A stretch of DNA of 64,000 bases from Leptolyngbyaceae cyanobacterium C42_A2020_001 (lineage in GTDB: Bacteria > Cyanobacteriota > Cyanobacteriia > Leptolyngbyales > Leptolyngbyaceae), in contig JACYLN010000015.1 in NCBI GenBank assembly GCA_015272515.1, positions 44,871 through 108,870 on the forward strand. Direction: 5' to 3'. The translations under genes and the position numbers were made by a program. Under the pieces are notes generated by a model, which was given only the letters and a program-made list of their open reading frames with translations, ran no database searches and was not told where the DNA came from. This document shows, piece after piece, positions 1 to 64,000 of the stretch. The number at the start of each line of letters is the position of its first letter. Position 1 is the first letter of the stretch.

Positions 1-345
1 AAGGCTTTCACTAAGGTCTCTTCCCTCTCTCACGGGCAGAAGCAGTGGGTTGAAATTGGCATGGTATTGGCTCAAGACCCAACCGTCGTGCTGTTAGACG
101 AGCCGACTGCTGGGATGACTCCTGATGAAACCCACATGACGGGGGAAATCATCAAATCAATCTCCAAAACTCACTCCGTAGTCGTGATCGAACACGATAT
201 GGAATTTGTGAAGCAAATTGCTCAGCGTATTGTGGTGCTCCACCAGGGCGCGAAACTCACAGAAGGTACTGTGAGCGAAGTTCAATCGAATCCAGAAGTT
301 ATTGAGGTGTATTTGGGTCGTGAAAGAATCGATGCCGCTGCTTGA
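1..345 (+). CDS. urtD: Urea/amide ABC transporter ATP-binding protein UrtD, 3' end
   Basis: Last 114 codons of an ABC ATPase; the start and Walker A lie before the window. Visible are an ABC signature with H in place of the second G (LSHGQKQWVEIG), Walker B and D-loop (VVLLDEPTAGMT) and the H-loop (VVVIEHDM). The LSHGQKQW form is characteristic of UrtD within the branched-chain-amino-acid-type (HAAT) family. With UrtE it would energise the inner-membrane UrtBC permease that imports urea and, in some bacteria, short amides. It overlaps urtE by 14 bases, so the two are translationally coupled. Amidase and formamidase genes nearby leave the substrate, urea or amide, open. Confidence 0.93.
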   Translation, partial: KAFTKVSSLSHGQKQWVEIGMVLAQDPTVVLLDEPTAGMTPDETHMTGEIIKSISKTHSVVVIEHDMEFVKQIAQRIVVLHQGAKLTEGTVSEVQSNPEVIEVYLGRERIDAAA

Positions 346-1033
346 ATTAACAGATGTGACCGTTGCCTATGACCAGACTCCTGTTCTGTTTGGAATCAAC
401 ATGGCAGTCGATAAAGGCGAAATTGCTTGCTTGCTAGGTCGGAATGGCGTGGGTAAAACTACACTGCTCCGGAGTGTGATTGGGTTGAATAAGGTGATGT
501 CCGGCGGCATTGTGTTTGATGCTGACGAAATCACTAAGGTTCCTACCTACAAGCGCGCTCGTTATGGAATTTCTTACATCCCTCAAGGTCGTGAAATTAT
601 CCCTTACCTATCGGTGCTGGAGAACCTTAAACTAGGCTTCTCAGCCAGTAAACGCAAGCTTTCAAAAATCCCGGAAGAAATCTTTGAGTTTTTCCCGATG
701 CTCCGGGAACATCTCAACCGCCAGGGGGGTTTGTTGAGCGGTGGACAACAACAACAACTGGCGATCGCACGGGGATTGTTGAGTAACCCGCAAATCATGT
801 TGCTAGATGAACCGACGGAAGGCATCCAACCGTCGATCGTCCAGGAAATTGAAACAACCCTGAAGCGCATCAATCGGGAAAAGGGCATTACGATTTTGGT
901 CGTGGAACAGAAGATCGACTTTGCGAAAACACTCGCCCAAAAGTTCTTCATGATGGAGAAAGGCAGCATTGTCGCAAAAGGCCCGACATCTGAACTCACA
1001 ACCGATATCGTTCACCGTTATCTCGCTGTTTAA
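332..1033 (+). CDS. urtE: Urea/amide ABC transporter ATP-binding protein UrtE
   Basis: 233-residue ABC ATPase, the usual UrtE/LivF size. Walker A is GRNGVGKT (about residues 36-43), the signature is LSGGQQQQLAIARGL and Walker B is IMLLDEPTEG. I chose the ATG at 332 over an upstream in-frame TTG because the product then begins MPLLELTDVTVAY, the normal N-terminus. It is the last gene of the transporter operon: a strong terminator follows at 1106. Function is inferred from the family; urea against amide specificity cannot be read from an ATPase. Confidence 0.93.
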   Translation: MPLLELTDVTVAYDQTPVLFGINMAVDKGEIACLLGRNGVGKTTLLRSVIGLNKVMSGGIVFDADEITKVPTYKRARYGISYIPQGREIIPYLSVLENLKLGFSASKRKLSKIPEEIFEFFPMLREHLNRQGGLLSGGQQQQLAIARGLLSNPQIMLLDEPTEGIQPSIVQEIETTLKRINREKGITILVVEQKIDFAKTLAQKFFMMEKGSIVAKGPTSELTTDIVHRYLAV

Positions 1034-1105
1034 GTTCTGTTTGGGCTTAACCTGATCTCCCAAATCCTTGCACTCTTTTGGATTGCTCAAATACTTGCTT
1101 GTGTT

Positions 1106-1148
1106 GCGTTTGAAGAAATATCGCTTTCTTCAAACGCTTTATTGTTTC
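1106..1148 (+). terminator. Rho-independent terminator after urtE
   Basis: A perfect 13-bp inverted repeat (GCGTTTGAAGAAA at 1106-1118 and its complement at 1125-1137) with a 6-base loop, followed by a T-rich stretch (TTTATTGTTT). It ends the transporter operon before the hydrolase gene at 1181. Confidence 0.85.
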
Positions 1149-1180
1149 GCGCCACACGAATTTGTTCTAGGAGAACCCGA

Positions 1181-2191
1181 ATGACAGATTACGAGATGTT
1201 TGAACTGGGTGACTTTACCCTGCAACAAGGGGCAACCCTACGTGCTGCCAAACTTGCCTACAAAACCTACGGCACACTTAATGCCGACAAAAGTAATGTC
1301 ATTGTTTACCCCACCTGGTACTCCGGGCAGCATTACGATAATGAATGGTTAATTGGCGAGGGCATGGCACTCGATCCACAGCAGTATTTCATTATTATTC
1401 CCAACATGATTGGCAATGGGTTGTCATCTTCACCCAGCAACACTCCCGCGCCCTACAACAAGGCTCGGTTCCCGCAAGTCACTTTCTATGACAATGTTCG
1501 AGCACAACATCAACTAATTACTCAAGTATTTGGCATTGAGAAGATTACGCTAGTTGTTGGTTGGTCGATGGGAGCCGGACAAACCTACCAATGGGCTGTC
1601 AGTTATCCAGAAATGGTAGAACGCATCTTCCCCTTCTGCGGCTCTGCTAAAACAAGTATTCACAACATCGTTTTTCTAGAAGGCGTAAAAGCTGCGCTGA
1701 CAGCAGATGCTGCCTGGAAAGGGGGTTGGTATGATGAACCGCCAACAACGGGGTTGCGGGCAGTTGGGCGAGTTTATGCAGGTTGGGGATTGTCTCAAGC
1801 TTTCTATCGAGAGAAGGTTCATCTTCAAATTGGCTACTCATCGTTAGAAGACTTTCTTGTGGCATTTTGGGAGGGGTTCTTTTTGAAAAAAGATGCGAAT
1901 AATCTACTGACTATGTTGTGGACTTGGCAAAACGGCAACATTGGTAACACGCCAGGATTTGATGGCAACTTTGAGAAAGCATTGGAATCAATCAAAGCAA
2001 AAGCGATCGTTATGCCTGCGGAAATGGATTTGTATTTTCCTCCTGAGGATAACGAGTACGAAGTTAAATTCATGCCAAACGCCGAACTGCGCGTCATTAA
2101 ATCCGTGTGGGGGCATTTTGCAGGCGGTGGCGCGAATCAAGCAGATAAACAATTTATTGATAGCGCCATTAAGGAGTTATTGGCGAGTTAA
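1181..2191 (+). CDS. Alpha/beta hydrolase of the homoserine acetyltransferase (MetX-like) family
   Basis: 336-residue alpha/beta-fold protein. The nucleophile elbow is GWSMGAGQ with Ser about residue 129; the N-terminal MetX-type segment (AYKTYGTLN), an oxyanion-side region and a C-terminal VWGHFAGGG holding the likely catalytic His are all present. The start is the ATG at 1181 because TAGGAGA sits 7 bases upstream; an earlier in-frame TTG lacks this. True MetX enzymes acylate homoserine, but many cyanobacterial members are uncharacterised hydrolases. Its place between the urea/amide transporter and the amidases suggests a part in amide or ester breakdown; that is inference. Confidence 0.75.
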   Translation: MTDYEMFELGDFTLQQGATLRAAKLAYKTYGTLNADKSNVIVYPTWYSGQHYDNEWLIGEGMALDPQQYFIIIPNMIGNGLSSSPSNTPAPYNKARFPQVTFYDNVRAQHQLITQVFGIEKITLVVGWSMGAGQTYQWAVSYPEMVERIFPFCGSAKTSIHNIVFLEGVKAALTADAAWKGGWYDEPPTTGLRAVGRVYAGWGLSQAFYREKVHLQIGYSSLEDFLVAFWEGFFLKKDANNLLTMLWTWQNGNIGNTPGFDGNFEKALESIKAKAIVMPAEMDLYFPPEDNEYEVKFMPNAELRVIKSVWGHFAGGGANQADKQFIDSAIKELLAS

Positions 2192-2207
2192 TGCGATCGC
2201 TGATCTT

Positions 2208-2375
2208 GTAGGATGCGTTAGCTCCAGCGTAACGCATCATCAAATTTTCCTTACTGCAAGAGACTCATCCCATTTGGGCAAGGGCAATCGCCCCTCTCCC
2301 GTAGGATGCGTTAGCTCCAGCATAACGCATCATCAAATTCTCCTTGCTGCGAGAGCCTCATCCCATTTGGGCAAG
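2208..2375. repeat. Tandem pair of short palindromic repeats
   Basis: Two copies of a roughly 75-base unit (2208-2282 and 2301-2375), nearly identical. Each opens with an imperfect palindrome, GGATGCGTTA then TAACGCATC, a repeat type scattered through many cyanobacterial genomes. The pair is bracketed by direct copies of GTTAATGCGATCGCTGA near 2187 and 2374, so the unit and its flank seem to have duplicated together. No gene is seen in this gap between convergent genes. Confidence 0.75.
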
Positions 2376-2390
2376 TTAATGCGATCGCTG

Positions 2391-2426
2391 AGTAAAAGAA
2401 AAAAACTCATGCCTTAAGACATGAGC
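2391..2426 (-). terminator. Rho-independent terminator of amiE
   Basis: Read on the minus strand: CTCATGTC, loop TTAA, GGCATGAG (8-bp stem with one G-U pair), then a run of seven T and more T-rich sequence. It lies 30 bases beyond the amiE stop codon. Confidence 0.85.
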
Positions 2427-2455
2427 TTTGAAGTTCCAAGAAGATTGTTTAAGAC

Positions 2456-3538
2456 TTAGTTGTTCAGCAGAACGGCCTCTTTTTCCTTCATCACAAGCGG
2501 TGTTTCGGCCAGTTTTTCGGTGGGTAAACCCTCGATCGGGCATTCCTTGGTACCCACGGTCGGACGAGTCAGTTCCTCGACCTGCTCTTTCACTTTCATG
2601 GGGTCGTTGACCCAGTTGCGGTAGAACTCATAAGGACACTCTTGCACGCCTTCCGCACCTTCGCCAGAGTTGATCTTGCCGGTGTAACCCCGGTGCAACA
2701 ACTTGAACAGGTGGTTCTGGGATTGAGCATTCTTGCGGAAATCGCGAATCGCAAACTTGGAAAGAGTCGCGTATTGAATGCCGTAGTCTTCCTCACCACA
2801 CTCGCCTAAGGTCCGACCATCAAAACCGACGATCGCCGAGTGCCCAAAGTAGCTGTAAACACCATCAAAGCCAGCCGCATTGGCAACGGCCACGTAGACG
2901 TTGTTCATCCAGGCCATCGCCTTGGAAACCATGATCTGTTGCTCTTTGGCAGGATACATATACCCTTGGCAACGGACGATTAGCTCTGCCCCTTTCATCG
3001 CACAATCCCGCCAGATTTCGGGATAGTTACCGTCATCACAGATGATCAGGCTCATCTTCATGCCTTTAGGACCCTCGGAGACGTAGGTGCAGCCACCGGG
3101 ATACCATCCTTCAATGGGGCACCAGGGCATAATTTTGCGATAGCGCTGCACAATCTCACCCTGGTCATTCATCAAAATCAAGGTGTTGTAGGGAACTTTA
3201 TTGGGATGATCTTCGTGCTTTTCACCCGTCAATGAAAAAACGCCCCAAACTTTGTTGCGAATGCAGGCTTGAGCAAAAATTTCAGTTTCTGGGCCTGGAA
3301 TGTCTGAAGCGGTCTCCATCATCTCCTCATGGTCGTACATAATTCCATGGGTGGAGTACTCTGGGAAGACGACTAGATCCATGCCCGGCAGACCCACCTT
3401 CATCCCATCAATCATTGACGCAATCTTTTTACAGTTCTCAATGACTTCTGCGCGTGTGTGCAGGCGGGGCATTTTGTAGTTGACAACCGCAACCCCGACT
3501 GCGTCTTCACTGGATGAAATATCGCCATGATAAGCCAT
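2456..3538 (-). CDS. amiE: Aliphatic amidase
   Basis: 360-residue nitrilase-superfamily enzyme that hydrolyses short aliphatic amides (acetamide, propionamide class) to the acid and ammonia in the cytoplasm. The sequence follows the Pseudomonas AmiE pattern nearly throughout: N-terminal [20 protein letters not shown], catalytic Glu in FPEYS (residue 60), Lys in RYRKIMPW and Cys in the [11 protein letters not shown] motif. AGGAG lies 6 bases before the ATG. It is monocistronic, with its own NtcA-type promoter (3568-3609) and terminator (2391-2426). Together with FmdA and the Urt-type transporter it forms an amide-nitrogen acquisition set. Confidence 0.97.
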
Positions 3539-3567
3539 GATTCTCTCCTAAAGCATAGACGCAACCA

Positions 3568-3609
3568 AGTCTATCGGCTTGATTCAGCCGAACTTGTAAT
3601 CTCGAATAC
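3568..3609 (-). promoter_or_regulatory. NtcA-activated promoter of amiE
   Basis: Minus strand: GTATTCGAGATTAC (3596-3609) is a perfect GTA-N8-TAC, followed after exactly 22 bases by TAGACT (3568-3573), a TA-N3-T minus-10 element. This is the canonical layout of class-II NtcA-dependent promoters. It starts 30 bases upstream of the amiE ATG, so the leader would be short. It predicts induction under combined-nitrogen limitation. Confidence 0.85.
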
Positions 3610-3638
3610 AATTTATCAGTGAATAGTCTAACCAGGAT

Positions 3639-3908
3639 CTAGTGGTTTAACATCCACGGGCGACCGCAGTTTTGAGCTTGAAACTTGGGCTTTGCAGGTT
3701 CGCGATCGCGCGACTTCGTGATTAAGTCAGGCTCAGAGGCAGTTTTACGAAGGGGTAAGGTGCTGGAAAGATTAATGGCTGGGGCTGAAAAAATCCGTTG
3801 TCCAGGGGCCTCGCAGGATGGGCAAAAGGCTGGATCACTGGACTCTGCCATCGTTCGCCACTGTTCAAACACACCACAAGAACTGCACCGGAACTCATAA
3901 ATGGGCAT
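3639..3908 (-). CDS. fmdB: FmdB-family zinc-ribbon protein
   Basis: 89-residue protein with the FmdB N-terminus MPIYEFRCSSCG and a second CPSC pair about 20 residues on, giving a CxxC-CxxC zinc ribbon; the C-terminus is basic and disordered-looking. The ATG at 3908 is preceded by GGAGG at 8 bases and yields the family start; an upstream extension does not. FmdB was named as a putative regulator of the Methylophilus formamidase operon. It sits just downstream of fmdA on the same strand, as that history suggests. Its biochemical role is unproven. Confidence 0.85.
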   Translation of the reverse strand: MPIYEFRCSSCGVFEQWRTMAESSDPAFCPSCEAPGQRIFSAPAINLSSTLPLRKTASEPDLITKSRDREPAKPKFQAQNCGRPWMLNH

Positions 3909-3946
3909 GGGTGAAACCTCCATTAACGACATCATTTGAGATTTGT

Positions 3947-3988
3947 ATGTTCTGAGTTTGCACTCAAGCTAGCCCAAACTCAGAACAT
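3947..3988. repeat. Long inverted repeat between fmdA and fmdB
   Basis: A perfect 14-bp inverted repeat (ATGTTCTGAGTTTG at 3947-3960, complement at 3975-3988) with a 14-base loop. It lies between the fmdA stop and the fmdB start. No T-run follows on the minus strand, so it may stabilise, process or attenuate the fmdA-fmdB transcript rather than end it. Confidence 0.7.
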
Positions 3989-4027
3989 TGTATGAACGCT
4001 TTAATGCTCGCTAAATTGGCGATCGCG

Positions 4028-5233
4028 TCAGGTTGGCAAAATGTCCATATCAAAGATTTCCGTCGGAATCGCTACCGTACAGCAGGCATTTGGAACATCC
4101 ACAATGCCGCTGACACGCCCTTCCACCGGAGCACAACTAAGCAGCAAATACGCCTGCTCGCCAGTAAAGCCAAACTTCTTCAAATACTCAATCGCGTTCA
4201 GGCAAGCACGACGATAAGCAATGTGAACATCCATAAAGTACTGCTTACCCGTGTACTCATCCACCGAAATTCCTTCAAACACCAGATACTCTGAGTAACG
4301 TGGTTCTACTGGACCAGGCTTAAAGATGGGATTCACCAAACCATACTTTTCAACACCACCTTTGATGATGTCTACATGCAGATCGATATAACCCGACATT
4401 TCAATCGCGCCACAGAACGAGATTTCGCCATCCCCTTGAGAGAAGTGAATATCGCCCATCGAGAGTTTGGCACCTTCCACATAAACCGGGAAGTAAATTC
4501 GCGTTCCCCGAGAAAGGTTCTTAATGTCGCAGTTACCACCATGTTCGCGGGGTGGAACTGTTCGCGCAGCTTCCGCTGCAACCCGCTCGTAGTCTGACTT
4601 CGGCAAGGTTCCCAAAATGGCATTGGTGGGGTTTGGCAATGCTGCTAGCACTGGAACATTCCCATTCAGACCCGCTCCATAGGTTCGCAGTTCTGGCTGA
4701 GTATTCATCAGTTCGGTCTCACGCTTATTCCACGTGGCTAAAAGCTCATGGGAGGGCGCACAACCAATCAAGCCAGGATGGGTAATTCCGGCAAAGCGAA
4801 CATTGGGAATATGACGCGAGGTGGTGTAAATACCTTGAAAATCCCAGATTGCTTTAGCGGGTTGAGGATAATGATCGGTTAAAAAACCACCACCGTTTTC
4901 CTTTGAAAAAATTCCTGTAAAGCCCCATTCATCGCCTTGTAGCGCACCAATATCAAGCAGATCAACCACCAAAATATCGCCGGGCTGCGCTCCGTTTACC
5001 CAAATCGGACCGCTGAGAACGTGAACCACAGACAGGTCAACATCACGAATGTCGTCTGGGCTATCGTTATCTTTGATTTGCCCATCCGTCCAATCTTTAC
5101 ATTCAATCCGAAAAACTTCGCCCGGGTTGACCGATACCACGGCTGGAATATCAGGATGCCAGCGATTATGCCCGGGCAACTCCTGCTGATCCATGGGCTT
5201 AGTCAAGTCAACCTTAAAAAGCGTTTTAGGCAT
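4028..5233 (-). CDS. fmdA: Formamidase (acetamidase/formamidase family)
   Basis: 401-residue enzyme matching the Methylophilus FmdA type (about 400 residues), which hydrolyses formamide to formate and ammonia. Visible hallmarks are the N-terminal PGHNRWHPDIPAVVSVNPG, the central GVITHPGLIGCAPSHE-like segment, the P-x-R-E-HGGNCDIKNL metal-site motif and FSQGDGEISFCGAIEMSG. AGGAG lies 6 bases before the ATG. Expression is predicted to be NtcA-driven from 5438-5480. It is followed on the same strand by fmdB. It would act on products delivered by the amide/urea transporter or released by the nitrilase operon. Confidence 0.95.
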   Translation of the reverse strand: MPKTLFKVDLTKPMDQQELPGHNRWHPDIPAVVSVNPGEVFRIECKDWTDGQIKDNDSPDDIRDVDLSVVHVLSGPIWVNGAQPGDILVVDLLDIGALQGDEWGFTGIFSKENGGGFLTDHYPQPAKAIWDFQGIYTTSRHIPNVRFAGITHPGLIGCAPSHELLATWNKRETELMNTQPELRTYGAGLNGNVPVLAALPNPTNAILGTLPKSDYERVAAEAARTVPPREHGGNCDIKNLSRGTRIYFPVYVEGAKLSMGDIHFSQGDGEISFCGAIEMSGYIDLHVDIIKGGVEKYGLVNPIFKPGPVEPRYSEYLVFEGISVDEYTGKQYFMDVHIAYRRACLNAIEYLKKFGFTGEQAYLLLSCAPVEGRVSGIVDVPNACCTVAIPTEIFDMDILPT

Positions 5234-5437
5234 ATAACTCTCCTACTGACCTATTTTGTGGCAAACACCTCTAGCACGGCTCTTGAAGTGAGGAGCCGCA
5301 AGCAATGCCGCGAGAGAGCAACAAACCTCGCACTTTAAAAATTCACATTACTTGCGCTGCAATTTCTTGCAGCAAGAACCACGAAGGTATTTCTACCTGC
5401 TTATGAACACACATTCAACGGAGCAGATAACGCTAAG

Positions 5438-5480
5438 ACTCTAGATGTTAAGCCTCAGCATAATCTGTAATTTTGATTAC
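5438..5480 (-). promoter_or_regulatory. NtcA-activated promoter of fmdA
   Basis: Minus strand: GTAATCAAAATTAC (5467-5480) fits GTA-N8-TAC exactly, and 23 bases later TAGAGT (5438-5443) supplies TA-N3-T. It lies about 205 bases upstream of the fmdA ATG, so a leader of about 195 bases is predicted. The rest of the gap 5234-5576 holds an A/T-rich stretch and a short G-rich simple repeat near 5495-5530, and no gene. Confidence 0.85.
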
Positions 5481-5576
5481 ATTTACAGAACAGGGGATAG
5501 GGAATGGGGAATCGAGAATCGGGTGTAGGGTGTGGCGATCGCAAAGAAATTCGTTATTGTTAGGAAATCTAATAGC

Positions 5577-6563
5577 ATGGAGTCGTTGATCTTCATCATG
5601 CCCTTTAAATTAATTATTCAACTGGCACTTGTCAGCTTTGTGGTACTAGGCAAAACTTCCACTGGAACAGCAACTCCAAAGCCTAGTTCAACTTACGCAA
5701 CGTTTGCGGACTGGTGCCGTAATGAGGCGAAGCTACCGAAAGAAACCCAGTTCACGATCGCGGTTTTGCTAAAAATGGCAAACACGCTAGATTGCAATCA
5801 AGCAGATGAGCATTTATCTAGTGCCAGTAGCCTTGATTTAACAGATAGCAAAGTTGCGGATCTTAGTCCGCTGCGATCGCTGACGCAATTGAGACAGCTT
5901 TATTTAGGTAACAATCGCATCACAAACATTGAACCGTTAGAGTCATTAACCGATCTTACCCACTTGTATCTTAGCTACAATCAACTTTCGGATATTCGTG
6001 GATTGAGTAAACTAACCAATTTAAATTATCTATTTCTATCTTCTAATCAAATTAAAGACATCAGCGGTTTACAACCTTTGAAACAACTACAAGGGCTTGA
6101 TCTCGTGTCCAATCAGATCAGCAATCTTGAACCCTTGAAAACGCTGCCTAATTTAACCCGTTTAGATATCAGCTTCAATAAAATCAAAGACATTAGCCCA
6201 TTGCAAGCATTAGTTAACCTTCAAGAACTTTCCCTATCTGCCCAACAAGTTGCCGATATTCGTCCCCTCAATGCGTTGACCAATTTGGTGCATCTTGATC
6301 TCAGCGGCAATCAAATTTCGGATCTAACCTCCCTGCAACCCTTGACGAATCTCATTAGTTTGGGATTGGGTGGTAATCGGATTGCGGATATCACTCCCTT
6401 AAAGTCCTTATTCAGGCTCAATGCGCTGTATTTAAGTGGAAACCAAATCAAAACATTGAAACCTTTGGCAACACTTAAAAATTTGGAGTCGCTATACATT
6501 CAAGGAAATCCGCTTGCGAGTGAGGCTTGCCCGGTGCAACCTGCCTCTATTTGCCGATTTTAA
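5577..6563 (+). CDS. Secreted leucine-rich-repeat protein
   Basis: About 328 residues: an N-terminal hydrophobic signal segment (PFKLIIQLALVSFVVLG), a short linker, then about ten tandem 22-residue LRRs with the internalin-like pattern L-x-L-x-x-N-x-I-x-D-I-x-P-L from about residue 80 to 315, capped by a Cys-containing tail. The start is uncertain: ATG at 5577 (used here), ATG at 5598 or a GTG at 5532. Internalin-type LRRs bind proteins outside the cell or in the periplasm; the partner is unknown. The gene stands alone upstream of a histidine kinase. Confidence 0.85.
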   Translation: MESLIFIMPFKLIIQLALVSFVVLGKTSTGTATPKPSSTYATFADWCRNEAKLPKETQFTIAVLLKMANTLDCNQADEHLSSASSLDLTDSKVADLSPLRSLTQLRQLYLGNNRITNIEPLESLTDLTHLYLSYNQLSDIRGLSKLTNLNYLFLSSNQIKDISGLQPLKQLQGLDLVSNQISNLEPLKTLPNLTRLDISFNKIKDISPLQALVNLQELSLSAQQVADIRPLNALTNLVHLDLSGNQISDLTSLQPLTNLISLGLGGNRIADITPLKSLFRLNALYLSGNQIKTLKPLATLKNLESLYIQGNPLASEACPVQPASICRF

Positions 6564-6689
6564 CTTCAAGGTCTACCTCTTGCCAGGTGCGATCGCGCTA
6601 TTGGACGGATTAAGCTACCAATCAAACAGTCATTCGACAACATTTGCACTTGCTTATTTTGCAGTTACGTCAGATTGGTTGAAAACAGC

Positions 6690-7907
6690 ATGGACTTTAG
6701 CCAGATTCTAAGTCGCAAAAGTGGCACCATCATTGAACGATGGATCGCGGCAGTTTACGAGGATCAACAGATTGAGGCAACCAACGAACTAACGTTTAAG
6801 GAAGTGCGAGACAGCTTACCACGAGTATTACAGGCACTAGCAACTGTTTTGTCGAAGGATGAAGCCAATGATTTGCAAACAATTGTTGAAGCCAGTTTAG
6901 AACACGGCACTTTGCGGGCGGAGCAAGGATTTGAACCTGCTGAGATTGCACGAGAGTATCGCCTCCTACGGTTTGTCATCTTTTCCGTGTTGGAAGAGGA
7001 TTTAGTCAAAGCCTCCTCAACAGATATTTTGCGGGCAGTGCGATTGATCGACACAATCATTGATGAAGCGATCGCTCGATGCTTCAATAGTTACACCCAG
7101 GGACGATTGAATGAACTGGAACAGCTCAAAAGCCAGTTACAACTTACCAACCAGGAACTCACTCGGTTAGTGCGTGCCAGTCAGGAAAATATTTCTCAGT
7201 TAGCCCACGAATTGAAAACGCCGTTGACTTCAATCATTGGGTACGCAGATTTATTTCTAAGACAGCAACAGCAAGAAAGAGCGATGAAAGATGCTCAACC
7301 GAATTTAGAGAATGTTGAACGAGTCTTAAGAAGTGGACGCTTACTTTTGCGATTAATTAATGACACGTTAGAAATTTCTCGATGCAACGCTGGGCAGATG
7401 AGATTGCAACCAATTTCGACTAACGTTCAGGAAGTCATTCGTTCAATTGTTGAGATCATTGAGCCATTGGTAAAAACTAGGGATCTAGCATTGCTTGTCA
7501 ATAGCGATCGCGCTCCTCAAACCGTCATCACTGATCCGTTGCGGCTCCAGCAAATTTTGACTAACTTACTCAGTAACGCCATTCGCTATACCGAATCAGG
7601 TTCGATTCAACTAAACTGCTGGGGAGTGAATGAACATGAGTGGGCAATTTCCATTACTGACACTGGCGTTGGCATTTCTGAAGAGGATCAAGCACGGATT
7701 TTTGATCCTTACTTTCGTTCAGATAGCAACCACTCACTTGCAATTCAATCTGATGGAACCGGCTTAGGCTTAGCGATCGTCGCGCAACTGGTAAAGTTAA
7801 TGCAGGGTGAGATCAAGGTGCAGTCTCAACTAGGGAAAGGCTCACAGTTTATCGTGCTATTGCCAACAAAAATTTCAAAGCCAGCAAACGCAGAGTTTAC
7901 TGGCTAA
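6690..7907 (+). CDS. Sensor histidine kinase with RsbRD-like N-terminal domain
   Basis: 405 residues with no membrane segment. Residues 1-140 form an all-alpha RsbRD/globin-sensor-like input domain. Next comes a short coiled coil, a HisKA dimerisation domain with phospho-acceptor His173 in the motif LAHELKTPLTS, and an HATPase_c domain with N box (NLLSNAIRY), G1 (DTGVGI) and G2 (GTGLGLAIV). The ATG at 6690 is chosen over an upstream TTG. The likely job is phosphotransfer to a response regulator; two regulators are encoded next to it (7999-8718 and 8916-9350) but pairing is unproven. Confidence 0.88.
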   Translation: MDFSQILSRKSGTIIERWIAAVYEDQQIEATNELTFKEVRDSLPRVLQALATVLSKDEANDLQTIVEASLEHGTLRAEQGFEPAEIAREYRLLRFVIFSVLEEDLVKASSTDILRAVRLIDTIIDEAIARCFNSYTQGRLNELEQLKSQLQLTNQELTRLVRASQENISQLAHELKTPLTSIIGYADLFLRQQQQERAMKDAQPNLENVERVLRSGRLLLRLINDTLEISRCNAGQMRLQPISTNVQEVIRSIVEIIEPLVKTRDLALLVNSDRAPQTVITDPLRLQQILTNLLSNAIRYTESGSIQLNCWGVNEHEWAISITDTGVGISEEDQARIFDPYFRSDSNHSLAIQSDGTGLGLAIVAQLVKLMQGEIKVQSQLGKGSQFIVLLPTKISKPANAEFTG

Positions 7908-7998
7908 GGGATGGGAATTAAATAAGTCAGAGAACATATTTAGGCTGGATGTCCTAGCAATTCGCTCTGCCCTAAGCTTTCTGACTGTTGCTATGCAA

Positions 7999-8718
7999 TT
8001 AAGCAACTAACCCGGAACGCAGAGCACGAACGGCAGCCTGAGTTCGGTCTTCGGCACACAGTTTGCTGAGAATGTTGCGGACGTGAGTTTTAACAGTGCC
8101 CACAGTAATGTACAACTTATCGGCGATCGCCGCATTGCTGTAACCCGACACAATTAACTCTAAAATTTCCAGTTCCCGCTCCGTCAAGGGATAGCTCTCT
8201 AGCACTTGCTCAAACTCGGCATCCATCGCCCCAATTTCAACCGTTTTAGCATTGTGAGTTGCACGCCCACCTGGCGAAACCTGACGAATTTGGTGCAACA
8301 CCACGTTTGCGATCGCAGGGTCAATCCAAGAGCTGCCAGCCTGGGTCGCCTTAATCGCCTCCACCAAGCGCTCAATACTGACATCCTTCATACAATAAGA
8401 ATCTGCCCCGGCTGCAAAAGCAGCAAGTACAGCATCTTCACTGTCATGCATGGTCAAGATTAAGATCTTGGTTTTTTCGTCTTCCTTCTCTGCCTGAAGT
8501 TGTCTAAACTTTTGAGTCAACTCAATTCCATCCATATCTGGCAGACCAATATCTACCACAGCGACATCAGGATGCATCCCCTCCAATACTTTTAATCCCT
8601 GACTAGCATTTGCCGCCTCGCCTACAACTTGAATTCCTGTTTGTTGCTTTAAAGCTGTTCTCAAACCGATCCGAGTCAGGTCATGATCCTCGATTAAAAC
8701 AACATTTATATCGCTCAT
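7999..8718 (-). CDS. NarL/LuxR-family response regulator
   Basis: 239 residues. The receiver domain (1-125) has acidic pocket E10-D11, phospho-acceptor D56 (VVDIGLPDMDG), a conserved Thr in LTMHDS and Lys in MKD. A linker follows, then a C-terminal GerE/LuxR helix-turn-helix (about 175-239) with LTEREREIL-like and TVGTVKTHVRNILSKL recognition segments. It is a DNA-binding output regulator, convergent with the histidine kinase gene upstream. The start ATG follows AAGGACGTGAGAT. Confidence 0.9.
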   Translation of the reverse strand: MSDINVVLIEDHDLTRIGLRTALKQQTGIQVVGEAANASQGLKVLEGMHPDVAVVDIGLPDMDGIELTQKFRQLQAEKEDEKTKILILTMHDSEDAVLAAFAAGADSYCMKDVSIERLVEAIKATQAGSSWIDPAIANVVLHQIRQVSPGGRATHNAKTVEIGAMDAEFEQVLESYPLTERELEILELIVSGYSNAAIADKLYITVGTVKTHVRNILSKLCAEDRTQAAVRALRSGLVA

Positions 8719-8915
8719 ATCTCACGTCCTTACAAACCTACAAAAGGCATAACCGACTAATATTCTGTCTGTAATGGTTATATAGGTTTTTTTGAAACTG
8801 CGGCATCCATCGTGAGGTATAGCGCTCTCATCCGAAAGCATGAATTCACGAAAAAAGTTGTCCCAGAAAAAATATAATTTAAGATCTTTCAACGCTTCAT
8901 CAAGTTGGAAAAGGA

Positions 8916-9350
8916 ATGCGCGATACTCAGACTATTAACGTTCTCCTCGTAGAAGACGATGAGGTGGACGTGATGAACGTTAAACGAGCGTTTAAGAAGA
9001 ATCAAATCAACAACCCGTTACACGTTGCTGCCAATGGAGTGCAAGCTCTGGAAATGTTGAGAGGAGATGGTTCTGTAACGCCAACCATTCCATCTTCGCG
9101 GTGCGTGATTATTTTAGACTTAAATATGCCTAAGATGGGTGGACTGGAGTTTTTACAGGAATTACGGTCTGACCCGATACTCAGATTTCTTCCAGTGGTG
9201 GTGCTCACCACGTCCGATCAGCAAGAAGACCGGAGACAGGCGTATGAGTACAATGTCGCAGGCTATTTGATTAAGCCCGTCACCTTTGCTGCATTCTCAA
9301 ATTTGATTGCTGTACTAAATCAGTACTGGATGCTGAATGAAATGCCTTGA
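8916..9350 (+). CDS. Single-domain response regulator (Rcp1-like)
   Basis: 144-residue CheY-like receiver with no output domain. Acidic pair EDDE (13-16), phospho-acceptor D68 (ILDLNMPKMGG), Thr in VLTTSD and Lys in LIKPV. The insertion between beta-2 and beta-3 and the PVTFAAF tail match the Rcp1 type that takes phosphate from cyanobacterial phytochromes or hybrid kinases. It has its own promoter region and ends 2 bases from the convergent CPBP gene. Confidence 0.88.
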   Translation: MRDTQTINVLLVEDDEVDVMNVKRAFKKNQINNPLHVAANGVQALEMLRGDGSVTPTIPSSRCVIILDLNMPKMGGLEFLQELRSDPILRFLPVVVLTTSDQQEDRRQAYEYNVAGYLIKPVTFAAFSNLIAVLNQYWMLNEMP

Positions 9351-9352
9351 CT

Positions 9353-9910
9353 CTACGATGATTCAGATGGGTGGGGATCTAGTTTTTCCATGCCACCTAG
9401 CGCCATTAACCAGATGACCACCGCCACCCAATGGATCAGGGTGATTGCCAGGAGGGAACCAGTCAGAAAATAGGCAACGGTGCAGGCGAGGCCTAGCAAG
9501 GCTGCTAAGGTGAGAAATATAGGATTAAAGAAGGTAGGGTCAGCCGCTTTGTAGAGTGTTTTAGCGTTTAACGGGTGACAGATGACAAACACAATTAAAC
9601 TGGCGATCGCCCAGATGATCCACCCTGATTTGAGCACTGTGGGAGCGGGAGAAGGCAGCAATAACACCCGAAAAATTAACTCTTCCACAAAGGAGGGCAT
9701 CACGAGCAGTTGTACCGACATCCGAGTATACCGCCATCCAGAGGCATCCCAGAGTTTAACTTGCAAAAATCCTTGAGAGAAGCCGATGGGTAGTGCGATC
9801 GCAGCATAGCCCAATAAAACCCAAAGTGTGATGCCCCACTCTCTCAGGTTGGGCAGTTTCATAACGTCTACCATCCGTGCAACCAAGCCTGACACACTGG
9901 CATCAACCAT
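9353..9910 (-). CDS. CPBP-family intramembrane protease-like protein
   Basis: 185-residue polytopic membrane protein with about five hydrophobic segments. The diagnostic EExxxR motif is EELIFR (residues 76-81); a later H in VFVICHP and the HWVAVVIW segment complete the CPBP/Abi metal-site pattern. It starts 6 bases after the MSMEG_0570-type gene, so it is the promoter-distal gene of the Nit1C operon. It is not part of the usual Nit1C gene set. The start could also be an internal Met (residue 13 or 17). Confidence 0.75.
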   Translation of the reverse strand: MVDASVSGLVARMVDVMKLPNLREWGITLWVLLGYAAIALPIGFSQGFLQVKLWDASGWRYTRMSVQLLVMPSFVEELIFRVLLLPSPAPTVLKSGWIIWAIASLIVFVICHPLNAKTLYKAADPTFFNPIFLTLAALLGLACTVAYFLTGSLLAITLIHWVAVVIWLMALGGMEKLDPHPSESS

Positions 9911-9916
9911 CCGGGT

Positions 9917-10204
9917 CTACTCCAAAAACTGAATAAAGTGAACCACAGGCTGCGGGCCACTTGCATAACGAGCAGCGGTTGCTTCAATTCGAGCGAGTTG
10001 TTTCAATGCCATACCACAGGGCATTCCATATTTTGCCTCAACTCGATCGCTGGCAATTTGCAGCGCTGTACGCGATCGCTCCAGGAAGTCATTTAAGGAA
10101 TAATTGCTGTTGGGTGTGAAATAGTCTTTCACTACTAACGAAGGAGAATAGCAAACTTCTTGAGTTCCATCCGGCCACTGAATTTTAAAGTTGATTTCAG
10201 GCAT
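9917..10204 (-). CDS. MSMEG_0570-family nitrogen starvation response protein
   Basis: 95-residue small protein beginning MPEINFKIQWPDGTQE, with CYSPS and a C-terminal ARIEATAARYA helix, the recognised pattern of the family named after Mycobacterium MSMEG_0570 and found only in Nit1C-type clusters. Function unknown. It overlaps the glycosyltransferase gene by 8 bases and so is probably translationally coupled. It may correspond to NitG of Pseudomonas clusters; I am not certain of that equivalence. Confidence 0.85.
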   Translation of the reverse strand: MPEINFKIQWPDGTQEVCYSPSLVVKDYFTPNSNYSLNDFLERSRTALQIASDRVEAKYGMPCGMALKQLARIEATAARYASGPQPVVHFIQFLE

Positions 10205-11393
10205 GGTTTTTTAGGAGGTGCTGATAATGTTGCAGATGAAGTTGGGCTGAGAGTTTCCAGGTGTAGCTTGGCAGAACGAATTGACTGTTTTGCACCAATG
10301 CTTGAGCCAGTTCAGGTTGACAACTCATCCTCATCGCGGTTGCAATTTCATTGGGAGATTGTGGATCAACAAGTAGTGCCTGGTAAGGTGAGAGGAACTC
10401 CGTAAACGGGGGCTGATTGGATGTAATCACGGGTAAGCCAGAGGCGATCGCTTCTAACAATACCAAACCCCACCCTTCTTTGAGCGATGGAAACACAAAA
10501 GCATCCGCAATTCGGTAAAGTGCGGGTAATTCATCGGTAGAAATCACCCCTGGCAAAACCAGAGCCTCACCGATTGGAATAGACAAGCGCTTGACCAGGG
10601 CAAAAAATTCATCTCGGTAAGGTTGATAGTCAAACAAAGTTTCTCCCCCCGCAATCACCAGTTGCGCGTTGGGAAAGTCTTGGTGCACCTGAGCAAAAGC
10701 TTGCAGTAAATTCATCGAGTTTTTACGCGGTTCCACTCCCCCCACGGTTAAAAAAATCGGTGCACCATTCAGGTTCCAGCGCTGCTTCAGTTGAGTTTCA
10801 ATTCCCGTTGGAACTGGCGAAAACTGTTGCAGATTTACGCCATTACTTACCCGCGCTGCCTGAAGGCTATACTGCTGCCAGAGTTCGGCTTGCCAGCGAT
10901 CGCTCACACACAAGCACAAATCCGCCTGCCGAATCGACCGCTCCTGACACTCTTGCAAATAAATGCTGGTGTATTCTTCAATGTGATGCACCGTGCGAAT
11001 GAAGTGAGGGATAAAATGTTGCTGCCGCAAAATCGCTAAGGCATTGGCACTGAGGCAATCTTGCGCGTGATAAATATCGGCATTGGGCGGCTCTTGAATG
11101 AGATAATCAACAAACTCCTGAATGCGTTGCCGAATCAGTGCATCCATGCCAGCAGGGGCGGGTTGGGTGGGAATCAGGCAAATCTGACAAGAAGTTGAAT
11201 AATCAAATCCTTTGCCATCCTTACTCAATGCATAAATACAAACCTCATGTCCCAATTTTTGCAGTGCTGTTGCCAATTCCAGCGTATGTACAACGCTGCC
11301 CCTCAATTTAGTGGAGTAGGTAAACAACCCGACTTTCAACGGCGCTTGAGGGTTGGGAGTTAAGCTGAGCGAGGAGGGTAATACACCACTCAT
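10197..11393 (-). CDS. MSMEG_0565-family glycosyltransferase
   Basis: 398-residue GT-B glycosyltransferase of family 4 type: N-terminal KVGLFTYSTKLRGSVVHTLELA, a central VSNGVN, and the donor-site signature FVFPSLKEGWGLVLLEAIA with the E-x7-E pair near residues 305-315. Members accompany Nit1C clusters in actinobacteria and cyanobacteria, which implies that a sugar is attached to the pathway product. Donor and acceptor are unknown. Overlaps the upstream gene by 4 bases. Confidence 0.87.
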   Translation of the reverse strand: MSGVLPSSLSLTPNPQAPLKVGLFTYSTKLRGSVVHTLELATALQKLGHEVCIYALSKDGKGFDYSTSCQICLIPTQPAPAGMDALIRQRIQEFVDYLIQEPPNADIYHAQDCLSANALAILRQQHFIPHFIRTVHHIEEYTSIYLQECQERSIRQADLCLCVSDRWQAELWQQYSLQAARVSNGVNLQQFSPVPTGIETQLKQRWNLNGAPIFLTVGGVEPRKNSMNLLQAFAQVHQDFPNAQLVIAGGETLFDYQPYRDEFFALVKRLSIPIGEALVLPGVISTDELPALYRIADAFVFPSLKEGWGLVLLEAIASGLPVITSNQPPFTEFLSPYQALLVDPQSPNEIATAMRMSCQPELAQALVQNSQFVLPSYTWKLSAQLHLQHYQHLLKNHA

Positions 11394-12385
11394 AGGTTAG
11401 CTGGGGTTGCTACATGGGGTTCCGCAGAAAAACCCGTTAAGCCTTGCCGAGATAAATCCCAAAATTCAATCAATTCGTTCTGCGATCGCAATCTTAAACA
11501 ATGGGTTGACTCCACCTCTCCCACCGCTTCGCAAACCAATCCCCACCGCCGAAAGTGAGCCTGTACCGCCGCAACCTGATCAGAGCGCGCACTCAGCAAA
11601 AAACCATAGCTGGGAAAGCTCACCAACCACCGCTCTAGCGGCACTTTGGCAGGGCAAGGGATGGCATCTATATCTAGCGTGGCTCCACAACCTGATGTTT
11701 CTAGCAACATCAACGTCGTGCCAATAATGCCACCCATGCTGATATCTTTTCCTGCTTCGCACAAACCTGCTTCTGCCAATTGGGGTAACAGTTCCAGATC
11801 GGCTTGTAATCGAGCTGGGTCAGCGGTTGTTGCTGCATTCCAGAAGGGATAGGTGGGATGTGCCTGCCCCCGAAAGTCGATCGCCACCAGCAAGCGATCG
11901 CCCGGTTTCGCTTTGAAGCTACTGAGCAGCCGAGTGGCACGTCCCATAATTGCTACAGATAAAGCATTGTAGGGACTGTGGCAATTGGTGTGTCCTCCCA
12001 CTATTGGTACATTGTAAGCAGTGGCAGCCGCTCTCATACCCGCCAAAATTGGCTCTGTTGCAGTTGTTGATTGACTCCAAAGCGTATCTACTACCGCGAT
12101 CGCCCGTCCACCCATTGCGGCAATATCACTGACATTCACCATCACCGCACACCAGCCTGCAAACCAGGGATCTGCCTCCACGAAAGCAGGCAACATGCCT
12201 TCAGCGGCAAAGAGCAGATAACCGTCGCGATCGGGAATAGCAGCGCAGTCGTCGCCGAGCAAGAGGGGTTGGGGGTTGGGGTGTAGGGTCGGGGGGGTGA
12301 GGAGAAAACGGGAGACGGTTTGAATGTCCTGTTTGTGCAGGATGCTGAGGGAGTGTTTCAGAGTGGCGACCAGGCTGGAGAGCAT
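11390..12385 (-). CDS. nitF: Sll0787-family AIR synthase-like protein
   Basis: 331 residues with PurM/ThiL-type fold signatures: GDDCAAIPDRDGYLL (metal/ATP-binding Asp pair), a GG.TNCHSP glycine-rich loop (VPIVGGHTNCH), and DISMGGIIGT in the C-terminal half. Such enzymes use ATP to phosphorylate or activate an oxygen or carbonyl during ring closure. A Pro-rich segment (LTPPTLHPNPQPLLL) just before GDD is encoded by a C/T-rich simple repeat at about 12255-12300 and looks like an insertion. Gene spacing to the GNAT is 4 bases. The symbol follows the Pseudomonas nit1C naming. Confidence 0.87.
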   Translation of the reverse strand: MLSSLVATLKHSLSILHKQDIQTVSRFLLTPPTLHPNPQPLLLGDDCAAIPDRDGYLLFAAEGMLPAFVEADPWFAGWCAVMVNVSDIAAMGGRAIAVVDTLWSQSTTATEPILAGMRAAATAYNVPIVGGHTNCHSPYNALSVAIMGRATRLLSSFKAKPGDRLLVAIDFRGQAHPTYPFWNAATTADPARLQADLELLPQLAEAGLCEAGKDISMGGIIGTTLMLLETSGCGATLDIDAIPCPAKVPLERWLVSFPSYGFLLSARSDQVAAVQAHFRRWGLVCEAVGEVESTHCLRLRSQNELIEFWDLSRQGLTGFSAEPHVATPANL

Positions 12386-12389
12386 GAAT

Positions 12390-12908
12390 TTAGGAAGCCT
12401 CCTGGCTTTGGAAGGGTAAAACTGGGCGAACCTCAGTTCCAGGAGGATAGTGGGCGAGATCGGCTTCCATCAAGTGATGGGGGCGATCGCAAATGGTTAG
12501 TTCCTTCAAAGATTGCCAGTGCAGGCGGCGGAAGAAGCGGACATTTTGCAGTTGCACCGTTGCCAAAAATCGCTGACACCCCCAGGTGTTGGCAGTGGTC
12601 ACAGCTTTATAAATCAGCCCTTTGCCAATTTGCCCGACTCGTCGATAGTCTGGGTGAACGCCTAAGCGGCCGCCATACCATAATCCGGGTTGGGATTCGT
12701 AAATGCGAACAACGCCGATGATTGTTGGGGAATGAGGAATCGGGAAGAGGGAAGGGGTGGCGATGATAGGGTAGGCGATCGCGTCAAATTCGTCGTCATC
12801 ATTGCCTGCAAACACGCCCTGCTCTTCCACAAAAATACTGCGACGCAAGGCGAAATAAGCCTGAATTTCCTGAGGTGTAGTGGCGAGATTGAATTGGTAC
12901 ATGGACAT
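12390..12908 (-). CDS. nitE: MSMEG_0567/Sll0786-family nitrogen starvation N-acetyltransferase
   Basis: 172-residue GNAT-fold protein: N-terminal YFALRRSIFVEEQGVFAG, the pair RIYE...WYGGRLGVHPDYRR (acceptor strand plus acetyl-CoA pyrophosphate loop R-x-x-G-x-G/A: RVGQIGKGL) and a C-terminal beta strand. A tract reading TPSLFPIPHSPT between YPI and IIGVVRIYE breaks a region that is short in other members. It is encoded by G-rich simple repeat at about 12722-12760, in frame. The acetyl acceptor is unknown. It lies 64 bases after the radical SAM gene, the widest gap in the operon. Confidence 0.86.
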   Translation of the reverse strand: MSMYQFNLATTPQEIQAYFALRRSIFVEEQGVFAGNDDDEFDAIAYPIIATPSLFPIPHSPTIIGVVRIYESQPGLWYGGRLGVHPDYRRVGQIGKGLIYKAVTTANTWGCQRFLATVQLQNVRFFRRLHWQSLKELTICDRPHHLMEADLAHYPPGTEVRPVLPFQSQEAS

Positions 12909-12972
12909 TTAGGGAATCAAAAATCTCGTAGGGGTACATCTTGTACGTACCCAACAACAATTGAGGGAGAAA

Positions 12973-14055
12973 TTATTCAAATGTTGAAAGCGCCGAACAT
13001 GCACCACATTTTGCACAGCCTGCTTTAATTTCAGCAGAGGACATTCCGACTTGGTTCAGTTGCTTACCAATATGCTGATAGAGGGTATACATAAACTCAC
13101 TATCAGGTGCAGAATGATTCGCCAATGGAGTGCCCGTAATCGGCACGAATGGTACTACAAACGGATACACTCCCATCTGAATTAAGCGATCGCAGGTTTC
13201 CACAATCACCTCCAAACTATCGCCCAACCCCGCCAGAATATAGGTATTCACCTGCCCCCAGCCAAACACTTTCACGGCTGCTGCAAATGCTTGAAAGTAG
13301 TACTCCACGGAAACCTCTGCCTTACCGGGCATGATTCGCGTCCGCACTTCAGGGGTCACCGCTTCCAGATGCATCCCCAGACTATCCACCCCTGATTGTT
13401 TCAGCCGTTCAAACCAGACAAAATCATCCGGCGGTTCGCACTGCGCCTGAATTGGCAAGTCAACTGCCAGTTTTACAGCCCTCGCACATTCCGCCAAGTA
13501 AGCAGCGCCGCGATCGCTAGTATTCGGTGTTCCCGTCGTCATCACCATATGCTGCACTCCATCCAAACGCACAGCGGCTTCTGCCACTTCTGCCAGTTGG
13601 GCGGGGGTCTTGCGGGCAATGGTGCGATCGCTGGTTAAAGAATGTTCAATCGCGCAAAACTGACAGGCAGTGGATGGGTCACGATACCGCATACAGGTTT
13701 GCATCACCGTGGTTGCCAGTACATCGCGGCTGTGTAGCAGGGCGATTTTCCAGTAGGGAATGCCATCGGCAGTGGTAAGGCTATAAAACGTGGGCTGCGT
13801 TGGGAACGAGATCGGCGCAATCTCTGCACTATTCCACTTCAACTGAATTCGTTCAATTTCATCGATTTGAGCCGTGTAGGGAGACTGCTGCGCCGTGCCT
13901 GTAAACACTGGAACCATTACAGTTGTGCCATCAATGGTGACCGCTTTGTGGTCTGAGGGTCCAGCCCCGCCTTTGCGCCCAGCCACTCCCACATTCGGTT
14001 CTATCAACCGCAACCCGTGGGTTTGCAGTTCTGTGATGAGCCGTTGTTTTTCCAT
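12973..14055 (-). CDS. nitD: MSMEG_0568-family radical SAM protein
   Basis: 360 residues. The [4Fe-4S] motif is CMRYRDPSTACQFC (C121, C131, C134), a CX9CX2C spacing usual for this family rather than the canonical CX3CX2C. A second, C-terminal Cys group CAKCGAC (C347, C350, C353) could hold an auxiliary cluster. A biotin-synthase-like barrel lies between (MVMTTGTPN; HLEAVTPEVR). It would generate the 5'-deoxyadenosyl radical for an unknown carbon-nitrogen skeleton step. Spaced 5 bases from the nitrilase gene. Confidence 0.9.
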   Translation of the reverse strand: MEKQRLITELQTHGLRLIEPNVGVAGRKGGAGPSDHKAVTIDGTTVMVPVFTGTAQQSPYTAQIDEIERIQLKWNSAEIAPISFPTQPTFYSLTTADGIPYWKIALLHSRDVLATTVMQTCMRYRDPSTACQFCAIEHSLTSDRTIARKTPAQLAEVAEAAVRLDGVQHMVMTTGTPNTSDRGAAYLAECARAVKLAVDLPIQAQCEPPDDFVWFERLKQSGVDSLGMHLEAVTPEVRTRIMPGKAEVSVEYYFQAFAAAVKVFGWGQVNTYILAGLGDSLEVIVETCDRLIQMGVYPFVVPFVPITGTPLANHSAPDSEFMYTLYQHIGKQLNQVGMSSAEIKAGCAKCGACSALSTFE

Positions 14056-14060
14056 GTTTT

Positions 14061-15056
14061 TTATTGGATAACACTGTCTACGGGTTGCTCAAGTGGTGGC
14101 ATGAGCGTCACGCGATCGCCTATTTCTGAACTTGCCATCACTGTTTGGGCACTGAGATTGGCGTGCAGTTGCAACAATTCCGGGCGAGAATAATGCCCCA
14201 CCGAATCCATCATGCGTTTGCGTTTTGTGATTAAAGAGAAGTCAAGATCGGCGATCGCAATTCCTTCCCCATCCGTAATGGGTGGACACAGGTGAGTCCC
14301 TTCTGGGCTAATAATGGCCGTGTTGCACCCCCCGCTCAATACCCGTTGCAGGGTTTCATCAGGGGTAATTTGCGCCACTTGCTCAGGCGATAGCCAGCCC
14401 GTTGCATTCACCACAAAACACCCCGATTCCAGCGCATGATGCCGAATCGTTACTTCAATTTGGTCAGCAAAGATTTGCCCCACCATCGAACCGGGAAACT
14501 GAGAGCAATGAATTTGCTCATGTTGCGCCATTAGAGCAAACCGTGCCAGGGGATTGTAATGTTCCCAGCAGGCAAGGCTACCCACCCGCCCCACTGCGGT
14601 ATCCAGCACTCTTAAGCCAGAACCATCTCCCTGCCCCCATACCATGCGTTCATGATAAGTGGGTGTAATCTTTCGCCGCTTTAGCAGTAAGCTACCATCC
14701 GCATCAAACACAAGCTGCGTGTTGTATAGGGAACCGCCATCTCGCTCGTTTACCCCCAGAACTACCACCACTCCGTAAGAACGAGCGGCACGACTCACCG
14801 CATCGGTTACAGGACCAGGAACCACGACTGCCTCTTCGTAAAGGCGCATGTGCTCTTTGCCCATTAGCACCGGGGGCTGTATGAACGAAAAATAGGGATA
14901 GTAGGGAATAGCCGTTTCGGGAAAAACCACCAATTGGGCACCGTCTTTTGCCGCCGTTGCGATCGCTTGCAGCACCTTTTCCGTCGTGCCATCCCGACTA
15001 AACAACACCGGACTCAACTGAACAGCAGCCACTCGGACTTGTTTGGCGTAGTCCAT
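14061..15056 (-). CDS. nitC: Nit6803-type nitrilase
   Basis: 331-residue nitrilase with the catalytic triad visible as E47 ([12 protein letters not shown]), K129 ([11 protein letters not shown]) and C163 ([10 protein letters not shown]). It belongs to the group typified by Synechocystis Sll0784 (Nit6803), which hydrolyses nitriles to acid and ammonia. In Pseudomonas the orthologue, NitC, is required for growth on cyanide. Here it is second in an NtcA-promoted operon, consistent with ammonia release from a nitrile or cyano compound. The physiological substrate is unknown. It starts 2 bases after the preceding stop. Confidence 0.94.
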
Positions 15057-15058
15057 CT

Positions 15059-15541
15059 CTAAACCGTCCAGGTATCCAGAATGAATGCGTTATCTTTGCG
15101 ATGCATCAAGATAATATCCAACACATCTAGCGGACTGATAGGGCGAATCCCTGGAATCAACGATGGTTCACCATGCCCGTATAACGCCTGTAACGCAAAG
15201 CGGCAAGCATATACCTTTCCGCCTTCTGCCATAAATTTACTGAGCTGGTCATTAAAGTTTTGATGCCCAGGGAAGGCAGAATCTCCCAGCTTGGGAAAAC
15301 CGCGCTGTACTCCCAACGTCACACCAGGACCGTACAACAACACCGATGTCTCAAACCCTTTTCGTTGTAAACGAGTTGCTTGCAACAAATTAACAAACCC
15401 AATAGAGCCTTCAAAGGCAACAGTGTGGAAAGTCACCAGCGCTTTCTCACCCGGATCGGCTTTCACATCGGGAAACACTTTCTCTTCGTAATCCACAAAG
15501 AAGTCGCCAGTTTGGTGCGCGGGAGCGGTCACTTCAGGCAT
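15059..15541 (-). CDS. nitB: MSMEG_0572/Sll0783-family nitrogen starvation response protein
   Basis: 160 residues, first gene of the Nit1C operon. The core ([20 protein letters not shown], then [16 protein letters not shown] and a [13 protein letters not shown] segment) resembles a DsrE-like alpha/beta fold with a conserved Cys. The Synechocystis orthologue Sll0783 is strongly induced by nitrogen starvation and its loss impairs polyhydroxybutyrate accumulation. The ATG at 15541 is chosen because AGGAG lies 8 bases upstream; an earlier in-frame start would place the RBS inside the gene. The molecular function is unknown. Confidence 0.92.
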
Positions 15542-15575
15542 GAAATTTTCTCCTAATCGTTGCAAGATTGCTGTC

Positions 15576-15618
15576 AGATTACGGGCTGGTAAAGACTCAG
15601 TTTTGTATCTCCAATTAC
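15576..15618 (-). promoter_or_regulatory. NtcA-activated promoter of the Nit1C operon
   Basis: Minus strand: GTAATTGGAGATAC (15605-15618) is a perfect GTA-N8-TAC; TAATCT (15576-15581) follows after 23 bases as TA-N3-T. It lies 35-80 bases upstream of the nitB ATG. The third such promoter in the window, with the same geometry as those of amiE and fmdA. Confidence 0.87.
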
Positions 15619-16149
15619 GAAAACCGTTGATCTGGCAATAACGCCAGGCATAAGGATTTTGCTACCCACAATAACTAAAGGCTTACCTGCCCACCTGTTT
15701 AAATCGATAGGTGACGGGTAGCTTTGCTCTATGTTTCCGTCAGATAGAAACTCCAACACAGTTGAATCGACTTGTACGTAAGCGATAGCCCATTTTAGGG
15801 AACTGCCGAATCGGTTTCCCGATTTTGGGGTTAAGAGCGCAGTTTGACCAGCAATGAGTACTTTTCAAACATCTTCCTAAAGACAGTTCATAAAGAACTT
15901 TGAGTAATAAGTAAGGGGCGGAAGCAAAAAGCATCAAAAAATTAATAAGTTTATAGGGTTAACAATTGATTTATCTCTTTGATGTGTTGCTCTAAAAATA
16001 TTTTTTATTTAGCCATCATTAATACATTTAAACTTCTTAAAAAGAAACTTATCTCTTACGACAGATGTGTTGATGTATTGGTCTTTATATTCTTACTTTG
16101 ATAAGCATTTTTAGCTTACGAAACTAATTGCTTGCTAGGAGGAAATAGA
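15619..16149. other. Divergent intergenic region
   Basis: About 530 bases between the Nit1C promoter and the membrane-protein gene at 16150. The half near 16149 is very A/T-rich and should contain the promoter of that gene. On the minus strand a frame without stops runs from about 15864 to 15574 (about 95 codons) but has no convincing start or RBS and ends inside the NtcA promoter; I do not call it a gene. Confidence 0.5.
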
Positions 16150-16800
16150 ATGGTGTACGGTGAAGAGCCAAGAGGCAGAGTCGTTGAACGAGTATCGAGC
16201 GTTCCCGCAATTGACTATCACGATCGCGTGCGTTGGGGTCCTGTTCTGGCTGGGTTGTTCGTTGCAATTAGCTCCCAGCTCGTTCTGAGTGGAATTGCAG
16301 CAGCGATTGGGCTTACAACCATCGCAGGTTCTGGTGCTCCCCGCTCCAATGCAGGCGATGTTGGGGCGGCTGTTGGAATTGGAGCAATCATTAGTTTACT
16401 GATCTCTTTGTTTCTGGGTGGATGGATTACATCCCGTGCTTGCGGACCCATTAACCGCAGTACTGCGCTTCTAAATGGTGCAATTCTTTGGGCAACCACA
16501 CTGGCAATTAGCGGTTGGCTACTTTCTAGTGGGGTGTCTGGTGCATTTGGTGTGGTTGCATCCAACGCTGGCGAATTATTGAATCAAGCTCAACAAAGCG
16601 GTGTGACTCCCGGTAATGTCGATCCTAATGTCACTGCTCAACAAACCCGTGACATTGCTGGAAATGCTGCAAAAGTGGGTTGGTCTTTTGCGTTAGGTTC
16701 TCTTCTAGGGCTTATTGCCTCTCTAATTGGGGCAACTGTTGGCAACAAAACTTCTCGGGGGGATGTTCCCAGAACAGTTGATCAAACCTATTCTTCTTAA
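16150..16800 (+). CDS. Conserved membrane protein of unknown function
   Basis: 216 residues: a charged N-terminus (VYGEEPRGRVVERVSS), then about four hydrophobic segments (WGPVLAGLFVAISSQLVL; glycine-rich VGIGAIISLLISLFLGGW; LLNGAILWATTLAISGWLL; WSFALGSLLGLIASLIGA). The layout resembles YrzE/PhnA-like membrane proteins common in cyanobacteria. The ATG at 16150 has a perfect AGGAGG 7 bases upstream; an in-frame TTG at 16132 does not. Monocistronic. Function unknown; relatives are often stress-related, which is only suggestive. Confidence 0.75.
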   Translation: MVYGEEPRGRVVERVSSVPAIDYHDRVRWGPVLAGLFVAISSQLVLSGIAAAIGLTTIAGSGAPRSNAGDVGAAVGIGAIISLLISLFLGGWITSRACGPINRSTALLNGAILWATTLAISGWLLSSGVSGAFGVVASNAGELLNQAQQSGVTPGNVDPNVTAQQTRDIAGNAAKVGWSFALGSLLGLIASLIGATVGNKTSRGDVPRTVDQTYSS

Positions 16801-17220
16801 GGTCTGTTTAAGTGTTTCGGTGTATGCTTAACTCGGTGTTCAAGCTATCTTAGGTAGATAGCTCTGAAGGGTTATTTATCACAATTGAAAGTGGTGTAGC
16901 GGTTAGTAAAACTTCCTGTTGCACCACTTTGTCATATTGAAATTGGCTCTGACGGTCTGTTCATGCGCCAGGATAATTTTAGGTTAACTCACTAAGGGCG
17001 ATCGCAACTTGTTGTTTTTGCCCACCCAGTAGAATAAACCATTCGTTTGCTCGTTCATCGGTGTAAATTGTGGCATAATCTCTACTTCATAACATCGACA
17101 AAGCAATAATAGACACAACACGTACCACCCACTCATCCACCCGCTTACTCTTCTACTCCTCCCCACCTCCCTCAACCCCTTATGCCCTCAGCGAAAAGCG
17201 CAGGTGGATTTTACTGTCCT
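16801..17220. other. Intergenic region with two hairpins
   Basis: About 420 bases. Two inverted repeats follow the membrane-protein gene: AGCTATC/GATAGCT (16843-16863, 7-base loop) and AAAGTGGTG/CACCACTTT (16888-16930, 25-base loop). Either may end its transcript, though neither has a long T-run. The rest (16940-17220) contains no recognisable gene and appears to be debris upstream of the PIN pseudogene. Confidence 0.5.
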
Positions 17221-17493
17221 ATTAGCTGGGTTGAGTTGCTCTGCTACCCCGCATTGACAGATGAAGAAGCCAATCAAATTCGAGTTTTTTTGAGAAGTTT
17301 GATGCGTGTGGATCTGACAGAAACGGTTTTAGATAGGGCGGCTCAAATCTGTTGAGATTATCGTGTGGACTTGCCTGACGCAATGATTGCGGCTTGTGCA
17401 ATAGAAACTTCTGCCACACTCATTACTAGAAACAGTGCAGATTTCGTCCGAATCGAGAGTTTAGTTGTATTCAATCCGTTTAGCGATCGCTAG
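17221..17493 (+). pseudogene. Decayed PIN-domain (VapC-type) toxin
   Basis: A frame reading ISWVELLCYPALTDEEAN, then AAQIC, a TGA stop (17353-17355), DYRVDLPDAMIAACAIE, TLITRNSADF and VVFNPFSDR is a clear VapC PIN domain. The conserved PDA and TRN-DF acidic/metal-site motifs survive. The stop and the preceding Cys sit where PIN proteins carry two Arg (CGT CGA), so two C-to-T changes would explain them. The first third (the Asp-bearing N-terminus) is missing and no antitoxin is seen upstream. Non-functional ribonuclease remnant. Confidence 0.82.
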
Positions 17494-17511
17494 CGCTTGG
17501 GGCTTTTTCTG

Positions 17512-18420
17512 TCATTCCGAAAATACCGTAAGCACAACCTGTGGCGATAGCACAGCAGTTTCGTCGGTTCCGGTTCGTTGCCCGATGCCCAGAAACAAGC
17601 CACTTTCATGCTGAATTCGAATGGGTGCTGTTGGTATCTGGTCGGTGGGCACTTCCCCCCAGGCGATGCGTTGTCCCAGACACCAGCGACGGGCGATCGC
17701 ATCAGGGAGGGCGATCGCATCCAGGTGGGCAACCCCTGCTTCCGGCGGAATCGGCTGGAACGACTGGGTTTGCAGCGTGGCATCTAGTTCTTCCAGGGTG
17801 AGGCTGTTTGCTAACTGAAAGCCACTGCTGATGGTGCGGCGCAGGGCTGACAGAGTGCCTCCAGTTTGCAGGAGCTTGCCCAAATCACGGGCGATCGCGC
17901 GAATGTAGGTGCCAGATCCACAGGCAATTTCCACATCGATTTCAGGAAAGTCTCCGGGTCGCCAATCCAGGATTTTCACTTGATAAACTTCTACCGTGCG
18001 TGGCTGGGCAGTAATGGCTTTTCCTTCTCGCGCCAAATCATACAGCCGTTTCCCTTCTACTTGGATGGCGCTGTAGTTGGGCGGAATTTGCTGAATCGTG
18101 CCGTGGAATTGTCTTAAGGCAGCTTGCACGGTTTCCAGGCTCAAATCGTGAACAGGTTGTTGCGTGAGAACCGCTCCTTCCAGGTCATCGGTTGTTGTGG
18201 TAATGCCAAAGCGAATGGTGGCAAGGTAGGCTTTGTCTCCCGGCAGAAATTGCAGCAGTCGGGTTGCCCGCCCCAACGCGATCGGTAAAACACCCGTTGC
18301 TGCGGGATCGAGCGTGCCCGCATGACCTACCCGCTTCATCTTCAGCAGGCGGCGCACCTTCGCCACACAGTCGTGAGACGTGAACCCAACCGCTTTATCT
18401 AAATTTAAAAACCCATCCAT
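17512..18420 (-). CDS. truB: tRNA pseudouridine-55 synthase TruB
   Basis: 302 residues. It isomerises U55 to pseudouridine in the T-loop of tRNAs. Motif I N-terminus GFLNLDKAVGFTSHDCV, catalytic Asp38 in HAGTLDPAATGVLP, the PPNYSAIQVEGKRLYDLAR segment, CGSGTYIRAIARDLG and a C-terminal PUA-like region with IGQ. Length and starts are typical. Monocistronic, divergent from the ABC transporter at 18535. Confidence 0.97.
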   Translation of the reverse strand: MDGFLNLDKAVGFTSHDCVAKVRRLLKMKRVGHAGTLDPAATGVLPIALGRATRLLQFLPGDKAYLATIRFGITTTTDDLEGAVLTQQPVHDLSLETVQAALRQFHGTIQQIPPNYSAIQVEGKRLYDLAREGKAITAQPRTVEVYQVKILDWRPGDFPEIDVEIACGSGTYIRAIARDLGKLLQTGGTLSALRRTISSGFQLANSLTLEELDATLQTQSFQPIPPEAGVAHLDAIALPDAIARRWCLGQRIAWGEVPTDQIPTAPIRIQHESGLFLGIGQRTGTDETAVLSPQVVLTVFSE

Positions 18421-18534
18421 TCTTAGCTCACTGTTGCGATCGCAAATTATTTCGTTTCAATTTTCGGAATCTAGCTGCCAAACACGGTAGAGAGAGGCTA
18501 GGCTAGCGGTAACTTTTTTAGATCTTGAACATTT

Positions 18535-19485
18535 ATGGTGAATGAACTGGCAATCCGCACCCAGGATCTAACCAAACAGTTTGATCGGCATATTGCAGTC
18601 CACGATATTGATCTCCATATTGGCATCGGCGAAGTGTACGGACTCATCGGCCCCAACGGAGCGGGGAAAACCACCCTGATCCGAATGCTGGCAGCCGCAG
18701 AGGAACCCACCCTCGGCGAAATTTATATCCACGGCGATCGCCTCCTGCGCGATCAGGATAATCCCAACCTGAAACGGCAAATCGGCTATCTGCCAGACGA
18801 CTTCCCCCTGTACGACGACCTCACCGTTTGGGACTATCTCGATTACTTCGCCCGATTATACAAGCTGGGAGAACCCCGTCGCAGCCAGCGATTGCGAGAC
18901 GTGCTGGAACTCGTTCAGCTCACCCATAAACGCCACAGCCAGATTTCCACCCTATCACGCGGCATGAAGCAACGCCTCAGCCTTGCCCGTACCATCATTC
19001 ATGAGCCGCTGGTGTTGCTGCTGGATGAACCCGTCTCCGGACTCGACCCCATCGCCCGGATGCAGTTCCGCGAGATTATTAAAGCGCTGCAAGCAGCCAA
19101 AATGACGATTCTGATTTCGTCTCACGTTCTCAGCGACCTGGCAGAACTGTGTACTTCCGTCGGCATTATGGAACTGGGCTATCTCGTAGAAAGTACCTCG
19201 TTACAGCACCTCTACCAGCGCCTCAGTCGGCAGCAAATCACCCTCTCCACCCTGGGCAGTTTAGAGGCATTGCAGGCTGAATTGCGGAATCACCCCGAAG
19301 TAGAAGGGATGGAAGCGTTGCCAGGCAACAATCGTCTCAAAGTATTTTTTTCTGGCGATGGCGAGGCAAGTGCGACGTTGCTGCGATCGCTGATTGCAGC
19401 CAACATTCCTCTGACTGAATTCCATCCTGCCCAAGAAGACCTGGAATCCATCTTCCTCAACCTGGGACACCAGCAAGCTTCGTAA
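18535..19485 (+). CDS. ABC-2 type transporter ATP-binding protein
   Basis: 316 residues. Walker A GPNGAGKTT, signature LSRGMKQRLSLAR, Walker B LVLLLDEPVSGLDP and H-loop LISSHVLSDL. A C-terminal about 100-residue extension is of the type found in drug/polysaccharide/gliding-type exporters (CcmA-like). It pairs with the permease that begins 64 bases downstream. Export substrate unknown. Confidence 0.93.
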   Translation: MVNELAIRTQDLTKQFDRHIAVHDIDLHIGIGEVYGLIGPNGAGKTTLIRMLAAAEEPTLGEIYIHGDRLLRDQDNPNLKRQIGYLPDDFPLYDDLTVWDYLDYFARLYKLGEPRRSQRLRDVLELVQLTHKRHSQISTLSRGMKQRLSLARTIIHEPLVLLLDEPVSGLDPIARMQFREIIKALQAAKMTILISSHVLSDLAELCTSVGIMELGYLVESTSLQHLYQRLSRQQITLSTLGSLEALQAELRNHPEVEGMEALPGNNRLKVFFSGDGEASATLLRSLIAANIPLTEFHPAQEDLESIFLNLGHQQAS

Positions 19486-19549
19486 TCAATAATTTCTTCC
19501 TCACCTTCCCCCATCCCCTTCTCTTCCCATTTTCCTCTGGAGACTCCTC

Positions 19550-21139
19550 ATGATTCCAAACCTGCTAATGACCTTCTCCGATTGGAACCCGCAGTTTTTT
19601 CGAGAGGTCAAAGGGCGACTCAAGCCCCGGAACATTGCGACTACAGTGGTTAGTTCACTTTTGGTTCAGGGCGCAATTCTTTTTTATCTTTGGGGGGCGC
19701 TTCCCACTAAAGTCACCTCCTACAGTCGCTACTGCGTTGGCAAAGATGAGTACAACTGGAACAAGTGCTTTGTAGATGCGCTGGGCAATGTTCAAATTAA
19801 TTGGCAGCTTTGGTGGTTTGACCTGTTTCAAACTTTGAGTTGGCTGATTCCCTTCGTTTTGCTGGTCGCAGGCATTTATATGCTGATTGGCGATTTAGCA
19901 AAAGAAGAACGGCGCGGTACCCTCAACTTTATTCGGCTCAGTCCGCAAACCAGCCGCAGTATTTTAGTTGGTAAATTATTGGGCGTTCCGCTGATTCCGT
20001 TTCTGGCGGTCGTGCTGGCAGTCCCCTTACACATTTGGTCGTCAATCAATGCGGCAATTCTCCCTAAAGAACTGATCAGTATTTATCTTTTGACGATCGC
20101 GGCGTGTTGCTTCCTGTATACCGCAGCGGTGTTTTATGCCTTCTTAGGTGGGGCGCAGGGCTGGCTGGGCGCGATTGTTGTTTGGGTTTTCTACTCAGTG
20201 CTTTTCCAGGTCTGGCAGCATGGACGCTACTCTCAAATTGATGGGTATCCATTTTTTAGGCAGTGGTACACCATCCAGGTTGGACATACGCTGGAGTTGT
20301 TTGTCACGTTTGTCGTAGTCACCTTCGCGATCGCCACCTTCTGGCTCTGGCGATCGATTAATCGTCGCTTCCGCAATCCCAGCCAGGTATTACTCAGCAA
20401 GCGCCAAAGCTACTTGATGACGCTCTCCTTCGAGCTATTCATTTTCGGCTTTGTCTTCCACGACTATCCTGAGTGGTGCAGCCGCAACTCATTTTTAGAT
20501 TTGACCGGATTAATGGTCGTCAATCTGTTCTGGTTTATTTTGATCATCGCTGCGCTGACTCCCCATCGCCAAACCTTATTGGATTGGGCACGTTACCGCC
20601 GTAATGGAGAATCCAAAACCCAACGCAAACGCTGGCGACGCACCCTGGTACATGACCTGGTGTGGGGAGATAAAAGCCCAGCGATGGTCGCGATCGCGCT
20701 TAACTTGCTAATTCCCATCGTGCTGTTTACGCCGTGGATTGCAACCTGGAACGATGACAGCCCCAAAATAGCAGCGTTCATCAGCCTGATCTTTAGTGCC
20801 AGCTTTTTGCTGATTTGTGCGGCGATCGCCCAGTTAATCTTGTTTGGCAAATCGCAAAAACGAGCCTTATTTGCCGCAGGCATCATTGGCGCACTGATTC
20901 TTCTCCCCATGATTGGCATGAGTCTACTTGGAGCGCATCCTGGCAGCAAAACTGCCCTCTTGTGGCTGTTCTCAGCCATGCCCATCGCTGCAATGGAACA
21001 CGCATCTTTCACAACAGTTGCAATTGGCTTTCTAGCTCACCTATCAACGCTCACATTGCTAGTAGCGCGCCAAACACGCCAATTGAAACGAGCTGGAGAA
21101 TCGGAACTAAAAGCACTCATGGCACACCGCACAAACTAA
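19550..21139 (+). CDS. ABC-2 type transporter permease
   Basis: 529-residue integral membrane protein with an N-terminal cytoplasmic helix (NPQFFREVKGRLKPRN) and about 11-12 hydrophobic segments. A conserved cytoplasmic motif (AKEERRGTLNFIRLSPQTSRSILVGKLLG) marks the coupling region of ABC-2 permeases. The RBS is CTGGAG upstream of the ATG. Long for a single ABC-2 permease (usually 250-400), so it may be a fusion of two halves. Forms an operon with the ATPase at 18535. Confidence 0.88.
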   Translation: MIPNLLMTFSDWNPQFFREVKGRLKPRNIATTVVSSLLVQGAILFYLWGALPTKVTSYSRYCVGKDEYNWNKCFVDALGNVQINWQLWWFDLFQTLSWLIPFVLLVAGIYMLIGDLAKEERRGTLNFIRLSPQTSRSILVGKLLGVPLIPFLAVVLAVPLHIWSSINAAILPKELISIYLLTIAACCFLYTAAVFYAFLGGAQGWLGAIVVWVFYSVLFQVWQHGRYSQIDGYPFFRQWYTIQVGHTLELFVTFVVVTFAIATFWLWRSINRRFRNPSQVLLSKRQSYLMTLSFELFIFGFVFHDYPEWCSRNSFLDLTGLMVVNLFWFILIIAALTPHRQTLLDWARYRRNGESKTQRKRWRRTLVHDLVWGDKSPAMVAIALNLLIPIVLFTPWIATWNDDSPKIAAFISLIFSASFLLICAAIAQLILFGKSQKRALFAAGIIGALILLPMIGMSLLGAHPGSKTALLWLFSAMPIAAMEHASFTTVAIGFLAHLSTLTLLVARQTRQLKRAGESELKALMAHRTN

Positions 21140-21257
21140 CGGTGCTCAGGGATGACTTAATCCATCGGCTGTAGGAACGCCCTACTAGCCAACACCTGCT
21201 AGGAGTTGAGAGACAACCCCTCTCGGCTGCTAGCAGTTTTCATAGTTTTCATATTGC

Positions 21258-21506
21258 TCAAAATCCAGCGATCGCGAGTACTTTCTCAAACGCAAGTTCT
21301 TGGGTACCAGTTGGAGCTAACGCTTGACTGTTGGGGAAGTACTTTTTTAAGAATGCCGTCAAATTCTTCAACGTTGGAAAATCCCATTGAGCACGGTATT
21401 GGGGCTGGCCATTATTACCAATCTCGGAAATCTGCAACTGGTAGCGACCTTGTGGATGAGTACTTCCACGAAAACGAATCGTGTGGCAATAAACTGGGGG
21501 CTGCAT
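21258..21506 (-). CDS. Small conserved hypothetical protein
   Basis: 82 residues from the ATG at 21506 (AAGG about 12 bases upstream; an in-frame TTG at 21518 overlaps that RBS). Reads as a compact alpha/beta protein: YCHTIRFRG, GRYQLQISEIG and a helix NLTAFLKKYFP. No motif I can name. Similar short proteins occur in other cyanobacteria; function unknown. Confidence 0.6.
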   Translation of the reverse strand: MQPPVYCHTIRFRGSTHPQGRYQLQISEIGNNGQPQYRAQWDFPTLKNLTAFLKKYFPNSQALAPTGTQELAFEKVLAIAGF

Positions 21507-21653
21507 AGCTTCAAACAACCTTGTTAATGAACCTTACACTTTTATCTTCCCGGATGTATTTAAGATCCGAAGTGAGTATAAGCGGGGTGAAAGTTGATGT
21601 TAAGCCCCAAAATCCGTGAGTTCGGACGCTACTAACAATTGATGTAAATCACA

Positions 21654-21692
21654 CAAAAAAATTCCCTCGGGCCGTCTAGAAGCCAGAGGGAA
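21654..21692 (-). terminator. Rho-independent terminator
   Basis: Minus strand: TTCCCTC and GAGGGAA (7 bp) extended by an inner GGC/GCC, loop of about 9 bases, followed by seven T. Terminates the small membrane-protein gene at 21763-21999. Confidence 0.8.
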
Positions 21693-21762
21693 AAGGTACC
21701 GTGGGAAACTTAAAACTTGAAGGGGAAGCAAAACTTAGAGCGATCGCTCCAACTAGCGCAAT

Positions 21763-21999
21763 TTACGCTTCGGGCAGAAGATTGCTGGAGTAAGCATCCA
21801 GGGTAATCAAAGCGGCAGGGGTGCGAGTGCCGTAATCAATGGATTGACCAGTGACCGCTTCAGACAATTTCTCAAAAGATTCAGAGCGCCAGTTACGCTC
21901 GTGAATTGGCTTAGACTGCTCACCCAAGAAATAGGTTAGGGTTCCCAGAGCAGCAACTGCCAACCAACCAATCACAAATAACACAGTTAAAATAATCAT
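21763..21999 (-). CDS. Small single-span thylakoid-type membrane protein
   Basis: 78 residues: one N-terminal transmembrane helix (MIILTVLFVIGWLAVAALGTLTYF) and a soluble tail containing KPIHERNWRSESFEKLSE and a terminal LDAYSSNLLPEA. The pattern is widely conserved in cyanobacteria. I suspect a photosystem-associated small protein (Psb35/Ssl2148 came to mind) but cannot confirm the identity from memory. Has its own terminator downstream. Confidence 0.72.
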   Translation of the reverse strand: MIILTVLFVIGWLAVAALGTLTYFLGEQSKPIHERNWRSESFEKLSEAVTGQSIDYGTRTPAALITLDAYSSNLLPEA

Positions 22000-22212
22000 C
22001 GAACTCTCCTGTAAACTCTTGTTTCAATCTGTAAATAAATGTAACAGATTCTTGTCAAAAGATGCAACATATCCAGAAGTGGTGACTACCGATCTCTGGG
22101 AAGTACGGTGCTCTTCCTTACAACCGACTGCAGAGCCAGGAAGAAGGCAAAAGAAGAGATGATGACGTTGGTTAGGAAGAATGAGGAGGATAAGGAAGAG
22201 AAGTTGCGTGCT

Positions 22213-23091
22213 TTACCGAATCAGCGGGAAATACAAGACAGGATGCCAGCTATGGCGAAACAAATCTTGGGTAAAACTTGGAATCGATAATTGCAGTAGG
22301 CTGTTTCGAGGATTGTGGCAAACAGCGATCGCGCTAATATCGGGTTCTGTCGCTGCTTTAATTACTTCCATCACAGGTGAACCAAGGCGAACCTCTGTCT
22401 CAACCTGCAAATTCAAAGGAGCTAATTCTGCCTTAACCGTTGCTAACTCTTTTTGAGCCTGCTGGATAAATGGTTCTTTAGGAATATCGCGGCGATCGCA
22501 GTCATCCACAATCCACACTAAATGACAAGCCTGGAGCAGAGGAGTTGCTTGCTGCGCTGCGCGTCGTTTGATCTGCTCGATCAAGTATTTGGCAGCTTCA
22601 GTGCCATCGTAGGGCAGCATCAAGTAGCGAAACAAATGGCGACAGCGCTGGTCTAGTTCTTCTCGCGTGTAAGTGGAGATTAATTGTGGACGAACCGACA
22701 ACACCGGAATCGTTGTGCGCTTATAAATTTCGGCGGAAGTGCTGCCAAATATTTTTTCTGACAGGGCATTACGCAGCGAATATCCCAACATCAGCAGATC
22801 CACGCTTTGTTCCCGCGCAATCTTCAAAATCAAGTCAAGTGGTCGCCCTGATTCCACCTTCAGATCAACTGAAAGTCCAGCAGGAATGTTCTTCAACCCT
22901 GACTCTAGCTGCGATCGCGCCTGTTCCACTTTTTCGGCATCTGCCCGCGGGATTGCACCCGACTCTTTGAAAGGAACGCAGTGTAAAAAGGTGATTTGCT
23001 TGAAACCCGTCGCGGCTAAACTGGGCGTGAAGTGAGCCAACCGCTGGAGACCATCCGACAAATCTGTACAAATAAGCAATCGCTGAAACAT
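22213..23091 (-). CDS. Universal stress protein with two UspA domains
   Basis: 292 residues in two tandem Usp domains. The first (1-135) begins FQRLLICTDLSDGLQRLAHF and ends with SEKIFGSTSAEIYKRTTIPVL, a G-x-x-x-x-E variant of the ATP-binding loop; the second (about 150-290) begins YLMLPYDGTEAAKYLIEQI. The second domain lacks a clean G-x2-G-x9-G loop and may not bind nucleotide. Likely a cytoplasmic stress-adaptation protein. Monocistronic. Confidence 0.85.
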   Translation of the reverse strand: MFQRLLICTDLSDGLQRLAHFTPSLAATGFKQITFLHCVPFKESGAIPRADAEKVEQARSQLESGLKNIPAGLSVDLKVESGRPLDLILKIAREQSVDLLMLGYSLRNALSEKIFGSTSAEIYKRTTIPVLSVRPQLISTYTREELDQRCRHLFRYLMLPYDGTEAAKYLIEQIKRRAAQQATPLLQACHLVWIVDDCDRRDIPKEPFIQQAQKELATVKAELAPLNLQVETEVRLGSPVMEVIKAATEPDISAIAVCHNPRNSLLQLSIPSFTQDLFRHSWHPVLYFPLIR

Positions 23092-23406
23092 GAGTAGTGC
23101 TGTTGCAATCGGTCGGGCGAACTGCCCTTACAGTAACATTCCTCATCCAAGTGTGTTTACAAAGTTTCAACGATAAGCTAAATACCGAATAAAAATATAA
23201 GTGAAACTAATTGACTAGATAATTTAATAAAATTTGAAGTGATTAATCAAAGGCTTGACACGCCAAATCTCTCTCTGATTCCACACTAACCGCACTAAAT
23301 CTACCGATTCTATGGTGTTAGAAGCGATCAACGCCCCATCACCCCCAGCTTCTTTCCTTCTTTGGAACAAAGCAAGAGACGGAGGTCGTCTACTCGCGGC
23401 AAGCGG
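23092..23406. other. Intergenic region between usp and nblA
   Basis: 315 bases, A/T-rich toward usp (whose promoter it must hold). A weak hairpin (CTTTG-TTC-CAAAG on the minus strand, near 23360-23372) lies beyond the nblA stop. No gene seen. Confidence 0.4.
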
Positions 23407-23604
23407 CTATGGCATTTGAGGGCCTGCTTCTAAGCCCCATTGATGCCGGAGGAACTGCTTGTACATATTTTCGCGAACAATCATCTGCTCATAGAGCTTG
23501 ACTAAAAAGTCTTGGGCTTGTTCACGACTCATATTCTGCACTTGAGTCTCAAAAGACCGAATGCTGAACTGCTGCTCTAGGGAAAGTTCAACAGGTTGAT
23601 TCAT
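23407..23604 (-). CDS. nblA: Phycobilisome degradation protein NblA
   Basis: 65-residue NblA: SLEQQFSIRSFETQVQNMS, then REQAQDFLVKLYEQM and a C-terminal QFLRHQWGLE. Two helices form the dimer that inserts into phycobilisome rods and hands phycobiliproteins to Clp protease during nitrogen starvation, freeing amino acids and cutting light capture. Length is typical. TGGAG lies 6-7 bases before the ATG. It links this locus to the nitrogen-scavenging genes upstream. Confidence 0.95.
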   Translation of the reverse strand: MNQPVELSLEQQFSIRSFETQVQNMSREQAQDFLVKLYEQMIVRENMYKQFLRHQWGLEAGPQMP

Positions 23605-23615
23605 AATTCACTCCA

Positions 23616-23629
23616 GTATGAGAGAGTAC
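23616..23629. promoter_or_regulatory. GTA-N8-TAC site overlapping the nblA RBS
   Basis: GTATGAGAGAGTAC matches the NtcA half-site spacing, but lies only 12 bases before the nblA start and covers the RBS side. No minus-10 element can fit between it and the ATG. It may be a chance match (about one per 4 kb expected) or a repressing site. The rest of the gap 23630-24015 is A/T-rich and should contain the nblA and histidine kinase promoters; I saw no other exact NtcA site in it. Confidence 0.35.
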
Positions 23630-24015
23630 GCAGTTGGAAGACATCAGGCTCTAAGGGCTTAGAGGAGGCTTCCTGGGTCAGCGATCGCTGATTTCCTGTG
23701 AGAATGCCCCAAAGGGATCAGTTATTACCACCCGTATTACAGAAGATAACAACTGTTTGACAAAATGCACATACCCCTGTTTGGGTAATTCTCAAGATAT
23801 AGGAATAAATTAATATAAGTTTCGACAAAATATAAAATCTGCTTACTGAATACAGTCATTTACCGTCTAATCTGCCAAAGAGGCGACCTAATCAGGTTTT
23901 TCCCTAAATTCCACTCGAATATGTCTAAAGAGTGATCATGAGAAATTTTTTAGATTTGCCCCCTCAATTGCGTAATACCCGCCTCATTTGGGAATCCTAG
24001 TAGCAGCAGAGATCG

Positions 24016-26184
24016 ATGGGAAGCGTTAACACTGTGAACTGGGGCAAAAGCAGTATGGGCGATAAACAACCAGAAGCAAAACTCATGGTGAGTCAGGCAG
24101 TCCCTCAGATTAAGCTTCTATCAGCTACGAGAGACTCCCATTCTCACCCTCTGCAATTCACCACAGGAGTTAGTTTGGCGCGAGACACTTCCACCCTATC
24201 TATGAACTCTCAACCAGACCTCACTGGTTTGTTGCAACAGCTTATTCAAATTGCTGCAACGACTAATGCTCCAGCCTCCCTGTTTGCACAATTGGCAAAA
24301 ACCGTTGGAACGGCTTTTCAGGTAGATGGTTGCGCCATGATTGTTTCTACCGTTTCGCCAGAGCAGGTGCAAACAACCTGCTGGCTAGCTGAGACAGACG
24401 TGATTGCTGCTTTACCACGACAAACTGGCTATGAACACTTGATAAAACGAGTTTCGTGCTCTCAACCCCTCATTAGTCCTGGTGTTCAATTCGACTCATT
24501 AAACTTTCCTGTAAAGGCGACAGATAACAGCGAGGACGCTGAATCGGTTTGGCAGTACTTTTCAATTTCCGCTGGTGCTCCTTTGATTCAAGCGGTGTTA
24601 GAAATGCCTACGCAATTTCAAGGAAGCTCAAACGGCATCATTAGCTTGATGCGATCGCGCCCCCACCCCTGGTCACCCTACGAAATAGAGCAACTCGAAT
24701 TAGTCAGTCAGCACATCGCCGTGATTATTTCCCAATTTCAGCTACAACAGCAGGTATCCCTACAGCTTCAATTTCAGGCAGTTGTCAATCAGCTCACGCT
24801 GGCAATCCGGAATACCTCTGATCTCAATGAAGTGCTCAAACTTGCAACCGACGGTACAGCTCAAGCATTAAACGTACAACGAGCCTTGTTGTTAAGGCTT
24901 AAGTATTCCGATCCCCTGTTTCGTAGTCATGCATCTGAGGAAATGCCAAAAACACGGGTATCGGTCATGTGCGAATGGCTCACTCCTACCGGATGGACGG
25001 ACCCCAATTCTCCAACGTCTACAGCCGTAGCATCTGCGGTGAATCAATCATTTTGGCTGTCAGAATGTGGTTTAAGTCAGCGAATTTTCAAAAGCGTTCG
25101 TCCTACCGCCGTGGATCACAAACGCTATCTTTTAAACGAAGCAGATTTGGCAAAGGTCAACGAAATCTTTAAGCTCGACACGTTAGACGCTTTACTGGTA
25201 GCTCCTTTAGAGAGTCAGGGCACCGTTTTGGGCTTTTTGGTCTTTCAAAGTCGCCAACCTCGATCTTGGCAACAAGCAGAAATCGATTTAGTTGAACTTG
25301 TAGGGGCACAGGTTAGTAACGCGATTATCCAAACTGAAACCCTGCGCCAGGTACAATCTCTAGTTGAAAAACGCACGGCCGATCTTCAGCAAAGTTTGGC
25401 AATTCAGGCCAAGCTGTATGAACGGACTCGCCAGCAAGTCGAGCAATTGCGCCAGTTGAATCAGTTAAAGGATGAATTTTTGGATACCGTGAGTCATGAG
25501 TTGCGGACTCCATTGACCAGTATGGCGCTTGCGATTCGGATGCTGCGCCAGATTGGCACTGACAGCGATAGCAGCAATCGTTACCTCGACATTTTGGAAC
25601 AACAGTGCGCCCAGGAAACGAACCTGGTGAATGATCTGCTGGCACTGCGAGAGTTGGAATCCAAGCAGATTGCACTCCAGCTTGAAGACATTGACGTAAT
25701 TGCCTTGCTGCAAGACTTGGCTACCAATTTCCAGCAACAATGGGCACCTAAAGGGCTGACTCTGAAGTTTGAGTTTCCCGATCACCCCGTTAGAATTCAG
25801 AGCGATCGCGACAGCCTCAATCGCACCCTGCTTGAACTTCTAACCAATGCAGGGAAATATTCAAGCTCCAACAGCACCATCCATCTCAAACTGCTTTACC
25901 GCCGAGAAGTGCCCACCAACCAGATCATTCTGACCTTGTCCAATAGCGGTTCTGGCATTTCACCGGAGGAATTACCCTACGTCTTCGATAAATTCCGGCG
26001 TTGCCAGGGAGCTACCCAAAACGCAATTCAAGGAACCGGGCTGGGCTTAGCACTTGTCAAAAGCCTGGTTCAACATTTGAATGGCACCATCTCAGCATCC
26101 AGCGCACCTACCGAAGACCCGCAGATTTGGGAAACCTGTTTCAGCCTGATCCTGCCGCAATCATTCGATACTGCAAGACTCTAG
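24016..26184 (+). CDS. GAF-domain sensor histidine kinase
   Basis: 722 residues, soluble. Two GAF-like sensor domains (about 80-235 and 255-435), a coiled coil (ARQQVEQLRQLNQLKDEF), HisKA with His494 in VSHELRTPLTSM, and HATPase_c with N box (LTNAGKYS), G1 (NSGSGI) and G2 (GTGLGLALV). The first GAF lacks an obvious bilin-binding Cys in the usual place, though one Cys occurs in the second. The start could also be the Met at codon 15 or 24. Output partner unknown. Confidence 0.88.
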   Translation: MGSVNTVNWGKSSMGDKQPEAKLMVSQAVPQIKLLSATRDSHSHPLQFTTGVSLARDTSTLSMNSQPDLTGLLQQLIQIAATTNAPASLFAQLAKTVGTAFQVDGCAMIVSTVSPEQVQTTCWLAETDVIAALPRQTGYEHLIKRVSCSQPLISPGVQFDSLNFPVKATDNSEDAESVWQYFSISAGAPLIQAVLEMPTQFQGSSNGIISLMRSRPHPWSPYEIEQLELVSQHIAVIISQFQLQQQVSLQLQFQAVVNQLTLAIRNTSDLNEVLKLATDGTAQALNVQRALLLRLKYSDPLFRSHASEEMPKTRVSVMCEWLTPTGWTDPNSPTSTAVASAVNQSFWLSECGLSQRIFKSVRPTAVDHKRYLLNEADLAKVNEIFKLDTLDALLVAPLESQGTVLGFLVFQSRQPRSWQQAEIDLVELVGAQVSNAIIQTETLRQVQSLVEKRTADLQQSLAIQAKLYERTRQQVEQLRQLNQLKDEFLDTVSHELRTPLTSMALAIRMLRQIGTDSDSSNRYLDILEQQCAQETNLVNDLLALRELESKQIALQLEDIDVIALLQDLATNFQQQWAPKGLTLKFEFPDHPVRIQSDRDSLNRTLLELLTNAGKYSSSNSTIHLKLLYRREVPTNQIILTLSNSGSGISPEELPYVFDKFRRCQGATQNAIQGTGLGLALVKSLVQHLNGTISASSAPTEDPQIWETCFSLILPQSFDTARL

Positions 26185-26365
26185 TCGTCCTCAAGGGCAT
26201 TTTGCTGGCTAGATTTTCAGTCACTCAACAGAATTTCATCCCTCCACACTCATCCGACAGATCACTCATCTATTTATCGAAACTTCTATCAATCTTCGTG
26301 ATTTGTGTAGTAGTTACAAAATATGACAATCGCCAGTTACACTGGAGTCGAAATAGCTGACAGTC

Positions 26366-28030
26366 ATGCTCAAACCTGCCGATCCAAAACCTCTGCGCTG
26401 GCAACGCGCTCGATATTCGCCCCTCCACCGCAAGGCGGATATTTTTGCGTCGTCTGCCCAGCTCATGTTTTACCTCTGGTGGGATAGCAGAATTCCGGGG
26501 CGTTCTGTTCGCTATCGGAATCGCCGGGCACAGTGGCTTGTAGGTGTGCTGCTAGATTTGGGTCCCACCTTTATCAAGCTGGGGCAGGCTCTTTCAACGC
26601 GGGCTGATTTGTTGCCTCTGGAGTATGTGCAAGCATTAGGACGGTTACAAGACAAAGTCCCAGCTTTCAATCCAGAGCAAGCAATCGATATTGTTGAGGC
26701 GGAACTGGGGGCTAATATTTATCGGCTATACCGCGAGTTTGATCCGATTCCCATTGCAGCCGCTAGTTTGGGGCAAGTTCATCGAGCGCGGTTGCATACA
26801 GGCGAAGATGTTGTTGTAAAAGTGCAGCGCCCTGGGCTGGAGAAGCTGTTTGAAATGGATTTTAAGATTCTCCGGCAAATGATTCGCTTTTGCGATCGCT
26901 TCTTACCCTGGACTCATCAGTACAACCTGGACGAAATTTATTTAGAATTTGCTCAAATTCTGCAAAACGAAATTGATTACATTCAGGAAGCGATGAATGC
27001 TGATCGCTTTCGGTATAACTTTAAGGATCACCCACGGATTCTGGTACCCCAAATTTATCCCAAACACACGACTCAGCGTGTACTGACGATGGACTATATT
27101 CCGGGCATCAAAATTACCGATCGCCCCAGCCTGGAAGCTTGTGGTATCAACGTTAAAGAAATTAATCAACTTGGTATTTGCTGCTACTTGAAGCAACTTC
27201 TGCAAGATGGCTTCTTTCAAGCTGATCCTCACCCTGGCAACATGGCGGTTAGTTCGGATGGGTGCTTGATTTTTTATGACTTTGGCATGATGGCAGAGGT
27301 TCAGCCGATTAACAAAGACCAGATGGTTAAGACCTTTTTCGCGGTGCTACGAAAGGATACGGATCAGGTCGTAGAAACTTTAACCAGTATGGGACTGATT
27401 GAACCCTTGGCTGATATGACTCCGATCCGCCGAGTCACACAATTTTTACTAGAAAAATTTACTGAAAAGCCAGTAGAACTTCAGGCATTTAGCGAAATGC
27501 GAAGTGAGCTATATGCCCTCTATGAGCAGCAGCCTTTTCGTCTGCCTGCGAAGATGACCTTTATTCTCAAGGCGCTGACAACACTGGATGGCGTAGCCCG
27601 ATCGCTCGATCCCCAGTACAACCTGCTGGTATGCGCCAAACCATTTGTCAAGAATTTGACCGCCGCCAGAGGAGAAAAGGCTGACATGGGTGAACTTGCC
27701 CGTCAAGCCAGGAACTATGTGTTGTTCAGAATGCGCCAGCTTCGACCAGCAGAATTTTCTGTGCAGCAGTTAGAGGAACGCGTGGAGCAACAAGAAGCCC
27801 AATTACGCGCTCAAGCTCTAGAGAATGAACGCACACTCAAAACTCTTCAACTCACCGTCAAAAGCCTCATTCGCACAATTTTGACCAGCTCTATGGTGCT
27901 CATTGGAGTCGTCCTTTTGACCGGAGGCTACACGAACTGGGCGATCGCAGCATTTGTGATTTCTGGTTTAGGGGCATTAGCATTGATTCGCTCACTTTTT
28001 CGATTAGCAATTCGTGATCGCTGGAATTAG
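26366..28030 (+). CDS. AarF/ABC1/UbiB-family kinase-like protein
   Basis: 554 residues. The UbiB core shows the KxGQ motif (LGPTFIKLGQALSTR), the Ala-rich loop AAASLGQVHRARL, catalytic Lys in VVVKVQRPG, the Asp of DPHPGNM and DFG-like YDFGMM. A C-terminal pair of hydrophobic helices (about 505-550) anchors it to membrane. ABC1 proteins in cyanobacteria and plastids support prenylquinone and lipid homeostasis. The ATG at 26366 gives the full-length family product. Confidence 0.93.
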   Translation: MLKPADPKPLRWQRARYSPLHRKADIFASSAQLMFYLWWDSRIPGRSVRYRNRRAQWLVGVLLDLGPTFIKLGQALSTRADLLPLEYVQALGRLQDKVPAFNPEQAIDIVEAELGANIYRLYREFDPIPIAAASLGQVHRARLHTGEDVVVKVQRPGLEKLFEMDFKILRQMIRFCDRFLPWTHQYNLDEIYLEFAQILQNEIDYIQEAMNADRFRYNFKDHPRILVPQIYPKHTTQRVLTMDYIPGIKITDRPSLEACGINVKEINQLGICCYLKQLLQDGFFQADPHPGNMAVSSDGCLIFYDFGMMAEVQPINKDQMVKTFFAVLRKDTDQVVETLTSMGLIEPLADMTPIRRVTQFLLEKFTEKPVELQAFSEMRSELYALYEQQPFRLPAKMTFILKALTTLDGVARSLDPQYNLLVCAKPFVKNLTAARGEKADMGELARQARNYVLFRMRQLRPAEFSVQQLEERVEQQEAQLRAQALENERTLKTLQLTVKSLIRTILTSSMVLIGVVLLTGGYTNWAIAAFVISGLGALALIRSLFRLAIRDRWN

Positions 28031-28150
28031 CACAACCAGTAAAGTGACTTACTTCAATGCCCGAAACCAGACTGAATCGGGGTCAAAGAAAACGGGGAGC
28101 CACCGTAACGGAACTGGCATAAACTGGGTCAACTTCAAGCTTTAGAGCAC

Positions 28151-29164
28151 TCATGGAGCCAATTCTTGCGCGATCGCCGGAACCACAAGTTGGTCATCTT
28201 GCTGCAAGACAGCATCCTGGGAATAGTCCCCGGTTTCCAGTGTTCTTGCCACATTGACTTTGATCACTTTTTTAGTTCCAGTCTCGGTTAAGCGGTGAAT
28301 CTCAACCTGTTGCAAATTGGCATTCTCCAGGCTACCCCCGGCTTGCTGAATCGCACGGCTAACCGTTGGCAGTTTGTCTTCTTGTTTTAGATTTTCATTG
28401 CTCATCGCTGCCAGAGAATAATCACCTGGTCGAGATACTTCCCCATTAACCTTAATGCTAGTGACGATAGGAGCAGGTTCGATTTTCACAACTGCCCGAT
28501 AAATGTAAGCCGCGGCATCTGCCCTGGTTGCAGCTCGACTGGCGATCGTGGCTTGTAGTTCACGATAGGAAACCGGTGCCTGGATACCGGGAAATGCCTT
28601 GCGGGCCATGAGGTTAAACTGGGCAGGCGTGACGGCGCGATCAGGGTGGAACTTACCATCTGGAAACCCCTGCACAACCCGTCTAGCCGCTAAAAACTCA
28701 ACGTAGAACTGCCCCCAATGCCCTTCCAGATCTGGCAACGATTGGCTTGTTAAGCTGAAAATTGGCTCTTTATCTGGTTGACTCTTTTCAATCATGGCAA
28801 CCGCTTCGGGCGGAGCCATATTTACGACTGGCATTGCAGGCAAACCTTCTGGCGATCGCTGCCAGTAGGGTGCAATAGGAAGGGGTTTTGTATTAGAATC
28901 TGCGGGAGCAACTTTAGGCGCTGGTTTGACTCGTCCTGCGGGTTTGGGTACAGGCTTTGCAGGAGATTTAGACAGCTTCTCCGGAGACGCGATCGCCGTT
29001 GTTTTAGAACTGGCTTCTGGAGCAGCGTCTTTTGGATTTTGTTCCGCATCGGGTGCCGTATCATCACGCAAGTCTGACAAACTCCGAATCGCGCTCCAGA
29101 ACGCAATTCCAGACAAGGAACACAGCACGGTGGCAGTGAGGATTTTAGACGCGTTCTCGTTCAT
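28151..29164 (-). CDS. S-layer-homology and SLBB-type domain protein
   Basis: About 337 residues. An N-terminal hydrophobic anchor (ILTATVLCSLSGIAFWSAI), then a Pro/Ala/Lys-rich linker (about 50-110), one SLH domain (about 145-195: DLEGHWGQFYVEFLAARRVVQGFPDG... AVTPAQFNLM) and a C-terminal SLBB/soluble-ligand-binding-like region (VNGEVSRPGDYSL ... DQLVVP). SLH binds peptidoglycan-linked polymer and SLBB occurs in polysaccharide-export proteins, so a cell-envelope role is likely. The ATG at 29164 is preferred to an upstream TTG. Confidence 0.82.
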   Translation of the reverse strand: MNENASKILTATVLCSLSGIAFWSAIRSLSDLRDDTAPDAEQNPKDAAPEASSKTTAIASPEKLSKSPAKPVPKPAGRVKPAPKVAPADSNTKPLPIAPYWQRSPEGLPAMPVVNMAPPEAVAMIEKSQPDKEPIFSLTSQSLPDLEGHWGQFYVEFLAARRVVQGFPDGKFHPDRAVTPAQFNLMARKAFPGIQAPVSYRELQATIASRAATRADAAAYIYRAVVKIEPAPIVTSIKVNGEVSRPGDYSLAAMSNENLKQEDKLPTVSRAIQQAGGSLENANLQQVEIHRLTETGTKKVIKVNVARTLETGDYSQDAVLQQDDQLVVPAIAQELAP

Positions 29165-29285
29165 AAGCTGTAACGGCAAATTGCTATAAACGCCTGGTTA
29201 TTCCATACAGGGATTTGCCGAGCAATCAGGATGAAGGACCGAAATCCGCCTACTATAAAATCACGTAAATTTACACGCAAGAGCT

Positions 29286-30698
29286 ATGACGGACGAGATG
29301 CAGCCCCCGATGCGGCGGGAAAGCGACAGTTTGGGTGAGGTAGAAGTACCGGCTCATCGCTTGTGGGGAGCACAAACGGAGCGATCGCTGGAGAATTTTG
29401 CGATTGGGGTATCGCGATTTTCCTGGGAGCGTCCAGTAGTTCGAGCTTTTGGGCTGTTGAAAAAGTGCGCCGCGATCGCCAATGGCGAACTGGGGCAGTT
29501 GCCTCTAGAAAAAGTTGAACTGATCGTTCAAGCCGCAGACGAAGTCATCGCCGGACGATGGGACGACGAGTTTCCGCTGGTGGTGTTTCAAACCGGGTCG
29601 GGAACGCAATCCAACATGAATGCGAATGAGGTAATCGCGAACCGGGCAATTCAATTGGCCGGGGGAGTCGTAGGTTCTAAGCAGCCCATCCATCCCAACG
29701 ACGATGTCAACCGTTGCCAGTCCTCTAATGACACATTTCCAACTGCCATGCACATCGCTACCGTGGAGCAATTAGATGTCGTGTTGTTGCCTGCGGTCAC
29801 CCAATTACGTGATACTCTGGCAGCCAAAGCAGAAGCCTATCAAAGCGTGGTGATGGTAGGGCGCACCCACTTGCAGGATGCTACACCCATTACGCTGGGA
29901 CAGGCGATTTCAAGCTGGGTAGCGCAACTGAATGACGCGATCGCCACGATCCAACGGGCAACTCCCGGTTTGTATGAACTGGCGATCGGCGGCACTGCCG
30001 TTGGCACAGGAATCAATGCCCATCCCCGGTTTGGGAATCTAGCAGCGGAAAAAATTGCCGCTGAAACTGGCAAACCGTTTGTTTCAGCCTCCAACAAGTT
30101 TGCCGCACTTTCCGCCCACGATGCCATGGTAAACGTCAGTGCCTCGCTGCGTACCCTGGCGGGAGCATTGATGAAAATTGCGAATGATGTGCGCTGGTAT
30201 GCCTGTGGTCCACGGGCAGGCATTGGCGAGATCAAAATTCCTGAGAATGAGCCAGGTTCTTCGATCATGCCAGGAAAAATCAACCCAACCCAATGCGAAG
30301 CGCTGACAATGGTAGCCGTGCAGGTGTTTGGCAATGATCATGCGGTGGCATTTGCTGGGTCTCAGGGCAACTTTCAACTGAATGTTTACAAGCCTGTGAT
30401 GCTACACAATGTGCTGGAATCGATTCAGCTTTTGGCAGATGGGTGCCGCTCGTTTTGCGATCGCTGTGCTGTTGGCATCGAGCCAAACCAAGCCCGGATC
30501 AAAGACCATCTCGACAATTCCCTGATGCTAGTAACTGCACTCAATCCTCATATTGGCTACGAAAAAGCAGCGAAAATTTCTTTAATGGCTTATCGGGAAG
30601 ATATTAGTCTACGTGACGCTGCACTTAAACTTGGATTCGTAACCGCAGAGGAGTTTGATCAGTGGGTGAAACCGGAGGAGATGACCCATCCCTTGTGA
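29286..30698 (+). CDS. fumC: Fumarate hydratase class II
   Basis: 470 residues. Catalyses fumarate to L-malate in the TCA cycle. The superfamily signature [11 protein letters not shown] is present, with the upstream [11 protein letters not shown] and [15 protein letters not shown] substrate-site segments and catalytic-region THLQDA. Iron-independent class II. Typical length; ATG at 29286 follows GCAAGAGCT. Confidence 0.97.
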
Positions 30699-30811
30699 GG
30701 CTCAGGTTTGGGTAGAGATTGGTGACAGGGTGTGGGGGGTGGCGCATACCGTTGAAAACCAATATATGATGAGCGTTAATCTTTTGCGTGTGTCTACAGT
30801 TTCTACCCTTC

Positions 30812-31447
30812 ATGACAGCTAACGTTTTTATCATTGACCATCCCCTGATTCAGCACAAGCTCACGATCATGCGGCGGGCAGAGACCAGTACCGCCAAGTT
30901 TCGATCGCTGCTCACCGAAATCAGTATGCTGTTGGCATACGAAGTCACCCGCGATTTGCCACTTAAGTACGAGACGATTAAAACACCTCTGGCAGAGATG
31001 AAAGCTCCACTACTTGCCCCAGAAAAGAAACTCGTCCTTGTTTCTATCATGCGGGCAGGGCAGGGCATTTTAGACGGAATGCTGCAACTAATGCCGTCCG
31101 CCAGAGTGGGGCACATTGGGTTGTATCGCGATCCAACGACCCTAATCCCCGTCGAGTATTACTTCAAAGTGCCCCACGACATTGAGGAGCGAGATATGTT
31201 GGTGGTTGATCCCATGATTGCAACCGGAAATTCTGCGATCGCAGCGGTTGAGCGCTTGAAGGAAACGAATCCTAAATCGCTAAAGCTCGTGTGTTTGTTG
31301 GCAGCCCCAGAGGGCATCGACAATTTTCACAACCATCATCCTGATGTACCCATTTATACGGCGGCGGTCGATGAGGGACTGGACGAGCACGGGTACATTA
31401 TTCCGGGGTTAGGCGATGCGGGCGATCGCTTATTTGGCACTAAGTAA
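30812..31447 (+). CDS. upp: Uracil phosphoribosyltransferase
   Basis: 211 residues. Salvages uracil to UMP using PRPP. PRPP loop [15 protein letters not shown], the substrate loop [14 protein letters not shown] and the C-terminal [12 protein letters not shown] are all present. The ATG at 30812 ([11 protein letters not shown]) is the family start. It could use uracil formed by the cytosine-deaminase-like enzyme at 37436, though the genes are 6 kb apart. Confidence 0.96.
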
Positions 31448-31520
31448 AATCCGGCATCCTGGGCTGCAACAAGGAATAATGGGGATAGCAAACCTGTGCG
31501 ATCGCTGACTCCTGAACTTG

Positions 31521-32330
31521 ATGCCTTTTAACCTTTCTCTATTTCTGCCCGTGATTCGCAGCTTTATGATCATGACGCTGCTGGCGCTGGTGTGGCTACC
31601 TAGTAACCACGCTGTTCTTGCCAGTCCTTTAACCGAGCGGTTAGCGACATTTCCCAATTGGGACAATAAACCTGCGGTTCAACCCGCTCAAGGTGAACTG
31701 ATTTACCCCGATTGGATGGCTGGTTCGTGGATGATGACCAGCACCCTGATTGAGATGGTGGCTCCTCTGGCACCAGAAGTTACCACACCCGGCTTTGACG
31801 GCAATCGGCAATTTCTCCATCAGCCCATCCAGTGTCAAGTTCGGTTTGTGCCAAGCAATGCGTTGAAAGGGAATGGCTTTTCGGTGCCGTTGTTGTCCCT
31901 GCCAACCAAATCCTTAATTAAGGCACAGGTGGTATCTGATCGTGCCTTCAATGGGTTGAATCTGGCAAAAGCGTATCTGGGCGATCGCGTGTTTCGCGTC
32001 TGGGTAGATTCTCGCAATGTAAATCGCCTGATTACCAAATTCCGCGACAACCGCAAACTGTTTTCCACCGCAACTGGACGCGCGATCGAACAACCGGATT
32101 CCACCCACTTCATTGCTACCGAGTTGTTCCAACAGTTTTTCCAATCGCCAGAAAAACCTTACAAAAATCAGGTGGAAACCACGACAGAATACATACTGAA
32201 CGCTAACGGCACCATTTCTGCTGATCAATTGACCGCAGTATATCTCAATCCACCTCATCCCAAAGCTTTCTTAGCTGGCGATCACCCAGTAGCACTCTAC
32301 CGCTATCACCTGGAGTTTGTGAAGCGATAA
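31521..32330 (+). CDS. DUF6816-like exported protein
   Basis: 269 residues. An N-terminal signal peptide (RSFMIMTLLALVWLPSNHAVLASPL, likely cleavage near 35) precedes a beta-rich domain holding YPDWMAGSW and QCQVRFVP and ending HLEFVKR. It resembles the DUF6816 family of cyanobacteria and plastids, some members of which are thylakoid-lumen proteins. Function unknown. The ATG at 31521 is used. Confidence 0.72.
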   Translation: MPFNLSLFLPVIRSFMIMTLLALVWLPSNHAVLASPLTERLATFPNWDNKPAVQPAQGELIYPDWMAGSWMMTSTLIEMVAPLAPEVTTPGFDGNRQFLHQPIQCQVRFVPSNALKGNGFSVPLLSLPTKSLIKAQVVSDRAFNGLNLAKAYLGDRVFRVWVDSRNVNRLITKFRDNRKLFSTATGRAIEQPDSTHFIATELFQQFFQSPEKPYKNQVETTTEYILNANGTISADQLTAVYLNPPHPKAFLAGDHPVALYRYHLEFVKR

Positions 32331-32335
32331 ACGCA

Positions 32336-32935
32336 TTACCCCTTCATTGCTTGCAACAACGCTGTTAACGCCTGATCTTCCGATGAGTTCACTTGCCGAT
32401 CCATCATCGCCAAGCTCACGGCTTTAGGAAGGGCGATCGCAGCCACATCAGGATCCAGTCCTTCCACCAAATCATCCAAACATTGAGGAACTTTCAGCGC
32501 TGAGCGTACTCCCAACAACGTTGTTTCATCAAAGCCCATTGCCTGAAGTTGGGGATGCAAATGTTCCCAGTTTGCCGCCTCCGTTGGGTTACCAACCTGA
32601 ATCAAATACGCCAGCAGTCGTTGGATCCGGTTTTGCTGCTGAGGCGTAAATCGAGTTTCTCCCAAGTTGGGTCGAGCACCATTTCCCACCTGGTTTGCAT
32701 TGAGATTGGCAATGATTTGCTGCCAATCACGCAAATCGCAGGCATCTGGTTTATCAACGGTCAACGCAATGTGGATTTTTCCCGAATCGGTTTCTAGTTG
32801 AGTTACCTCTGCCCGTACCCCTAAAAATCCAAGCCACTGTGCCACAGTTGAAACCAGTGTAGAGCGAGTGGCTCGACTGTGGGCCAGCAGACGAACCTGG
32901 GTTTGAACCATCGGACGGACAATTTGCGACAGCAT
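32336..32935 (-). CDS. Conserved hypothetical protein
   Basis: About 199 residues, mixed alpha/beta N-terminal half (HIALTVDKPDACDLRDWQQI) and an all-helical C-terminal half ending SSEDQALTALLQAMKG, which resembles a TerB-like bundle. No catalytic motif recognised. Convergent with the gene before it (5 bases) and followed on the opposite side by ilvN in the same direction. Confidence 0.6.
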   Translation of the reverse strand: MLSQIVRPMVQTQVRLLAHSRATRSTLVSTVAQWLGFLGVRAEVTQLETDSGKIHIALTVDKPDACDLRDWQQIIANLNANQVGNGARPNLGETRFTPQQQNRIQRLLAYLIQVGNPTEAANWEHLHPQLQAMGFDETTLLGVRSALKVPQCLDDLVEGLDPDVAAIALPKAVSLAMMDRQVNSSEDQALTALLQAMKG

Positions 32936-32998
32936 AGGCAAAACTGTGAATGATGACCACCCTTAACACCCTACACCCTATCTTCTTTAACCCTCTGG

Positions 32999-33532
32999 CT
33001 ATCTTGGAATTCCTTCCACTTTCGATTCCAACGATTTCAAGAATTCGGTATTCACACCAGATTCACGGGTTAGGGCAATCTTCCCAGTGCGGGCGATTTC
33101 GCGCAGTCCAAACTTGTTAAGCACCTGAACGATCGCCACCATTTTGCCAGGGTCACCCACCACTTCCAGGGTTAGAGAGTCTTCAGCTACATCTACCACC
33201 CGTGCCCGAAAGATCTGTGCCAACTCAATAATCTCGGAGCGGGTGGAACTGTTGGCATTGACTTTCATCAGCATTAGTTCGCGTTCCACACACGGAACTT
33301 CGGTGATATCTTGCACCTTTAGGACATTGATCAACTTGTAAAGCTGCTTGGTCAACTGCTCAATGATGCGATCGTCACCCGGAACTACCATCGTGATGCG
33401 AGAGACCCCAATCTGTTCGGCTGGACCCACTGCCAAACTTTCGATATTAAATCCTCGCCGAGCAAATAAACCAGCAATGCGAGTCAAAACCCCCGCCTCA
33501 TCTTCAACCAAAACAGAAAGTGTATGTTTCAT
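32999..33532 (-). CDS. ilvN: Acetolactate synthase small (regulatory) subunit
   Basis: 177 residues. N-terminal ACT domain ([31 protein letters not shown]) that binds valine for feedback control of branched-chain amino acid synthesis, and the C-terminal activation domain (ELMLMKVNA... [14 protein letters not shown]). The ATG at 33532 gives the family start; an upstream extension is not family sequence. The catalytic subunit is not in this window. Confidence 0.97.
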
Positions 33533-33574
33533 GGCTGCAACCGCCCAACACTGCAAAAACCGTAGTTTTCTATT

Positions 33575-34270
33575 CTACTGCGGCAGATAGGACAGCGCAT
33601 CGCCTTGTGAAGAACCCATGATTTCCCAACGAACACGGCTAATTTTGCGATCGATTTCAAAATCTTTAAAGTGGGTTTGCAACGGCTTGGAGAGATATTT
33701 CCAAGAAACAGAAACAAAGCCCAAACGAGCATAGAAGCTTGCCAATTTTGGCTTGCAGACCAGATAAACAGGCTGATGTAAATCTTTAATAAATTGACGA
33801 ATTAAGCAGGATGCCAGCGATCGCCCACGCCATTTCCCGTCAACCACAACATGGTATAGAACGCAAAAGTCACCAAAGTGAGAAAGCGCAGCACAGGCAA
33901 CCGGGCGATGATTATGCTCAACCACCCAATACATAGACCAGTTAAACAGTGGCTCTGTAGGAATTAACACCACATACAGCAACAAGACCAGAATCGACGC
34001 GATCGCCCACAAGGCGGCATAAAGCATCAGCGCCAGCATCACACTTTGTAAAGCAGGGGCTTGAACGGTCTTCAGCAACCACGCATCTATCCCTACAAAT
34101 GCACCAAGCAATAAAATTTTCGCGATGCGGTATGCCACAATCCGAATATCAAATCCCAGTGCCTCCGACCAAATCAGGCTGAACACCAACTGCTGCAACA
34201 CCCACCGATCCGCTTTACAAGCAGGTCTAATAATGCAGTTAGGAGGCAACGACGCACAAAAATCAGCCAT
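33575..34270 (-). CDS. GNAT acetyltransferase with an inserted membrane hairpin
   Basis: 231 residues. An N-terminal IRPACKADRWVLQQLV (GNAT strand and helix) is followed by two hydrophobic helices (about 45-70 and 72-105), and then the rest of the GNAT fold: CALSHFGDFCVLYHVVVDGKWRGRSLASCLIRQF (acetyl-CoA loop R-x-x-S-L-A), VYLVCKPKLASFYARLGF. The arrangement suggests a membrane-tethered N-acetyltransferase. Substrate unknown. It lies just upstream of ilvN on the same strand. Confidence 0.8.
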   Translation of the reverse strand: MADFCASLPPNCIIRPACKADRWVLQQLVFSLIWSEALGFDIRIVAYRIAKILLLGAFVGIDAWLLKTVQAPALQSVMLALMLYAALWAIASILVLLLYVVLIPTEPLFNWSMYWVVEHNHRPVACAALSHFGDFCVLYHVVVDGKWRGRSLASCLIRQFIKDLHQPVYLVCKPKLASFYARLGFVSVSWKYLSKPLQTHFKDFEIDRKISRVRWEIMGSSQGDALSYLPQ

Positions 34271-34403
34271 TCAGCCAGAACTATGATTTTAAGATTGTAG
34301 ATTTTAGATTCTTAAGCAGACAGGAGCCAAAAAATCAGAACCGCTCTTTGGGCTTCTGACCCCTGACTCCTGACTTCTCAAATGCAAATGTAGCGTGTGC
34401 TGC

Positions 34404-34601
34404 TTAGTCAGAATCACTGAACTTCCGATAAAAACGTTTTCTACGGCGTGCGATCGCCTTACGTTTTTCCTTTTCTAAAGGAGTTTCAAAATGCCGGTTC
34501 TTCCGCATATCCTGAAAAATGCCAGCCCTCGCAACCTGACGCTTGAATCGACGTAGCGCCGACTCAAGTCCTTCATTTTCGCCTAGCACCACCTGAGTCA
34601 T
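34404..34601 (-). CDS. rpsU: 30S ribosomal protein S21
   Basis: 65 residues: [22 protein letters not shown], then ...[16 protein letters not shown], the basic S21 pattern. The ATG at 34601 is the family start; upstream in-frame sequence is non-coding. It lies 200 bases downstream of an RRM RNA-binding protein gene in the same direction, an arrangement known in Anabaena where the two are cotranscribed and cold-regulated. Confidence 0.95.
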
Positions 34602-34800
34602 GCGTCGCCTCCTACAATTTATATTGTTGCAATGTCTATCAATGCCAAAGGGGTTCCAGATGGCTAGAGCAGTTGCCAACCCCCTGGAAACCCTCCGATC
34701 TAATTGATTATGTTCTGCAATCGATGGGAAAACCTGATGACAAGTGCCGCAGCAACCCTGAATCTACAGAACAGGTGGGATGAACAACCCCCACAAACAC

Positions 34801-35118
34801 TTAGTAACGGCGATCTCCACGACGGCTAAAGCTATCTCTACCACCACCGCCTCCACCCATGGGAGATCGACGTTCTTCACGAGGCTTGGCTTTATTCACC
34901 TTTAAGTCTCGACCCATCCATTCTGCTCCATCCAGAGCATCAATGGCGGCAGCTTCCTCCGTTTCAGAAGACATTTCCACAAAGGCAAACCCGCGCATCC
35001 GACCAGTTTCCCGGTCTTTAGGCAGTTGAACACTAACAACCTTCCCATATTCTGAGAAGGTTTCCACTAAATCATCTTCCGTCACTTTGAAGGACAGATT
35101 ACCGACATAAACTGACAT
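34801..35118 (-). CDS. RRM-type RNA-binding protein (Rbp)
   Basis: 105 residues. One RRM with RNP2 VYVGNLSF (3-10) and RNP1 RGFAFVEM (42-49), then a Gly/Arg-rich tail (GGGGGGRDSFSRRGDRRY). This is the cyanobacterial cold-induced Rbp type that has the glycine-rich C-terminus. GGAG lies 7 bases before the ATG at 35118. Upstream of rpsU on the same strand. Confidence 0.95.
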   Translation of the reverse strand: MSVYVGNLSFKVTEDDLVETFSEYGKVVSVQLPKDRETGRMRGFAFVEMSSETEEAAAIDALDGAEWMGRDLKVNKAKPREERRSPMGGGGGGRDSFSRRGDRRY

Positions 35119-35266
35119 GGGAATTCTCCGACATGGAATACACAAAGAGTTAAATTCGGAGAATCGCCCACAATACTTGAGTGAAGCAAATTAAAGCACC
35201 GAAAATAATCTTGTTCGCTTGAGTCTAACACAGAATCTAAGGAGTATTGCCGATTCTGTAAGATGC

Positions 35267-36628
35267 TTAATGGTTTTGCCGCTCCAGCCAGGCACGCATT
35301 TTGCCAGGATTAAGCAGACCATGAGGGTCCATCATCTCCTTAAAGCGCAGATGCTTATAATCTACGGTTTTGCGACCACCTTCTTCCAAAATATAGGTGT
35401 GGGGATTAAAGATTAGCGCATTGTGGTCATCGTGGTATGTCATGATTTCTCGCAGCCGTTCGGGGGTCGTGTAACGAACAATTTGCAGTCCCGCAGGACG
35501 AGCAGATCCTCCCATTCGCAAAAATTCTAAGTGCATCATCACTTCATCACCAAAATGGTGATACAGATGCTCAACAACTTTAAGTTCTTTATCGTCTGGA
35601 AAGATGGTTTGTAAATAAGTCAGGGTGGGATCAACACTGCGGGCATGAAGTGTGGTGTGATTCCAGGAGTATTCCACCAATGTTATGCCTTTGCTGGCTT
35701 CTTGCGCCGATTTTTGATAGCAAACTGTGCCACTAAACTCTTTCACCAGTTCAGCAAATGGTTCCAAGCAACACTCGGCAACCAGAACCAGGGCGACGTG
35801 GCTACCAGGCGAGATGTGGCTCTTTAAAGCGGCAAAATAGTTGGGAATGGGGTCGGCACAGACACACACCATTTTTTTGATGATGCCATCACTATCGCTG
35901 AGCGCCTGCCCAAAGCGAGCACTGGTCATAAAGTCAGGAAATTCAACGATCGCTTCTGCCCAGGCATACGCTGGACCCAGTGGGATCTCCAGTTCGGTAA
36001 TGATGCCATTCGTGCCCCAGGCGTGTGCCACCTGATACACATCATCGCCGCGCAGTTCTACCACCCGTGGTTCATCTTCCATTGTGACGACGCGCAACGC
36101 CAGAATATTGCCGCGATCGCCCAGCAAGCCATAGGTCACTGACCCAACACCACCACTGCCACCTCCAATAAATCCGCCAATTGTGGCTTTGCGGTAGGTG
36201 GAAGGAGCCATCCGAATTTCCCAGCCCGTCTCCCGTGCCTGTTTATCGATCGCTGCCAGTTTCACACCCGGCTCCACACACACAATTCCGGGCTTAATCC
36301 ATTTAATCGTTTGCATACCTGACAAATCGAGAATAATCCCACCTTCCAGAGGTACGCACTGACCGTAATTTCCAGTTCCCGCTCCCCGCACCGTTAGAGG
36401 GACTTGATGCTTAACACATACCTGCGCCACTCGCAGCACCTCAGCCTCACTGGTGGCACGAACAACCAACTCCCCTCGTTTGCCGCTCAATGCTTCGACC
36501 AGCGTCGGGCTGTAGGTGTAGTAGTCCTGCGACAGTTTAGAAATTTGAACGGGGTCAGTGATTAGCTCTAATCCGCCCAACTCCGCCATCACGTCATTGA
36601 GGTTATACCGGGTTGCTGTAAATGTCAT
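35267..36628 (-). CDS. FAD-binding oxidoreductase (GlcD/VAO family)
   Basis: 453 residues. FAD_binding_4 domain: VRGAGTGNYGQCVPLEGGI and the PSTYRKATIGGFIGGGSGGVGS pyrophosphate loop; C-terminal FAD-oxidase domain ends MDPHGLLNPGKM. No BBE-type bicovalent Cys or His recognised. Family members oxidise 2-hydroxy acids or related alcohols. It is the last of four same-direction genes (39784 to 35267) that include an amidohydrolase and an acetamidase homologue, though the spacing (226-168 bases) leaves a single operon uncertain. Confidence 0.88.
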   Translation of the reverse strand: MTFTATRYNLNDVMAELGGLELITDPVQISKLSQDYYTYSPTLVEALSGKRGELVVRATSEAEVLRVAQVCVKHQVPLTVRGAGTGNYGQCVPLEGGIILDLSGMQTIKWIKPGIVCVEPGVKLAAIDKQARETGWEIRMAPSTYRKATIGGFIGGGSGGVGSVTYGLLGDRGNILALRVVTMEDEPRVVELRGDDVYQVAHAWGTNGIITELEIPLGPAYAWAEAIVEFPDFMTSARFGQALSDSDGIIKKMVCVCADPIPNYFAALKSHISPGSHVALVLVAECCLEPFAELVKEFSGTVCYQKSAQEASKGITLVEYSWNHTTLHARSVDPTLTYLQTIFPDDKELKVVEHLYHHFGDEVMMHLEFLRMGGSARPAGLQIVRYTTPERLREIMTYHDDHNALIFNPHTYILEEGGRKTVDYKHLRFKEMMDPHGLLNPGKMRAWLERQNH

Positions 36629-36854
36629 AGCTCCTCGTGTGTTGTTCTAACTCGAAAGATTTGCACACTTCTTTGGCTCACTAACCGCGAGCGTATGTTG
36701 AAGATTAGCAGGCGAATCTCTTCTCAATTTGTTCGTGAGTGACGAATGACAGGCGAATCACCCAATTGGAGCATTGTATTGAGTAGCCCATCAAACAAGG
36801 ATTGTAAGTGGGATAGTACTCCGGGTTAAGTACGGAGGCGCAGGAGTTATCAGT

Positions 36855-37268
36855 TTAAGTCTTTGTCTTGAGCAAATTTAACATTTCTGCGTGCATGAAG
36901 GCGATTTCGGGACTGCGCTGAATTGCTTGATAATATCGCTGTTCAGCAAGGTTGCCCTCTTCAGAGGCACGCAGAAGTAACGAAGCGTTACTTAATAAAT
37001 CACTGACTTGATTCGGTTCAATCGGTTCTTTCGCAGCAAAAAGTTCATCAATCTGCACAATGAATTGAGACATAGGGCGCAGCCAGTCAAACCATTCGTG
37101 CCCAATCACCAGGCGGAAAAACTCACCATTGTTATGGATGGGACCGTAGTGTTGCTCGTATGATTCTCGTTCCGACTCTAGTAAAGCTTTGTGGAGGCGG
37201 AGTAGGGCGTGGCGAATCGCCCGCAGGCGTTGCACCTCAAAATCAAAAGATGGACTGCTCGATGACAT
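36855..37268 (-). CDS. Conserved helical protein of unknown function
   Basis: 137 residues, almost entirely helical by eye: FDFEVQRLRAIRHALLRLHKALLESE, NNGEFFRLVIGHEWFDWLRPMS and NLAEQRYYQAIQRSPEIAFMH. A four-helix-bundle with conserved His/Glu/Tyr is plausible. The ATG at 37268 is chosen because the longer frame upstream reads through C/T-rich simple repeat. Function unknown; lies between a cytosine-deaminase-like gene and an FAD oxidoreductase gene. Confidence 0.65.
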   Translation of the reverse strand: MSSSSPSFDFEVQRLRAIRHALLRLHKALLESERESYEQHYGPIHNNGEFFRLVIGHEWFDWLRPMSQFIVQIDELFAAKEPIEPNQVSDLLSNASLLLRASEEGNLAEQRYYQAIQRSPEIAFMHAEMLNLLKTKT

Positions 37269-37435
37269 GGAAAGAGTGCGGTAAATACTTCCACCCATCT
37301 TGCCACAAGGAAGAATTTTGCAGCAGAAGGAGTAGGAGATGAGAGGTAGGTGGGGTAGGTGGGGTGGACGAATGTTCATCACCCACTCACCCACTCCCTC
37401 ACCTTCCCCAACCCCTATCCCCTATTCCCCGCTCC

Positions 37436-38782
37436 CTACCTGCCCAACACCTCATCCAGTTCAGCATAGTCAGGCAGGGTGCTATCGATCGCGGCTCCAT
37501 TTCTCAGCACGATGCGATCGCTCTGGTGGCGAGAAAACAATTCACTATAGCGGCGAGCTTTGAAGAGGACCAAGTCGGCCGGTAGCCCAACGCCAATCCG
37601 TCCAACAGTAGGGAACCCCATGAGGTCAGCGGGGGTGCAGGTGATGGCGCGGCACCAGTCGCTATAAGGGCGATCCAGGTGGGCAATTTTAGTAGACCAG
37701 GTGAATACTTCCAGTGCATCGTGATCGCCATACGCATGAAACGGATCGCGGCAGTTGTCGCTGGCGATCGCAACGGGGATGCCAGCCTGTTTTAATTCGT
37801 GCAACAAAGTAACACCACGCCAGCGAGGGGTGCGTCCGGGGGTGCGGTCTTGCAGATACAGGTTACACATGGGCAGGCTGACGATGCCGATTTTTGCCTG
37901 CTTGACAGCTTTGATGGTGGCTTGGATCTCGTCAGGTGATTGCATAGCCAGACTACAGCAATGCCCACATACAACTCGTTCCTGGTAGCGGTAACGAATT
38001 GTGGCATTGGCGATGTGGCGCAGACAGATTGAGTCGGCCGCGTTGGTTTCATCAGCGTGAAAGTCTAGATTTAAGTTGCGGTCTTTTGCCAGTGCAAAGG
38101 CACGTTCGACTTGCGCTTCAATCTCTGGGTTGGCATAGGCAACTCCACCCAAGATTCCGCCCATTTCAGCCACGCGATCGGCGAGTTTTTCACCGTCTGG
38201 AGTTAAAAAGTAGTCGAGCGAAACCAGGCAAACGGCTTGTAGCAGCAGTTTATCTTGCCACTCCTGCTGAAGGGTTTGAAAGACTTCAAAACTGATGTCT
38301 GCTAATTTGCCAGCAGAATCAAGATGCGTCCGAATTGCCTGAGTGCCATGGGCATAGCTGCACTTCAGTCCAAATTCCATGCGGCGATACACGTCTTCGG
38401 TTGCCCAGTTTTGATCTGAATCGAGCGCTATAGCTTTTAATGCGCTGGCAAAGGTGCCGTCGGGATTTGGGCAACGTTCCCACGCATGTCCTTTATCTAG
38501 ATGAGTATGCAAATCAACAAAACAAGGAAACACCATCCCACCTTGCAAATCGATGGATGGATGAGAGTACGTGGTAAGAGTTCCAGCCGCGGCAATGCTA
38601 GCGATCGCGCCATCGGCAATTTCCAGATCGACTACCAACAAGTTGTCTTGGCATGATGAGGTGTCAGCCGTTGACCAGTCTTTGCTACGCCCTTGCTTGC
38701 TACGAACCATCAAAGGTTCAGGGACACGAGCATTTCTTAACCAGTAGTGGTTTGAATGGGGGATCATAAACGGCTTTAACAT
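37436..38782 (-). CDS. Cytosine-deaminase-like amidohydrolase
   Basis: 448 residues of the amidohydrolase superfamily, closest in pattern to CodA. Metal and active-site motifs in order: FVDLHTHLDKGH, LDFHADETN, CGHCC and ASDNCRDPF.AYGDHD. The last includes the metal-binding Asp. CodA converts cytosine to uracil and ammonia; related enzymes act on other N-heterocycles, so the substrate is not certain. It lies 36 bases downstream of the acetamidase homologue, suggesting an operon for nitrogen release. Confidence 0.85.
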   Translation of the reverse strand: MLKPFMIPHSNHYWLRNARVPEPLMVRSKQGRSKDWSTADTSSCQDNLLVVDLEIADGAIASIAAAGTLTTYSHPSIDLQGGMVFPCFVDLHTHLDKGHAWERCPNPDGTFASALKAIALDSDQNWATEDVYRRMEFGLKCSYAHGTQAIRTHLDSAGKLADISFEVFQTLQQEWQDKLLLQAVCLVSLDYFLTPDGEKLADRVAEMGGILGGVAYANPEIEAQVERAFALAKDRNLNLDFHADETNAADSICLRHIANATIRYRYQERVVCGHCCSLAMQSPDEIQATIKAVKQAKIGIVSLPMCNLYLQDRTPGRTPRWRGVTLLHELKQAGIPVAIASDNCRDPFHAYGDHDALEVFTWSTKIAHLDRPYSDWCRAITCTPADLMGFPTVGRIGVGLPADLVLFKARRYSELFSRHQSDRIVLRNGAAIDSTLPDYAELDEVLGR

Positions 38783-38818
38783 GGCAATTTGAATAGACAG
38801 GCTACTACAAATTGCGCT

Positions 38819-39784
38819 TCATAATCCAACCATTGGCGGCAGGATAGTTTTTGGCAACAGTCCGTGCACTCCTTTTTGCGGACTGTTAACCACCTGCGTA
38901 ATGTGGAAATTCACTGCCAGACTGCACAGCACATAAGCCTCTTCTGCCGAAATTCCTGTCAACGTTTTGACTAGCTGGATCATTTGCTGGAGGGCATTTT
39001 CAAAGGCTTCATCCAGGGTAGAACCAAACCCCATGGTGATGAAATCGGTCGGTGTTTCGGCAAGCGGAGCTGTGATCTTCAGGTCTTTGCGAACAATCAA
39101 CTGAATGGTGCCGTTCATTGAGGTTTCGATCGCGGTCACATCCACTTCGCCATCTCCCTGAACCGCGTGCCCATCGCCAATGGAGAACAGCGCACCAGGC
39201 AAAAACACTGGCAGAAATACTCGTGAACCAGCCTGGAGTTGGCGATTGTCAATATTGCCACCGTAGGCACCGGGAGGAATGGACGATCGCATCGTTTCAT
39301 CCGTTGCCACGCCCAAGATGCCAAAAAAGGGTTGGAGTGGAATTTTGATGCCACTGCTGGGAGGAAATTCGGCAATCTGCTGATCGAGGTCGAGGGGAAT
39401 AAAACGCAGCGCCGATTCCGTAAAGATATGCGGCAAGGCTCCCCAACCAGGACGAATGGCATTGAAGCCAATGGGTAACCGGGGGGTGATGGCTTCTAAC
39501 CGCACTTCCAGCACGTCGCCAGGGTTTGCCTCACGGATGTGAATCGGTCCTGTGAGTAGATGAGGTCCGGGTCCAACTTTGCGATCGCTGCCTAAAGACT
39601 CACAAATCTGGCGAAAGGTTGGAGGGACAAACTCTGGTGGGGCTTTGTCAGCCACTCCAAAGCCGGAAAAGGTTTCTACCTGGATGCGATCGCCCGACTC
39701 TACAAACAGTGCTGGCGACAAGGCTGACGAAAACCCACCCAAATGTACCGTGTCACAGGTCGCTTTAAGAATATGATCTGCCAT
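38819..39784 (-). CDS. Acetamidase/formamidase-family hydrolase
   Basis: 321 residues, shorter than and clearly different from FmdA at 4028. Motifs include GPGPHLLTGPIHIREANPGDVLEV, a Gly-rich PPGAYGGNIDNRQL (metal-ligand region) and FSIGDGHAVQGDGEVDVTAIE. Hydrolyses short amides in characterised relatives. Stands first in a group with the cytosine-deaminase-like gene. The start ATG opens on the family N-terminus. Confidence 0.87.
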   Translation of the reverse strand: MADHILKATCDTVHLGGFSSALSPALFVESGDRIQVETFSGFGVADKAPPEFVPPTFRQICESLGSDRKVGPGPHLLTGPIHIREANPGDVLEVRLEAITPRLPIGFNAIRPGWGALPHIFTESALRFIPLDLDQQIAEFPPSSGIKIPLQPFFGILGVATDETMRSSIPPGAYGGNIDNRQLQAGSRVFLPVFLPGALFSIGDGHAVQGDGEVDVTAIETSMNGTIQLIVRKDLKITAPLAETPTDFITMGFGSTLDEAFENALQQMIQLVKTLTGISAEEAYVLCSLAVNFHITQVVNSPQKGVHGLLPKTILPPMVGL

Positions 39785-39816
39785 GCCTGAGAAGGATGAT
39801 TTTCACACTTGTACGG

Positions 39817-40500
39817 CTAAAAATCGGTTGGATCAACACCCAACTCGCGCAGCTTTGCCGCCAATTTTTCAGCCCGTTGCCGTTCTTGCTCAGCTCGCTC
39901 ATCAGGAGCCAGCATGCGGTTGCCCGCCTCGTCATACCAGTAGAGCCACTCCCGCTGCCAGCCCTGATAGGTGCCCACTTCTCGACCAATGCCTAAGCCA
40001 ATTTCTGGCAACCAGGCTCGTTCTTCGGGCAGTAGCTCATATTTGCCATCCACTAAGCGATAAATCTCTAGAGGTCTGCGTCGGTGGCGTTGTCGGGTGG
40101 GCGCGTAGATAACGTAATACAAGATGCCCAGTTCGGCGTAATCTGTCTTTTTGCGCTCGTACTCGCCTCCATAGGTTTTGGAAACGACTTCCAGCGCAAA
40201 AATGGGAATCGTATCTTCTTCTTCCCACAGCACGTAGCTTAAGCGTCCGTTATTTCCAACAAAGCGCTCAACTCCTAAACTGAGAAAGCCATCGGGTACG
40301 AGTGCAGGTTGATCGGGGGCAAAATAAATGCCCATATCCACGCCAAAGAACCAATCGAGGCGATCGCTCCAAGCCATCGCCAAAATCGCGGCTAGTAAGT
40401 TGGGAACTAGATTTTGTAGCTCATTATCCACGGGCGTATCGTCTGAGTCTGGAAGTTCCTCAGCGGAGGGGAGACAGTCATAGCGGTTGTATTGGAGCAT
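39817..40500 (-). CDS. Uma2-family endonuclease-like protein (DUF820)
   Basis: 227 residues with the PD-(D/E)xK-like Uma2 fold: GVDMGIYFAPDQPALVPDGFL (metal Asp), FALEVVSKTYGGEYERKKTDYAELGI (E-x-S and K), and LYYVIYAP. A C-terminal Glu/Arg/Lys-rich coiled coil (DERAEQERQRAEKLAAKLRE) is typical. Cyanobacteria hold many copies; the physiological function is unknown. ATG at 40500; the longer upstream frame covers the next gene's antisense. Confidence 0.85.
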   Translation of the reverse strand: MLQYNRYDCLPSAEELPDSDDTPVDNELQNLVPNLLAAILAMAWSDRLDWFFGVDMGIYFAPDQPALVPDGFLSLGVERFVGNNGRLSYVLWEEEDTIPIFALEVVSKTYGGEYERKKTDYAELGILYYVIYAPTRQRHRRRPLEIYRLVDGKYELLPEERAWLPEIGLGIGREVGTYQGWQREWLYWYDEAGNRMLAPDERAEQERQRAEKLAAKLRELGVDPTDF

Positions 40501-40559
40501 GACCCGTTTTATCGACGCTGTTGACCGTATCTTAGCGCCATCCATCCAGGAGTGGAGTG

Positions 40560-40976
40560 TTATTCGCCCCAGAATTGGTCGATACGTTGCACATAATTTA
40601 GGTTGACCAAATTTGTCAGAACTGCGCGCCAATTGGGTTGATGCGTATGACCAATCACCAGATATTGATCTCGTTTGCAGCCAATGCGCCCCGGCGATCG
40701 CGAATGTTGCACTGTTGGATCGATGGCTTGTATTTCTGCCAGCGTCGTTTCCATCGCTGGAATGCAAAACTCATAGCTCAGCGATCGCAACCCATCCTTT
40801 GGACCAACTAAGCCTGCCGGCGAAATCTGAGACACATCAAACGTAATTTTTCTCAACGGGGACGCAGACGAGGCTTGGGTGAGCGATCGACGATTTGCTT
40901 CACAGGCAAACACCATAGGAGCCGCTAGTAGAAAAATTGCCAGATTGAACCCAACCCCCAACATCCTAAATTTCAT
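40560..40976 (-). CDS. Exported hypothetical protein
   Basis: 138 residues. N-terminal signal peptide (MLGVGFNLAIFLLAAPMVFA, cut near 24-25 before CEANRR, possibly a lipoprotein-like Cys) then a soluble domain with ITFDVSQISPAGLVGPKDGLRSLSYEFCIP, a form frequent in cyanobacterial unknowns. Cys residues are present that might pair in the periplasm. Function unknown. Confidence 0.65.
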   Translation of the reverse strand: MKFRMLGVGFNLAIFLLAAPMVFACEANRRSLTQASSASPLRKITFDVSQISPAGLVGPKDGLRSLSYEFCIPAMETTLAEIQAIDPTVQHSRSPGRIGCKRDQYLVIGHTHQPNWRAVLTNLVNLNYVQRIDQFWGE

Positions 40977-41030
40977 ATCCTGCCTTAACTCCTGCCTTCT
41001 GCCTCAGTTTCTCCTTGATCTTCCTTTCCC

Positions 41031-42104
41031 CTACCTCCTCACGGCTTCTCCCGTTTCTGCATCAAACCAGTGCGTTTGCTCCGGAGGAATCGCTAAGGTA
41101 AGTTCGCGATTTGTCCAATCTTCAGTAGGAGAAAGTAGCGATCGCAGCACAATCGGCTGACTCTGCCCATTGGGAACCTGAACACTCACTAACTTATACA
41201 ATCCCAAATTCTCTACCAAAAACACTTTGCCTTTGACAATCGAGGATTCTTCTGGATGGGCAATCCGGATGTGTTCTGGGCGAATTCCTAAAACAAGCTG
41301 AGGAACGTCTGCGGCGACTGCAATGGGAAGTTTGAAGTCTCCCAACGTGACAAAGGCACCCTGCTTAGACACGGTAACAAGGTTCATTTGGGGACTGCCG
41401 ACAAAGCCTGCGACAAATTGATTGGCTGGGTGAGTATAAATGCGATCGGGCGAATCAAGCTGTTGCAGATAGCCGTTATTCAACACTGCCACTTTAGTCG
41501 AGAGGGTCATGGCTTCGGTTTGATCATGGGTAACGTAAACCACGGGAGCGTTTTGAGCCTCAAAAATTTGCTTGAGTTCAGCCCGCACGTGTTCTCGTAG
41601 CAAGGCATCCAGGTTACTCAGGGGTTCATCCAGCAAAAATACATCCGATTTGCGAACCAGTGCCCGCCCTACAGCGACACGCTGCCGTTGCCCGCCAGAC
41701 AGTTGCCCCGGTTTGCGCCGCAACAGTTCGTCCAATCCCAAAATTCGGGAAACCTCCTGAACTCGCTGATTGATCTCTCCGGTGGGAACCCGTTTGAGCT
41801 TCAACCCAGCTGCGAGATTTTCATACACGCTCATGTGGGGATAAAGGGCGTAGCTTTGAAACACCAGGGCAATGTTGCGATCGCCTGGTGGCATATTTGT
41901 CACATCCTTACCGCCAATCAGCACATTGCCACGAGTGGGCGTTTCGAGTCCGGCAATCATCCGCAAAATTGTAGACTTTCCACAACCCGATGGCCCCAGC
42001 AAACTCAAAAATTCGCCATCGCCTACCGTCAGGCTAATGTCCTTGACTGGAACAACGCTGGCAGTGAAGGTTTTGTTGAGGTTGAGCAGTTCAAGCTTTG
42101 CCAT
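41031..42104 (-). CDS. Sugar/compatible-solute ABC transporter ATP-binding protein (MalK/UgpC/GgtA type)
   Basis: 357 residues. Walker A GPSGCGKST, signature LSGGQRQRVAVGRAL, Walker B VFLLDEPLSNLDA, H-loop VTHDQ. A C-terminal OB-fold TOBE region follows. In cyanobacteria this class often powers glucosylglycerol/sucrose or sugar uptake (GgtABCD). Permease and binding-protein genes of the matching type lie about 10 kb away (51933-55105), so this may be their ATPase. Substrate unknown. Confidence 0.9.
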   Translation of the reverse strand: MAKLELLNLNKTFTASVVPVKDISLTVGDGEFLSLLGPSGCGKSTILRMIAGLETPTRGNVLIGGKDVTNMPPGDRNIALVFQSYALYPHMSVYENLAAGLKLKRVPTGEINQRVQEVSRILGLDELLRRKPGQLSGGQRQRVAVGRALVRKSDVFLLDEPLSNLDALLREHVRAELKQIFEAQNAPVVYVTHDQTEAMTLSTKVAVLNNGYLQQLDSPDRIYTHPANQFVAGFVGSPQMNLVTVSKQGAFVTLGDFKLPIAVAADVPQLVLGIRPEHIRIAHPEESSIVKGKVFLVENLGLYKLVSVQVPNGQSQPIVLRSLLSPTEDWTNRELTLAIPPEQTHWFDAETGEAVRR

Positions 42105-42343
42105 GAGGAGAAGTCAGCAACCAGTGGGTATGGCTGGAAAGTCGATGGACTTTTCAAGGGTACTGCACACTTCCCCTGACTTTTGGAGAACTGTAAGGAA
42201 AGTTGGTAAATATGAGAAAATCCCCTCTATTCGTAAAGTAACGTTAAGTACTAAAATAATGCGTTTGTGGGTGGCTGTCCTCTGAACTCATTTGTGGGTC
42301 GGGGGCGACGCTCGTGTCTGTTACCGTTTAGTACCTTGACAAC

Positions 42344-43384
42344 GTGACCTCAACTTTAATTTCTCGTTCGATTTCCCGTGAAACTCTGCCGTTCACGCTG
42401 CAAGATGTGCGTTATGCCATCCCTGCTCATTGTTTTCAGTCTAATCTGGCGCGATCGCTCTCCTATTGTTTTTTGGATTTTGGCATCATCGCGTTTCTCT
42501 ATTGGTTAGCGGCTCAAATTGATAGTGCCTGGTTCTTTCCCATTTTTTGGGTTTTGCAAGGCACCATGTTCTGGGCGCTTTTTGTGGTTGGGCATGATTG
42601 CGGTCACGGTTCCTTTTCCCGCTATCGCTGGTTCAATCATTTCATGGGTCACATTTGTCATACCCCCATTCTGGTTCCTTATCACGGGTGGCGCATTAGC
42701 CATCGCACCCATCACGCTAATACGGGAAATATTGACACCGATGAAAGCTGGTATCCTGTGACGGAAAGCCAGTATGAGCAAATGGCTTGGTACGAGAAAC
42801 TGGCTCGGTTTCACCTGATTTTGTTTGTGTATCCGCTATATTTGTTCCGGCGATCGCCTGGAAAACAGGGTTCTCACTTCATGCCTGAAAGCTCTCTATT
42901 TCGCCCTCATGAAAAATGGCAGGTGCTAACCAGTACGATTTGCTGCACGCTGATGGTGGGTGTCTTGGCAGGCTTGGGACTGCATTACGGCATCGGGTTC
43001 TTGTTGAAGTACTATTTGATGCCCTATCTCATTTTTGTCGTTTGGTTGGATCTGGTGACATTCTTGCATCACACCGATGAGGACATTCCCTGGTATCGCG
43101 GCAAGGATTGGTATTTTCTCAAAGGGGCACTGTCAACCATCGATCGCGACTATGGCATCTTCAATCCGATTCACCACAACATTGGCACCCATGTTGCCCA
43201 TCACATTTTCATCACCATTCCCCACTACCACCTGTTAGAAGCCACCGAAGCGATCAAGCCTGTTTTGGGTGAGTACTACCACGTTTCCAAAGAACCGGTT
43301 TGGAAGGCGTTGTGGCGTTCCTACCGAAGTTGTTACTTTGTGCCCGATCGAGGCAGTAAAGTTTACTATCAATCTCCGAAATAA
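42344..43384 (+). CDS. desB: Omega-3 acyl-lipid fatty acid desaturase
   Basis: 346 residues. Three His boxes in order: HDCGH (84-88), HRTHH (120-124) and HVAHH (283-287), holding a diiron site, with four membrane helices. The box pattern and length match DesB/omega-3 (delta-15) desaturases that add the third double bond to membrane-lipid C18 chains, often cold-induced. Begins with GTG at 42344; no in-frame ATG is near. Confidence 0.93.
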   Translation: MTSTLISRSISRETLPFTLQDVRYAIPAHCFQSNLARSLSYCFLDFGIIAFLYWLAAQIDSAWFFPIFWVLQGTMFWALFVVGHDCGHGSFSRYRWFNHFMGHICHTPILVPYHGWRISHRTHHANTGNIDTDESWYPVTESQYEQMAWYEKLARFHLILFVYPLYLFRRSPGKQGSHFMPESSLFRPHEKWQVLTSTICCTLMVGVLAGLGLHYGIGFLLKYYLMPYLIFVVWLDLVTFLHHTDEDIPWYRGKDWYFLKGALSTIDRDYGIFNPIHHNIGTHVAHHIFITIPHYHLLEATEAIKPVLGEYYHVSKEPVWKALWRSYRSCYFVPDRGSKVYYQSPK

Positions 43385-43440
43385 CGCGATTTGCGACTTT
43401 TCTAAAATGCCGATGAGCTTTGCACTACCCTCATCCCCAT

Positions 43441-43516
43441 CCCTTCTCCCAAGTTTGGGAGAAGGGAGTAAGAAATGGGCTAAACTCCCTCCTCGCCTAG
43501 ATTTGGGAGAGGAGGG
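43441..43516. repeat. Two adjacent short palindromic repeats
   Basis: A perfect hairpin, CCCTTCTCCCAA then TTGGGAGAAGGG (43441-43466, 2-base loop), and a second with CCCTCCTC/GAGGAGGG arms (43487-43516). Such CCCTTCTCCC units are common dispersed repeats in cyanobacteria. They lie after desB and might also limit read-through. Confidence 0.75.
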
Positions 43517-43561
43517 CAAGATAGTGGCACATCGCGTAAAATAAATTTCTAAAAATCGCTG

Positions 43562-43598
43562 CAAAAAGATCTCCGAGTCTTTAGAAACTCGGAGATCT
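43562..43598 (-). terminator. Rho-independent terminator of cmpABCD
   Basis: Minus strand: a perfect 12-bp stem (AGATCTCCGAGT with complement at 43567-43578/43587-43598), 8-base loop, then TTTTT. A further copy of the right arm lies at 43620-43631. Downstream of cmpD. Confidence 0.85.
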
Positions 43599-43645
43599 AA
43601 GTGGAAAAGGTCTCCTAAAACTCGGAGATCTAATGCGAAAACTTC

Positions 43646-44494
43646 CTAATCTACGTCGTGGGCAAAACGGTTGTAGAGGAAGTCGAGGGCGTGGTTACGA
43701 AGTTTGTAATATTCCGGCGTTTCCATGATGCGGCTGCGATCGCGGGGGCGCTGGAACGGAATTTCCATCACTTCGCCAATGTTGGCAGCGGGCCCATTCG
43801 TCATCATCACCAATTTATCTGCCAGGAAGAGTGCTTCATCGATGTCGTGAGTGATCATCAACACCGTACAGCGACTGTTGTTCCAAATTTTCAACAGTTC
43901 CTCCTGGAGTTCTTCTTTGGTGATGGCATCCAATGCACCAAACGGTTCATCCAAAATCAACACTTCAGGACGGATAGACAGAGCGCGGGCGATCGCCACC
44001 CGCTGTTTCATTCCCCCCGAAATTTGGGTAGGATTCTTTTCCGCTGCCTCAGTCAGCCCTACCATTGCCAGGTGTTCTTTCACAATCTGGCTCTTTTCAG
44101 CGTGGGACTTGTCTGGATAGACGGCATTAACTGCCAGATACACGTTGTCAAACACGGAAAGCCAGGGCAACAGCGCATAGCCTTGAAACACCACCATCCG
44201 GTCAGGACCTGGACTGGCGATCGTTTTTCCTTGCAGACGTACTTCACCATGAGTTGGTTTGGAAAAGCCGCTGACCATGTTCAGTAAGGTTGTTTTGCCG
44301 CAACCAGAGTGACCAATCACGCAGATAAACTCACCCTGCTGAATTGTCAGATTGACATTTTCTAGAACGGTGTAACTTTCACCCTTAGGCAAAGGATAGA
44401 TTTTGGAAACATTATCGACAACGAGAAACGGCTCCTGTTGGTTAACTTCCGGTCTTTGAGATGTTTGAATTGCAGTAGTCATTAGTGCTTGCAT
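43646..44494 (-). CDS. cmpD: Bicarbonate ABC transporter ATP-binding protein CmpD
   Basis: 282 residues. Walker A GHSGCGKTT, signature [15 protein letters not shown], Walker [13 protein letters not shown] and H-loop ITHDID. A NrtD/CmpD-type ATPase; assigned to Cmp rather than Nrt because cmpA in the same operon is clearly CmpA-like. The ATG at 44494 (MQALMTTA...) is the likely start, with 44482 as an alternative; the longer frame upstream comes from G/A-rich simple repeat. Together with CmpC it drives HCO3- import. Confidence 0.88.
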   Translation of the reverse strand: MQALMTTAIQTSQRPEVNQQEPFLVVDNVSKIYPLPKGESYTVLENVNLTIQQGEFICVIGHSGCGKTTLLNMVSGFSKPTHGEVRLQGKTIASPGPDRMVVFQGYALLPWLSVFDNVYLAVNAVYPDKSHAEKSQIVKEHLAMVGLTEAAEKNPTQISGGMKQRVAIARALSIRPEVLILDEPFGALDAITKEELQEELLKIWNNSRCTVLMITHDIDEALFLADKLVMMTNGPAANIGEVMEIPFQRPRDRSRIMETPEYYKLRNHALDFLYNRFAHDVD

Positions 44495-44499
44495 GGAAA

Positions 44500-44605
44500 A
44501 TAAGGAATGAGGAATAGGGAGCTGAAGAGAGGGAATAGAGAATAGGGAATGGGGAATAGGGAAACAGTAAATCAATTACCCATCACCCATTACCTATTCC
44601 CAAGT
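44500..44605. repeat. G/A-rich simple repeat between cmpC and cmpD
   Basis: Imperfect repeats of GGGAATAGGGAATGGGGAAT and their opposite-strand counterparts (CCCATCACCCATTACC), which fold back on each other. Same class as simple repeats at about 5490-5525 and 37340-37440 and inside nitE/nitF. No gene. Confidence 0.7.
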
Positions 44606-44608
44606 TCT

Positions 44609-46612
44609 CTACGCAGCTCTGGCAATGGGAGTTTCGAGTGCAACTTCTGCCATGTAGATGTCGTGTTTGATTTGCAGATTGTTGAGGTACGCGATCGGAT
44701 CATCCGCGGTGAAAGAGGTGCCATCAAATAACTGAATTGGCCCGCGGCTGTAAGATAAGTCAGCCAACCCCAGTTCGCGGGCGGCAATACTAAACACGCT
44801 GACTTTGCTGATCCGCTCCAAAACTTCCACCCAGTTACGCGGGAAAGGCACATCGCCCCACCGAGCAAGCTGCGTCAGAATCCACAAGTGTTCTGTGCGA
44901 CTGGGACGGTTCACTCCTACCCCAAAAAATTGGTGATGGGCGTATTCTTGCGGCGATTTGCGGATGCTGCATACCCGATGGCTGGCATCTCCCAGGTAAA
45001 TATATTCCTTGTCCATGCTGAGGTATTCAGGGCGGGCAAGAATTTCTCGTACCTCTTCCTGGTTCGCCTCGTCGGCACAGTAGCGGCAGGCTTCTAGAAG
45101 CGCCTTGACCAGTGCCACGTGGGTATTGGGATAGGCAAGTGCCCAATCTTCCCGCACACCCAGTACTTTACCGGGGTGTCCGTCCCAAATTTCTAGATCT
45201 GTCGCAATGGTGTAACCCAGATTTTCTATTGAGGCACGAATGTTCCAGGGTTCACCAACACAATACCCATCAATGTTTCCAGCTTCTAGTTGCGCCACCA
45301 TTTGAGCCGGGGGAATGGTGGTGACTGTTACATCATGGGTGGGGTCGATGCCGCCTGCTGCTAACCAGTAGCGCAATAAGAGGTTATGCATGGATGCCGG
45401 ATGCACCACACCAAAGGTATGACGCTTGTCCGGAGTTTCTAGCAGCATTTTCTTCAGGTCATTTAAGGTGAGAATGCCCTGATCGGCGAAGCGTTTGTCG
45501 AGGGTGATGGCGTTGCCGTTGCGGGTCATGGTAAGGGCGCTGACAACGGGGAGAGGCTGATCGTTTAAGCCACCAACTGTCATCCAGACGGGCATCCCGG
45601 AGGGCATTTGGGCTGCATCCAGGTAGCTTCCAGAAATTCCATCCTGAATGCCGCGCCAGCTTGATTCGCGCACCAAATTAACTTCATCCAAGCCGTGGTG
45701 GGCAAAGAAGCCTTTTTCTTTAGCAACTGCGAGTGGAGCACAAGCCGTCAACGGCACAAACCCAATTTCCAGGTTGATTTTCTCTAAGCCATGCCGAGCG
45801 ATCGCGCTAGTTTTGCGGGCACGCAGTTTTTTGATCTGCTTCTGCTGGTTCAGGAAGTAAATGATTTCGCTGCGGTAGCTGTAGTAATTGGGATGGTTTA
45901 CTGCTTCCATGCGCCTCCGCGGGCGAGGAATGTCCACTTCCAAAATTTGACCAATTTTAGATTCGGGACCGTTGGTGAGCATGACCACGCGATCGCTCAG
46001 CAAAATCGCTTCATCTACGTCATGAGTCACCATAATCGCCGTGACGTGGCTTTCCTCACAGATTTTCATCAATTGCTCTTGCAAGTTTCCACGCGTCAAG
46101 GCATCCAGTGCGCCAAAAGGTTCATCCAGCAGCAATAGTTTGGGACGAATTGACAACGCCCGCGCGATCGCCACCCGTTGCTTCATCCCCCCAGAGAGCT
46201 GATCCGGTGGTTTATCGGCGGCATGGCGTAACCCCACCAAATCAATATTGTGTTCCACAATTTGGTTGCGTTCACTTTCAGGCAAGTATCCCAGCACATT
46301 GTTTACAGCGAGGGCAATATTTTGCTGAACGGTCATCCAGGGCAACAGGGAGTAGTTTTGAAACACCACCATGCGATCGGGACCAGGGCGAAGAATTTCC
46401 TCACCTTGCAGCATCACCACCCCCTCTGTTGGCAAATCTAAACCTGCCACCATATTCAGCAGTGTTGATTTACCACAACCAGAGTGTCCAATCAAAGAAA
46501 TAAATTCACCCTGTTGAACGTGTAAATCAATCCCTTTTAAGGCGACATAGGTGCCGCCGTTTGCAAGTTCAAACGTTTTTTCGACGTTATCGACAGTGAC
46601 AAATGCAGTCAT
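44609..46612 (-). CDS. cmpC: Bicarbonate ABC transporter ATPase/substrate-binding fusion CmpC
   Basis: 667 residues. N-terminal ABC ATPase (Walker [10 protein letters not shown], signature [15 protein letters not shown], Walker [13 protein letters not shown]), then from about residue 280 a NrtA/CmpA-like binding domain ([23 protein letters not shown]). The NrtC/CmpC fusion is diagnostic of these transporters; the C-terminal domain is a regulatory sensor in NrtC. Length fits. Two inverted repeats separate it from cmpB. Confidence 0.93.
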
Positions 46613-46941
46613 AGGAAATGTGATGAGTGAATGATAGGTCAGTAATTAGTTTCATTGCAGGCATTAGCAACGCCTCACAAATCAATGGGAAAAGTTCTGA
46701 GTGAGGAGCAAGATGAGGAGTGAGCAATGATTGACAACTCACTCAGAACTAAAACCGGACTCCTTAGAAAAGATGAAGGGTTAAGGAAGACTTACAGGTG
46801 GAGAACAGACTGATCCATGCATCCGTTACCCTTCATCCAACCGCTACGCGGGAGACTATGCACCGCCAAGCGGTAAGCCCTTTTATGCAGGGGAGGGTTC
46901 GCAAAAGATTCTGAGTGCTAAAACCAACCCCTACAAGAACC
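46613..46941. repeat. Inverted repeats inside the cmp operon
   Basis: 329 bases between cmpB and cmpC with no gene. Two long inverted repeats: AGTTCTGAGTGAG (46693-46705) with complement 46738-46750 (32-base loop) and GATGAAGGGT (46772-46781) with ACCCTTCATC (46828-46837). On the minus strand the first is followed by TTTT. They could attenuate or process cmp mRNA and lower CmpC/CmpD output relative to CmpA/CmpB. Confidence 0.75.
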
Positions 46942-47781
46942 CTACTGCCGCTGGCTCTGCGGCAAAATTCGATTTTGGATATACACCATCAACTTATCCA
47001 ATCCCCAACCAACCAAACCGATGTACACCAGAGCCAGAATAATTTCGCTGACCTGACCGTTTTGGTAGGCATTCCAGATGAAGAAACCAATTCCCACAAT
47101 TCCCGACATTACAATTTCTGCGGCGATAATTGCCAACCACGCTAAACCAATTGCAATCCGAAGACCTGTGAAAATATAAGGCAGCGCCGCCGGAAACAAA
47201 ATCTTGAAGAAATACTCTTTGCGGGGCAACCGCAACACTTGAGCAACGTTGTTGTAGTCTTGCGGAATTTGCCTTACACCCACTGCTGTATTAATCAAAA
47301 TGGGCCATACCGCTGTGATAAAAATCACGAACAACGCAGCAGGCTGGTTTTGCTGCAACGCTGCCAACGAAATGGGAACCCACGCTAGGGGCGGAACTGT
47401 CCGCAAAATTTGGAAAACTGGATCAAGCCCCTTAGCAACTCGCTTATTCAAACCGACGACGATTCCCATGGCAATTCCCACGACTGCCGCAATAGAATAT
47501 CCGATCGCCACCCGTTGCAAACTGGCAAACACCTGCCAGAACAAACCCTTATCAGTGCCGCCCCGGTCATAAAATGGGTAGAGGATCAATGTCCAGGTGT
47601 CCTGAACAACTTGAATCGGACCAGGAAGCGTCGCACCGGGAAGCGAAGAGAAAAGTTGCCACAGCGCGAGTAAAATCAGAATCGTCACCAGTGGAGTCAA
47701 AATGTCATCCAGCCGTTCCCTGACTTTGGGATTGCTGAGAAAAGAAGGTGAAGTCGTAGCACGTCTTTGAGCAATTGTCAC
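46942..47781 (-). CDS. cmpB: Bicarbonate ABC transporter permease CmpB
   Basis: 279 residues with six membrane helices of the binding-protein-dependent (MetI-like) fold, and the EAA loop WPILINTAVGVRQIPQDYNNVAQVLRLPRKEYFFKILFPAALPYIF-type region contacting the ATPase subunits. Matches NrtB/CmpB length. Assigned Cmp from its cmpA neighbour. Starts 45 bases after cmpA ends. Confidence 0.92.
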   Translation of the reverse strand: MTIAQRRATTSPSFLSNPKVRERLDDILTPLVTILILLALWQLFSSLPGATLPGPIQVVQDTWTLILYPFYDRGGTDKGLFWQVFASLQRVAIGYSIAAVVGIAMGIVVGLNKRVAKGLDPVFQILRTVPPLAWVPISLAALQQNQPAALFVIFITAVWPILINTAVGVRQIPQDYNNVAQVLRLPRKEYFFKILFPAALPYIFTGLRIAIGLAWLAIIAAEIVMSGIVGIGFFIWNAYQNGQVSEIILALVYIGLVGWGLDKLMVYIQNRILPQSQRQ

Positions 47782-47826
47782 AGTGGTTCTCCTTTATAGC
47801 GGTTCAATTTCTTCAAAAAAGGGCAT

Positions 47827-49176
47827 TTATGCCTTCTTAATCTTCAAGCTGTCTAAATAGGCTTGAGGGTTCTCCGGATCAAACTTGATGCCATCAAAAA
47901 ACTCTTCAACTCCGCGAGAAGTGCTTGTAGGAATATCAGCCGCAGCAATTCCCATTTCCTTCGCGGCTTCTTTCCAAATGTCTTCGCGGTTGACTTTATC
48001 AATCAGAGTTTTGGCATTCGTCAAATACTGCTTATCTAAAAAGCCCCAGCGCACGCTCTCGGTGAGGAACCACAGATCATGGCTCTTATAAGGATAGGAC
48101 ACGCTACCTTTGGAGTCCTTCCAATACAGAACTGCCATTTTTTTGTCATCGATCGTCCGTCCGTCACCCATATCGTATTTGCCAGTTAGTGGCTCTGCGA
48201 TGACCTTTTCAGGAACCCCAAAGTATTCCCGTTGCGACAAGATGGTTGCCAGTTCTTTGCGGTTATCAAAGTTATCGCACCACTGCTGCGCTTCCATAAT
48301 TGCTTTCAATAGTGCCTTCGTCGCTTTAGGGTTTTGATCAACCCATTCCTGACGAATTGCAAGGTATTCTTCTGGATGCGCTTCCCACATCTCAGCCGTT
48401 AAAGCTGCGAGGAATCCAATATCATCTGCCACAATGCGGAAGGGCCAGGGGTCACCCGTACTGAATGCATCCATTGCGCCTCGCTTCATGTCCGCTACGG
48501 TTTGCGAAGCCGGAACAGTCAGCAGTTCCACGTCTGTATCAGGATTCACACCGTTTGCTGCGAGCCAGTAGCGAATCCAGAATTCCTGGTTGACTTTGGG
48601 GAAGGTGTAAGCCGCTTTGAAGCGATCGCCCCCAGACTTAAGTTTGCTGAAAAATTGCTGGTCTTCCAACTTTAAGCCAATACCTTTGCCCTTATGTTTA
48701 CCCGCTAAGGCAATACCGTTGCCCTGCGTATTCAACTGAGCCAGCACATACATCGGAATCTTCTTACCATCCGTGATGATACCTTCCGAAATCAAGTAGG
48801 GCATGGGCATTTGCCACTGTCCCCCATCAATTCCACCCCCACCCGAACCAATTTTGACGTTATCCCGCGCAGCGCCCCAGTTTGCTTGCTTCTCTACCTG
48901 CACATCAGGCATCCCATACTTGGCGAAGAATCCCTTTTCTTTCGCGATGATCAGTGGAGCCGCTTCTACGATGGGAATATAACCCAGCTTCACCGTTTTA
49001 ACTTCGGGTTCTTCTCCGGCTTTAACCGCAACAACTGGGGTGGCGGCAGGAGAGGTTTGAGTGGTTGTGTCTGGAGGGTTACCGAGACATCCTTTTAGCA
49101 AGAGTGACGTTGCGGTGGTTGCACCAGCCGTCACCAGAAAACGCCGCCGCGAAAACTGACCTAAAGACCGTGCCAT
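47827..49176 (-). CDS. cmpA: Bicarbonate-binding lipoprotein CmpA
   Basis: 449 residues. A twin-arginine lipoprotein signal ([13 protein letters not shown]... LLLKGC, lipid Cys30), then the binding domain. Residues that separate CmpA from the nitrate paralogue NrtA are of the CmpA type: [37 protein letters not shown] and [17 protein letters not shown]. CmpA binds HCO3- (with Ca2+) at the membrane face and feeds CmpB. First gene of the operon, reading away from a 763-base intergenic region. Confidence 0.95.
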
Positions 49177-49939
49177 AAAACTCCTTGGATATGACTAGGA
49201 AGTAAACCAGATAGGCGAAACTGACTCATTGCCGACTGCATTGCAACACAAGATGGAAGATTGAACAACAATCTTTCCGGCTCTTTATGAAGTTGCGCTA
49301 CATCAACAAATAAGTAGCCGATTCCAACTCTAGAAACAGAAAATTAACTAGAGGTGGCAAATATATTGGAACCAAAAAAAGAATGGTTTTTGAGGCAGTA
49401 AACGCCTAACTTTTGTTGGCTAGGCTAAGAACATTCCATAAAGAATGAATTAGTCTTACTTGCATGGACAATGGGTTGAGATTGTAATTAATATCAACCA
49501 ATTGGGTGTGTCCCTTGTCCATTGGTTTATGTCTATGAATTTACAGTTTTTGATAGACGAAGTCTAGGGGCGCAAGCCCAAATTATTAAAGAAATCTTAT
49601 ATTGATATCATAAGAAAATACAAAATAGTTATAGCTATCTAGAGTGATCATAGATTTAATTCAATGAATTATGCACTTGGTTTAGTCGCATATAAATAGG
49701 TAAAACTATGCTCACCATTACAAGGAATCAATCGTTGTAATAAAAGGTTGGATTAGTACTGGGGTAGAGACAGGAACGAGTACAGTCTGCCCGGAGATAG
49801 AAGGAGCATTGGGGGATGCTTCGCTACTGTTAAGGAAATTACAGATATTCACAATCTCTCATCTTCGCTTTAGAAGGGTTGCGATCGCCGCCACCGTTTC
49901 AATTAGCGAATCAAATTATTAGTCGTAGAGGAAGACTTC
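49177..49939. other. Long divergent promoter region, cmpA and diiron-protein gene
   Basis: 763 bases without a gene, A/T-rich. It must hold the cmpA promoter (CmpR-type LysR regulation would be expected under low CO2) and that of the gene at 49940. I see a TNA-N8-TNA-like element (TAAAGAATGAATTA, about 49442-49460) and other A/T palindromes, but nothing I would assign to CmpR with confidence. No exact GTA-N8-TAC NtcA site was found in it. Confidence 0.45.
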
Positions 49940-51040
49940 ATGCAAAGTACAGCAGTGCGTCCTTTGAGTACTGACTCAAGGGGAATAGGCGCGCGGGAAA
50001 ACATTCCCTCCCCTAACTACATCGCTGCCGAGCAAGAATTTGTTCGACTGCTTCATACTGAGAACTTAGATCAACAGATTGCAACTCAGCCTGATTTGAT
50101 TGATACCTTTCAGGCAGCCTTAAGAATGGCTCTCGCCACCGCATTTAATCCGGGGGATGAAGACCAGGCAGCTTGCTTGTTTTTGCAACGAGTGTTGTAC
50201 CGCATCAATCGCCTCAACCTGTTCTGGTATGACGATTTGCGGAATTACGACAACGATCGCTCCCTTTATCTCAGCACTGTTCGCGATCGCATCGAAGCAG
50301 ACTGGCAAGCCTGGGAACTGTCGCAGTTGGATGTGGAAGCGCTAAAGCAGTTGGATGTAAAACAGGCGTTGACTGAACGAGCAGAGGTTGACCTCGATCC
50401 GCCGCTATCGCCAGCAGCCCGATTCATTCGCGAAGAGATGAGTTACGAGGGTTATAGTCACCTATTGGCGATCGCGTCCTTTGATGGATTGGTGGAAGCA
50501 AGCCGCATGACCAGCATTTTGGGTGGCGCGGCAAATGAAGTGCAATGCACCCTGGTGCGCGTGTTTTTGGAAGAGTACGGCAACGGTAAACTCTCGCGCA
50601 AGCATTCAACCTTCTTCGCCAAAATGATGGAAGAAGTGGGGCTAAACACAGAACCCGAAGGTTATTTAGAGCTTGTGCCCTGGGAAGTGTTGGCCTGTGC
50701 GAACCACAACTTTTTACTGACTCAACGCAAACGTCATTTTCTGCGCTACAACGGCGGACTGACCTACTTTGAAGTAGCCGGACCATCGATTTATCGCAAT
50801 TACATGACGGCAGCTCAACGGTTGGACCTGTCTGATATGGCGATGGGCTATTGGGAGTTGCACATTCGCGAAGACGAACGCCACGGACGTTGGATGCTGG
50901 AGCAGGTGGCGTTGCCGTTGGCAAACCAGTATCCCACTGATGCCTGGGAGCTGGTCTTGGGATACGACCAGGAAAAATTGATGGGCGATCGCGCTGGGGT
51001 CGCTGTTGTTCGTTCGATTCGTACTATGGAAGGAAGATAG
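49940..51040 (+). CDS. Heme-oxygenase-like diiron oxidase/oxygenase (HDO) family protein
   Basis: 366 residues of the iron-containing redox enzyme (Haem_oxygenas_2) family. Likely metal ligands in order: Glu near SYEGYSHLLA (170), EEYGNGKLSRKH (E211/E212, H222), E278 (TYFEVAGPS), and ELHIREDERHGRW (E306, H308, D312, H315). Relatives with this fold (SznF, UndA, BesC, CADD) oxidise amines, fatty acids or amino acids with O2. Its gene is 2 bases from a PrmC-like methyltransferase. Substrate unknown. The ATG at 49940 has GAGGAAG just upstream. Confidence 0.85.
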   Translation: MQSTAVRPLSTDSRGIGARENIPSPNYIAAEQEFVRLLHTENLDQQIATQPDLIDTFQAALRMALATAFNPGDEDQAACLFLQRVLYRINRLNLFWYDDLRNYDNDRSLYLSTVRDRIEADWQAWELSQLDVEALKQLDVKQALTERAEVDLDPPLSPAARFIREEMSYEGYSHLLAIASFDGLVEASRMTSILGGAANEVQCTLVRVFLEEYGNGKLSRKHSTFFAKMMEEVGLNTEPEGYLELVPWEVLACANHNFLLTQRKRHFLRYNGGLTYFEVAGPSIYRNYMTAAQRLDLSDMAMGYWELHIREDERHGRWMLEQVALPLANQYPTDAWELVLGYDQEKLMGDRAGVAVVRSIRTMEGR

Positions 51041-51042
51041 AA

Positions 51043-51891
51043 ATGCTCAGCCAGGAAAGATCAACTCAGCCTGTATTTGAACCAAATCAAGCACTCCAGT
51101 TTTTACCAAAAGAAAGAGAAACTTTTGAGTTTTTTCCATCTTGCGAAAATACTCTTGATTTTTTGCCAATCCAGAATGCTGTTGAGTCGTTTACAGAGGA
51201 CGAGGTATTTTTCTGCCCAGAAGAATCCTACTTCTACTCTTATTGCTTAGAGCGATTTGTTTTAAGTACTTGTTCTAGTCAAGAAAAGGTAATTGAGTTT
51301 GGCTGTGGTGATGTAACTCCGGTAATTCATTCGCTCACTCGCAATGCGTTCTTAGGAGTCATTCATGGGTACGAATTAAATGCATCTGCCTGTCAGGTTG
51401 CCAAATCTAGAATTGAAAAATATTGCCTGACAAGCAAGTATGTGGTTCACAACGAATCGTTTTTTGATGCCAATAAACCCAACGCTGACTATTTGATTGC
51501 CAATCCACCTTATCTACCTGCCCCAGATGATGATATCTGTATGCCAGCGTTGCGAGGGGGTTGTGATGGCTCTGGCATTACCTGCAAATTGCTGACGTTA
51601 GATATTCCAGCAGTATTGCTAATGATTTCCAGCTATTCCAATCCAGTTGATACGATTAATCACGCGATCGCCAATGGCTACTATGTGGCTGATTTCATGG
51701 TGTCACCGTTGCAGTTTGGCTACTACAGTTCTGAGCCAAAGGTGAGAGAAACGATTCATCAACTTAAGCGCGATCGCCGCGCCTTCTTTTCTGACAATAT
51801 CTATTTCCTAGCGGGTGTGTTGTTCCGCAAACAGCACCGGAGCGCAGTTAATGTATCAGATGAGTTGATTAGAGTGATGACGGCGCTGTAG
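51043..51891 (+). CDS. PrmC/HemK-like SAM-dependent methyltransferase
   Basis: 282 residues. Motif I VIEFGCGDVT (83-92) binds SAM, and ANPPYLPAPDDD (153-164) is the NPPY site of N- or glutamine methyltransferases. PALRGGCDG echoes the PrmC ALDGGxDG segment. The first about 50 residues contain three repeated units of the LxFLP kind (LQFLPKERE, FEFFPSCEN, LDFLPIQNA), absent from PrmC. Starts 2 bases after the diiron-protein stop with AGGAAG as RBS, so translationally coupled. The target is unknown. Confidence 0.83.
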   Translation: MLSQERSTQPVFEPNQALQFLPKERETFEFFPSCENTLDFLPIQNAVESFTEDEVFFCPEESYFYSYCLERFVLSTCSSQEKVIEFGCGDVTPVIHSLTRNAFLGVIHGYELNASACQVAKSRIEKYCLTSKYVVHNESFFDANKPNADYLIANPPYLPAPDDDICMPALRGGCDGSGITCKLLTLDIPAVLLMISSYSNPVDTINHAIANGYYVADFMVSPLQFGYYSSEPKVRETIHQLKRDRRAFFSDNIYFLAGVLFRKQHRSAVNVSDELIRVMTAL

Positions 51892-51895
51892 TTTC

Positions 51896-51927
51896 AACCT
51901 CCGAGTTTTGAAAGGAATTCGGAGGTT
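51896..51927. terminator. Terminator-like hairpin between convergent genes
   Basis: AACCTCCGA (51896-51904) with complement TCGGAGGTT (51919-51927), 14-base loop, between the ends of the methyltransferase and permease genes. No long T-run on either side, so it is a probable, not certain, bidirectional terminator. Confidence 0.6.
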
Positions 51928-51932
51928 ATCAA

Positions 51933-52826
51933 TTACCCCTTTACTGCTCCAGAGGTTAGCCCTTGAACAATCTGTTTTTGGAACAGTAAAACCAGAATTA
52001 CTAGAGGCGTTGTACCTACTACCGTCGCTGCTGCGATCGCGCCATAGGGAATTTCAAATACAGAGCTTCCGCCGAGTTGGGCAGAGGCAACTGGAATGGT
52101 TTTCATCGTTTCTTCGGTAATGAAGGTCAGCGCAAAAATGAACTCATTCCAGGCAGCGATGAAGGTTAAAATTCCCGTTGTCACTAGGGCGGGTAAAGTC
52201 AGGGGCGTGAGAATTTGCACGAGCATTTGCCAGGTGTTATAGCCGTCTACTCTGGCAGCATCTTCCAGGTCGCGCGGCAACTGCACGAAGAAGCTTCGCA
52301 TGACTAATATTGTTAGTGGCAAATTCATGGCGGTGTAAGGCAAAATCAACGCTAAATAATTGTTGCCTAAGTTTAAAACCTGCACAATTTCTAGCAAACC
52401 CTGCAATAGCAAAATACTGGGAAATAGTGTGACAAATAAAATGCCCAATTGGATTAAGTAACTACCCCGCGGACGCGATCGCGCCAATGCATAGGCAGCA
52501 GGAGTGCCAATTATTAAACAAGCAATGGTAGAGGTTAGGGAGACAAAGGCACTGTTGAGAATATAGCGCCCAAATGGACGACGGGCAAACAGTTCAATGT
52601 AGTGATCAAGAGTAAGGCGAGTAGGGAAGTAAATATTTGGAATTGCTGCAATATCTTCATTGACTTTAAAGGAAGTCAGTACTTGCCAGAGGATCGGTGC
52701 TAGACAAAAAATTACAATTGCAACAACTGCACACCAAAACAAAATATTACTCAGTGAAAGCGATCGCCTTTTGGGAACTGAGGACGGATGCTTAGAAAGC
52801 GAATCAGACTCTAGGAGGATAGCCAT
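51933..52826 (-). CDS. Carbohydrate ABC transporter permease (MalG type)
   Basis: 297 residues, six membrane helices, with the C-terminal EAA loop region (LPRDLEDAARVDGYNTWQMLVQILTPLTLPAL). The first 30 residues are an extra basic cytoplasmic segment. Pairs with the MalF-type gene 21 bases upstream and the binding protein before that. Likely imports a sugar or compatible solute. Confidence 0.9.
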   Translation of the reverse strand: MAILLESDSLSKHPSSVPKRRSLSLSNILFWCAVVAIVIFCLAPILWQVLTSFKVNEDIAAIPNIYFPTRLTLDHYIELFARRPFGRYILNSAFVSLTSTIACLIIGTPAAYALARSRPRGSYLIQLGILFVTLFPSILLLQGLLEIVQVLNLGNNYLALILPYTAMNLPLTILVMRSFFVQLPRDLEDAARVDGYNTWQMLVQILTPLTLPALVTTGILTFIAAWNEFIFALTFITEETMKTIPVASAQLGGSSVFEIPYGAIAAATVVGTTPLVILVLLFQKQIVQGLTSGAVKG

Positions 52827-52847
52827 AGAAAATATTGAGGGAAACTA

Positions 52848-53744
52848 TCAAATACTTGATTGACGCGATCGTGAAACAACGAAACTACATAACGCAATAA
52901 CACAGACCAGCAGCAAAAACGTTACCACGATCAACGCAGAAGCATAGCCAAAGTCGAGATAACGCATAGCATTGGCATAAATGTAAAGCGCAACCACTTC
53001 TGTTGATCCACCGGGACCACCCCCCGTCATCACTTGCATCAAGTCAAAAATGCCAAATGCTTGAGCAAAGCGGAACAACACAGCGATGACAATTTGCGGC
53101 ATCAACAGCGGCAATGTAATTCGCCAAAAACTTTGCCAGGGAGAAGCCCCTTCCATTGCATACGCTTCGTATAAATCTTGGGGAATGGATTGCAGTCCCG
53201 CTAACAACAAAATGCTGATGAAGGGCATGGTTTTCCACACATCAGCAACAATCAGCGCCAGAGTCGCAGTAAAGGCTTCTCCGAGCCAGTTAATGCCTGT
53301 GCTGATGAATCCCAAACGCAGCAAAATATCGTTAGCAATACCGTACTGATCGTTGAAAATCCACGTCCAACCGAGAGCAATTAGTGCTGTTGGCAATGCC
53401 CAGGGCAGAATGGCGATCGTTCGCACTACGCTCCGCCCCCGAAAGGTTTGATTCAGCACTAGCGCTACGCCTAATCCTAGAAGCAGTTCCAGCGTCACTG
53501 AGAGTACGGTAAAGCGAATCGTAATCCAGAAGGTTTGCCAAAAATGACCATCGCCAAAAATCCGAATGTAGTTGTTTAGCCCAATGAACACAGGTTGCAA
53601 TTCGGTTCCCAGGTTTTGGGCAAATAATCCCAGCCACAGCGATCGCCCAATGGGATAGGCAAACACCAGCAGCAACACGGCTAAGGCGGGCAGCAATAAA
53701 TACAGCCCGGTTCGTTGTTCTTGCGCCTGAATTGATTTCACCAT
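52848..53744 (-). CDS. Carbohydrate ABC transporter permease (MalF type)
   Basis: 298 residues, six to seven helices. EAA loop: SIPQDLYEAYAMEGASPWQSFWRITLPLL. Its start codon overlaps the stop of the binding-protein gene by one base (TAATG), so translation is coupled. MalF partner of the permease at 51933. Confidence 0.9.
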   Translation of the reverse strand: MVKSIQAQEQRTGLYLLLPALAVLLLVFAYPIGRSLWLGLFAQNLGTELQPVFIGLNNYIRIFGDGHFWQTFWITIRFTVLSVTLELLLGLGVALVLNQTFRGRSVVRTIAILPWALPTALIALGWTWIFNDQYGIANDILLRLGFISTGINWLGEAFTATLALIVADVWKTMPFISILLLAGLQSIPQDLYEAYAMEGASPWQSFWRITLPLLMPQIVIAVLFRFAQAFGIFDLMQVMTGGGPGGSTEVVALYIYANAMRYLDFGYASALIVVTFLLLVCVIALCSFVVSRSRQSSI

Positions 53745-55105
53745 TAACTCCTCTGTGCTCGTCCTGCTTCTAGCAAGCGTTGGGTTTCTTCCGTTGCTTG
53801 CTTCATTGCTTCTTCGGGACTTTGCTGATTGGTCAACGCTGCGCTTAGGTAGCGTTGTAAAATATCTGACGCTTGAGCATATTGGGCGATCGGTGGGCGC
53901 AAAACGGCTTTATCAACCACCTTCAACAGTTCTGGGTAGTGACTGTATTTCGCAACCACATCTGCATCGTTAAACAATTCCCGCTGACTGGGAACGTACC
54001 CGGCATCCATAATGAACTCTTTTTGCACCGCCTCACTGGTGAAAAAGCGAATTGCCTGAAGTGCTTCCTGCTTATGTTTTGAGGTTTTAGCAATGCCCAA
54101 GCCCCAACCACCCAAACAAGAGCCACCCTCAGTGCCGCTCTGCGATCGCACCATCGGCACAATTCCCACCTTGCCTTTCATCGGTGAGTCATCCCCATTC
54201 AGCAATGACCAGGCATAGGGCCAATTTCGCAAAAATGCCGCCTCTCCATTCTGAAAAATTCGGCGGGTGTCTTCTTCCACATAGGTTGTCACACCAGGGG
54301 GAGAAATGCCCTGGCTGATGGTGTTCCGCAAAAAATCCACAGCCCGCAGTGCTTCCGGGCGATCGAGTCCTACTTCTAACGTGTCGGAGTTAACCCAAAA
54401 ACCACCAAACCCTTGCAGCACTTCTACAAACATTGCCGCAGACCCTTCGTATTGTTTACCCTGCCAGAGATAGCCCCAACGCACTGCTTTCTGGTCTTGC
54501 AAGCGTTTGGAGATTTGCTCAATCTCTTCAAAGGTTTGCGGTGGCGCGAGTCCGGCAGCGTCAAGCAAGTCTTTGCGGTAGTACAGCATTCCAGCATCCG
54601 ATCGCACTGGCAACCGATACAATCCACCCTGATATTTGCTACCTTCTACATCGGCCGGAGAAAAGGTCGCCAGTTCTTCAGCCGAAATATCCTGACTCAA
54701 ATCCATCAACCAACCTGCTGCCGCAAACTTGGGTGCCCAGATTACATCCAGATTCACCAGGTCGTAGGGAGAATTCCCCAGCAGGAAGGCAGTAGTGTAC
54801 ATATCCTCCAGCAAGTTAACCTGGTTCGGACCTTCCACAATTTGCAGGCGAATGCCAGGGTGACTATCCTCAAATGCCTTCACCATGTGCTTTGTCCACG
54901 GTGGCACATCGGGCGCACTCATCAACAGTTTGAGTGTCACGGGTTGCTGCGAGACCGCAGGCAACGTCAGCAAAACCGCACTAAGAACGCAAAGCAGCCC
55001 GACCAGTAAAAGCCGGACTTTTTTGGGTACGTACCTCAAATTTCTCAGGGATTCAAGCCATGAAAACAAACGCATGGGAAATATATCTAAGGGATGATGC
55101 ATCAC
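53744..55105 (-). CDS. Sugar ABC transporter substrate-binding protein
   Basis: 453 residues of the MalE/UgpB class. An N-terminal membrane-spanning signal (VRLLLVGLLCVLSAVLLTLPAVS) about 30-50 residues in, then the two-lobe domain (VTLKLLMSAP, AFEDSHPGIRLQIVEG, YRLPVRSDAGMLYYRKDLL, GGWGLGIAKTSKHKQEAL). It probably binds a disaccharide or osmolyte such as glucosylglycerol, by analogy with GgtB; unproven. Start 55105 or 55075. First of a three-gene operon without an ATPase. Confidence 0.88.
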   Translation of the reverse strand: MMHHPLDIFPMRLFSWLESLRNLRYVPKKVRLLLVGLLCVLSAVLLTLPAVSQQPVTLKLLMSAPDVPPWTKHMVKAFEDSHPGIRLQIVEGPNQVNLLEDMYTTAFLLGNSPYDLVNLDVIWAPKFAAAGWLMDLSQDISAEELATFSPADVEGSKYQGGLYRLPVRSDAGMLYYRKDLLDAAGLAPPQTFEEIEQISKRLQDQKAVRWGYLWQGKQYEGSAAMFVEVLQGFGGFWVNSDTLEVGLDRPEALRAVDFLRNTISQGISPPGVTTYVEEDTRRIFQNGEAAFLRNWPYAWSLLNGDDSPMKGKVGIVPMVRSQSGTEGGSCLGGWGLGIAKTSKHKQEALQAIRFFTSEAVQKEFIMDAGYVPSQRELFNDADVVAKYSHYPELLKVVDKAVLRPPIAQYAQASDILQRYLSAALTNQQSPEEAMKQATEETQRLLEAGRAQRS

Positions 55106-55227
55106 CGGGATGCGATCGCATCTTAACTCTTGAAAAATTCCTTTGCCCTAAGATACTTAACAAACTCAATAAAGCAGCGCGATCGATGACGCTATGATTG
55201 AATAGAGGTTAAGTTCTGTAAAGAAAA

Positions 55228-55854
55228 TTGACTGCAATCATTCAGCCCACGGACAACGCCCTGCGCTCAACCGCCTGGTATGCGCTTAACCCCATCTGGC
55301 AGGGAGACGAAAAAGCCGTTCAACAAGGCTTGCCTCATAGCCAGTTAGCTCCTGCCTGGCAAATTCTGCTATTGGGCGATGGCTCTCCAACTCGCCACCT
55401 GCAATTACTCACAGGCGAACCCACCGAAGTCGATGTGATTGATATGTCTCCCATCGGCATGGCTCCAGACAACGCCCCACCCCAAATTCAAGTTGTACCA
55501 GGACCGCGTTTACGGCGGCAGGTCTGGCTCCGTACTGCATCCGGGCAGCGGCTCGCCTACGCCACTTCCTGGTGGGAAGCCAGCCACGTCGATGATTACC
55601 TCCAAAACAAGTCGCTTCCCATTTGGCTCAGCCTGACTCGCCTGCGAACCGAGCTTTATCGAGATGTGCAGGGGCTTTACTACGGGCATTCTCCAGAACT
55701 GGAACGCGCCTTTGGGCAGTCGGGGCCATTTTGGGGTCGCCATTACCTCTTCTGGCATCATGGGCAACCGTTTACCTTAATTTACGAAGTTTTTTCGCCC
55801 TACCTACAAAAGTACCTCGGCTCGATGCACCTGGAAGAGAGCGATCGCGGATAA
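55228..55854 (+). CDS. Chorismate lyase (plastoquinone biosynthesis)
   Basis: 208 residues of the cyanobacterial chorismate-pyruvate lyase type (DUF98/UbiC-like). Typical segments: NPIWQGDEKAV, LLLGDGSPTRHLQLLTG, RRQVWLRTASGQRLAYATSWW and GRHYLFWHHGQPFTLIYEVFSP. It yields 4-hydroxybenzoate for the plastoquinone head group. The predicted start is TTG at 55228; no better in-frame start exists. Confidence 0.88.
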   Translation: MTAIIQPTDNALRSTAWYALNPIWQGDEKAVQQGLPHSQLAPAWQILLLGDGSPTRHLQLLTGEPTEVDVIDMSPIGMAPDNAPPQIQVVPGPRLRRQVWLRTASGQRLAYATSWWEASHVDDYLQNKSLPIWLSLTRLRTELYRDVQGLYYGHSPELERAFGQSGPFWGRHYLFWHHGQPFTLIYEVFSPYLQKYLGSMHLEESDRG

Positions 55855-55937
55855 TGAAGCAGAACAACTAGGTCCTGTGAATCTATATATTCTGTTGAAT
55901 TCTTATTCAAAGGTTCGTGGATTAAACAACTCCAAAA

Positions 55938-55995
55938 ACCTCACCCTACCTGCGGCACCCCTCTCCGAGCTGACGAGGGGTAAGGGGGAAAGGTG
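55938..55995. repeat. Dispersed C/G-rich repeat
   Basis: Short unit ACCCCTCTCCGAGC...AGGGGT with partial self-complementarity, similar to the 43441 class. No gene in the gap 55855-56079. Confidence 0.5.
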
Positions 55996-56079
55996 AATTC
56001 AACTGAAAAATTCGATAGGAAGAGTTCCTATCAGAAAGTGCTCTGTTTGAAACCTGCTAACTAACTTCCAGGCGATTCT

Positions 56080-56634
56080 ATGTCCCTTACTGCGAAGGAT
56101 CTGGAAAAACTCCAAACCAAATTGCCTGATTACCCAATGGAACTGGTAGGAGGCAAGATTATTGTCATGAGTCCGTCTGGTTTGGAATCTGATGAGGTTG
56201 CCGTAGAAATTGGGCGGCAGTTGGGGAATTGGGTTCGTCCACGCAGATTGGGGAGAGTTGCCGGATCAAGCGCAGGATTTGTTTTGCCAAACATTGCTCA
56301 GGATGTTCGCGCTCCAGATTGTTCTTTTATTCGAGCAGAACGGCTCAAACGAACTACTCAAAAATTTGCTCAACTGGTGCCTGACCTCATCTTTGAAGTG
56401 GCTTCGGCTTCCGATTCTCTCGACGCGTTGCGGCAAAAAATCCAGGAATTTTTGAGTTTGGGCACCGTGGTTGGAGTGCTCGTTGATCCTCGAATCCAAA
56501 CAGTGGAAGTCATGCGGGCTAAGCAAAAACCAGTTGTTTTGGGCGAAGGAGACATCTTCACTGTTCCCGAACTTTTACCCGGATGGGAACTGGAAATTTC
56601 TAGTATTTGGGCACCTGTATTTGAGGACGATTGA
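56080..56634 (+). CDS. Uma2-family endonuclease-like protein (DUF820)
   Basis: 184 residues. PD-(D/E)xK-like Uma2 fold: YPMELVGGKIIVMSPSG, RAPDCSFI (metal Asp), LIFEVASASDS (Glu) and DPRIQTVEVM. It has no coiled-coil tail, unlike the copy at 39817. Function unknown; often present in many copies in cyanobacteria. Confidence 0.87.
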   Translation: MSLTAKDLEKLQTKLPDYPMELVGGKIIVMSPSGLESDEVAVEIGRQLGNWVRPRRLGRVAGSSAGFVLPNIAQDVRAPDCSFIRAERLKRTTQKFAQLVPDLIFEVASASDSLDALRQKIQEFLSLGTVVGVLVDPRIQTVEVMRAKQKPVVLGEGDIFTVPELLPGWELEISSIWAPVFEDD

Positions 56635-56718
56635 AGCTGAGGTGTCCATCTCCAAAGCACTGCGCTATCCTGAGCTATATTCGAGTAACGTAGACACGAC
56701 TCACTCCGGAGAAAGAAA

Positions 56719-57222
56719 ATGACCTGGCGCGGCTCTAGCTCCCCTTCTGACCGAATTTTTGCGTGTTTGGCATACCTATTGCCCTTGCTGGATGTTATCG
56801 GACTCGTTGGAGTAGCATTGTTCGCTTCTGGCTCCTTTCTAGCTCCCTTGCTGGCATTTATTGTCATGCCCCTTAGTCCTCTGCTGGGAATTTACTACGG
56901 CTTTGGCGGATTCATGCCACTAATTATTTTCTTTGCGTTGTACTTGTTGGTAGTACGGAACGATCGCGTACCGCATTTCATTCGGTTTAACGTCATGCAA
57001 TCGATCTTGATTGGGATTCTGCTGAGTTTGTTCTCAATTATTTGGCGGTACGTTTTATCATCCGTTTTTCTACCAACCAGTATTGTGGCTCAAACCCTCT
57101 TTAATACTGTGTTTTTGGCAACGCTGGGAGTGTCTATCTATTGCATCTTCCAGTCTGCTCTTGGACGGTACGCAGAAATTCCAACCATTTCTGAAGCAGC
57201 TTACACCCAGGTGCGCTACTAA
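56719..57222 (+). CDS. Tic20-family membrane protein
   Basis: 167 residues, four helices: RIFACLAYLLPLLDVIGLVG, LIIFFALYLLVV, VMQSILIGILLSLFSIIW and LFNTVFLATLGVSIYCIFQS. The loop RNDRVPHFIRFNVMQ is the Tic20 signature. Ancestor of the plastid Tic20 protein-import channel; the bacterial role is unsettled. Has an ATG with AGAAAG upstream. Confidence 0.92.
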   Translation: MTWRGSSSPSDRIFACLAYLLPLLDVIGLVGVALFASGSFLAPLLAFIVMPLSPLLGIYYGFGGFMPLIIFFALYLLVVRNDRVPHFIRFNVMQSILIGILLSLFSIIWRYVLSSVFLPTSIVAQTLFNTVFLATLGVSIYCIFQSALGRYAEIPTISEAAYTQVRY

Positions 57223-57248
57223 TAGCAAGGCTTCGAGTCCTTTCATTT

Positions 57249-58040
57249 CTAGGCTTTTTCTTGGTTGTTGCGCGTAACAACGGTGTTATCGAGATGACCG
57301 ATGCCTTCGATCGCCACGCGCACGCGATCGCCCAGTTTCAACGGTCCCACTCCTTCAGGCGTACCCGTTAACACCACATCACCTGGTAAAAGCGTCATCA
57401 CCTGGCTGATGTAAGCCACCAATACTTCCGGCGTGAATACCATATCGCTGATGGAAGCCGACTGTACTGGCTCTGGAGCATCGTTCAAAAACGTTTGGAT
57501 TTGAGCACCTGGGCTTAGTTCTCGCACAATCCACGGACCCAATGGGCAAAATGTGTCAAACCCTTTTGCTCGTGTCCATTGTCCATCGCGCTTTTGTAAA
57601 TCTCGCGCCGTCACATCATTGGCAATGGTGTAGCCCCAAATTTTAGTTTGCGCTTGTTCGGGGGTGCAGTCCACGCAGCGATCGCCAATCACCAGCGCCA
57701 GTTCGCCTTCGTAGTCTACCCGTTGAGACTGGGGCGGATACTGAATCATCGCATCGGCTGGAATCACCGTCGTTGAAGGCTTAAGAAACAACACCGGCTC
57801 CGATGGCACAGGCGTACCCATTTCTGCCGCATGATTGGCATAGTTTTTGCCAACCGCCACAATCTTGGAGGGAGCGCAAGGAGACAGCAGTTGATAATCT
57901 CCCGGTGCTAACTCCGCCTCTGTTGCCTGACCTTTTAACCACGGAGGCGCGTCTAAAATGGTCACTTGTCGATCCACCTGAAGGAGACCGTAGTAAACCT
58001 GCCCGTCCTTTGCTTGAACTCGGACATAGCGCTGTGCCAT
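57249..58040 (-). CDS. Fumarylacetoacetate hydrolase (FAH)-family protein
   Basis: 263 residues. Core IVAVGKNYANHAAEMG, EGELALVIGDRC-like (VDYEGELALVIG with metal Glu), DVTARDLQKRDGQWTRAKGFDTFCPLGPW and VLTGTPEGVG. FAH-fold enzymes hydrolyse or decarboxylate acylpyruvates or beta-diketones; a cyanobacterial member may act as oxaloacetate decarboxylase or acylpyruvase. Divergent from the rpsF side. Confidence 0.9.
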   Translation of the reverse strand: MAQRYVRVQAKDGQVYYGLLQVDRQVTILDAPPWLKGQATEAELAPGDYQLLSPCAPSKIVAVGKNYANHAAEMGTPVPSEPVLFLKPSTTVIPADAMIQYPPQSQRVDYEGELALVIGDRCVDCTPEQAQTKIWGYTIANDVTARDLQKRDGQWTRAKGFDTFCPLGPWIVRELSPGAQIQTFLNDAPEPVQSASISDMVFTPEVLVAYISQVMTLLPGDVVLTGTPEGVGPLKLGDRVRVAIEGIGHLDNTVVTRNNQEKA

Positions 58041-58210
58041 AGTCTGCTGAATATTGTAATTTCCTAATAGAGATTATCTATCGAGTTGCTCGACCTTTGT
58101 CTACGCCTCTAAAGACGGGAAAAGCGATCGCTCAAATTAGCCAAAAACTAGTGTAAAATCGTAATTCCTTGCTTTTTCACAAGTTGCGTGAATCAGCGGA
58201 ATTAAGCGGA

Positions 58211-58240
58211 AAGAGGTGCACCCTCGGCGACACCTTTTTT
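58211..58240 (+). promoter_or_regulatory. Leader hairpin with T-run upstream of rpsF
   Basis: AAGAGGTG (58211-58218) pairs with CACCTTTT (58231-58238, one G-U) around a 12-base loop rich in C and G, followed by T residues. Only rpsF can be transcribed through it on this strand, so it is a candidate leader attenuator. rpsF leaders in many bacteria bind the S6:S18 complex; I cannot show that this is that motif. Confidence 0.55.
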
Positions 58241-58303
58241 GCTGATGCTCCATGATTCAGCGCGTTTTGGGGAAAAGCCTTTCAGTCCATAAGGAGAACT
58301 GGC

Positions 58304-58624
58304 ATGAGTAATCTTTACGAAACAATGTACATTCTGCGTCCTGACCTAAGCGAAGAGGACCAGATTATTGAGAAATACCAAACTTTGCTGCGTGACGGTG
58401 GAGCGGAGATTTTGGAAACGCAGCATCGGGGTAAGCGCCGCCTTGCCTATGAAATCAATAAGCATCGTGAAGGCATTTACGTGCAAATGAATTATCGCGC
58501 TGAGGGCAGTAGCGTTGCGGTTCTAGAACGGGCAATGCGCTTAAGCGACGAAGTGATTCGTTACCTCACGATTCGGCAAGAACCACCAAAAGCAGAGAAG
58601 CCTACCGAAGAAGAAGAAGAGTAG
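58304..58624 (+). CDS. rpsF: 30S ribosomal protein S6
   Basis: 106 residues: [17 protein letters not shown], then [22 protein letters not shown] and IRYLTIRQE. Binds S18 and the central domain of 16S rRNA. Perfect AAGGAG lies 8 bases before the ATG. A C-terminal acidic tail (TEEEEE) is present. Not followed by ssb or rpsR here. Confidence 0.97.
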
Positions 58625-58724
58625 CGCTGAATAATCTCTGTCTACGTCCAAAGCCGTAGGTTTGCCTTAGAGCAACCTCCAGTCTTCGAGTTGGACGTGG
58701 TTTAATTCAATCTACTTCGTTCAG

Positions 58725-58770
58725 AACAAAGCCTCCATTTGTGTTCGCTATGCGATCGCGGAGGCTTGTT
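58725..58770 (+). terminator. Terminator-like hairpin after rpsF
   Basis: AACAA-A-GCCTCC (58725-58736) pairs with GGAGGC-TTGTT (58760-58770), 11 bp with one bulge and a 23-base loop that contains HIP1. An outer ACGTCCAA/TTGGACGT pair (near 58650 and 58690) precedes it. The gap 58625-58963 shows no gene. Confidence 0.55.
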
Positions 58771-58963
58771 CATTTCACAAAGATTTGTAACTGTGAATTG
58801 AAAAGTTGAGATTAATCCGGTATCAATTTCGTTCTCAGGTGGTACATTGGCTGCAATCAAATGTTGATGAGCGTGCGATCGCGCCTTTAGCAGGTATTAT
58901 CGAGTATCTCCAACATTGAGAAGCCAACTTAGCCCTAGTCACGATAAACGGAGTTGCAACACT

Positions 58964-59512
58964 GTGACCGAATCTAGCCACAATCTTTTAGATGCTCAAG
59001 CCGAAGTTGCTCGCCTGCGCGAAGAGCTACAAATGCGCGACAGCCTGGTACAGCAGCTTTCCCAGGAACTGTTTCGCCTGGTGAAGGGGAACTCAAACTT
59101 CATGCCCAGCCCAGAAGTGTCTGAACGACACCTGGCAGAAGTGCGGGCACTCCGTGAACAGCTTAAGAGTGTTGAGCAGCAAGTTACTTTTTATCAAGAG
59201 CAAATTACCGATCGCGATGCTGAAATTTACCAGCTTCGCCAATCGGTTCAGGAATTAACCGATCGCTCCCGAATGCTGGAACAGGTTGTGCAGGAACTAC
59301 CGAAGGTTTATCGCCAGAAATTTGCTGAGCGGCTAGCTCCGATTAAGGAAAAAGTGACCCAAATTCAACGCGAAAACCGCCAACTGCACGCAGAGCTTCA
59401 AAGTGTAAGCTATCGTCTGGCAGTACGCACCCGCCGCCAAACTCACCTCGATCTGCCCAGCTTTCCTCGCTCTGGCTCTGATGTAGCGCTGCCTAGTTTC
59501 GGTAATGCCTGA
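58964..59512 (+). CDS. Coiled-coil protein conserved in cyanobacteria
   Basis: 182 residues. Starts with GTG at 58964, with CGGAG 10 bases upstream. Nearly all of it (about 10-145) is heptad-rich coiled coil (AEVARLREELQMRDSLVQQL, LREQLKSVEQQVTFYQEQI, LRQSVQELTDRSRMLEQVV), with a basic, Pro/Ser-rich tail. Function unknown; a septum or cell-envelope scaffold is possible. The next gene overlaps its end by 8 bases. Confidence 0.78.
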   Translation: MTESSHNLLDAQAEVARLREELQMRDSLVQQLSQELFRLVKGNSNFMPSPEVSERHLAEVRALREQLKSVEQQVTFYQEQITDRDAEIYQLRQSVQELTDRSRMLEQVVQELPKVYRQKFAERLAPIKEKVTQIQRENRQLHAELQSVSYRLAVRTRRQTHLDLPSFPRSGSDVALPSFGNA

Positions 59513-60194
59513 CGTTCTCATCATCACCGATCCCGTACCATCCCCTTCTCAGCCGTCAGCCATGTCTGCGATCGCGGCTGAGATGAAACGGGCAGTTTTG
59601 GCATTGGGTAGCAGTTCAACAGCAAAGGAGCGCCCAATTCAGGTTGAGGTTCGTTCCATCTCAGAACTGAGCGACTTAAAGGAATCGAATCTTCTCAATC
59701 AGCCAATACTATGCCCTTTGACGTTTAAGTTACCGCTGTGGATTCCCTTTACAGCCCGTGAGGTTTTTGCCGCCTGTGAACATGTAGAGGAGTTGCAGCA
59801 ACAGGTTTCAGGCTGGGGGGTTGCCATTGGTTCAGGCGTGTACTGGTTGCCGATTGTGTTGACGGCGAAGGGACCGCTTTATGCGGAGGCGATCTCGCTA
59901 TCAGACCGCTCCAGTTCTGCTTATCATCAGCCCTTTCATCTTACGGATGCCCAGAGACAGCCACTGTACGCGCTCGGCAATCGCCTCTTGCGATCGCTCA
60001 ACGCCTCGTCGGGGGTGTACTTAGTGCAGTTTGGTTGGGACGGGAATCAGGTTCAGTTTGATCGACTGATCCCATTTCCTGACCGGCCAGCCATAGCGAG
60101 TGTTGGAGTGCAAACGCCGGATTTATTTACGTGTCATTGGCAATGTCTAACTCATCAACCCATTCGTGACTTGAGTGTTTTGTCAGCCAGGTAG
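59505..60194 (+). CDS. Hypothetical protein conserved in cyanobacteria
   Basis: 229 residues, alpha/beta. Visible segments: VRSISELSD, PLTFKLPLWIPFTAREVFAACEHVEEL, a GSGVYWLPIVLTAKGPLYAEA core and VYLVQFGWDGNQVQFDRLIPFPDRP. No motif I can assign to a family. Translationally coupled to the coiled-coil gene by an 8-base overlap, so the two products may act together. Confidence 0.7.
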   Translation: MPDVLIITDPVPSPSQPSAMSAIAAEMKRAVLALGSSSTAKERPIQVEVRSISELSDLKESNLLNQPILCPLTFKLPLWIPFTAREVFAACEHVEELQQQVSGWGVAIGSGVYWLPIVLTAKGPLYAEAISLSDRSSSAYHQPFHLTDAQRQPLYALGNRLLRSLNASSGVYLVQFGWDGNQVQFDRLIPFPDRPAIASVGVQTPDLFTCHWQCLTHQPIRDLSVLSAR

Positions 60195-60238
60195 AGACAG
60201 TTGTAATCGTTGAATCGTCACTTGAGAAGACGAAAAAC

Positions 60239-60613
60239 TCAAGCGGCGTTTACAAGGGGGATAGGATTGGTGAGGCGATCGGGCATTGTAGAGAAGCGAT
60301 GCTCCAGTTCTGCTGTCTCGATTATTTCAAATACCTGATCCAACCGCGTAATTTCAAACACCAATCTGACTGCTGGACGAGGGTTATGAAGCGTCAGACG
60401 GCAGCGGTTTTCGAGAGCATCGTTTAGTCCGTGAATCAGAGCAGTCAGACCTGCACTGTCGATAAATTCAACATCAGTCATGTCAACAATGCACAAATCT
60501 CGGCGATCGCCGATGACCTCCGTAAGTTTTTGTCTAAGTCCCATACCACCCTCTAGATCCAGGCGACCTTTGGGTTGAATTAGAACCGAATTACCTTTGC
60601 AGTAGCTAATCAT
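60239..60613 (-). CDS. STAS-domain anti-sigma-factor-antagonist-like protein
   Basis: 124 residues. STAS fold with VLIQPKGRLDLEGG, VDMTDVEFIDSAGLTALIHGL (conserved phosphorylatable Ser in DSAG) and CRLTLHNPRPAVRLVFEIT. It would bind an anti-sigma/anti-antagonist kinase. No partner kinase is adjacent. ATG at 60613 follows GTTCAGATCCT. Confidence 0.88.
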   Translation of the reverse strand: MISYCKGNSVLIQPKGRLDLEGGMGLRQKLTEVIGDRRDLCIVDMTDVEFIDSAGLTALIHGLNDALENRCRLTLHNPRPAVRLVFEITRLDQVFEIIETAELEHRFSTMPDRLTNPIPLVNAA

Positions 60614-60701
60614 AGGATCTGAACAGTTAAAGGGCTAAGCTTGAATACTTGGCTCAAGAATTAGATTTGGCGTTTAAGCTCAACAAACCGAATTTCAGCC
60701 T

Positions 60702-60977
60702 TTGGAGAACCAATCAACCGGGCTTTCAAAAGAAACACGATTGCCGATCAACAGATTTAGCCAGAACACACTCTATGAAGCAGAGAAGCGATTGCTAGAA
60801 TCAACTTATGTTAAGCGTTCTTCAAGCAAAGGCTTGTTACAATCAACGGCTGTGGATAGAACAATCGTAAATTCCGTAAAACTACGATTGATTCCAAAAT
60901 ATAAAGACACCTTCAAGGGCACTACTGTTTCCTCGGTAACTTTACGAAATCTTTATTCTGATTGGGATGCTCTCTGA
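60702..60977 (+). CDS. Small hypothetical protein (doubtful)
   Basis: 91 codons from a TTG at 60702. Polar, with ESTYVKRSSSKGLLQ and a C-terminal VKLRLIPKYKDTFKG... LRNLYSDWDAL. No RBS or family recognised. The region 60614-61116 otherwise shows nothing, so it is listed as possible coding only. Confidence 0.3.
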   Translation: MENQSTGLSKETRLPINRFSQNTLYEAEKRLLESTYVKRSSSKGLLQSTAVDRTIVNSVKLRLIPKYKDTFKGTTVSSVTLRNLYSDWDAL

Positions 60978-61116
60978 GGGTTTAATAAAGTTTTTTAGCA
61001 GTTAAAGAAATGTGTCTTGTAAAACAGCTTTCTTCACTAGAAACCTGCTCATTGACAGATTTCACGGGCACGCGCCAAGATCGGATAGACAGTGACGTTT
61101 TGTAAAGGCTACACGA

Positions 61117-61773
61117 ATGCCATTGGAATTCATCTCTCTGGAGTCAATTCAGGAATTTGCCCAGCATTATGGCTATTGGGCTGTTTTTCTAGGCATTCTG
61201 CTAGAAAATATTGGAATTCCAATTCCTGGAGAAACGGTGACGTTAGCCGGAGGTTTTTTAGCCGGAAGCGATCAACTCAACTATTGGATTGTGCTGGCAG
61301 ACGCGGTGCTAGGGGCAGCGATCGGCGGCAATATTGGGTATTGGGTCGGTCGATACGGTGGCTGGACTCTACTGTTGAACGTAGGTCGGCTGTTTCGGGT
61401 ATCAGAAGCTCAGATCACTGCGCTTCGCAATCAGTTTAGTGAAAATGCTACTAAAGCCGTTTTCCTGGGGCGTTTCGTGGCGCTGCTGCGAATTTTTGCC
61501 AGTCCGCTAGCTGGGATCGCCCAGATGCCTTATCCCAAGTTTCTGTTCTACAACACATTGGGAGCAGCGGTGTGGGCAACGGTCATGGTATCCCTTTCCT
61601 ACTTTGCAGGGCAGTTTATTCCGCTCGAAAAATTGGTCGCCTGGGCAAGCCAGTTTGCGCTGTTGACATTAATAATCGTTGCAGCCTGGTTGATCGTTCC
61701 GCTCTGGCTAGAATCACGCAAGGCTAAGCAAGACGCGATCGCCCATGCAGAAGAGGCAGCAGCCGAAAAGTAA
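61117..61773 (+). CDS. DedA/SNARE-associated-family membrane protein
   Basis: 218 residues. About five to six membrane segments; the family's re-entrant motif regions are visible: LLENIGIPIPGETVTLAGGFLAG and FLGRFVALLRIFASPLAGIAQMPYPKFLFYNTLGAAVW (F-x-G-R-F/...R/G-x-x-A-G). DedA proteins flip phospholipids or undecaprenyl phosphate and aid proton homeostasis. ATG at 61117. Confidence 0.93.
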   Translation: MPLEFISLESIQEFAQHYGYWAVFLGILLENIGIPIPGETVTLAGGFLAGSDQLNYWIVLADAVLGAAIGGNIGYWVGRYGGWTLLLNVGRLFRVSEAQITALRNQFSENATKAVFLGRFVALLRIFASPLAGIAQMPYPKFLFYNTLGAAVWATVMVSLSYFAGQFIPLEKLVAWASQFALLTLIIVAAWLIVPLWLESRKAKQDAIAHAEEAAAEK

Positions 61774-61792
61774 TCATTGCCATCCCGATCAT

Positions 61793-63166
61793 TTATTGTT
61801 CCAAAAAGGTGCGAACTTGCCCATCTGGTTCTAATACCAGCCGAATCTTAGCGCTTTGCCGCCCTTTTAACGGTGAAACAAACGCATCGCCGATCAAGGG
61901 CATACTGGTGCGATCAATGTAATCTCCCGATGCCTGACGCAGTGGTGTGATCCCCTGAATACTGCCATCCGCACCAATTTGGAGAGAGTATTCCAAAATT
62001 TGGTTTAATTCTTCCGGCGGTTTCCAGCGCTGTTGAAAATAGCTTCTTACCTCTGCCACTTGTGGAATGGTGTCAAATGCGGTGCTGTTAGCCGTATTGG
62101 GAGCTGCTCCCGCTTCAGCCGCAGATCTTTGCCGAGCCGCGATCGCCTGATTTGGTGTTTCCTTAGCAGTATCAGCAGCAGCACTATTAGTCGCGGCACT
62201 AGGAGCAGGTTTTTTGGCGATACGCGTTGTTGAGGGCGCATTCTCCCCAGTAATCACTGTTGGATTGCCTGGAACAACAGGCACAGGATAGGTGGCGATC
62301 GCGCCTGGCGAAACAGTACCAGCGGCTGGGCTGGGCTGCATTTTGGGGGTGACCACGGTTGGCGTACCCGGTTGCGGCGTTGGCGCAGCGCTAACAGGTG
62401 GTGGCGGCAATTTTTGATTGGAGATCACTGGCGGAGTTGCCTTTTCCACTACGGCAGGTGGCAATTGGGTAGCAATTTTCTGATCGCTGCTGCTGGCTCC
62501 CTGGCTAGTAGTGGGAGCGATCGATGCGACATTTCCACCAGAGCCTTCCAGGAAGCGAATTGCCGAAGCTGAAAGCCCCACCGCAATTAGCACAACGGCT
62601 GCAATTTGTGCCCAGTTTGGCAGCGGCGTTATCCAACCTTTTCGCCCCAAGTCAGGGAGTTCTAGCAAATCTGTGGAGTACTCATCCAACGCGTTTGCCA
62701 AGTCAAATAGCTGCAACGTACTGAGTTGGGTGACAGCGCCCGATTCGTCTGTTGCCAAATTGCCCCAATGCAGTTCGTGATTCAGCAATCCCTTTGGTTG
62801 CAGCCTCACCCCTGCCAAATTTTGGGCACTTTCAGAAAATATCTGATAGGGATCAGCCGCAAAGAGGGTCGCAACTGCCGCGTCTGGGTGTGCCTGGGCT
62901 AAGTTTAGATGCTCGTGAGAAAGTTCTAAAAACTGCTGCACATACGTAGAAACCGCTTCGCAAAGGGCGGCAAGTTGGGTGCGATCGCCCTTCACCACAA
63001 TCCATTGGTCTCTATCCAGTTTGGGATCGTCCAGGCTGAGCTGGAAACGCAAATCCTTAACCACAGGTTGAGCAGCCCATCTGGACAACGCTGAGTCTTT
63101 GGCAACGACTTCTAGCGTGCAGGTTGGGGGAGTGTATCGTCGTAGAACGGAGTGCGATCGCGACAT
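61793..63166 (-). CDS. DUF4335-domain protein
   Basis: 457 residues. The N-terminal DUF4335 region (1-175: RRYTPPTCTLEVVAK, LRFQLSLDDPKLDRDQWIVVKGDR, LFDLANALDEYSTDLLELP) is followed by one membrane helix (about 197-213), a Pro/Thr/Ala-rich linker (about 225-360) and a C-terminal domain (VRSYFQQRWKPPEELNQ, TonB-like). Only seen in cyanobacteria. It often neighbours a DUF3038 gene, as here. Function unknown. Confidence 0.85.
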   Translation of the reverse strand: MSRSHSVLRRYTPPTCTLEVVAKDSALSRWAAQPVVKDLRFQLSLDDPKLDRDQWIVVKGDRTQLAALCEAVSTYVQQFLELSHEHLNLAQAHPDAAVATLFAADPYQIFSESAQNLAGVRLQPKGLLNHELHWGNLATDESGAVTQLSTLQLFDLANALDEYSTDLLELPDLGRKGWITPLPNWAQIAAVVLIAVGLSASAIRFLEGSGGNVASIAPTTSQGASSSDQKIATQLPPAVVEKATPPVISNQKLPPPPVSAAPTPQPGTPTVVTPKMQPSPAAGTVSPGAIATYPVPVVPGNPTVITGENAPSTTRIAKKPAPSAATNSAAADTAKETPNQAIAARQRSAAEAGAAPNTANSTAFDTIPQVAEVRSYFQQRWKPPEELNQILEYSLQIGADGSIQGITPLRQASGDYIDRTSMPLIGDAFVSPLKGRQSAKIRLVLEPDGQVRTFLEQ

Positions 63167-63245
63167 GAGCAGAATCGTAAGGAATGAAAGTAGGCGTAAT
63201 TTAACAAAACCCTATCCAGCTACCCGGAGTTTTCTCTAGGAAAAG

Positions 63246-63854
63246 CTACAAGTCTGAGCGTGGAAGCGGTTTAATCTGAGTCCGATCTAGAAGTGCTAGC
63301 CACAAGCGCCGGGGACCATTGGGAGCACTGTAAAACAACAGATCGATCAACAGCTTGAGGGCTAGATTGGTCAGCGTATCAGGTGAAACAGCGTCCCCAT
63401 CTTCCATACGTTCTTGATAAGTGTTGTGGAACCGATCCAGATAATCCCCCAATAATGAAACCTGATGCGGTTCGCGGTGTTGCTCCGTCACTTGTTCCAG
63501 TAACGTCACAGCTCGGCGAATTAGCTCTTGATGATCCTTTGCCAGGTGACAGCAAATTAGCACCAGTGCTCGTGCCTCCTCCACATCCAACTTCTTGCGT
63601 CCACCCTGCCCTTTGCGAAGTGGGCTAGACTGCCGCAGCCGCCACAACGCCACCCGATCTGCCACCATCGACTCTAGATTTAAATCGGCTGCTGCTTTCA
63701 GCATCGCCTCAGAACCGATGTCTGCCAATGCTTCCAATGACAACAAAACTAGGTCTAGCTGAGCTTTGATGTTATCGAGCTGACTGGGATCAGGTTGAGC
63801 CGCCAACGGCAGGGTTGCAAATACGGGAACAGTAGGTTTGGTCGTAGGTGGCAT
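63246..63854 (-). CDS. DUF3038-domain protein
   Basis: 202 residues, mainly helical: LDNIKAQLDLVLLSLEALADIGSEAM, ADRVALWRLRQSSPLRKGQGGRKKLDVEEARALVLI and LTNLALKLLIDLLFYSAPNGPRRLW. A DUF3038-family protein specific to cyanobacteria. Reads into the DUF4335 gene in the same direction, 79 bases upstream of it. Function unknown. Confidence 0.87.
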   Translation of the reverse strand: MPPTTKPTVPVFATLPLAAQPDPSQLDNIKAQLDLVLLSLEALADIGSEAMLKAAADLNLESMVADRVALWRLRQSSPLRKGQGGRKKLDVEEARALVLICCHLAKDHQELIRRAVTLLEQVTEQHREPHQVSLLGDYLDRFHNTYQERMEDGDAVSPDTLTNLALKLLIDLLFYSAPNGPRRLWLALLDRTQIKPLPRSDL

Positions 63855-64000
63855 AGCTTCAGGATAGGCGATAGAGACAGGGTTGAACTGGCGGTTACCC
63901 GTCTTGAAACAAGACTCTCAAAAAATTCGTCCTGTTCCTATTCTTCAGATGGAGCTGTGAACTCCGGTGGAAATCCACCTTAAGATTACGCTGATGGTTT

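Follow-up and report, generated by a model that had tools for sequence, protein, structure and literature searches.

NtcA-activated promoters have been described for glnA, nirA, urtA and ntcB, and are canonically defined as GTAN8TAC followed, after about 22–23 nt, by TAN3T (PMC3898017). In other organisms, genes of the kinds considered here are responsive to nitrogen (PMC4509649, PMC10094980, PMC4222082); in other cyanobacteria, Nit1C and fmdA have been reported to be ammonium-repressed or induced by nitrogen limitation. In Mycobacterium smegmatis, the account of the GlnR regulon includes nitrogen-controlled formamidases, urtA and msmeg_0566, as well as GlnR binding upstream of msmeg_0572 (PMC4222082); since GlnR is unrelated to NtcA, we infer that this likeness to the genes described below is convergent. 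In Bradyrhizobium, a five-gene, urt-like ABC operon adjoins genes for a formamidase and an aliphatic amidase, amiE (PMC3098086), as in the genome studied here. No report of an NtcA site upstream of amiE or fmdA was found in those parts of the literature that our search covered.

We analysed 64,000 nucleotides of the genome of Leptolyngbyaceae cyanobacterium C42_A2020_001 (the window), which carry predicted NtcA promoters upstream of amiE, fmdA and a Nit1C operon. These promoters share the layout of the canonical ones described in PMC3898017, but lie upstream of genes for enzymes that hydrolyse amides and nitriles. That NtcA governs nitrogen genes is well established, and the present loci are a solid but ordinary extension of this control.

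Amidase genes, the Nit1C operon and urtABCDE

The aliphatic amidase gene amiE (2456–3538, minus strand) and the formamidase gene fmdA (4028–5233, minus strand) were both assigned by matches above curated NCBIfam cut-offs (NF009802, 707 bits, cut-off 427, relative 2plq; and NF045496, 676 bits, cut-off 500, relative 2wkn, respectively); residues E60, K135, E143 and C167 of AmiE, which we take to be catalytic, are in place. Between the two genes lies an fmdB-type gene encoding a zinc-ribbon protein (3639–3935, minus strand; TIGR02605, 61.8 bits, cut-off 31.3).

The Nit1C operon, also on the minus strand, begins with nitB of the MSMEG_0572/Sll0783 family (15059–15541; TIGR04044, 291.5 bits, cut-off 109.9) and continues with nitC, encoding a Nit6803-family nitrilase (14061–15056; TIGR04048, 579 bits, cut-off 502.6; relative 3wuy), nitD, encoding an MSMEG_0568-family radical SAM protein (12973–14055; TIGR04043, 602.5 bits), nitE, encoding an MSMEG_0567/Sll0786-family N-acetyltransferase (12390–12908; TIGR04045, 229 bits), nitF, encoding an sll0787-family AIR synthase-like protein (11390–12385; TIGR04049, 475 bits), a gene for an MSMEG_0565-family glycosyltransferase (10197–11393; TIGR04047, 489 bits) and nitG of the MSMEG_0570 family (9917–10204; TIGR04042, 125.5 bits). 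All six nit families scored above their cut-offs in a single gene run in which no gap exceeds 64 nt, and a gene for a CPBP/Rce1-like membrane protein (9353–9910, minus strand; PF02517), which starts 6 nt after nitG, may be the operon's final gene. The nitB to nitG families occur in the same order as in the Nit1C clusters described for Ca. Regnicoccus frigidus (nitHBCDEFG; PMC9716671) and Synechocystis (sll0783–ssl1464, ammonium-repressed there; PMC10094980). Unlike in these known clusters, the glycosyltransferase and CPBP-like genes stand within the run, and nitH, which encodes the Nit1C flavoprotein of the MSMEG_0569 family (TIGR04046, 665 bits, cut-off 498), lies outside the operon on another contig (C30), where it has its own NtcA-type site.

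The left edge of the window (1–1033, plus strand) holds the end of urtD and urtE of a urtABCDE operon, whose NtcA-type site lies to the left of the window (C115:40347–40388). The operon adjoins ureG (a gene named by eye). Its UrtA scored below the cut-off for its family (421 vs. 493); the only other strong UrtA match in the genome belongs to a fusion that is cut off by the end of its contig and in which no leader peptide was recognised by eye. Because this is the only transporter-type UrtA found, next to ureG and in a genome that has urease, urea is the likely substrate of UrtABCDE, in which the operon differs from its Bradyrhizobium counterpart as described in PMC3098086. The analysis did not support a division of labour in which UrtABCDE would be specialised for amides and another transporter would take up urea.

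Three predicted NtcA-activated promoters

An exact scan of both strands of the window for GTAN8TAC-N22/23-TAN3T reproduced the three minus-strand sites located by the first-pass annotation, upstream of amiE, fmdA and nitB, and these were its only matches; widening the spacing to 18–27 added a single match (27150–27187, N18). The predicted amiE promoter (3568–3609, GTATTCGAGATTAC-N22-TAGACT) would initiate transcription at approximately position 3561, yielding a leader of about 23 nt, and that of the Nit1C operon (15576–15618, GTAATTGGAGATAC-N23-TAATCT) at approximately 15569, with a leader of about 28 nt. For fmdA, the predicted promoter (5438–5480, GTAATCAAAATTAC-N23-TAGAGT) would initiate at approximately 5431 and give a longer leader of about 198 nt; an Rfam search of positions 1–20000 of the window (E up to 1) returned no match, and thus no known riboswitch family was found in this leader. 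All three sites have the GTAN8TAC core and, 22–23 nt downstream, a TAN3T −10 box; core, spacing, −10 box and orientation match the canonical definition as published (PMC3898017). The genome encodes NtcA (TIGR03697, 394.1 bits vs. a curated cut-off of 244.95 in a profile search), and no sigma-70-type promoter was found in positions 2150–5600, where shuffling leads one to expect 4.2. Consensus fit and the ntcA gene, along with recurrence in relatives and matrix rank (both described below), support the first-pass annotation's reading of the sites as NtcA-activated promoters. We place a probability of roughly 0.9 on the amiE, fmdA and Nit1C promoters being class II NtcA-activated promoters that would be on when nitrogen is short; we infer NtcA binding and induction at all three.

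Counting matches contributed less to this reading than had been anticipated. The GTAN8TAC core occurs nine times in the window as compared to 4.5 expected, and seven of 100 shuffles reached nine; the core count is therefore not significant by itself and was rejected as evidence. The full pattern is expected 0.24 times per window according to 200 Markov shuffles and 0.37 times when its frequency across the remainder of the genome is taken as the basis, so that the earlier estimate of about one chance match per 64 kb was too high. Even so, the count by itself does not place three sites "far beyond" chance (P = 0.002–0.007 for at least three full matches per window); it is the comparison with relatives that carries conviction in the predicted promoters. 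The genome-wide scan that the first-pass annotation had proposed returned 35 full matches (21 N22 and 14 N23) in 5.55 Mb as compared to 69 for a reversed-pattern control, a result that shows no genome-wide enrichment of the bare pattern and makes chance the probable source of many of its matches.

Recurrence in relatives and alternative readings

Of 30 loci per gene, full sites preceded nitB in 27, amiE in 19 and fmdA in 11, counts that each include the source genome and come from genomes related to one another; shuffled controls gave 0.05–0.11 of 30 and the reversed pattern gave none. Neither a full nor a relaxed site was present within 450 bases for 14 of the 30 fmdA loci and 10 of the 30 amiE loci. 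For nitH, 19 of 30 loci had a full site and eight more a relaxed one. The inner bases of these sites vary across the class, and the genes that they precede stay the same. In 20 regions of relatives, the pattern matched 35 times as compared to 2.3 expected in total, and 29 of these matches face urtA, amiE, fmdA, nitB or nitH at a distance of at most 900 bases. A separate survey found the full site at 8 of 45 cyanobacterial and 0 of 34 non-cyanobacterial fmdA loci. That three nine-base matches merely happen to precede nitrogen genes would fit the non-significant core count and the lack of genome-wide enrichment, but recurrence upstream of the same genes and absence from all 34 non-cyanobacterial fmdA loci make such a coincidence very improbable.

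A weight matrix was built from 86 distinct sites of relatives upstream of fmdA, amiE, nitB and nitH, with the source genome excluded. The Nit1C (34.2), fmdA (23.6) and amiE (20.1) sites are the top three of the window, as compared to a maximum of 15.1 in 30 shuffled windows, although scores for these genes show conservation and not independent proof, since relatives' copies of the same four genes supplied the training sites. A fourth window match (core at 63236, score 17.4, above the shuffled maximum) was rejected because it has a CTA half-site and the listed neighbouring genes of >100 aa are encoded on the opposite strand. Among the genome's 35 matches, the nitB site scores best, followed by those of nitH, urtA, fmdA, a porin gene, nirA, glnA and amiE; the genes identified behind the ranked matches also include citrate synthase. 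The 86-site matrix tells probable NtcA sites from chance matches better than the bare consensus does. Binding of the amiE, fmdA and Nit1C sites by a different CRP-family regulator that recognises a similar box, for which the genome's seven weaker NtcA-model matches (41–94 bits) could provide candidates, is as improbable as coincidence, given that the same matrix scores highly the sites of nirA, glnA and urtA, named as classical NtcA targets in PMC3898017. Least probable is that the fmdA box instead serves the divergent leucine-rich-repeat gene (5532–6563, plus strand): a symmetric core, a position between the divergent genes and the proximity of the leucine-rich-repeat gene to fmdA in several relatives speak for it, but the plus side has no TAN3T at spacings 18–27 and the fmdA-facing box also occurs in regions where no relative of that gene was found (e.g., L165 and L178).

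NtcA activation remains the preferred reading, and the three loci are likely turned on together under nitrogen shortage, given that the signature recurs at their counterparts in many relatives. A conserved island of Nit1C with amiE and fmdA was rejected: of the 28 genomes (mostly drafts) that hold both amiE and nitB, only three (G000, G103 and G179) have them on one contig at a distance of at most 30 kb, which argues for a shared regulon rather than an island.

In relatives from several families, where amiE is near a histidine kinase fused to a purine/cytosine-permease-like membrane domain and accompanied by a response regulator with a MarR-type DNA-binding domain, a second palindrome, ATAGTTA-N6-TAACTAT, often directly precedes the NtcA box of amiE; in G027 and G056, the kinase is on a contig other than that of amiE. 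The permease-like label comes only from names given by database sources, and a Pfam search of the membrane domain (E up to 5) found no transporter family. Neither palindrome nor kinase was found in the source genome. Tentatively, and with the odds somewhat against it, NtcA may be one half of an ancestral AND switch, in which the kinase pair senses amides and binds the palindrome and NtcA acts alone where the kinase is missing. Were this so, amiE would need both nitrogen shortage and amide in order to fire. Kinase-less genomes, the source genome among them, do not carry the palindrome and would depend on NtcA alone.

Proposed regulation and its meaning

In the established model, low ammonium raises 2-oxoglutarate, and NtcA dimers bind GTAN8TAC centred approximately 41.5 nt upstream of the transcription start; a TAN3T −10 box completes the promoter, which has no −35 element. 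By this likely mechanism, bound NtcA would recruit RNA polymerase to the −10 box and thereby turn on, under nitrogen shortage, amiE, fmdA (together with fmdB) and the Nit1C operon. Short amides would then yield ammonium through AmiE and FmdA, and nitriles or cyanide, the likely substrates of Nit1C, would yield nitrogen; both would feed glutamine synthetase, whose gene bears a site of this kind too. The predicted regulon also takes in UrtABCDE and the detached NitH.

If this is true, nitrogen from short amides and from nitriles or cyanide would join the cyanobacterial nitrogen-stress regulon. The Nit1C regulon would outlive the break-up of its operon, as suggested by the detached nitH bearing the same promoter signature, and unrelated regulators, NtcA in cyanobacteria and GlnR in mycobacteria, would have been wired to one enzyme set.

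Candidate NtcA promoters and the genes they precede

Three sites matching GTAN8TAC-N22/23-TAN3T lie on the minus strand at 3568–3609, 5438–5480, and 15576–15618, upstream of amiE, fmdA, and nitB, respectively, as reported in the first-pass annotation; they are the only matches to this full pattern within the window. Between 0.24 (shuffled sequences) and 0.37 (extrapolated from match density elsewhere in the 5.55-Mb genome) matches per window are expected. Three matches are thus improbable (p ~0.002–0.007), but the count by itself is not conclusive. Genome-wide, the bare pattern yielded 35 matches versus 69 for the reversed-pattern control; many of these bare-pattern matches must therefore be noise.

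Genes were named from NCBIfam matches above curated cut-offs. The minus strand encodes an aliphatic amidase (amiE, 2456–3538), an FmdB zinc ribbon protein (3639–3935), and formamidase FmdA (4028–5233), as well as the Nit1C run of nitB, nitC, nitD, nitE, nitF, a glycosyltransferase gene, and nitG (15541 down to 9917; nit letters follow PMC9716671). A gene for a CPBP/Rce1-like membrane protein (9353–9910, minus strand) starts 6 nt after nitG, and every gap in the run including this gene is ≤64 nt; a protein search with its product found 53 relatives, the named ones mostly CPBP or CAAX proteases. Relatives with solved structures were 2plq (aliphatic amidase), 3wuy (nitrilase), and 2wkn (formamidase). 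To the left of the window are ureG, an assignment made by eye, and the urtABCDE operon, whose NtcA-type site lies at C115:40347 on the same contig; the urtD/urtE end of this operon occupies 1–1033. A MetX-like alpha/beta hydrolase gene (PRK07581 family; 1142–2191) lies between urtE and amiE, and a 79% identical relative adjoins amiE in one fetched locus (L175).

Recurrence of the sites among relatives

Among 291 genomes of the class, fmdA was found in 80 (E 1e-60), amiE in 36 (1e-100), nitB in 119 (1e-30), and nitH in 120 (1e-60). For each gene, 450 bases upstream were scanned in the 30 best-matching loci, with the window's genome counted among them. The full pattern was present in 27/30 loci for nitB, 19/30 for amiE, and 11/30 for fmdA; for nitH, 19/30 carried the full pattern, eight more carried a relaxed form (GTN10AC, spacing and −10 element unchanged), and three carried neither. 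For nitB, amiE, and fmdA, shuffled upstream sequences gave means of 0.05–0.11 per 30 loci (maximum 2) and the reversed pattern gave 0. A second fmdA set, the best 80 loci of named genomes (partly overlapping the first 30), presented the full pattern in 8 and the full or relaxed pattern in 15 of 45 cyanobacterial loci; the pattern was found in none of 34 loci from other phyla, nor in a Gracilibacteria-labelled record counted separately. fmdA is the weakest of the cases, because of these low counts in cyanobacterial loci and because 14 of its 30 loci lack both forms. A genome of the same genus (G142) has amiE and fmdA, and its fmdA core, GTAGTCAAAACTAC versus GTAATCAAAATTAC in the window's genome, differs by two changes that keep the dyad; nitB and nitH were unmatched there at the survey thresholds (1e-30 and 1e-60).

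The nitH gene (MSMEG_0569 family) co-occurs in 115 of the 119 nitB genomes, and in the window's genome it is located on another contig (C30; L022:184-1543), apart from the Nit1C operon. According to the survey tables, nitB is on another contig or distant in 15 of the 30 nitH loci, own genome included, separation within a single contig being seen in G193 only and the other cases being draft assemblies. These 15 separated nitH loci presented a full NtcA-type site in 10 cases, a relaxed site in three, and none in two.

Twenty regions, own included, were chosen from the 80 fmdA genomes, most for having amiE and fmdA on one contig. Their 363,540 bases contained 35 full-pattern matches versus 2.3 expected at own-genome density; 29 face urtA, amiE, fmdA, nitB, or nitH (27 within 500 bases and two at 501–900). 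Of the other six, five arise from reading a symmetric core in the opposite direction and one falls inside fmdA. urtA was present in 13 of the 20 regions, where its order relative to amiE, fmdA, and fmdB varies. In G179 the Nit1C run itself contains amiE, flanked by nitF and the glycosyltransferase gene. Among the 36 amiE genomes, 35 have fmdA and 28 have nitB versus 14.7 expected, with Fisher values inflated by relatedness. In the window's genome, one further locus (L293:1486-3210) encodes a UrtA-like domain (490.3 bits to the UrtA model, slightly below cut-off) fused to further sensor-like sequence; it runs off the contig end, and no leader peptide was seen by eye.

A weight matrix was built on 86 distinct sites from relatives, own genome excluded (consensus tttGTAaccAgAGATACAAAa and TAatCT). 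The three sites scored highest in the window, at 34.2 (nitB), 23.6 (fmdA), and 20.1 (amiE), versus a peak of 15.1 over 30 shuffled windows. A fourth match (17.4 at 63236) was rejected, as it has a CTA half-site and the listed genes >100 aa around it are on the other strand. Because the matrix was trained on sites of fmdA, amiE, nitB, and nitH, its scores for these genes measure conservation, whereas those for other genes are independent of the training. The ranking is confined to the genome's 35 bare-pattern matches; the top eight precede nitB, nitH (34.0), urtA, fmdA, a porin gene, nirA, glnA, and amiE, with both parts of the divided Nit1C set in the first two places. The porin site (L010:1501-1542; score 23.1, fifth) precedes an SLH/OprB-type gene. 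An NtcA core, GTAATGATCGTTAC, at L006:1473-1542 has TAN3T at N22 on both sides and is flanked on one of them by a citrate synthase gene; it may be an NtcA promoter that acts in both directions.

Predicted NtcA activation and transcription

The arrangement of the sites matches the canonical NtcA-activated promoter described in PMC3898017. This published layout, the presence of an ntcA gene in the genome, and recurrence in relatives support the earlier reading of the three confirmed sites as NtcA-activated promoters; the novelty of the finding is modest. A scan of 2150–5600 for σ70-type promoters found none versus 4.2 in shuffles. Promoter layout, the presence of NtcA, and this failure to find a σ70-type promoter in 2150–5600 make class II activation the best explanation: under nitrogen limitation, NtcA would directly activate the three predicted promoters. 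Published studies of other organisms report FmdA up in nitrogen-limited Arthrospira (PMC4509649), ammonium repression of the sll0783 operon in Synechocystis (PMC10094980), and GlnR binding upstream of msmeg_0572 in Mycobacterium smegmatis (PMC4222082).

A terminator scan placed one candidate directly after amiE but none in the interval separating it from fmdA (three terminator-like sites in all versus 3.3 expected), so that amiE may also be transcribed by read-through from the predicted fmdA promoter. The predicted fmdA leader is long (~198 nt, 5234–5431) and had no Rfam match; when seven leaders were folded, that of the window's genome and those of close relatives, most (though not L041) gave a predicted hairpin around GAA-N4-TTC just after the predicted start.

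A palindrome and a sensor kinase near amiE in relatives

In some relatives, the palindrome ATAGTTA-N6-TAACTAT directly precedes and touches the amiE NtcA box, and a large sensor kinase (~930 aa) with a purine/cytosine-permease-like membrane domain is encoded near amiE. This setting, with a response regulator, is found at L165:4563-8681 and similarly in L166–L169; Pfam confirmation of the regulator's MarR-type domain is limited to L165. The window's genome presented no kinase match at 1e-100 and no strict palindrome, the nearest copies carrying two mismatches. Across 30 amiE loci, the strict palindrome was present in 8 of the 12 that have the kinase within ~16 kb on their own contig, in 2 of the 5 whose genome encodes it elsewhere, and in none of the 13 lacking a kinase match. 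Over 2.04 Mb of fetched loci, every strict match was in an amiE or kinase locus except one, in an fmdA locus (L217). The palindrome and kinase near amiE, which lie outside the window, represent the boldest lead of this analysis.
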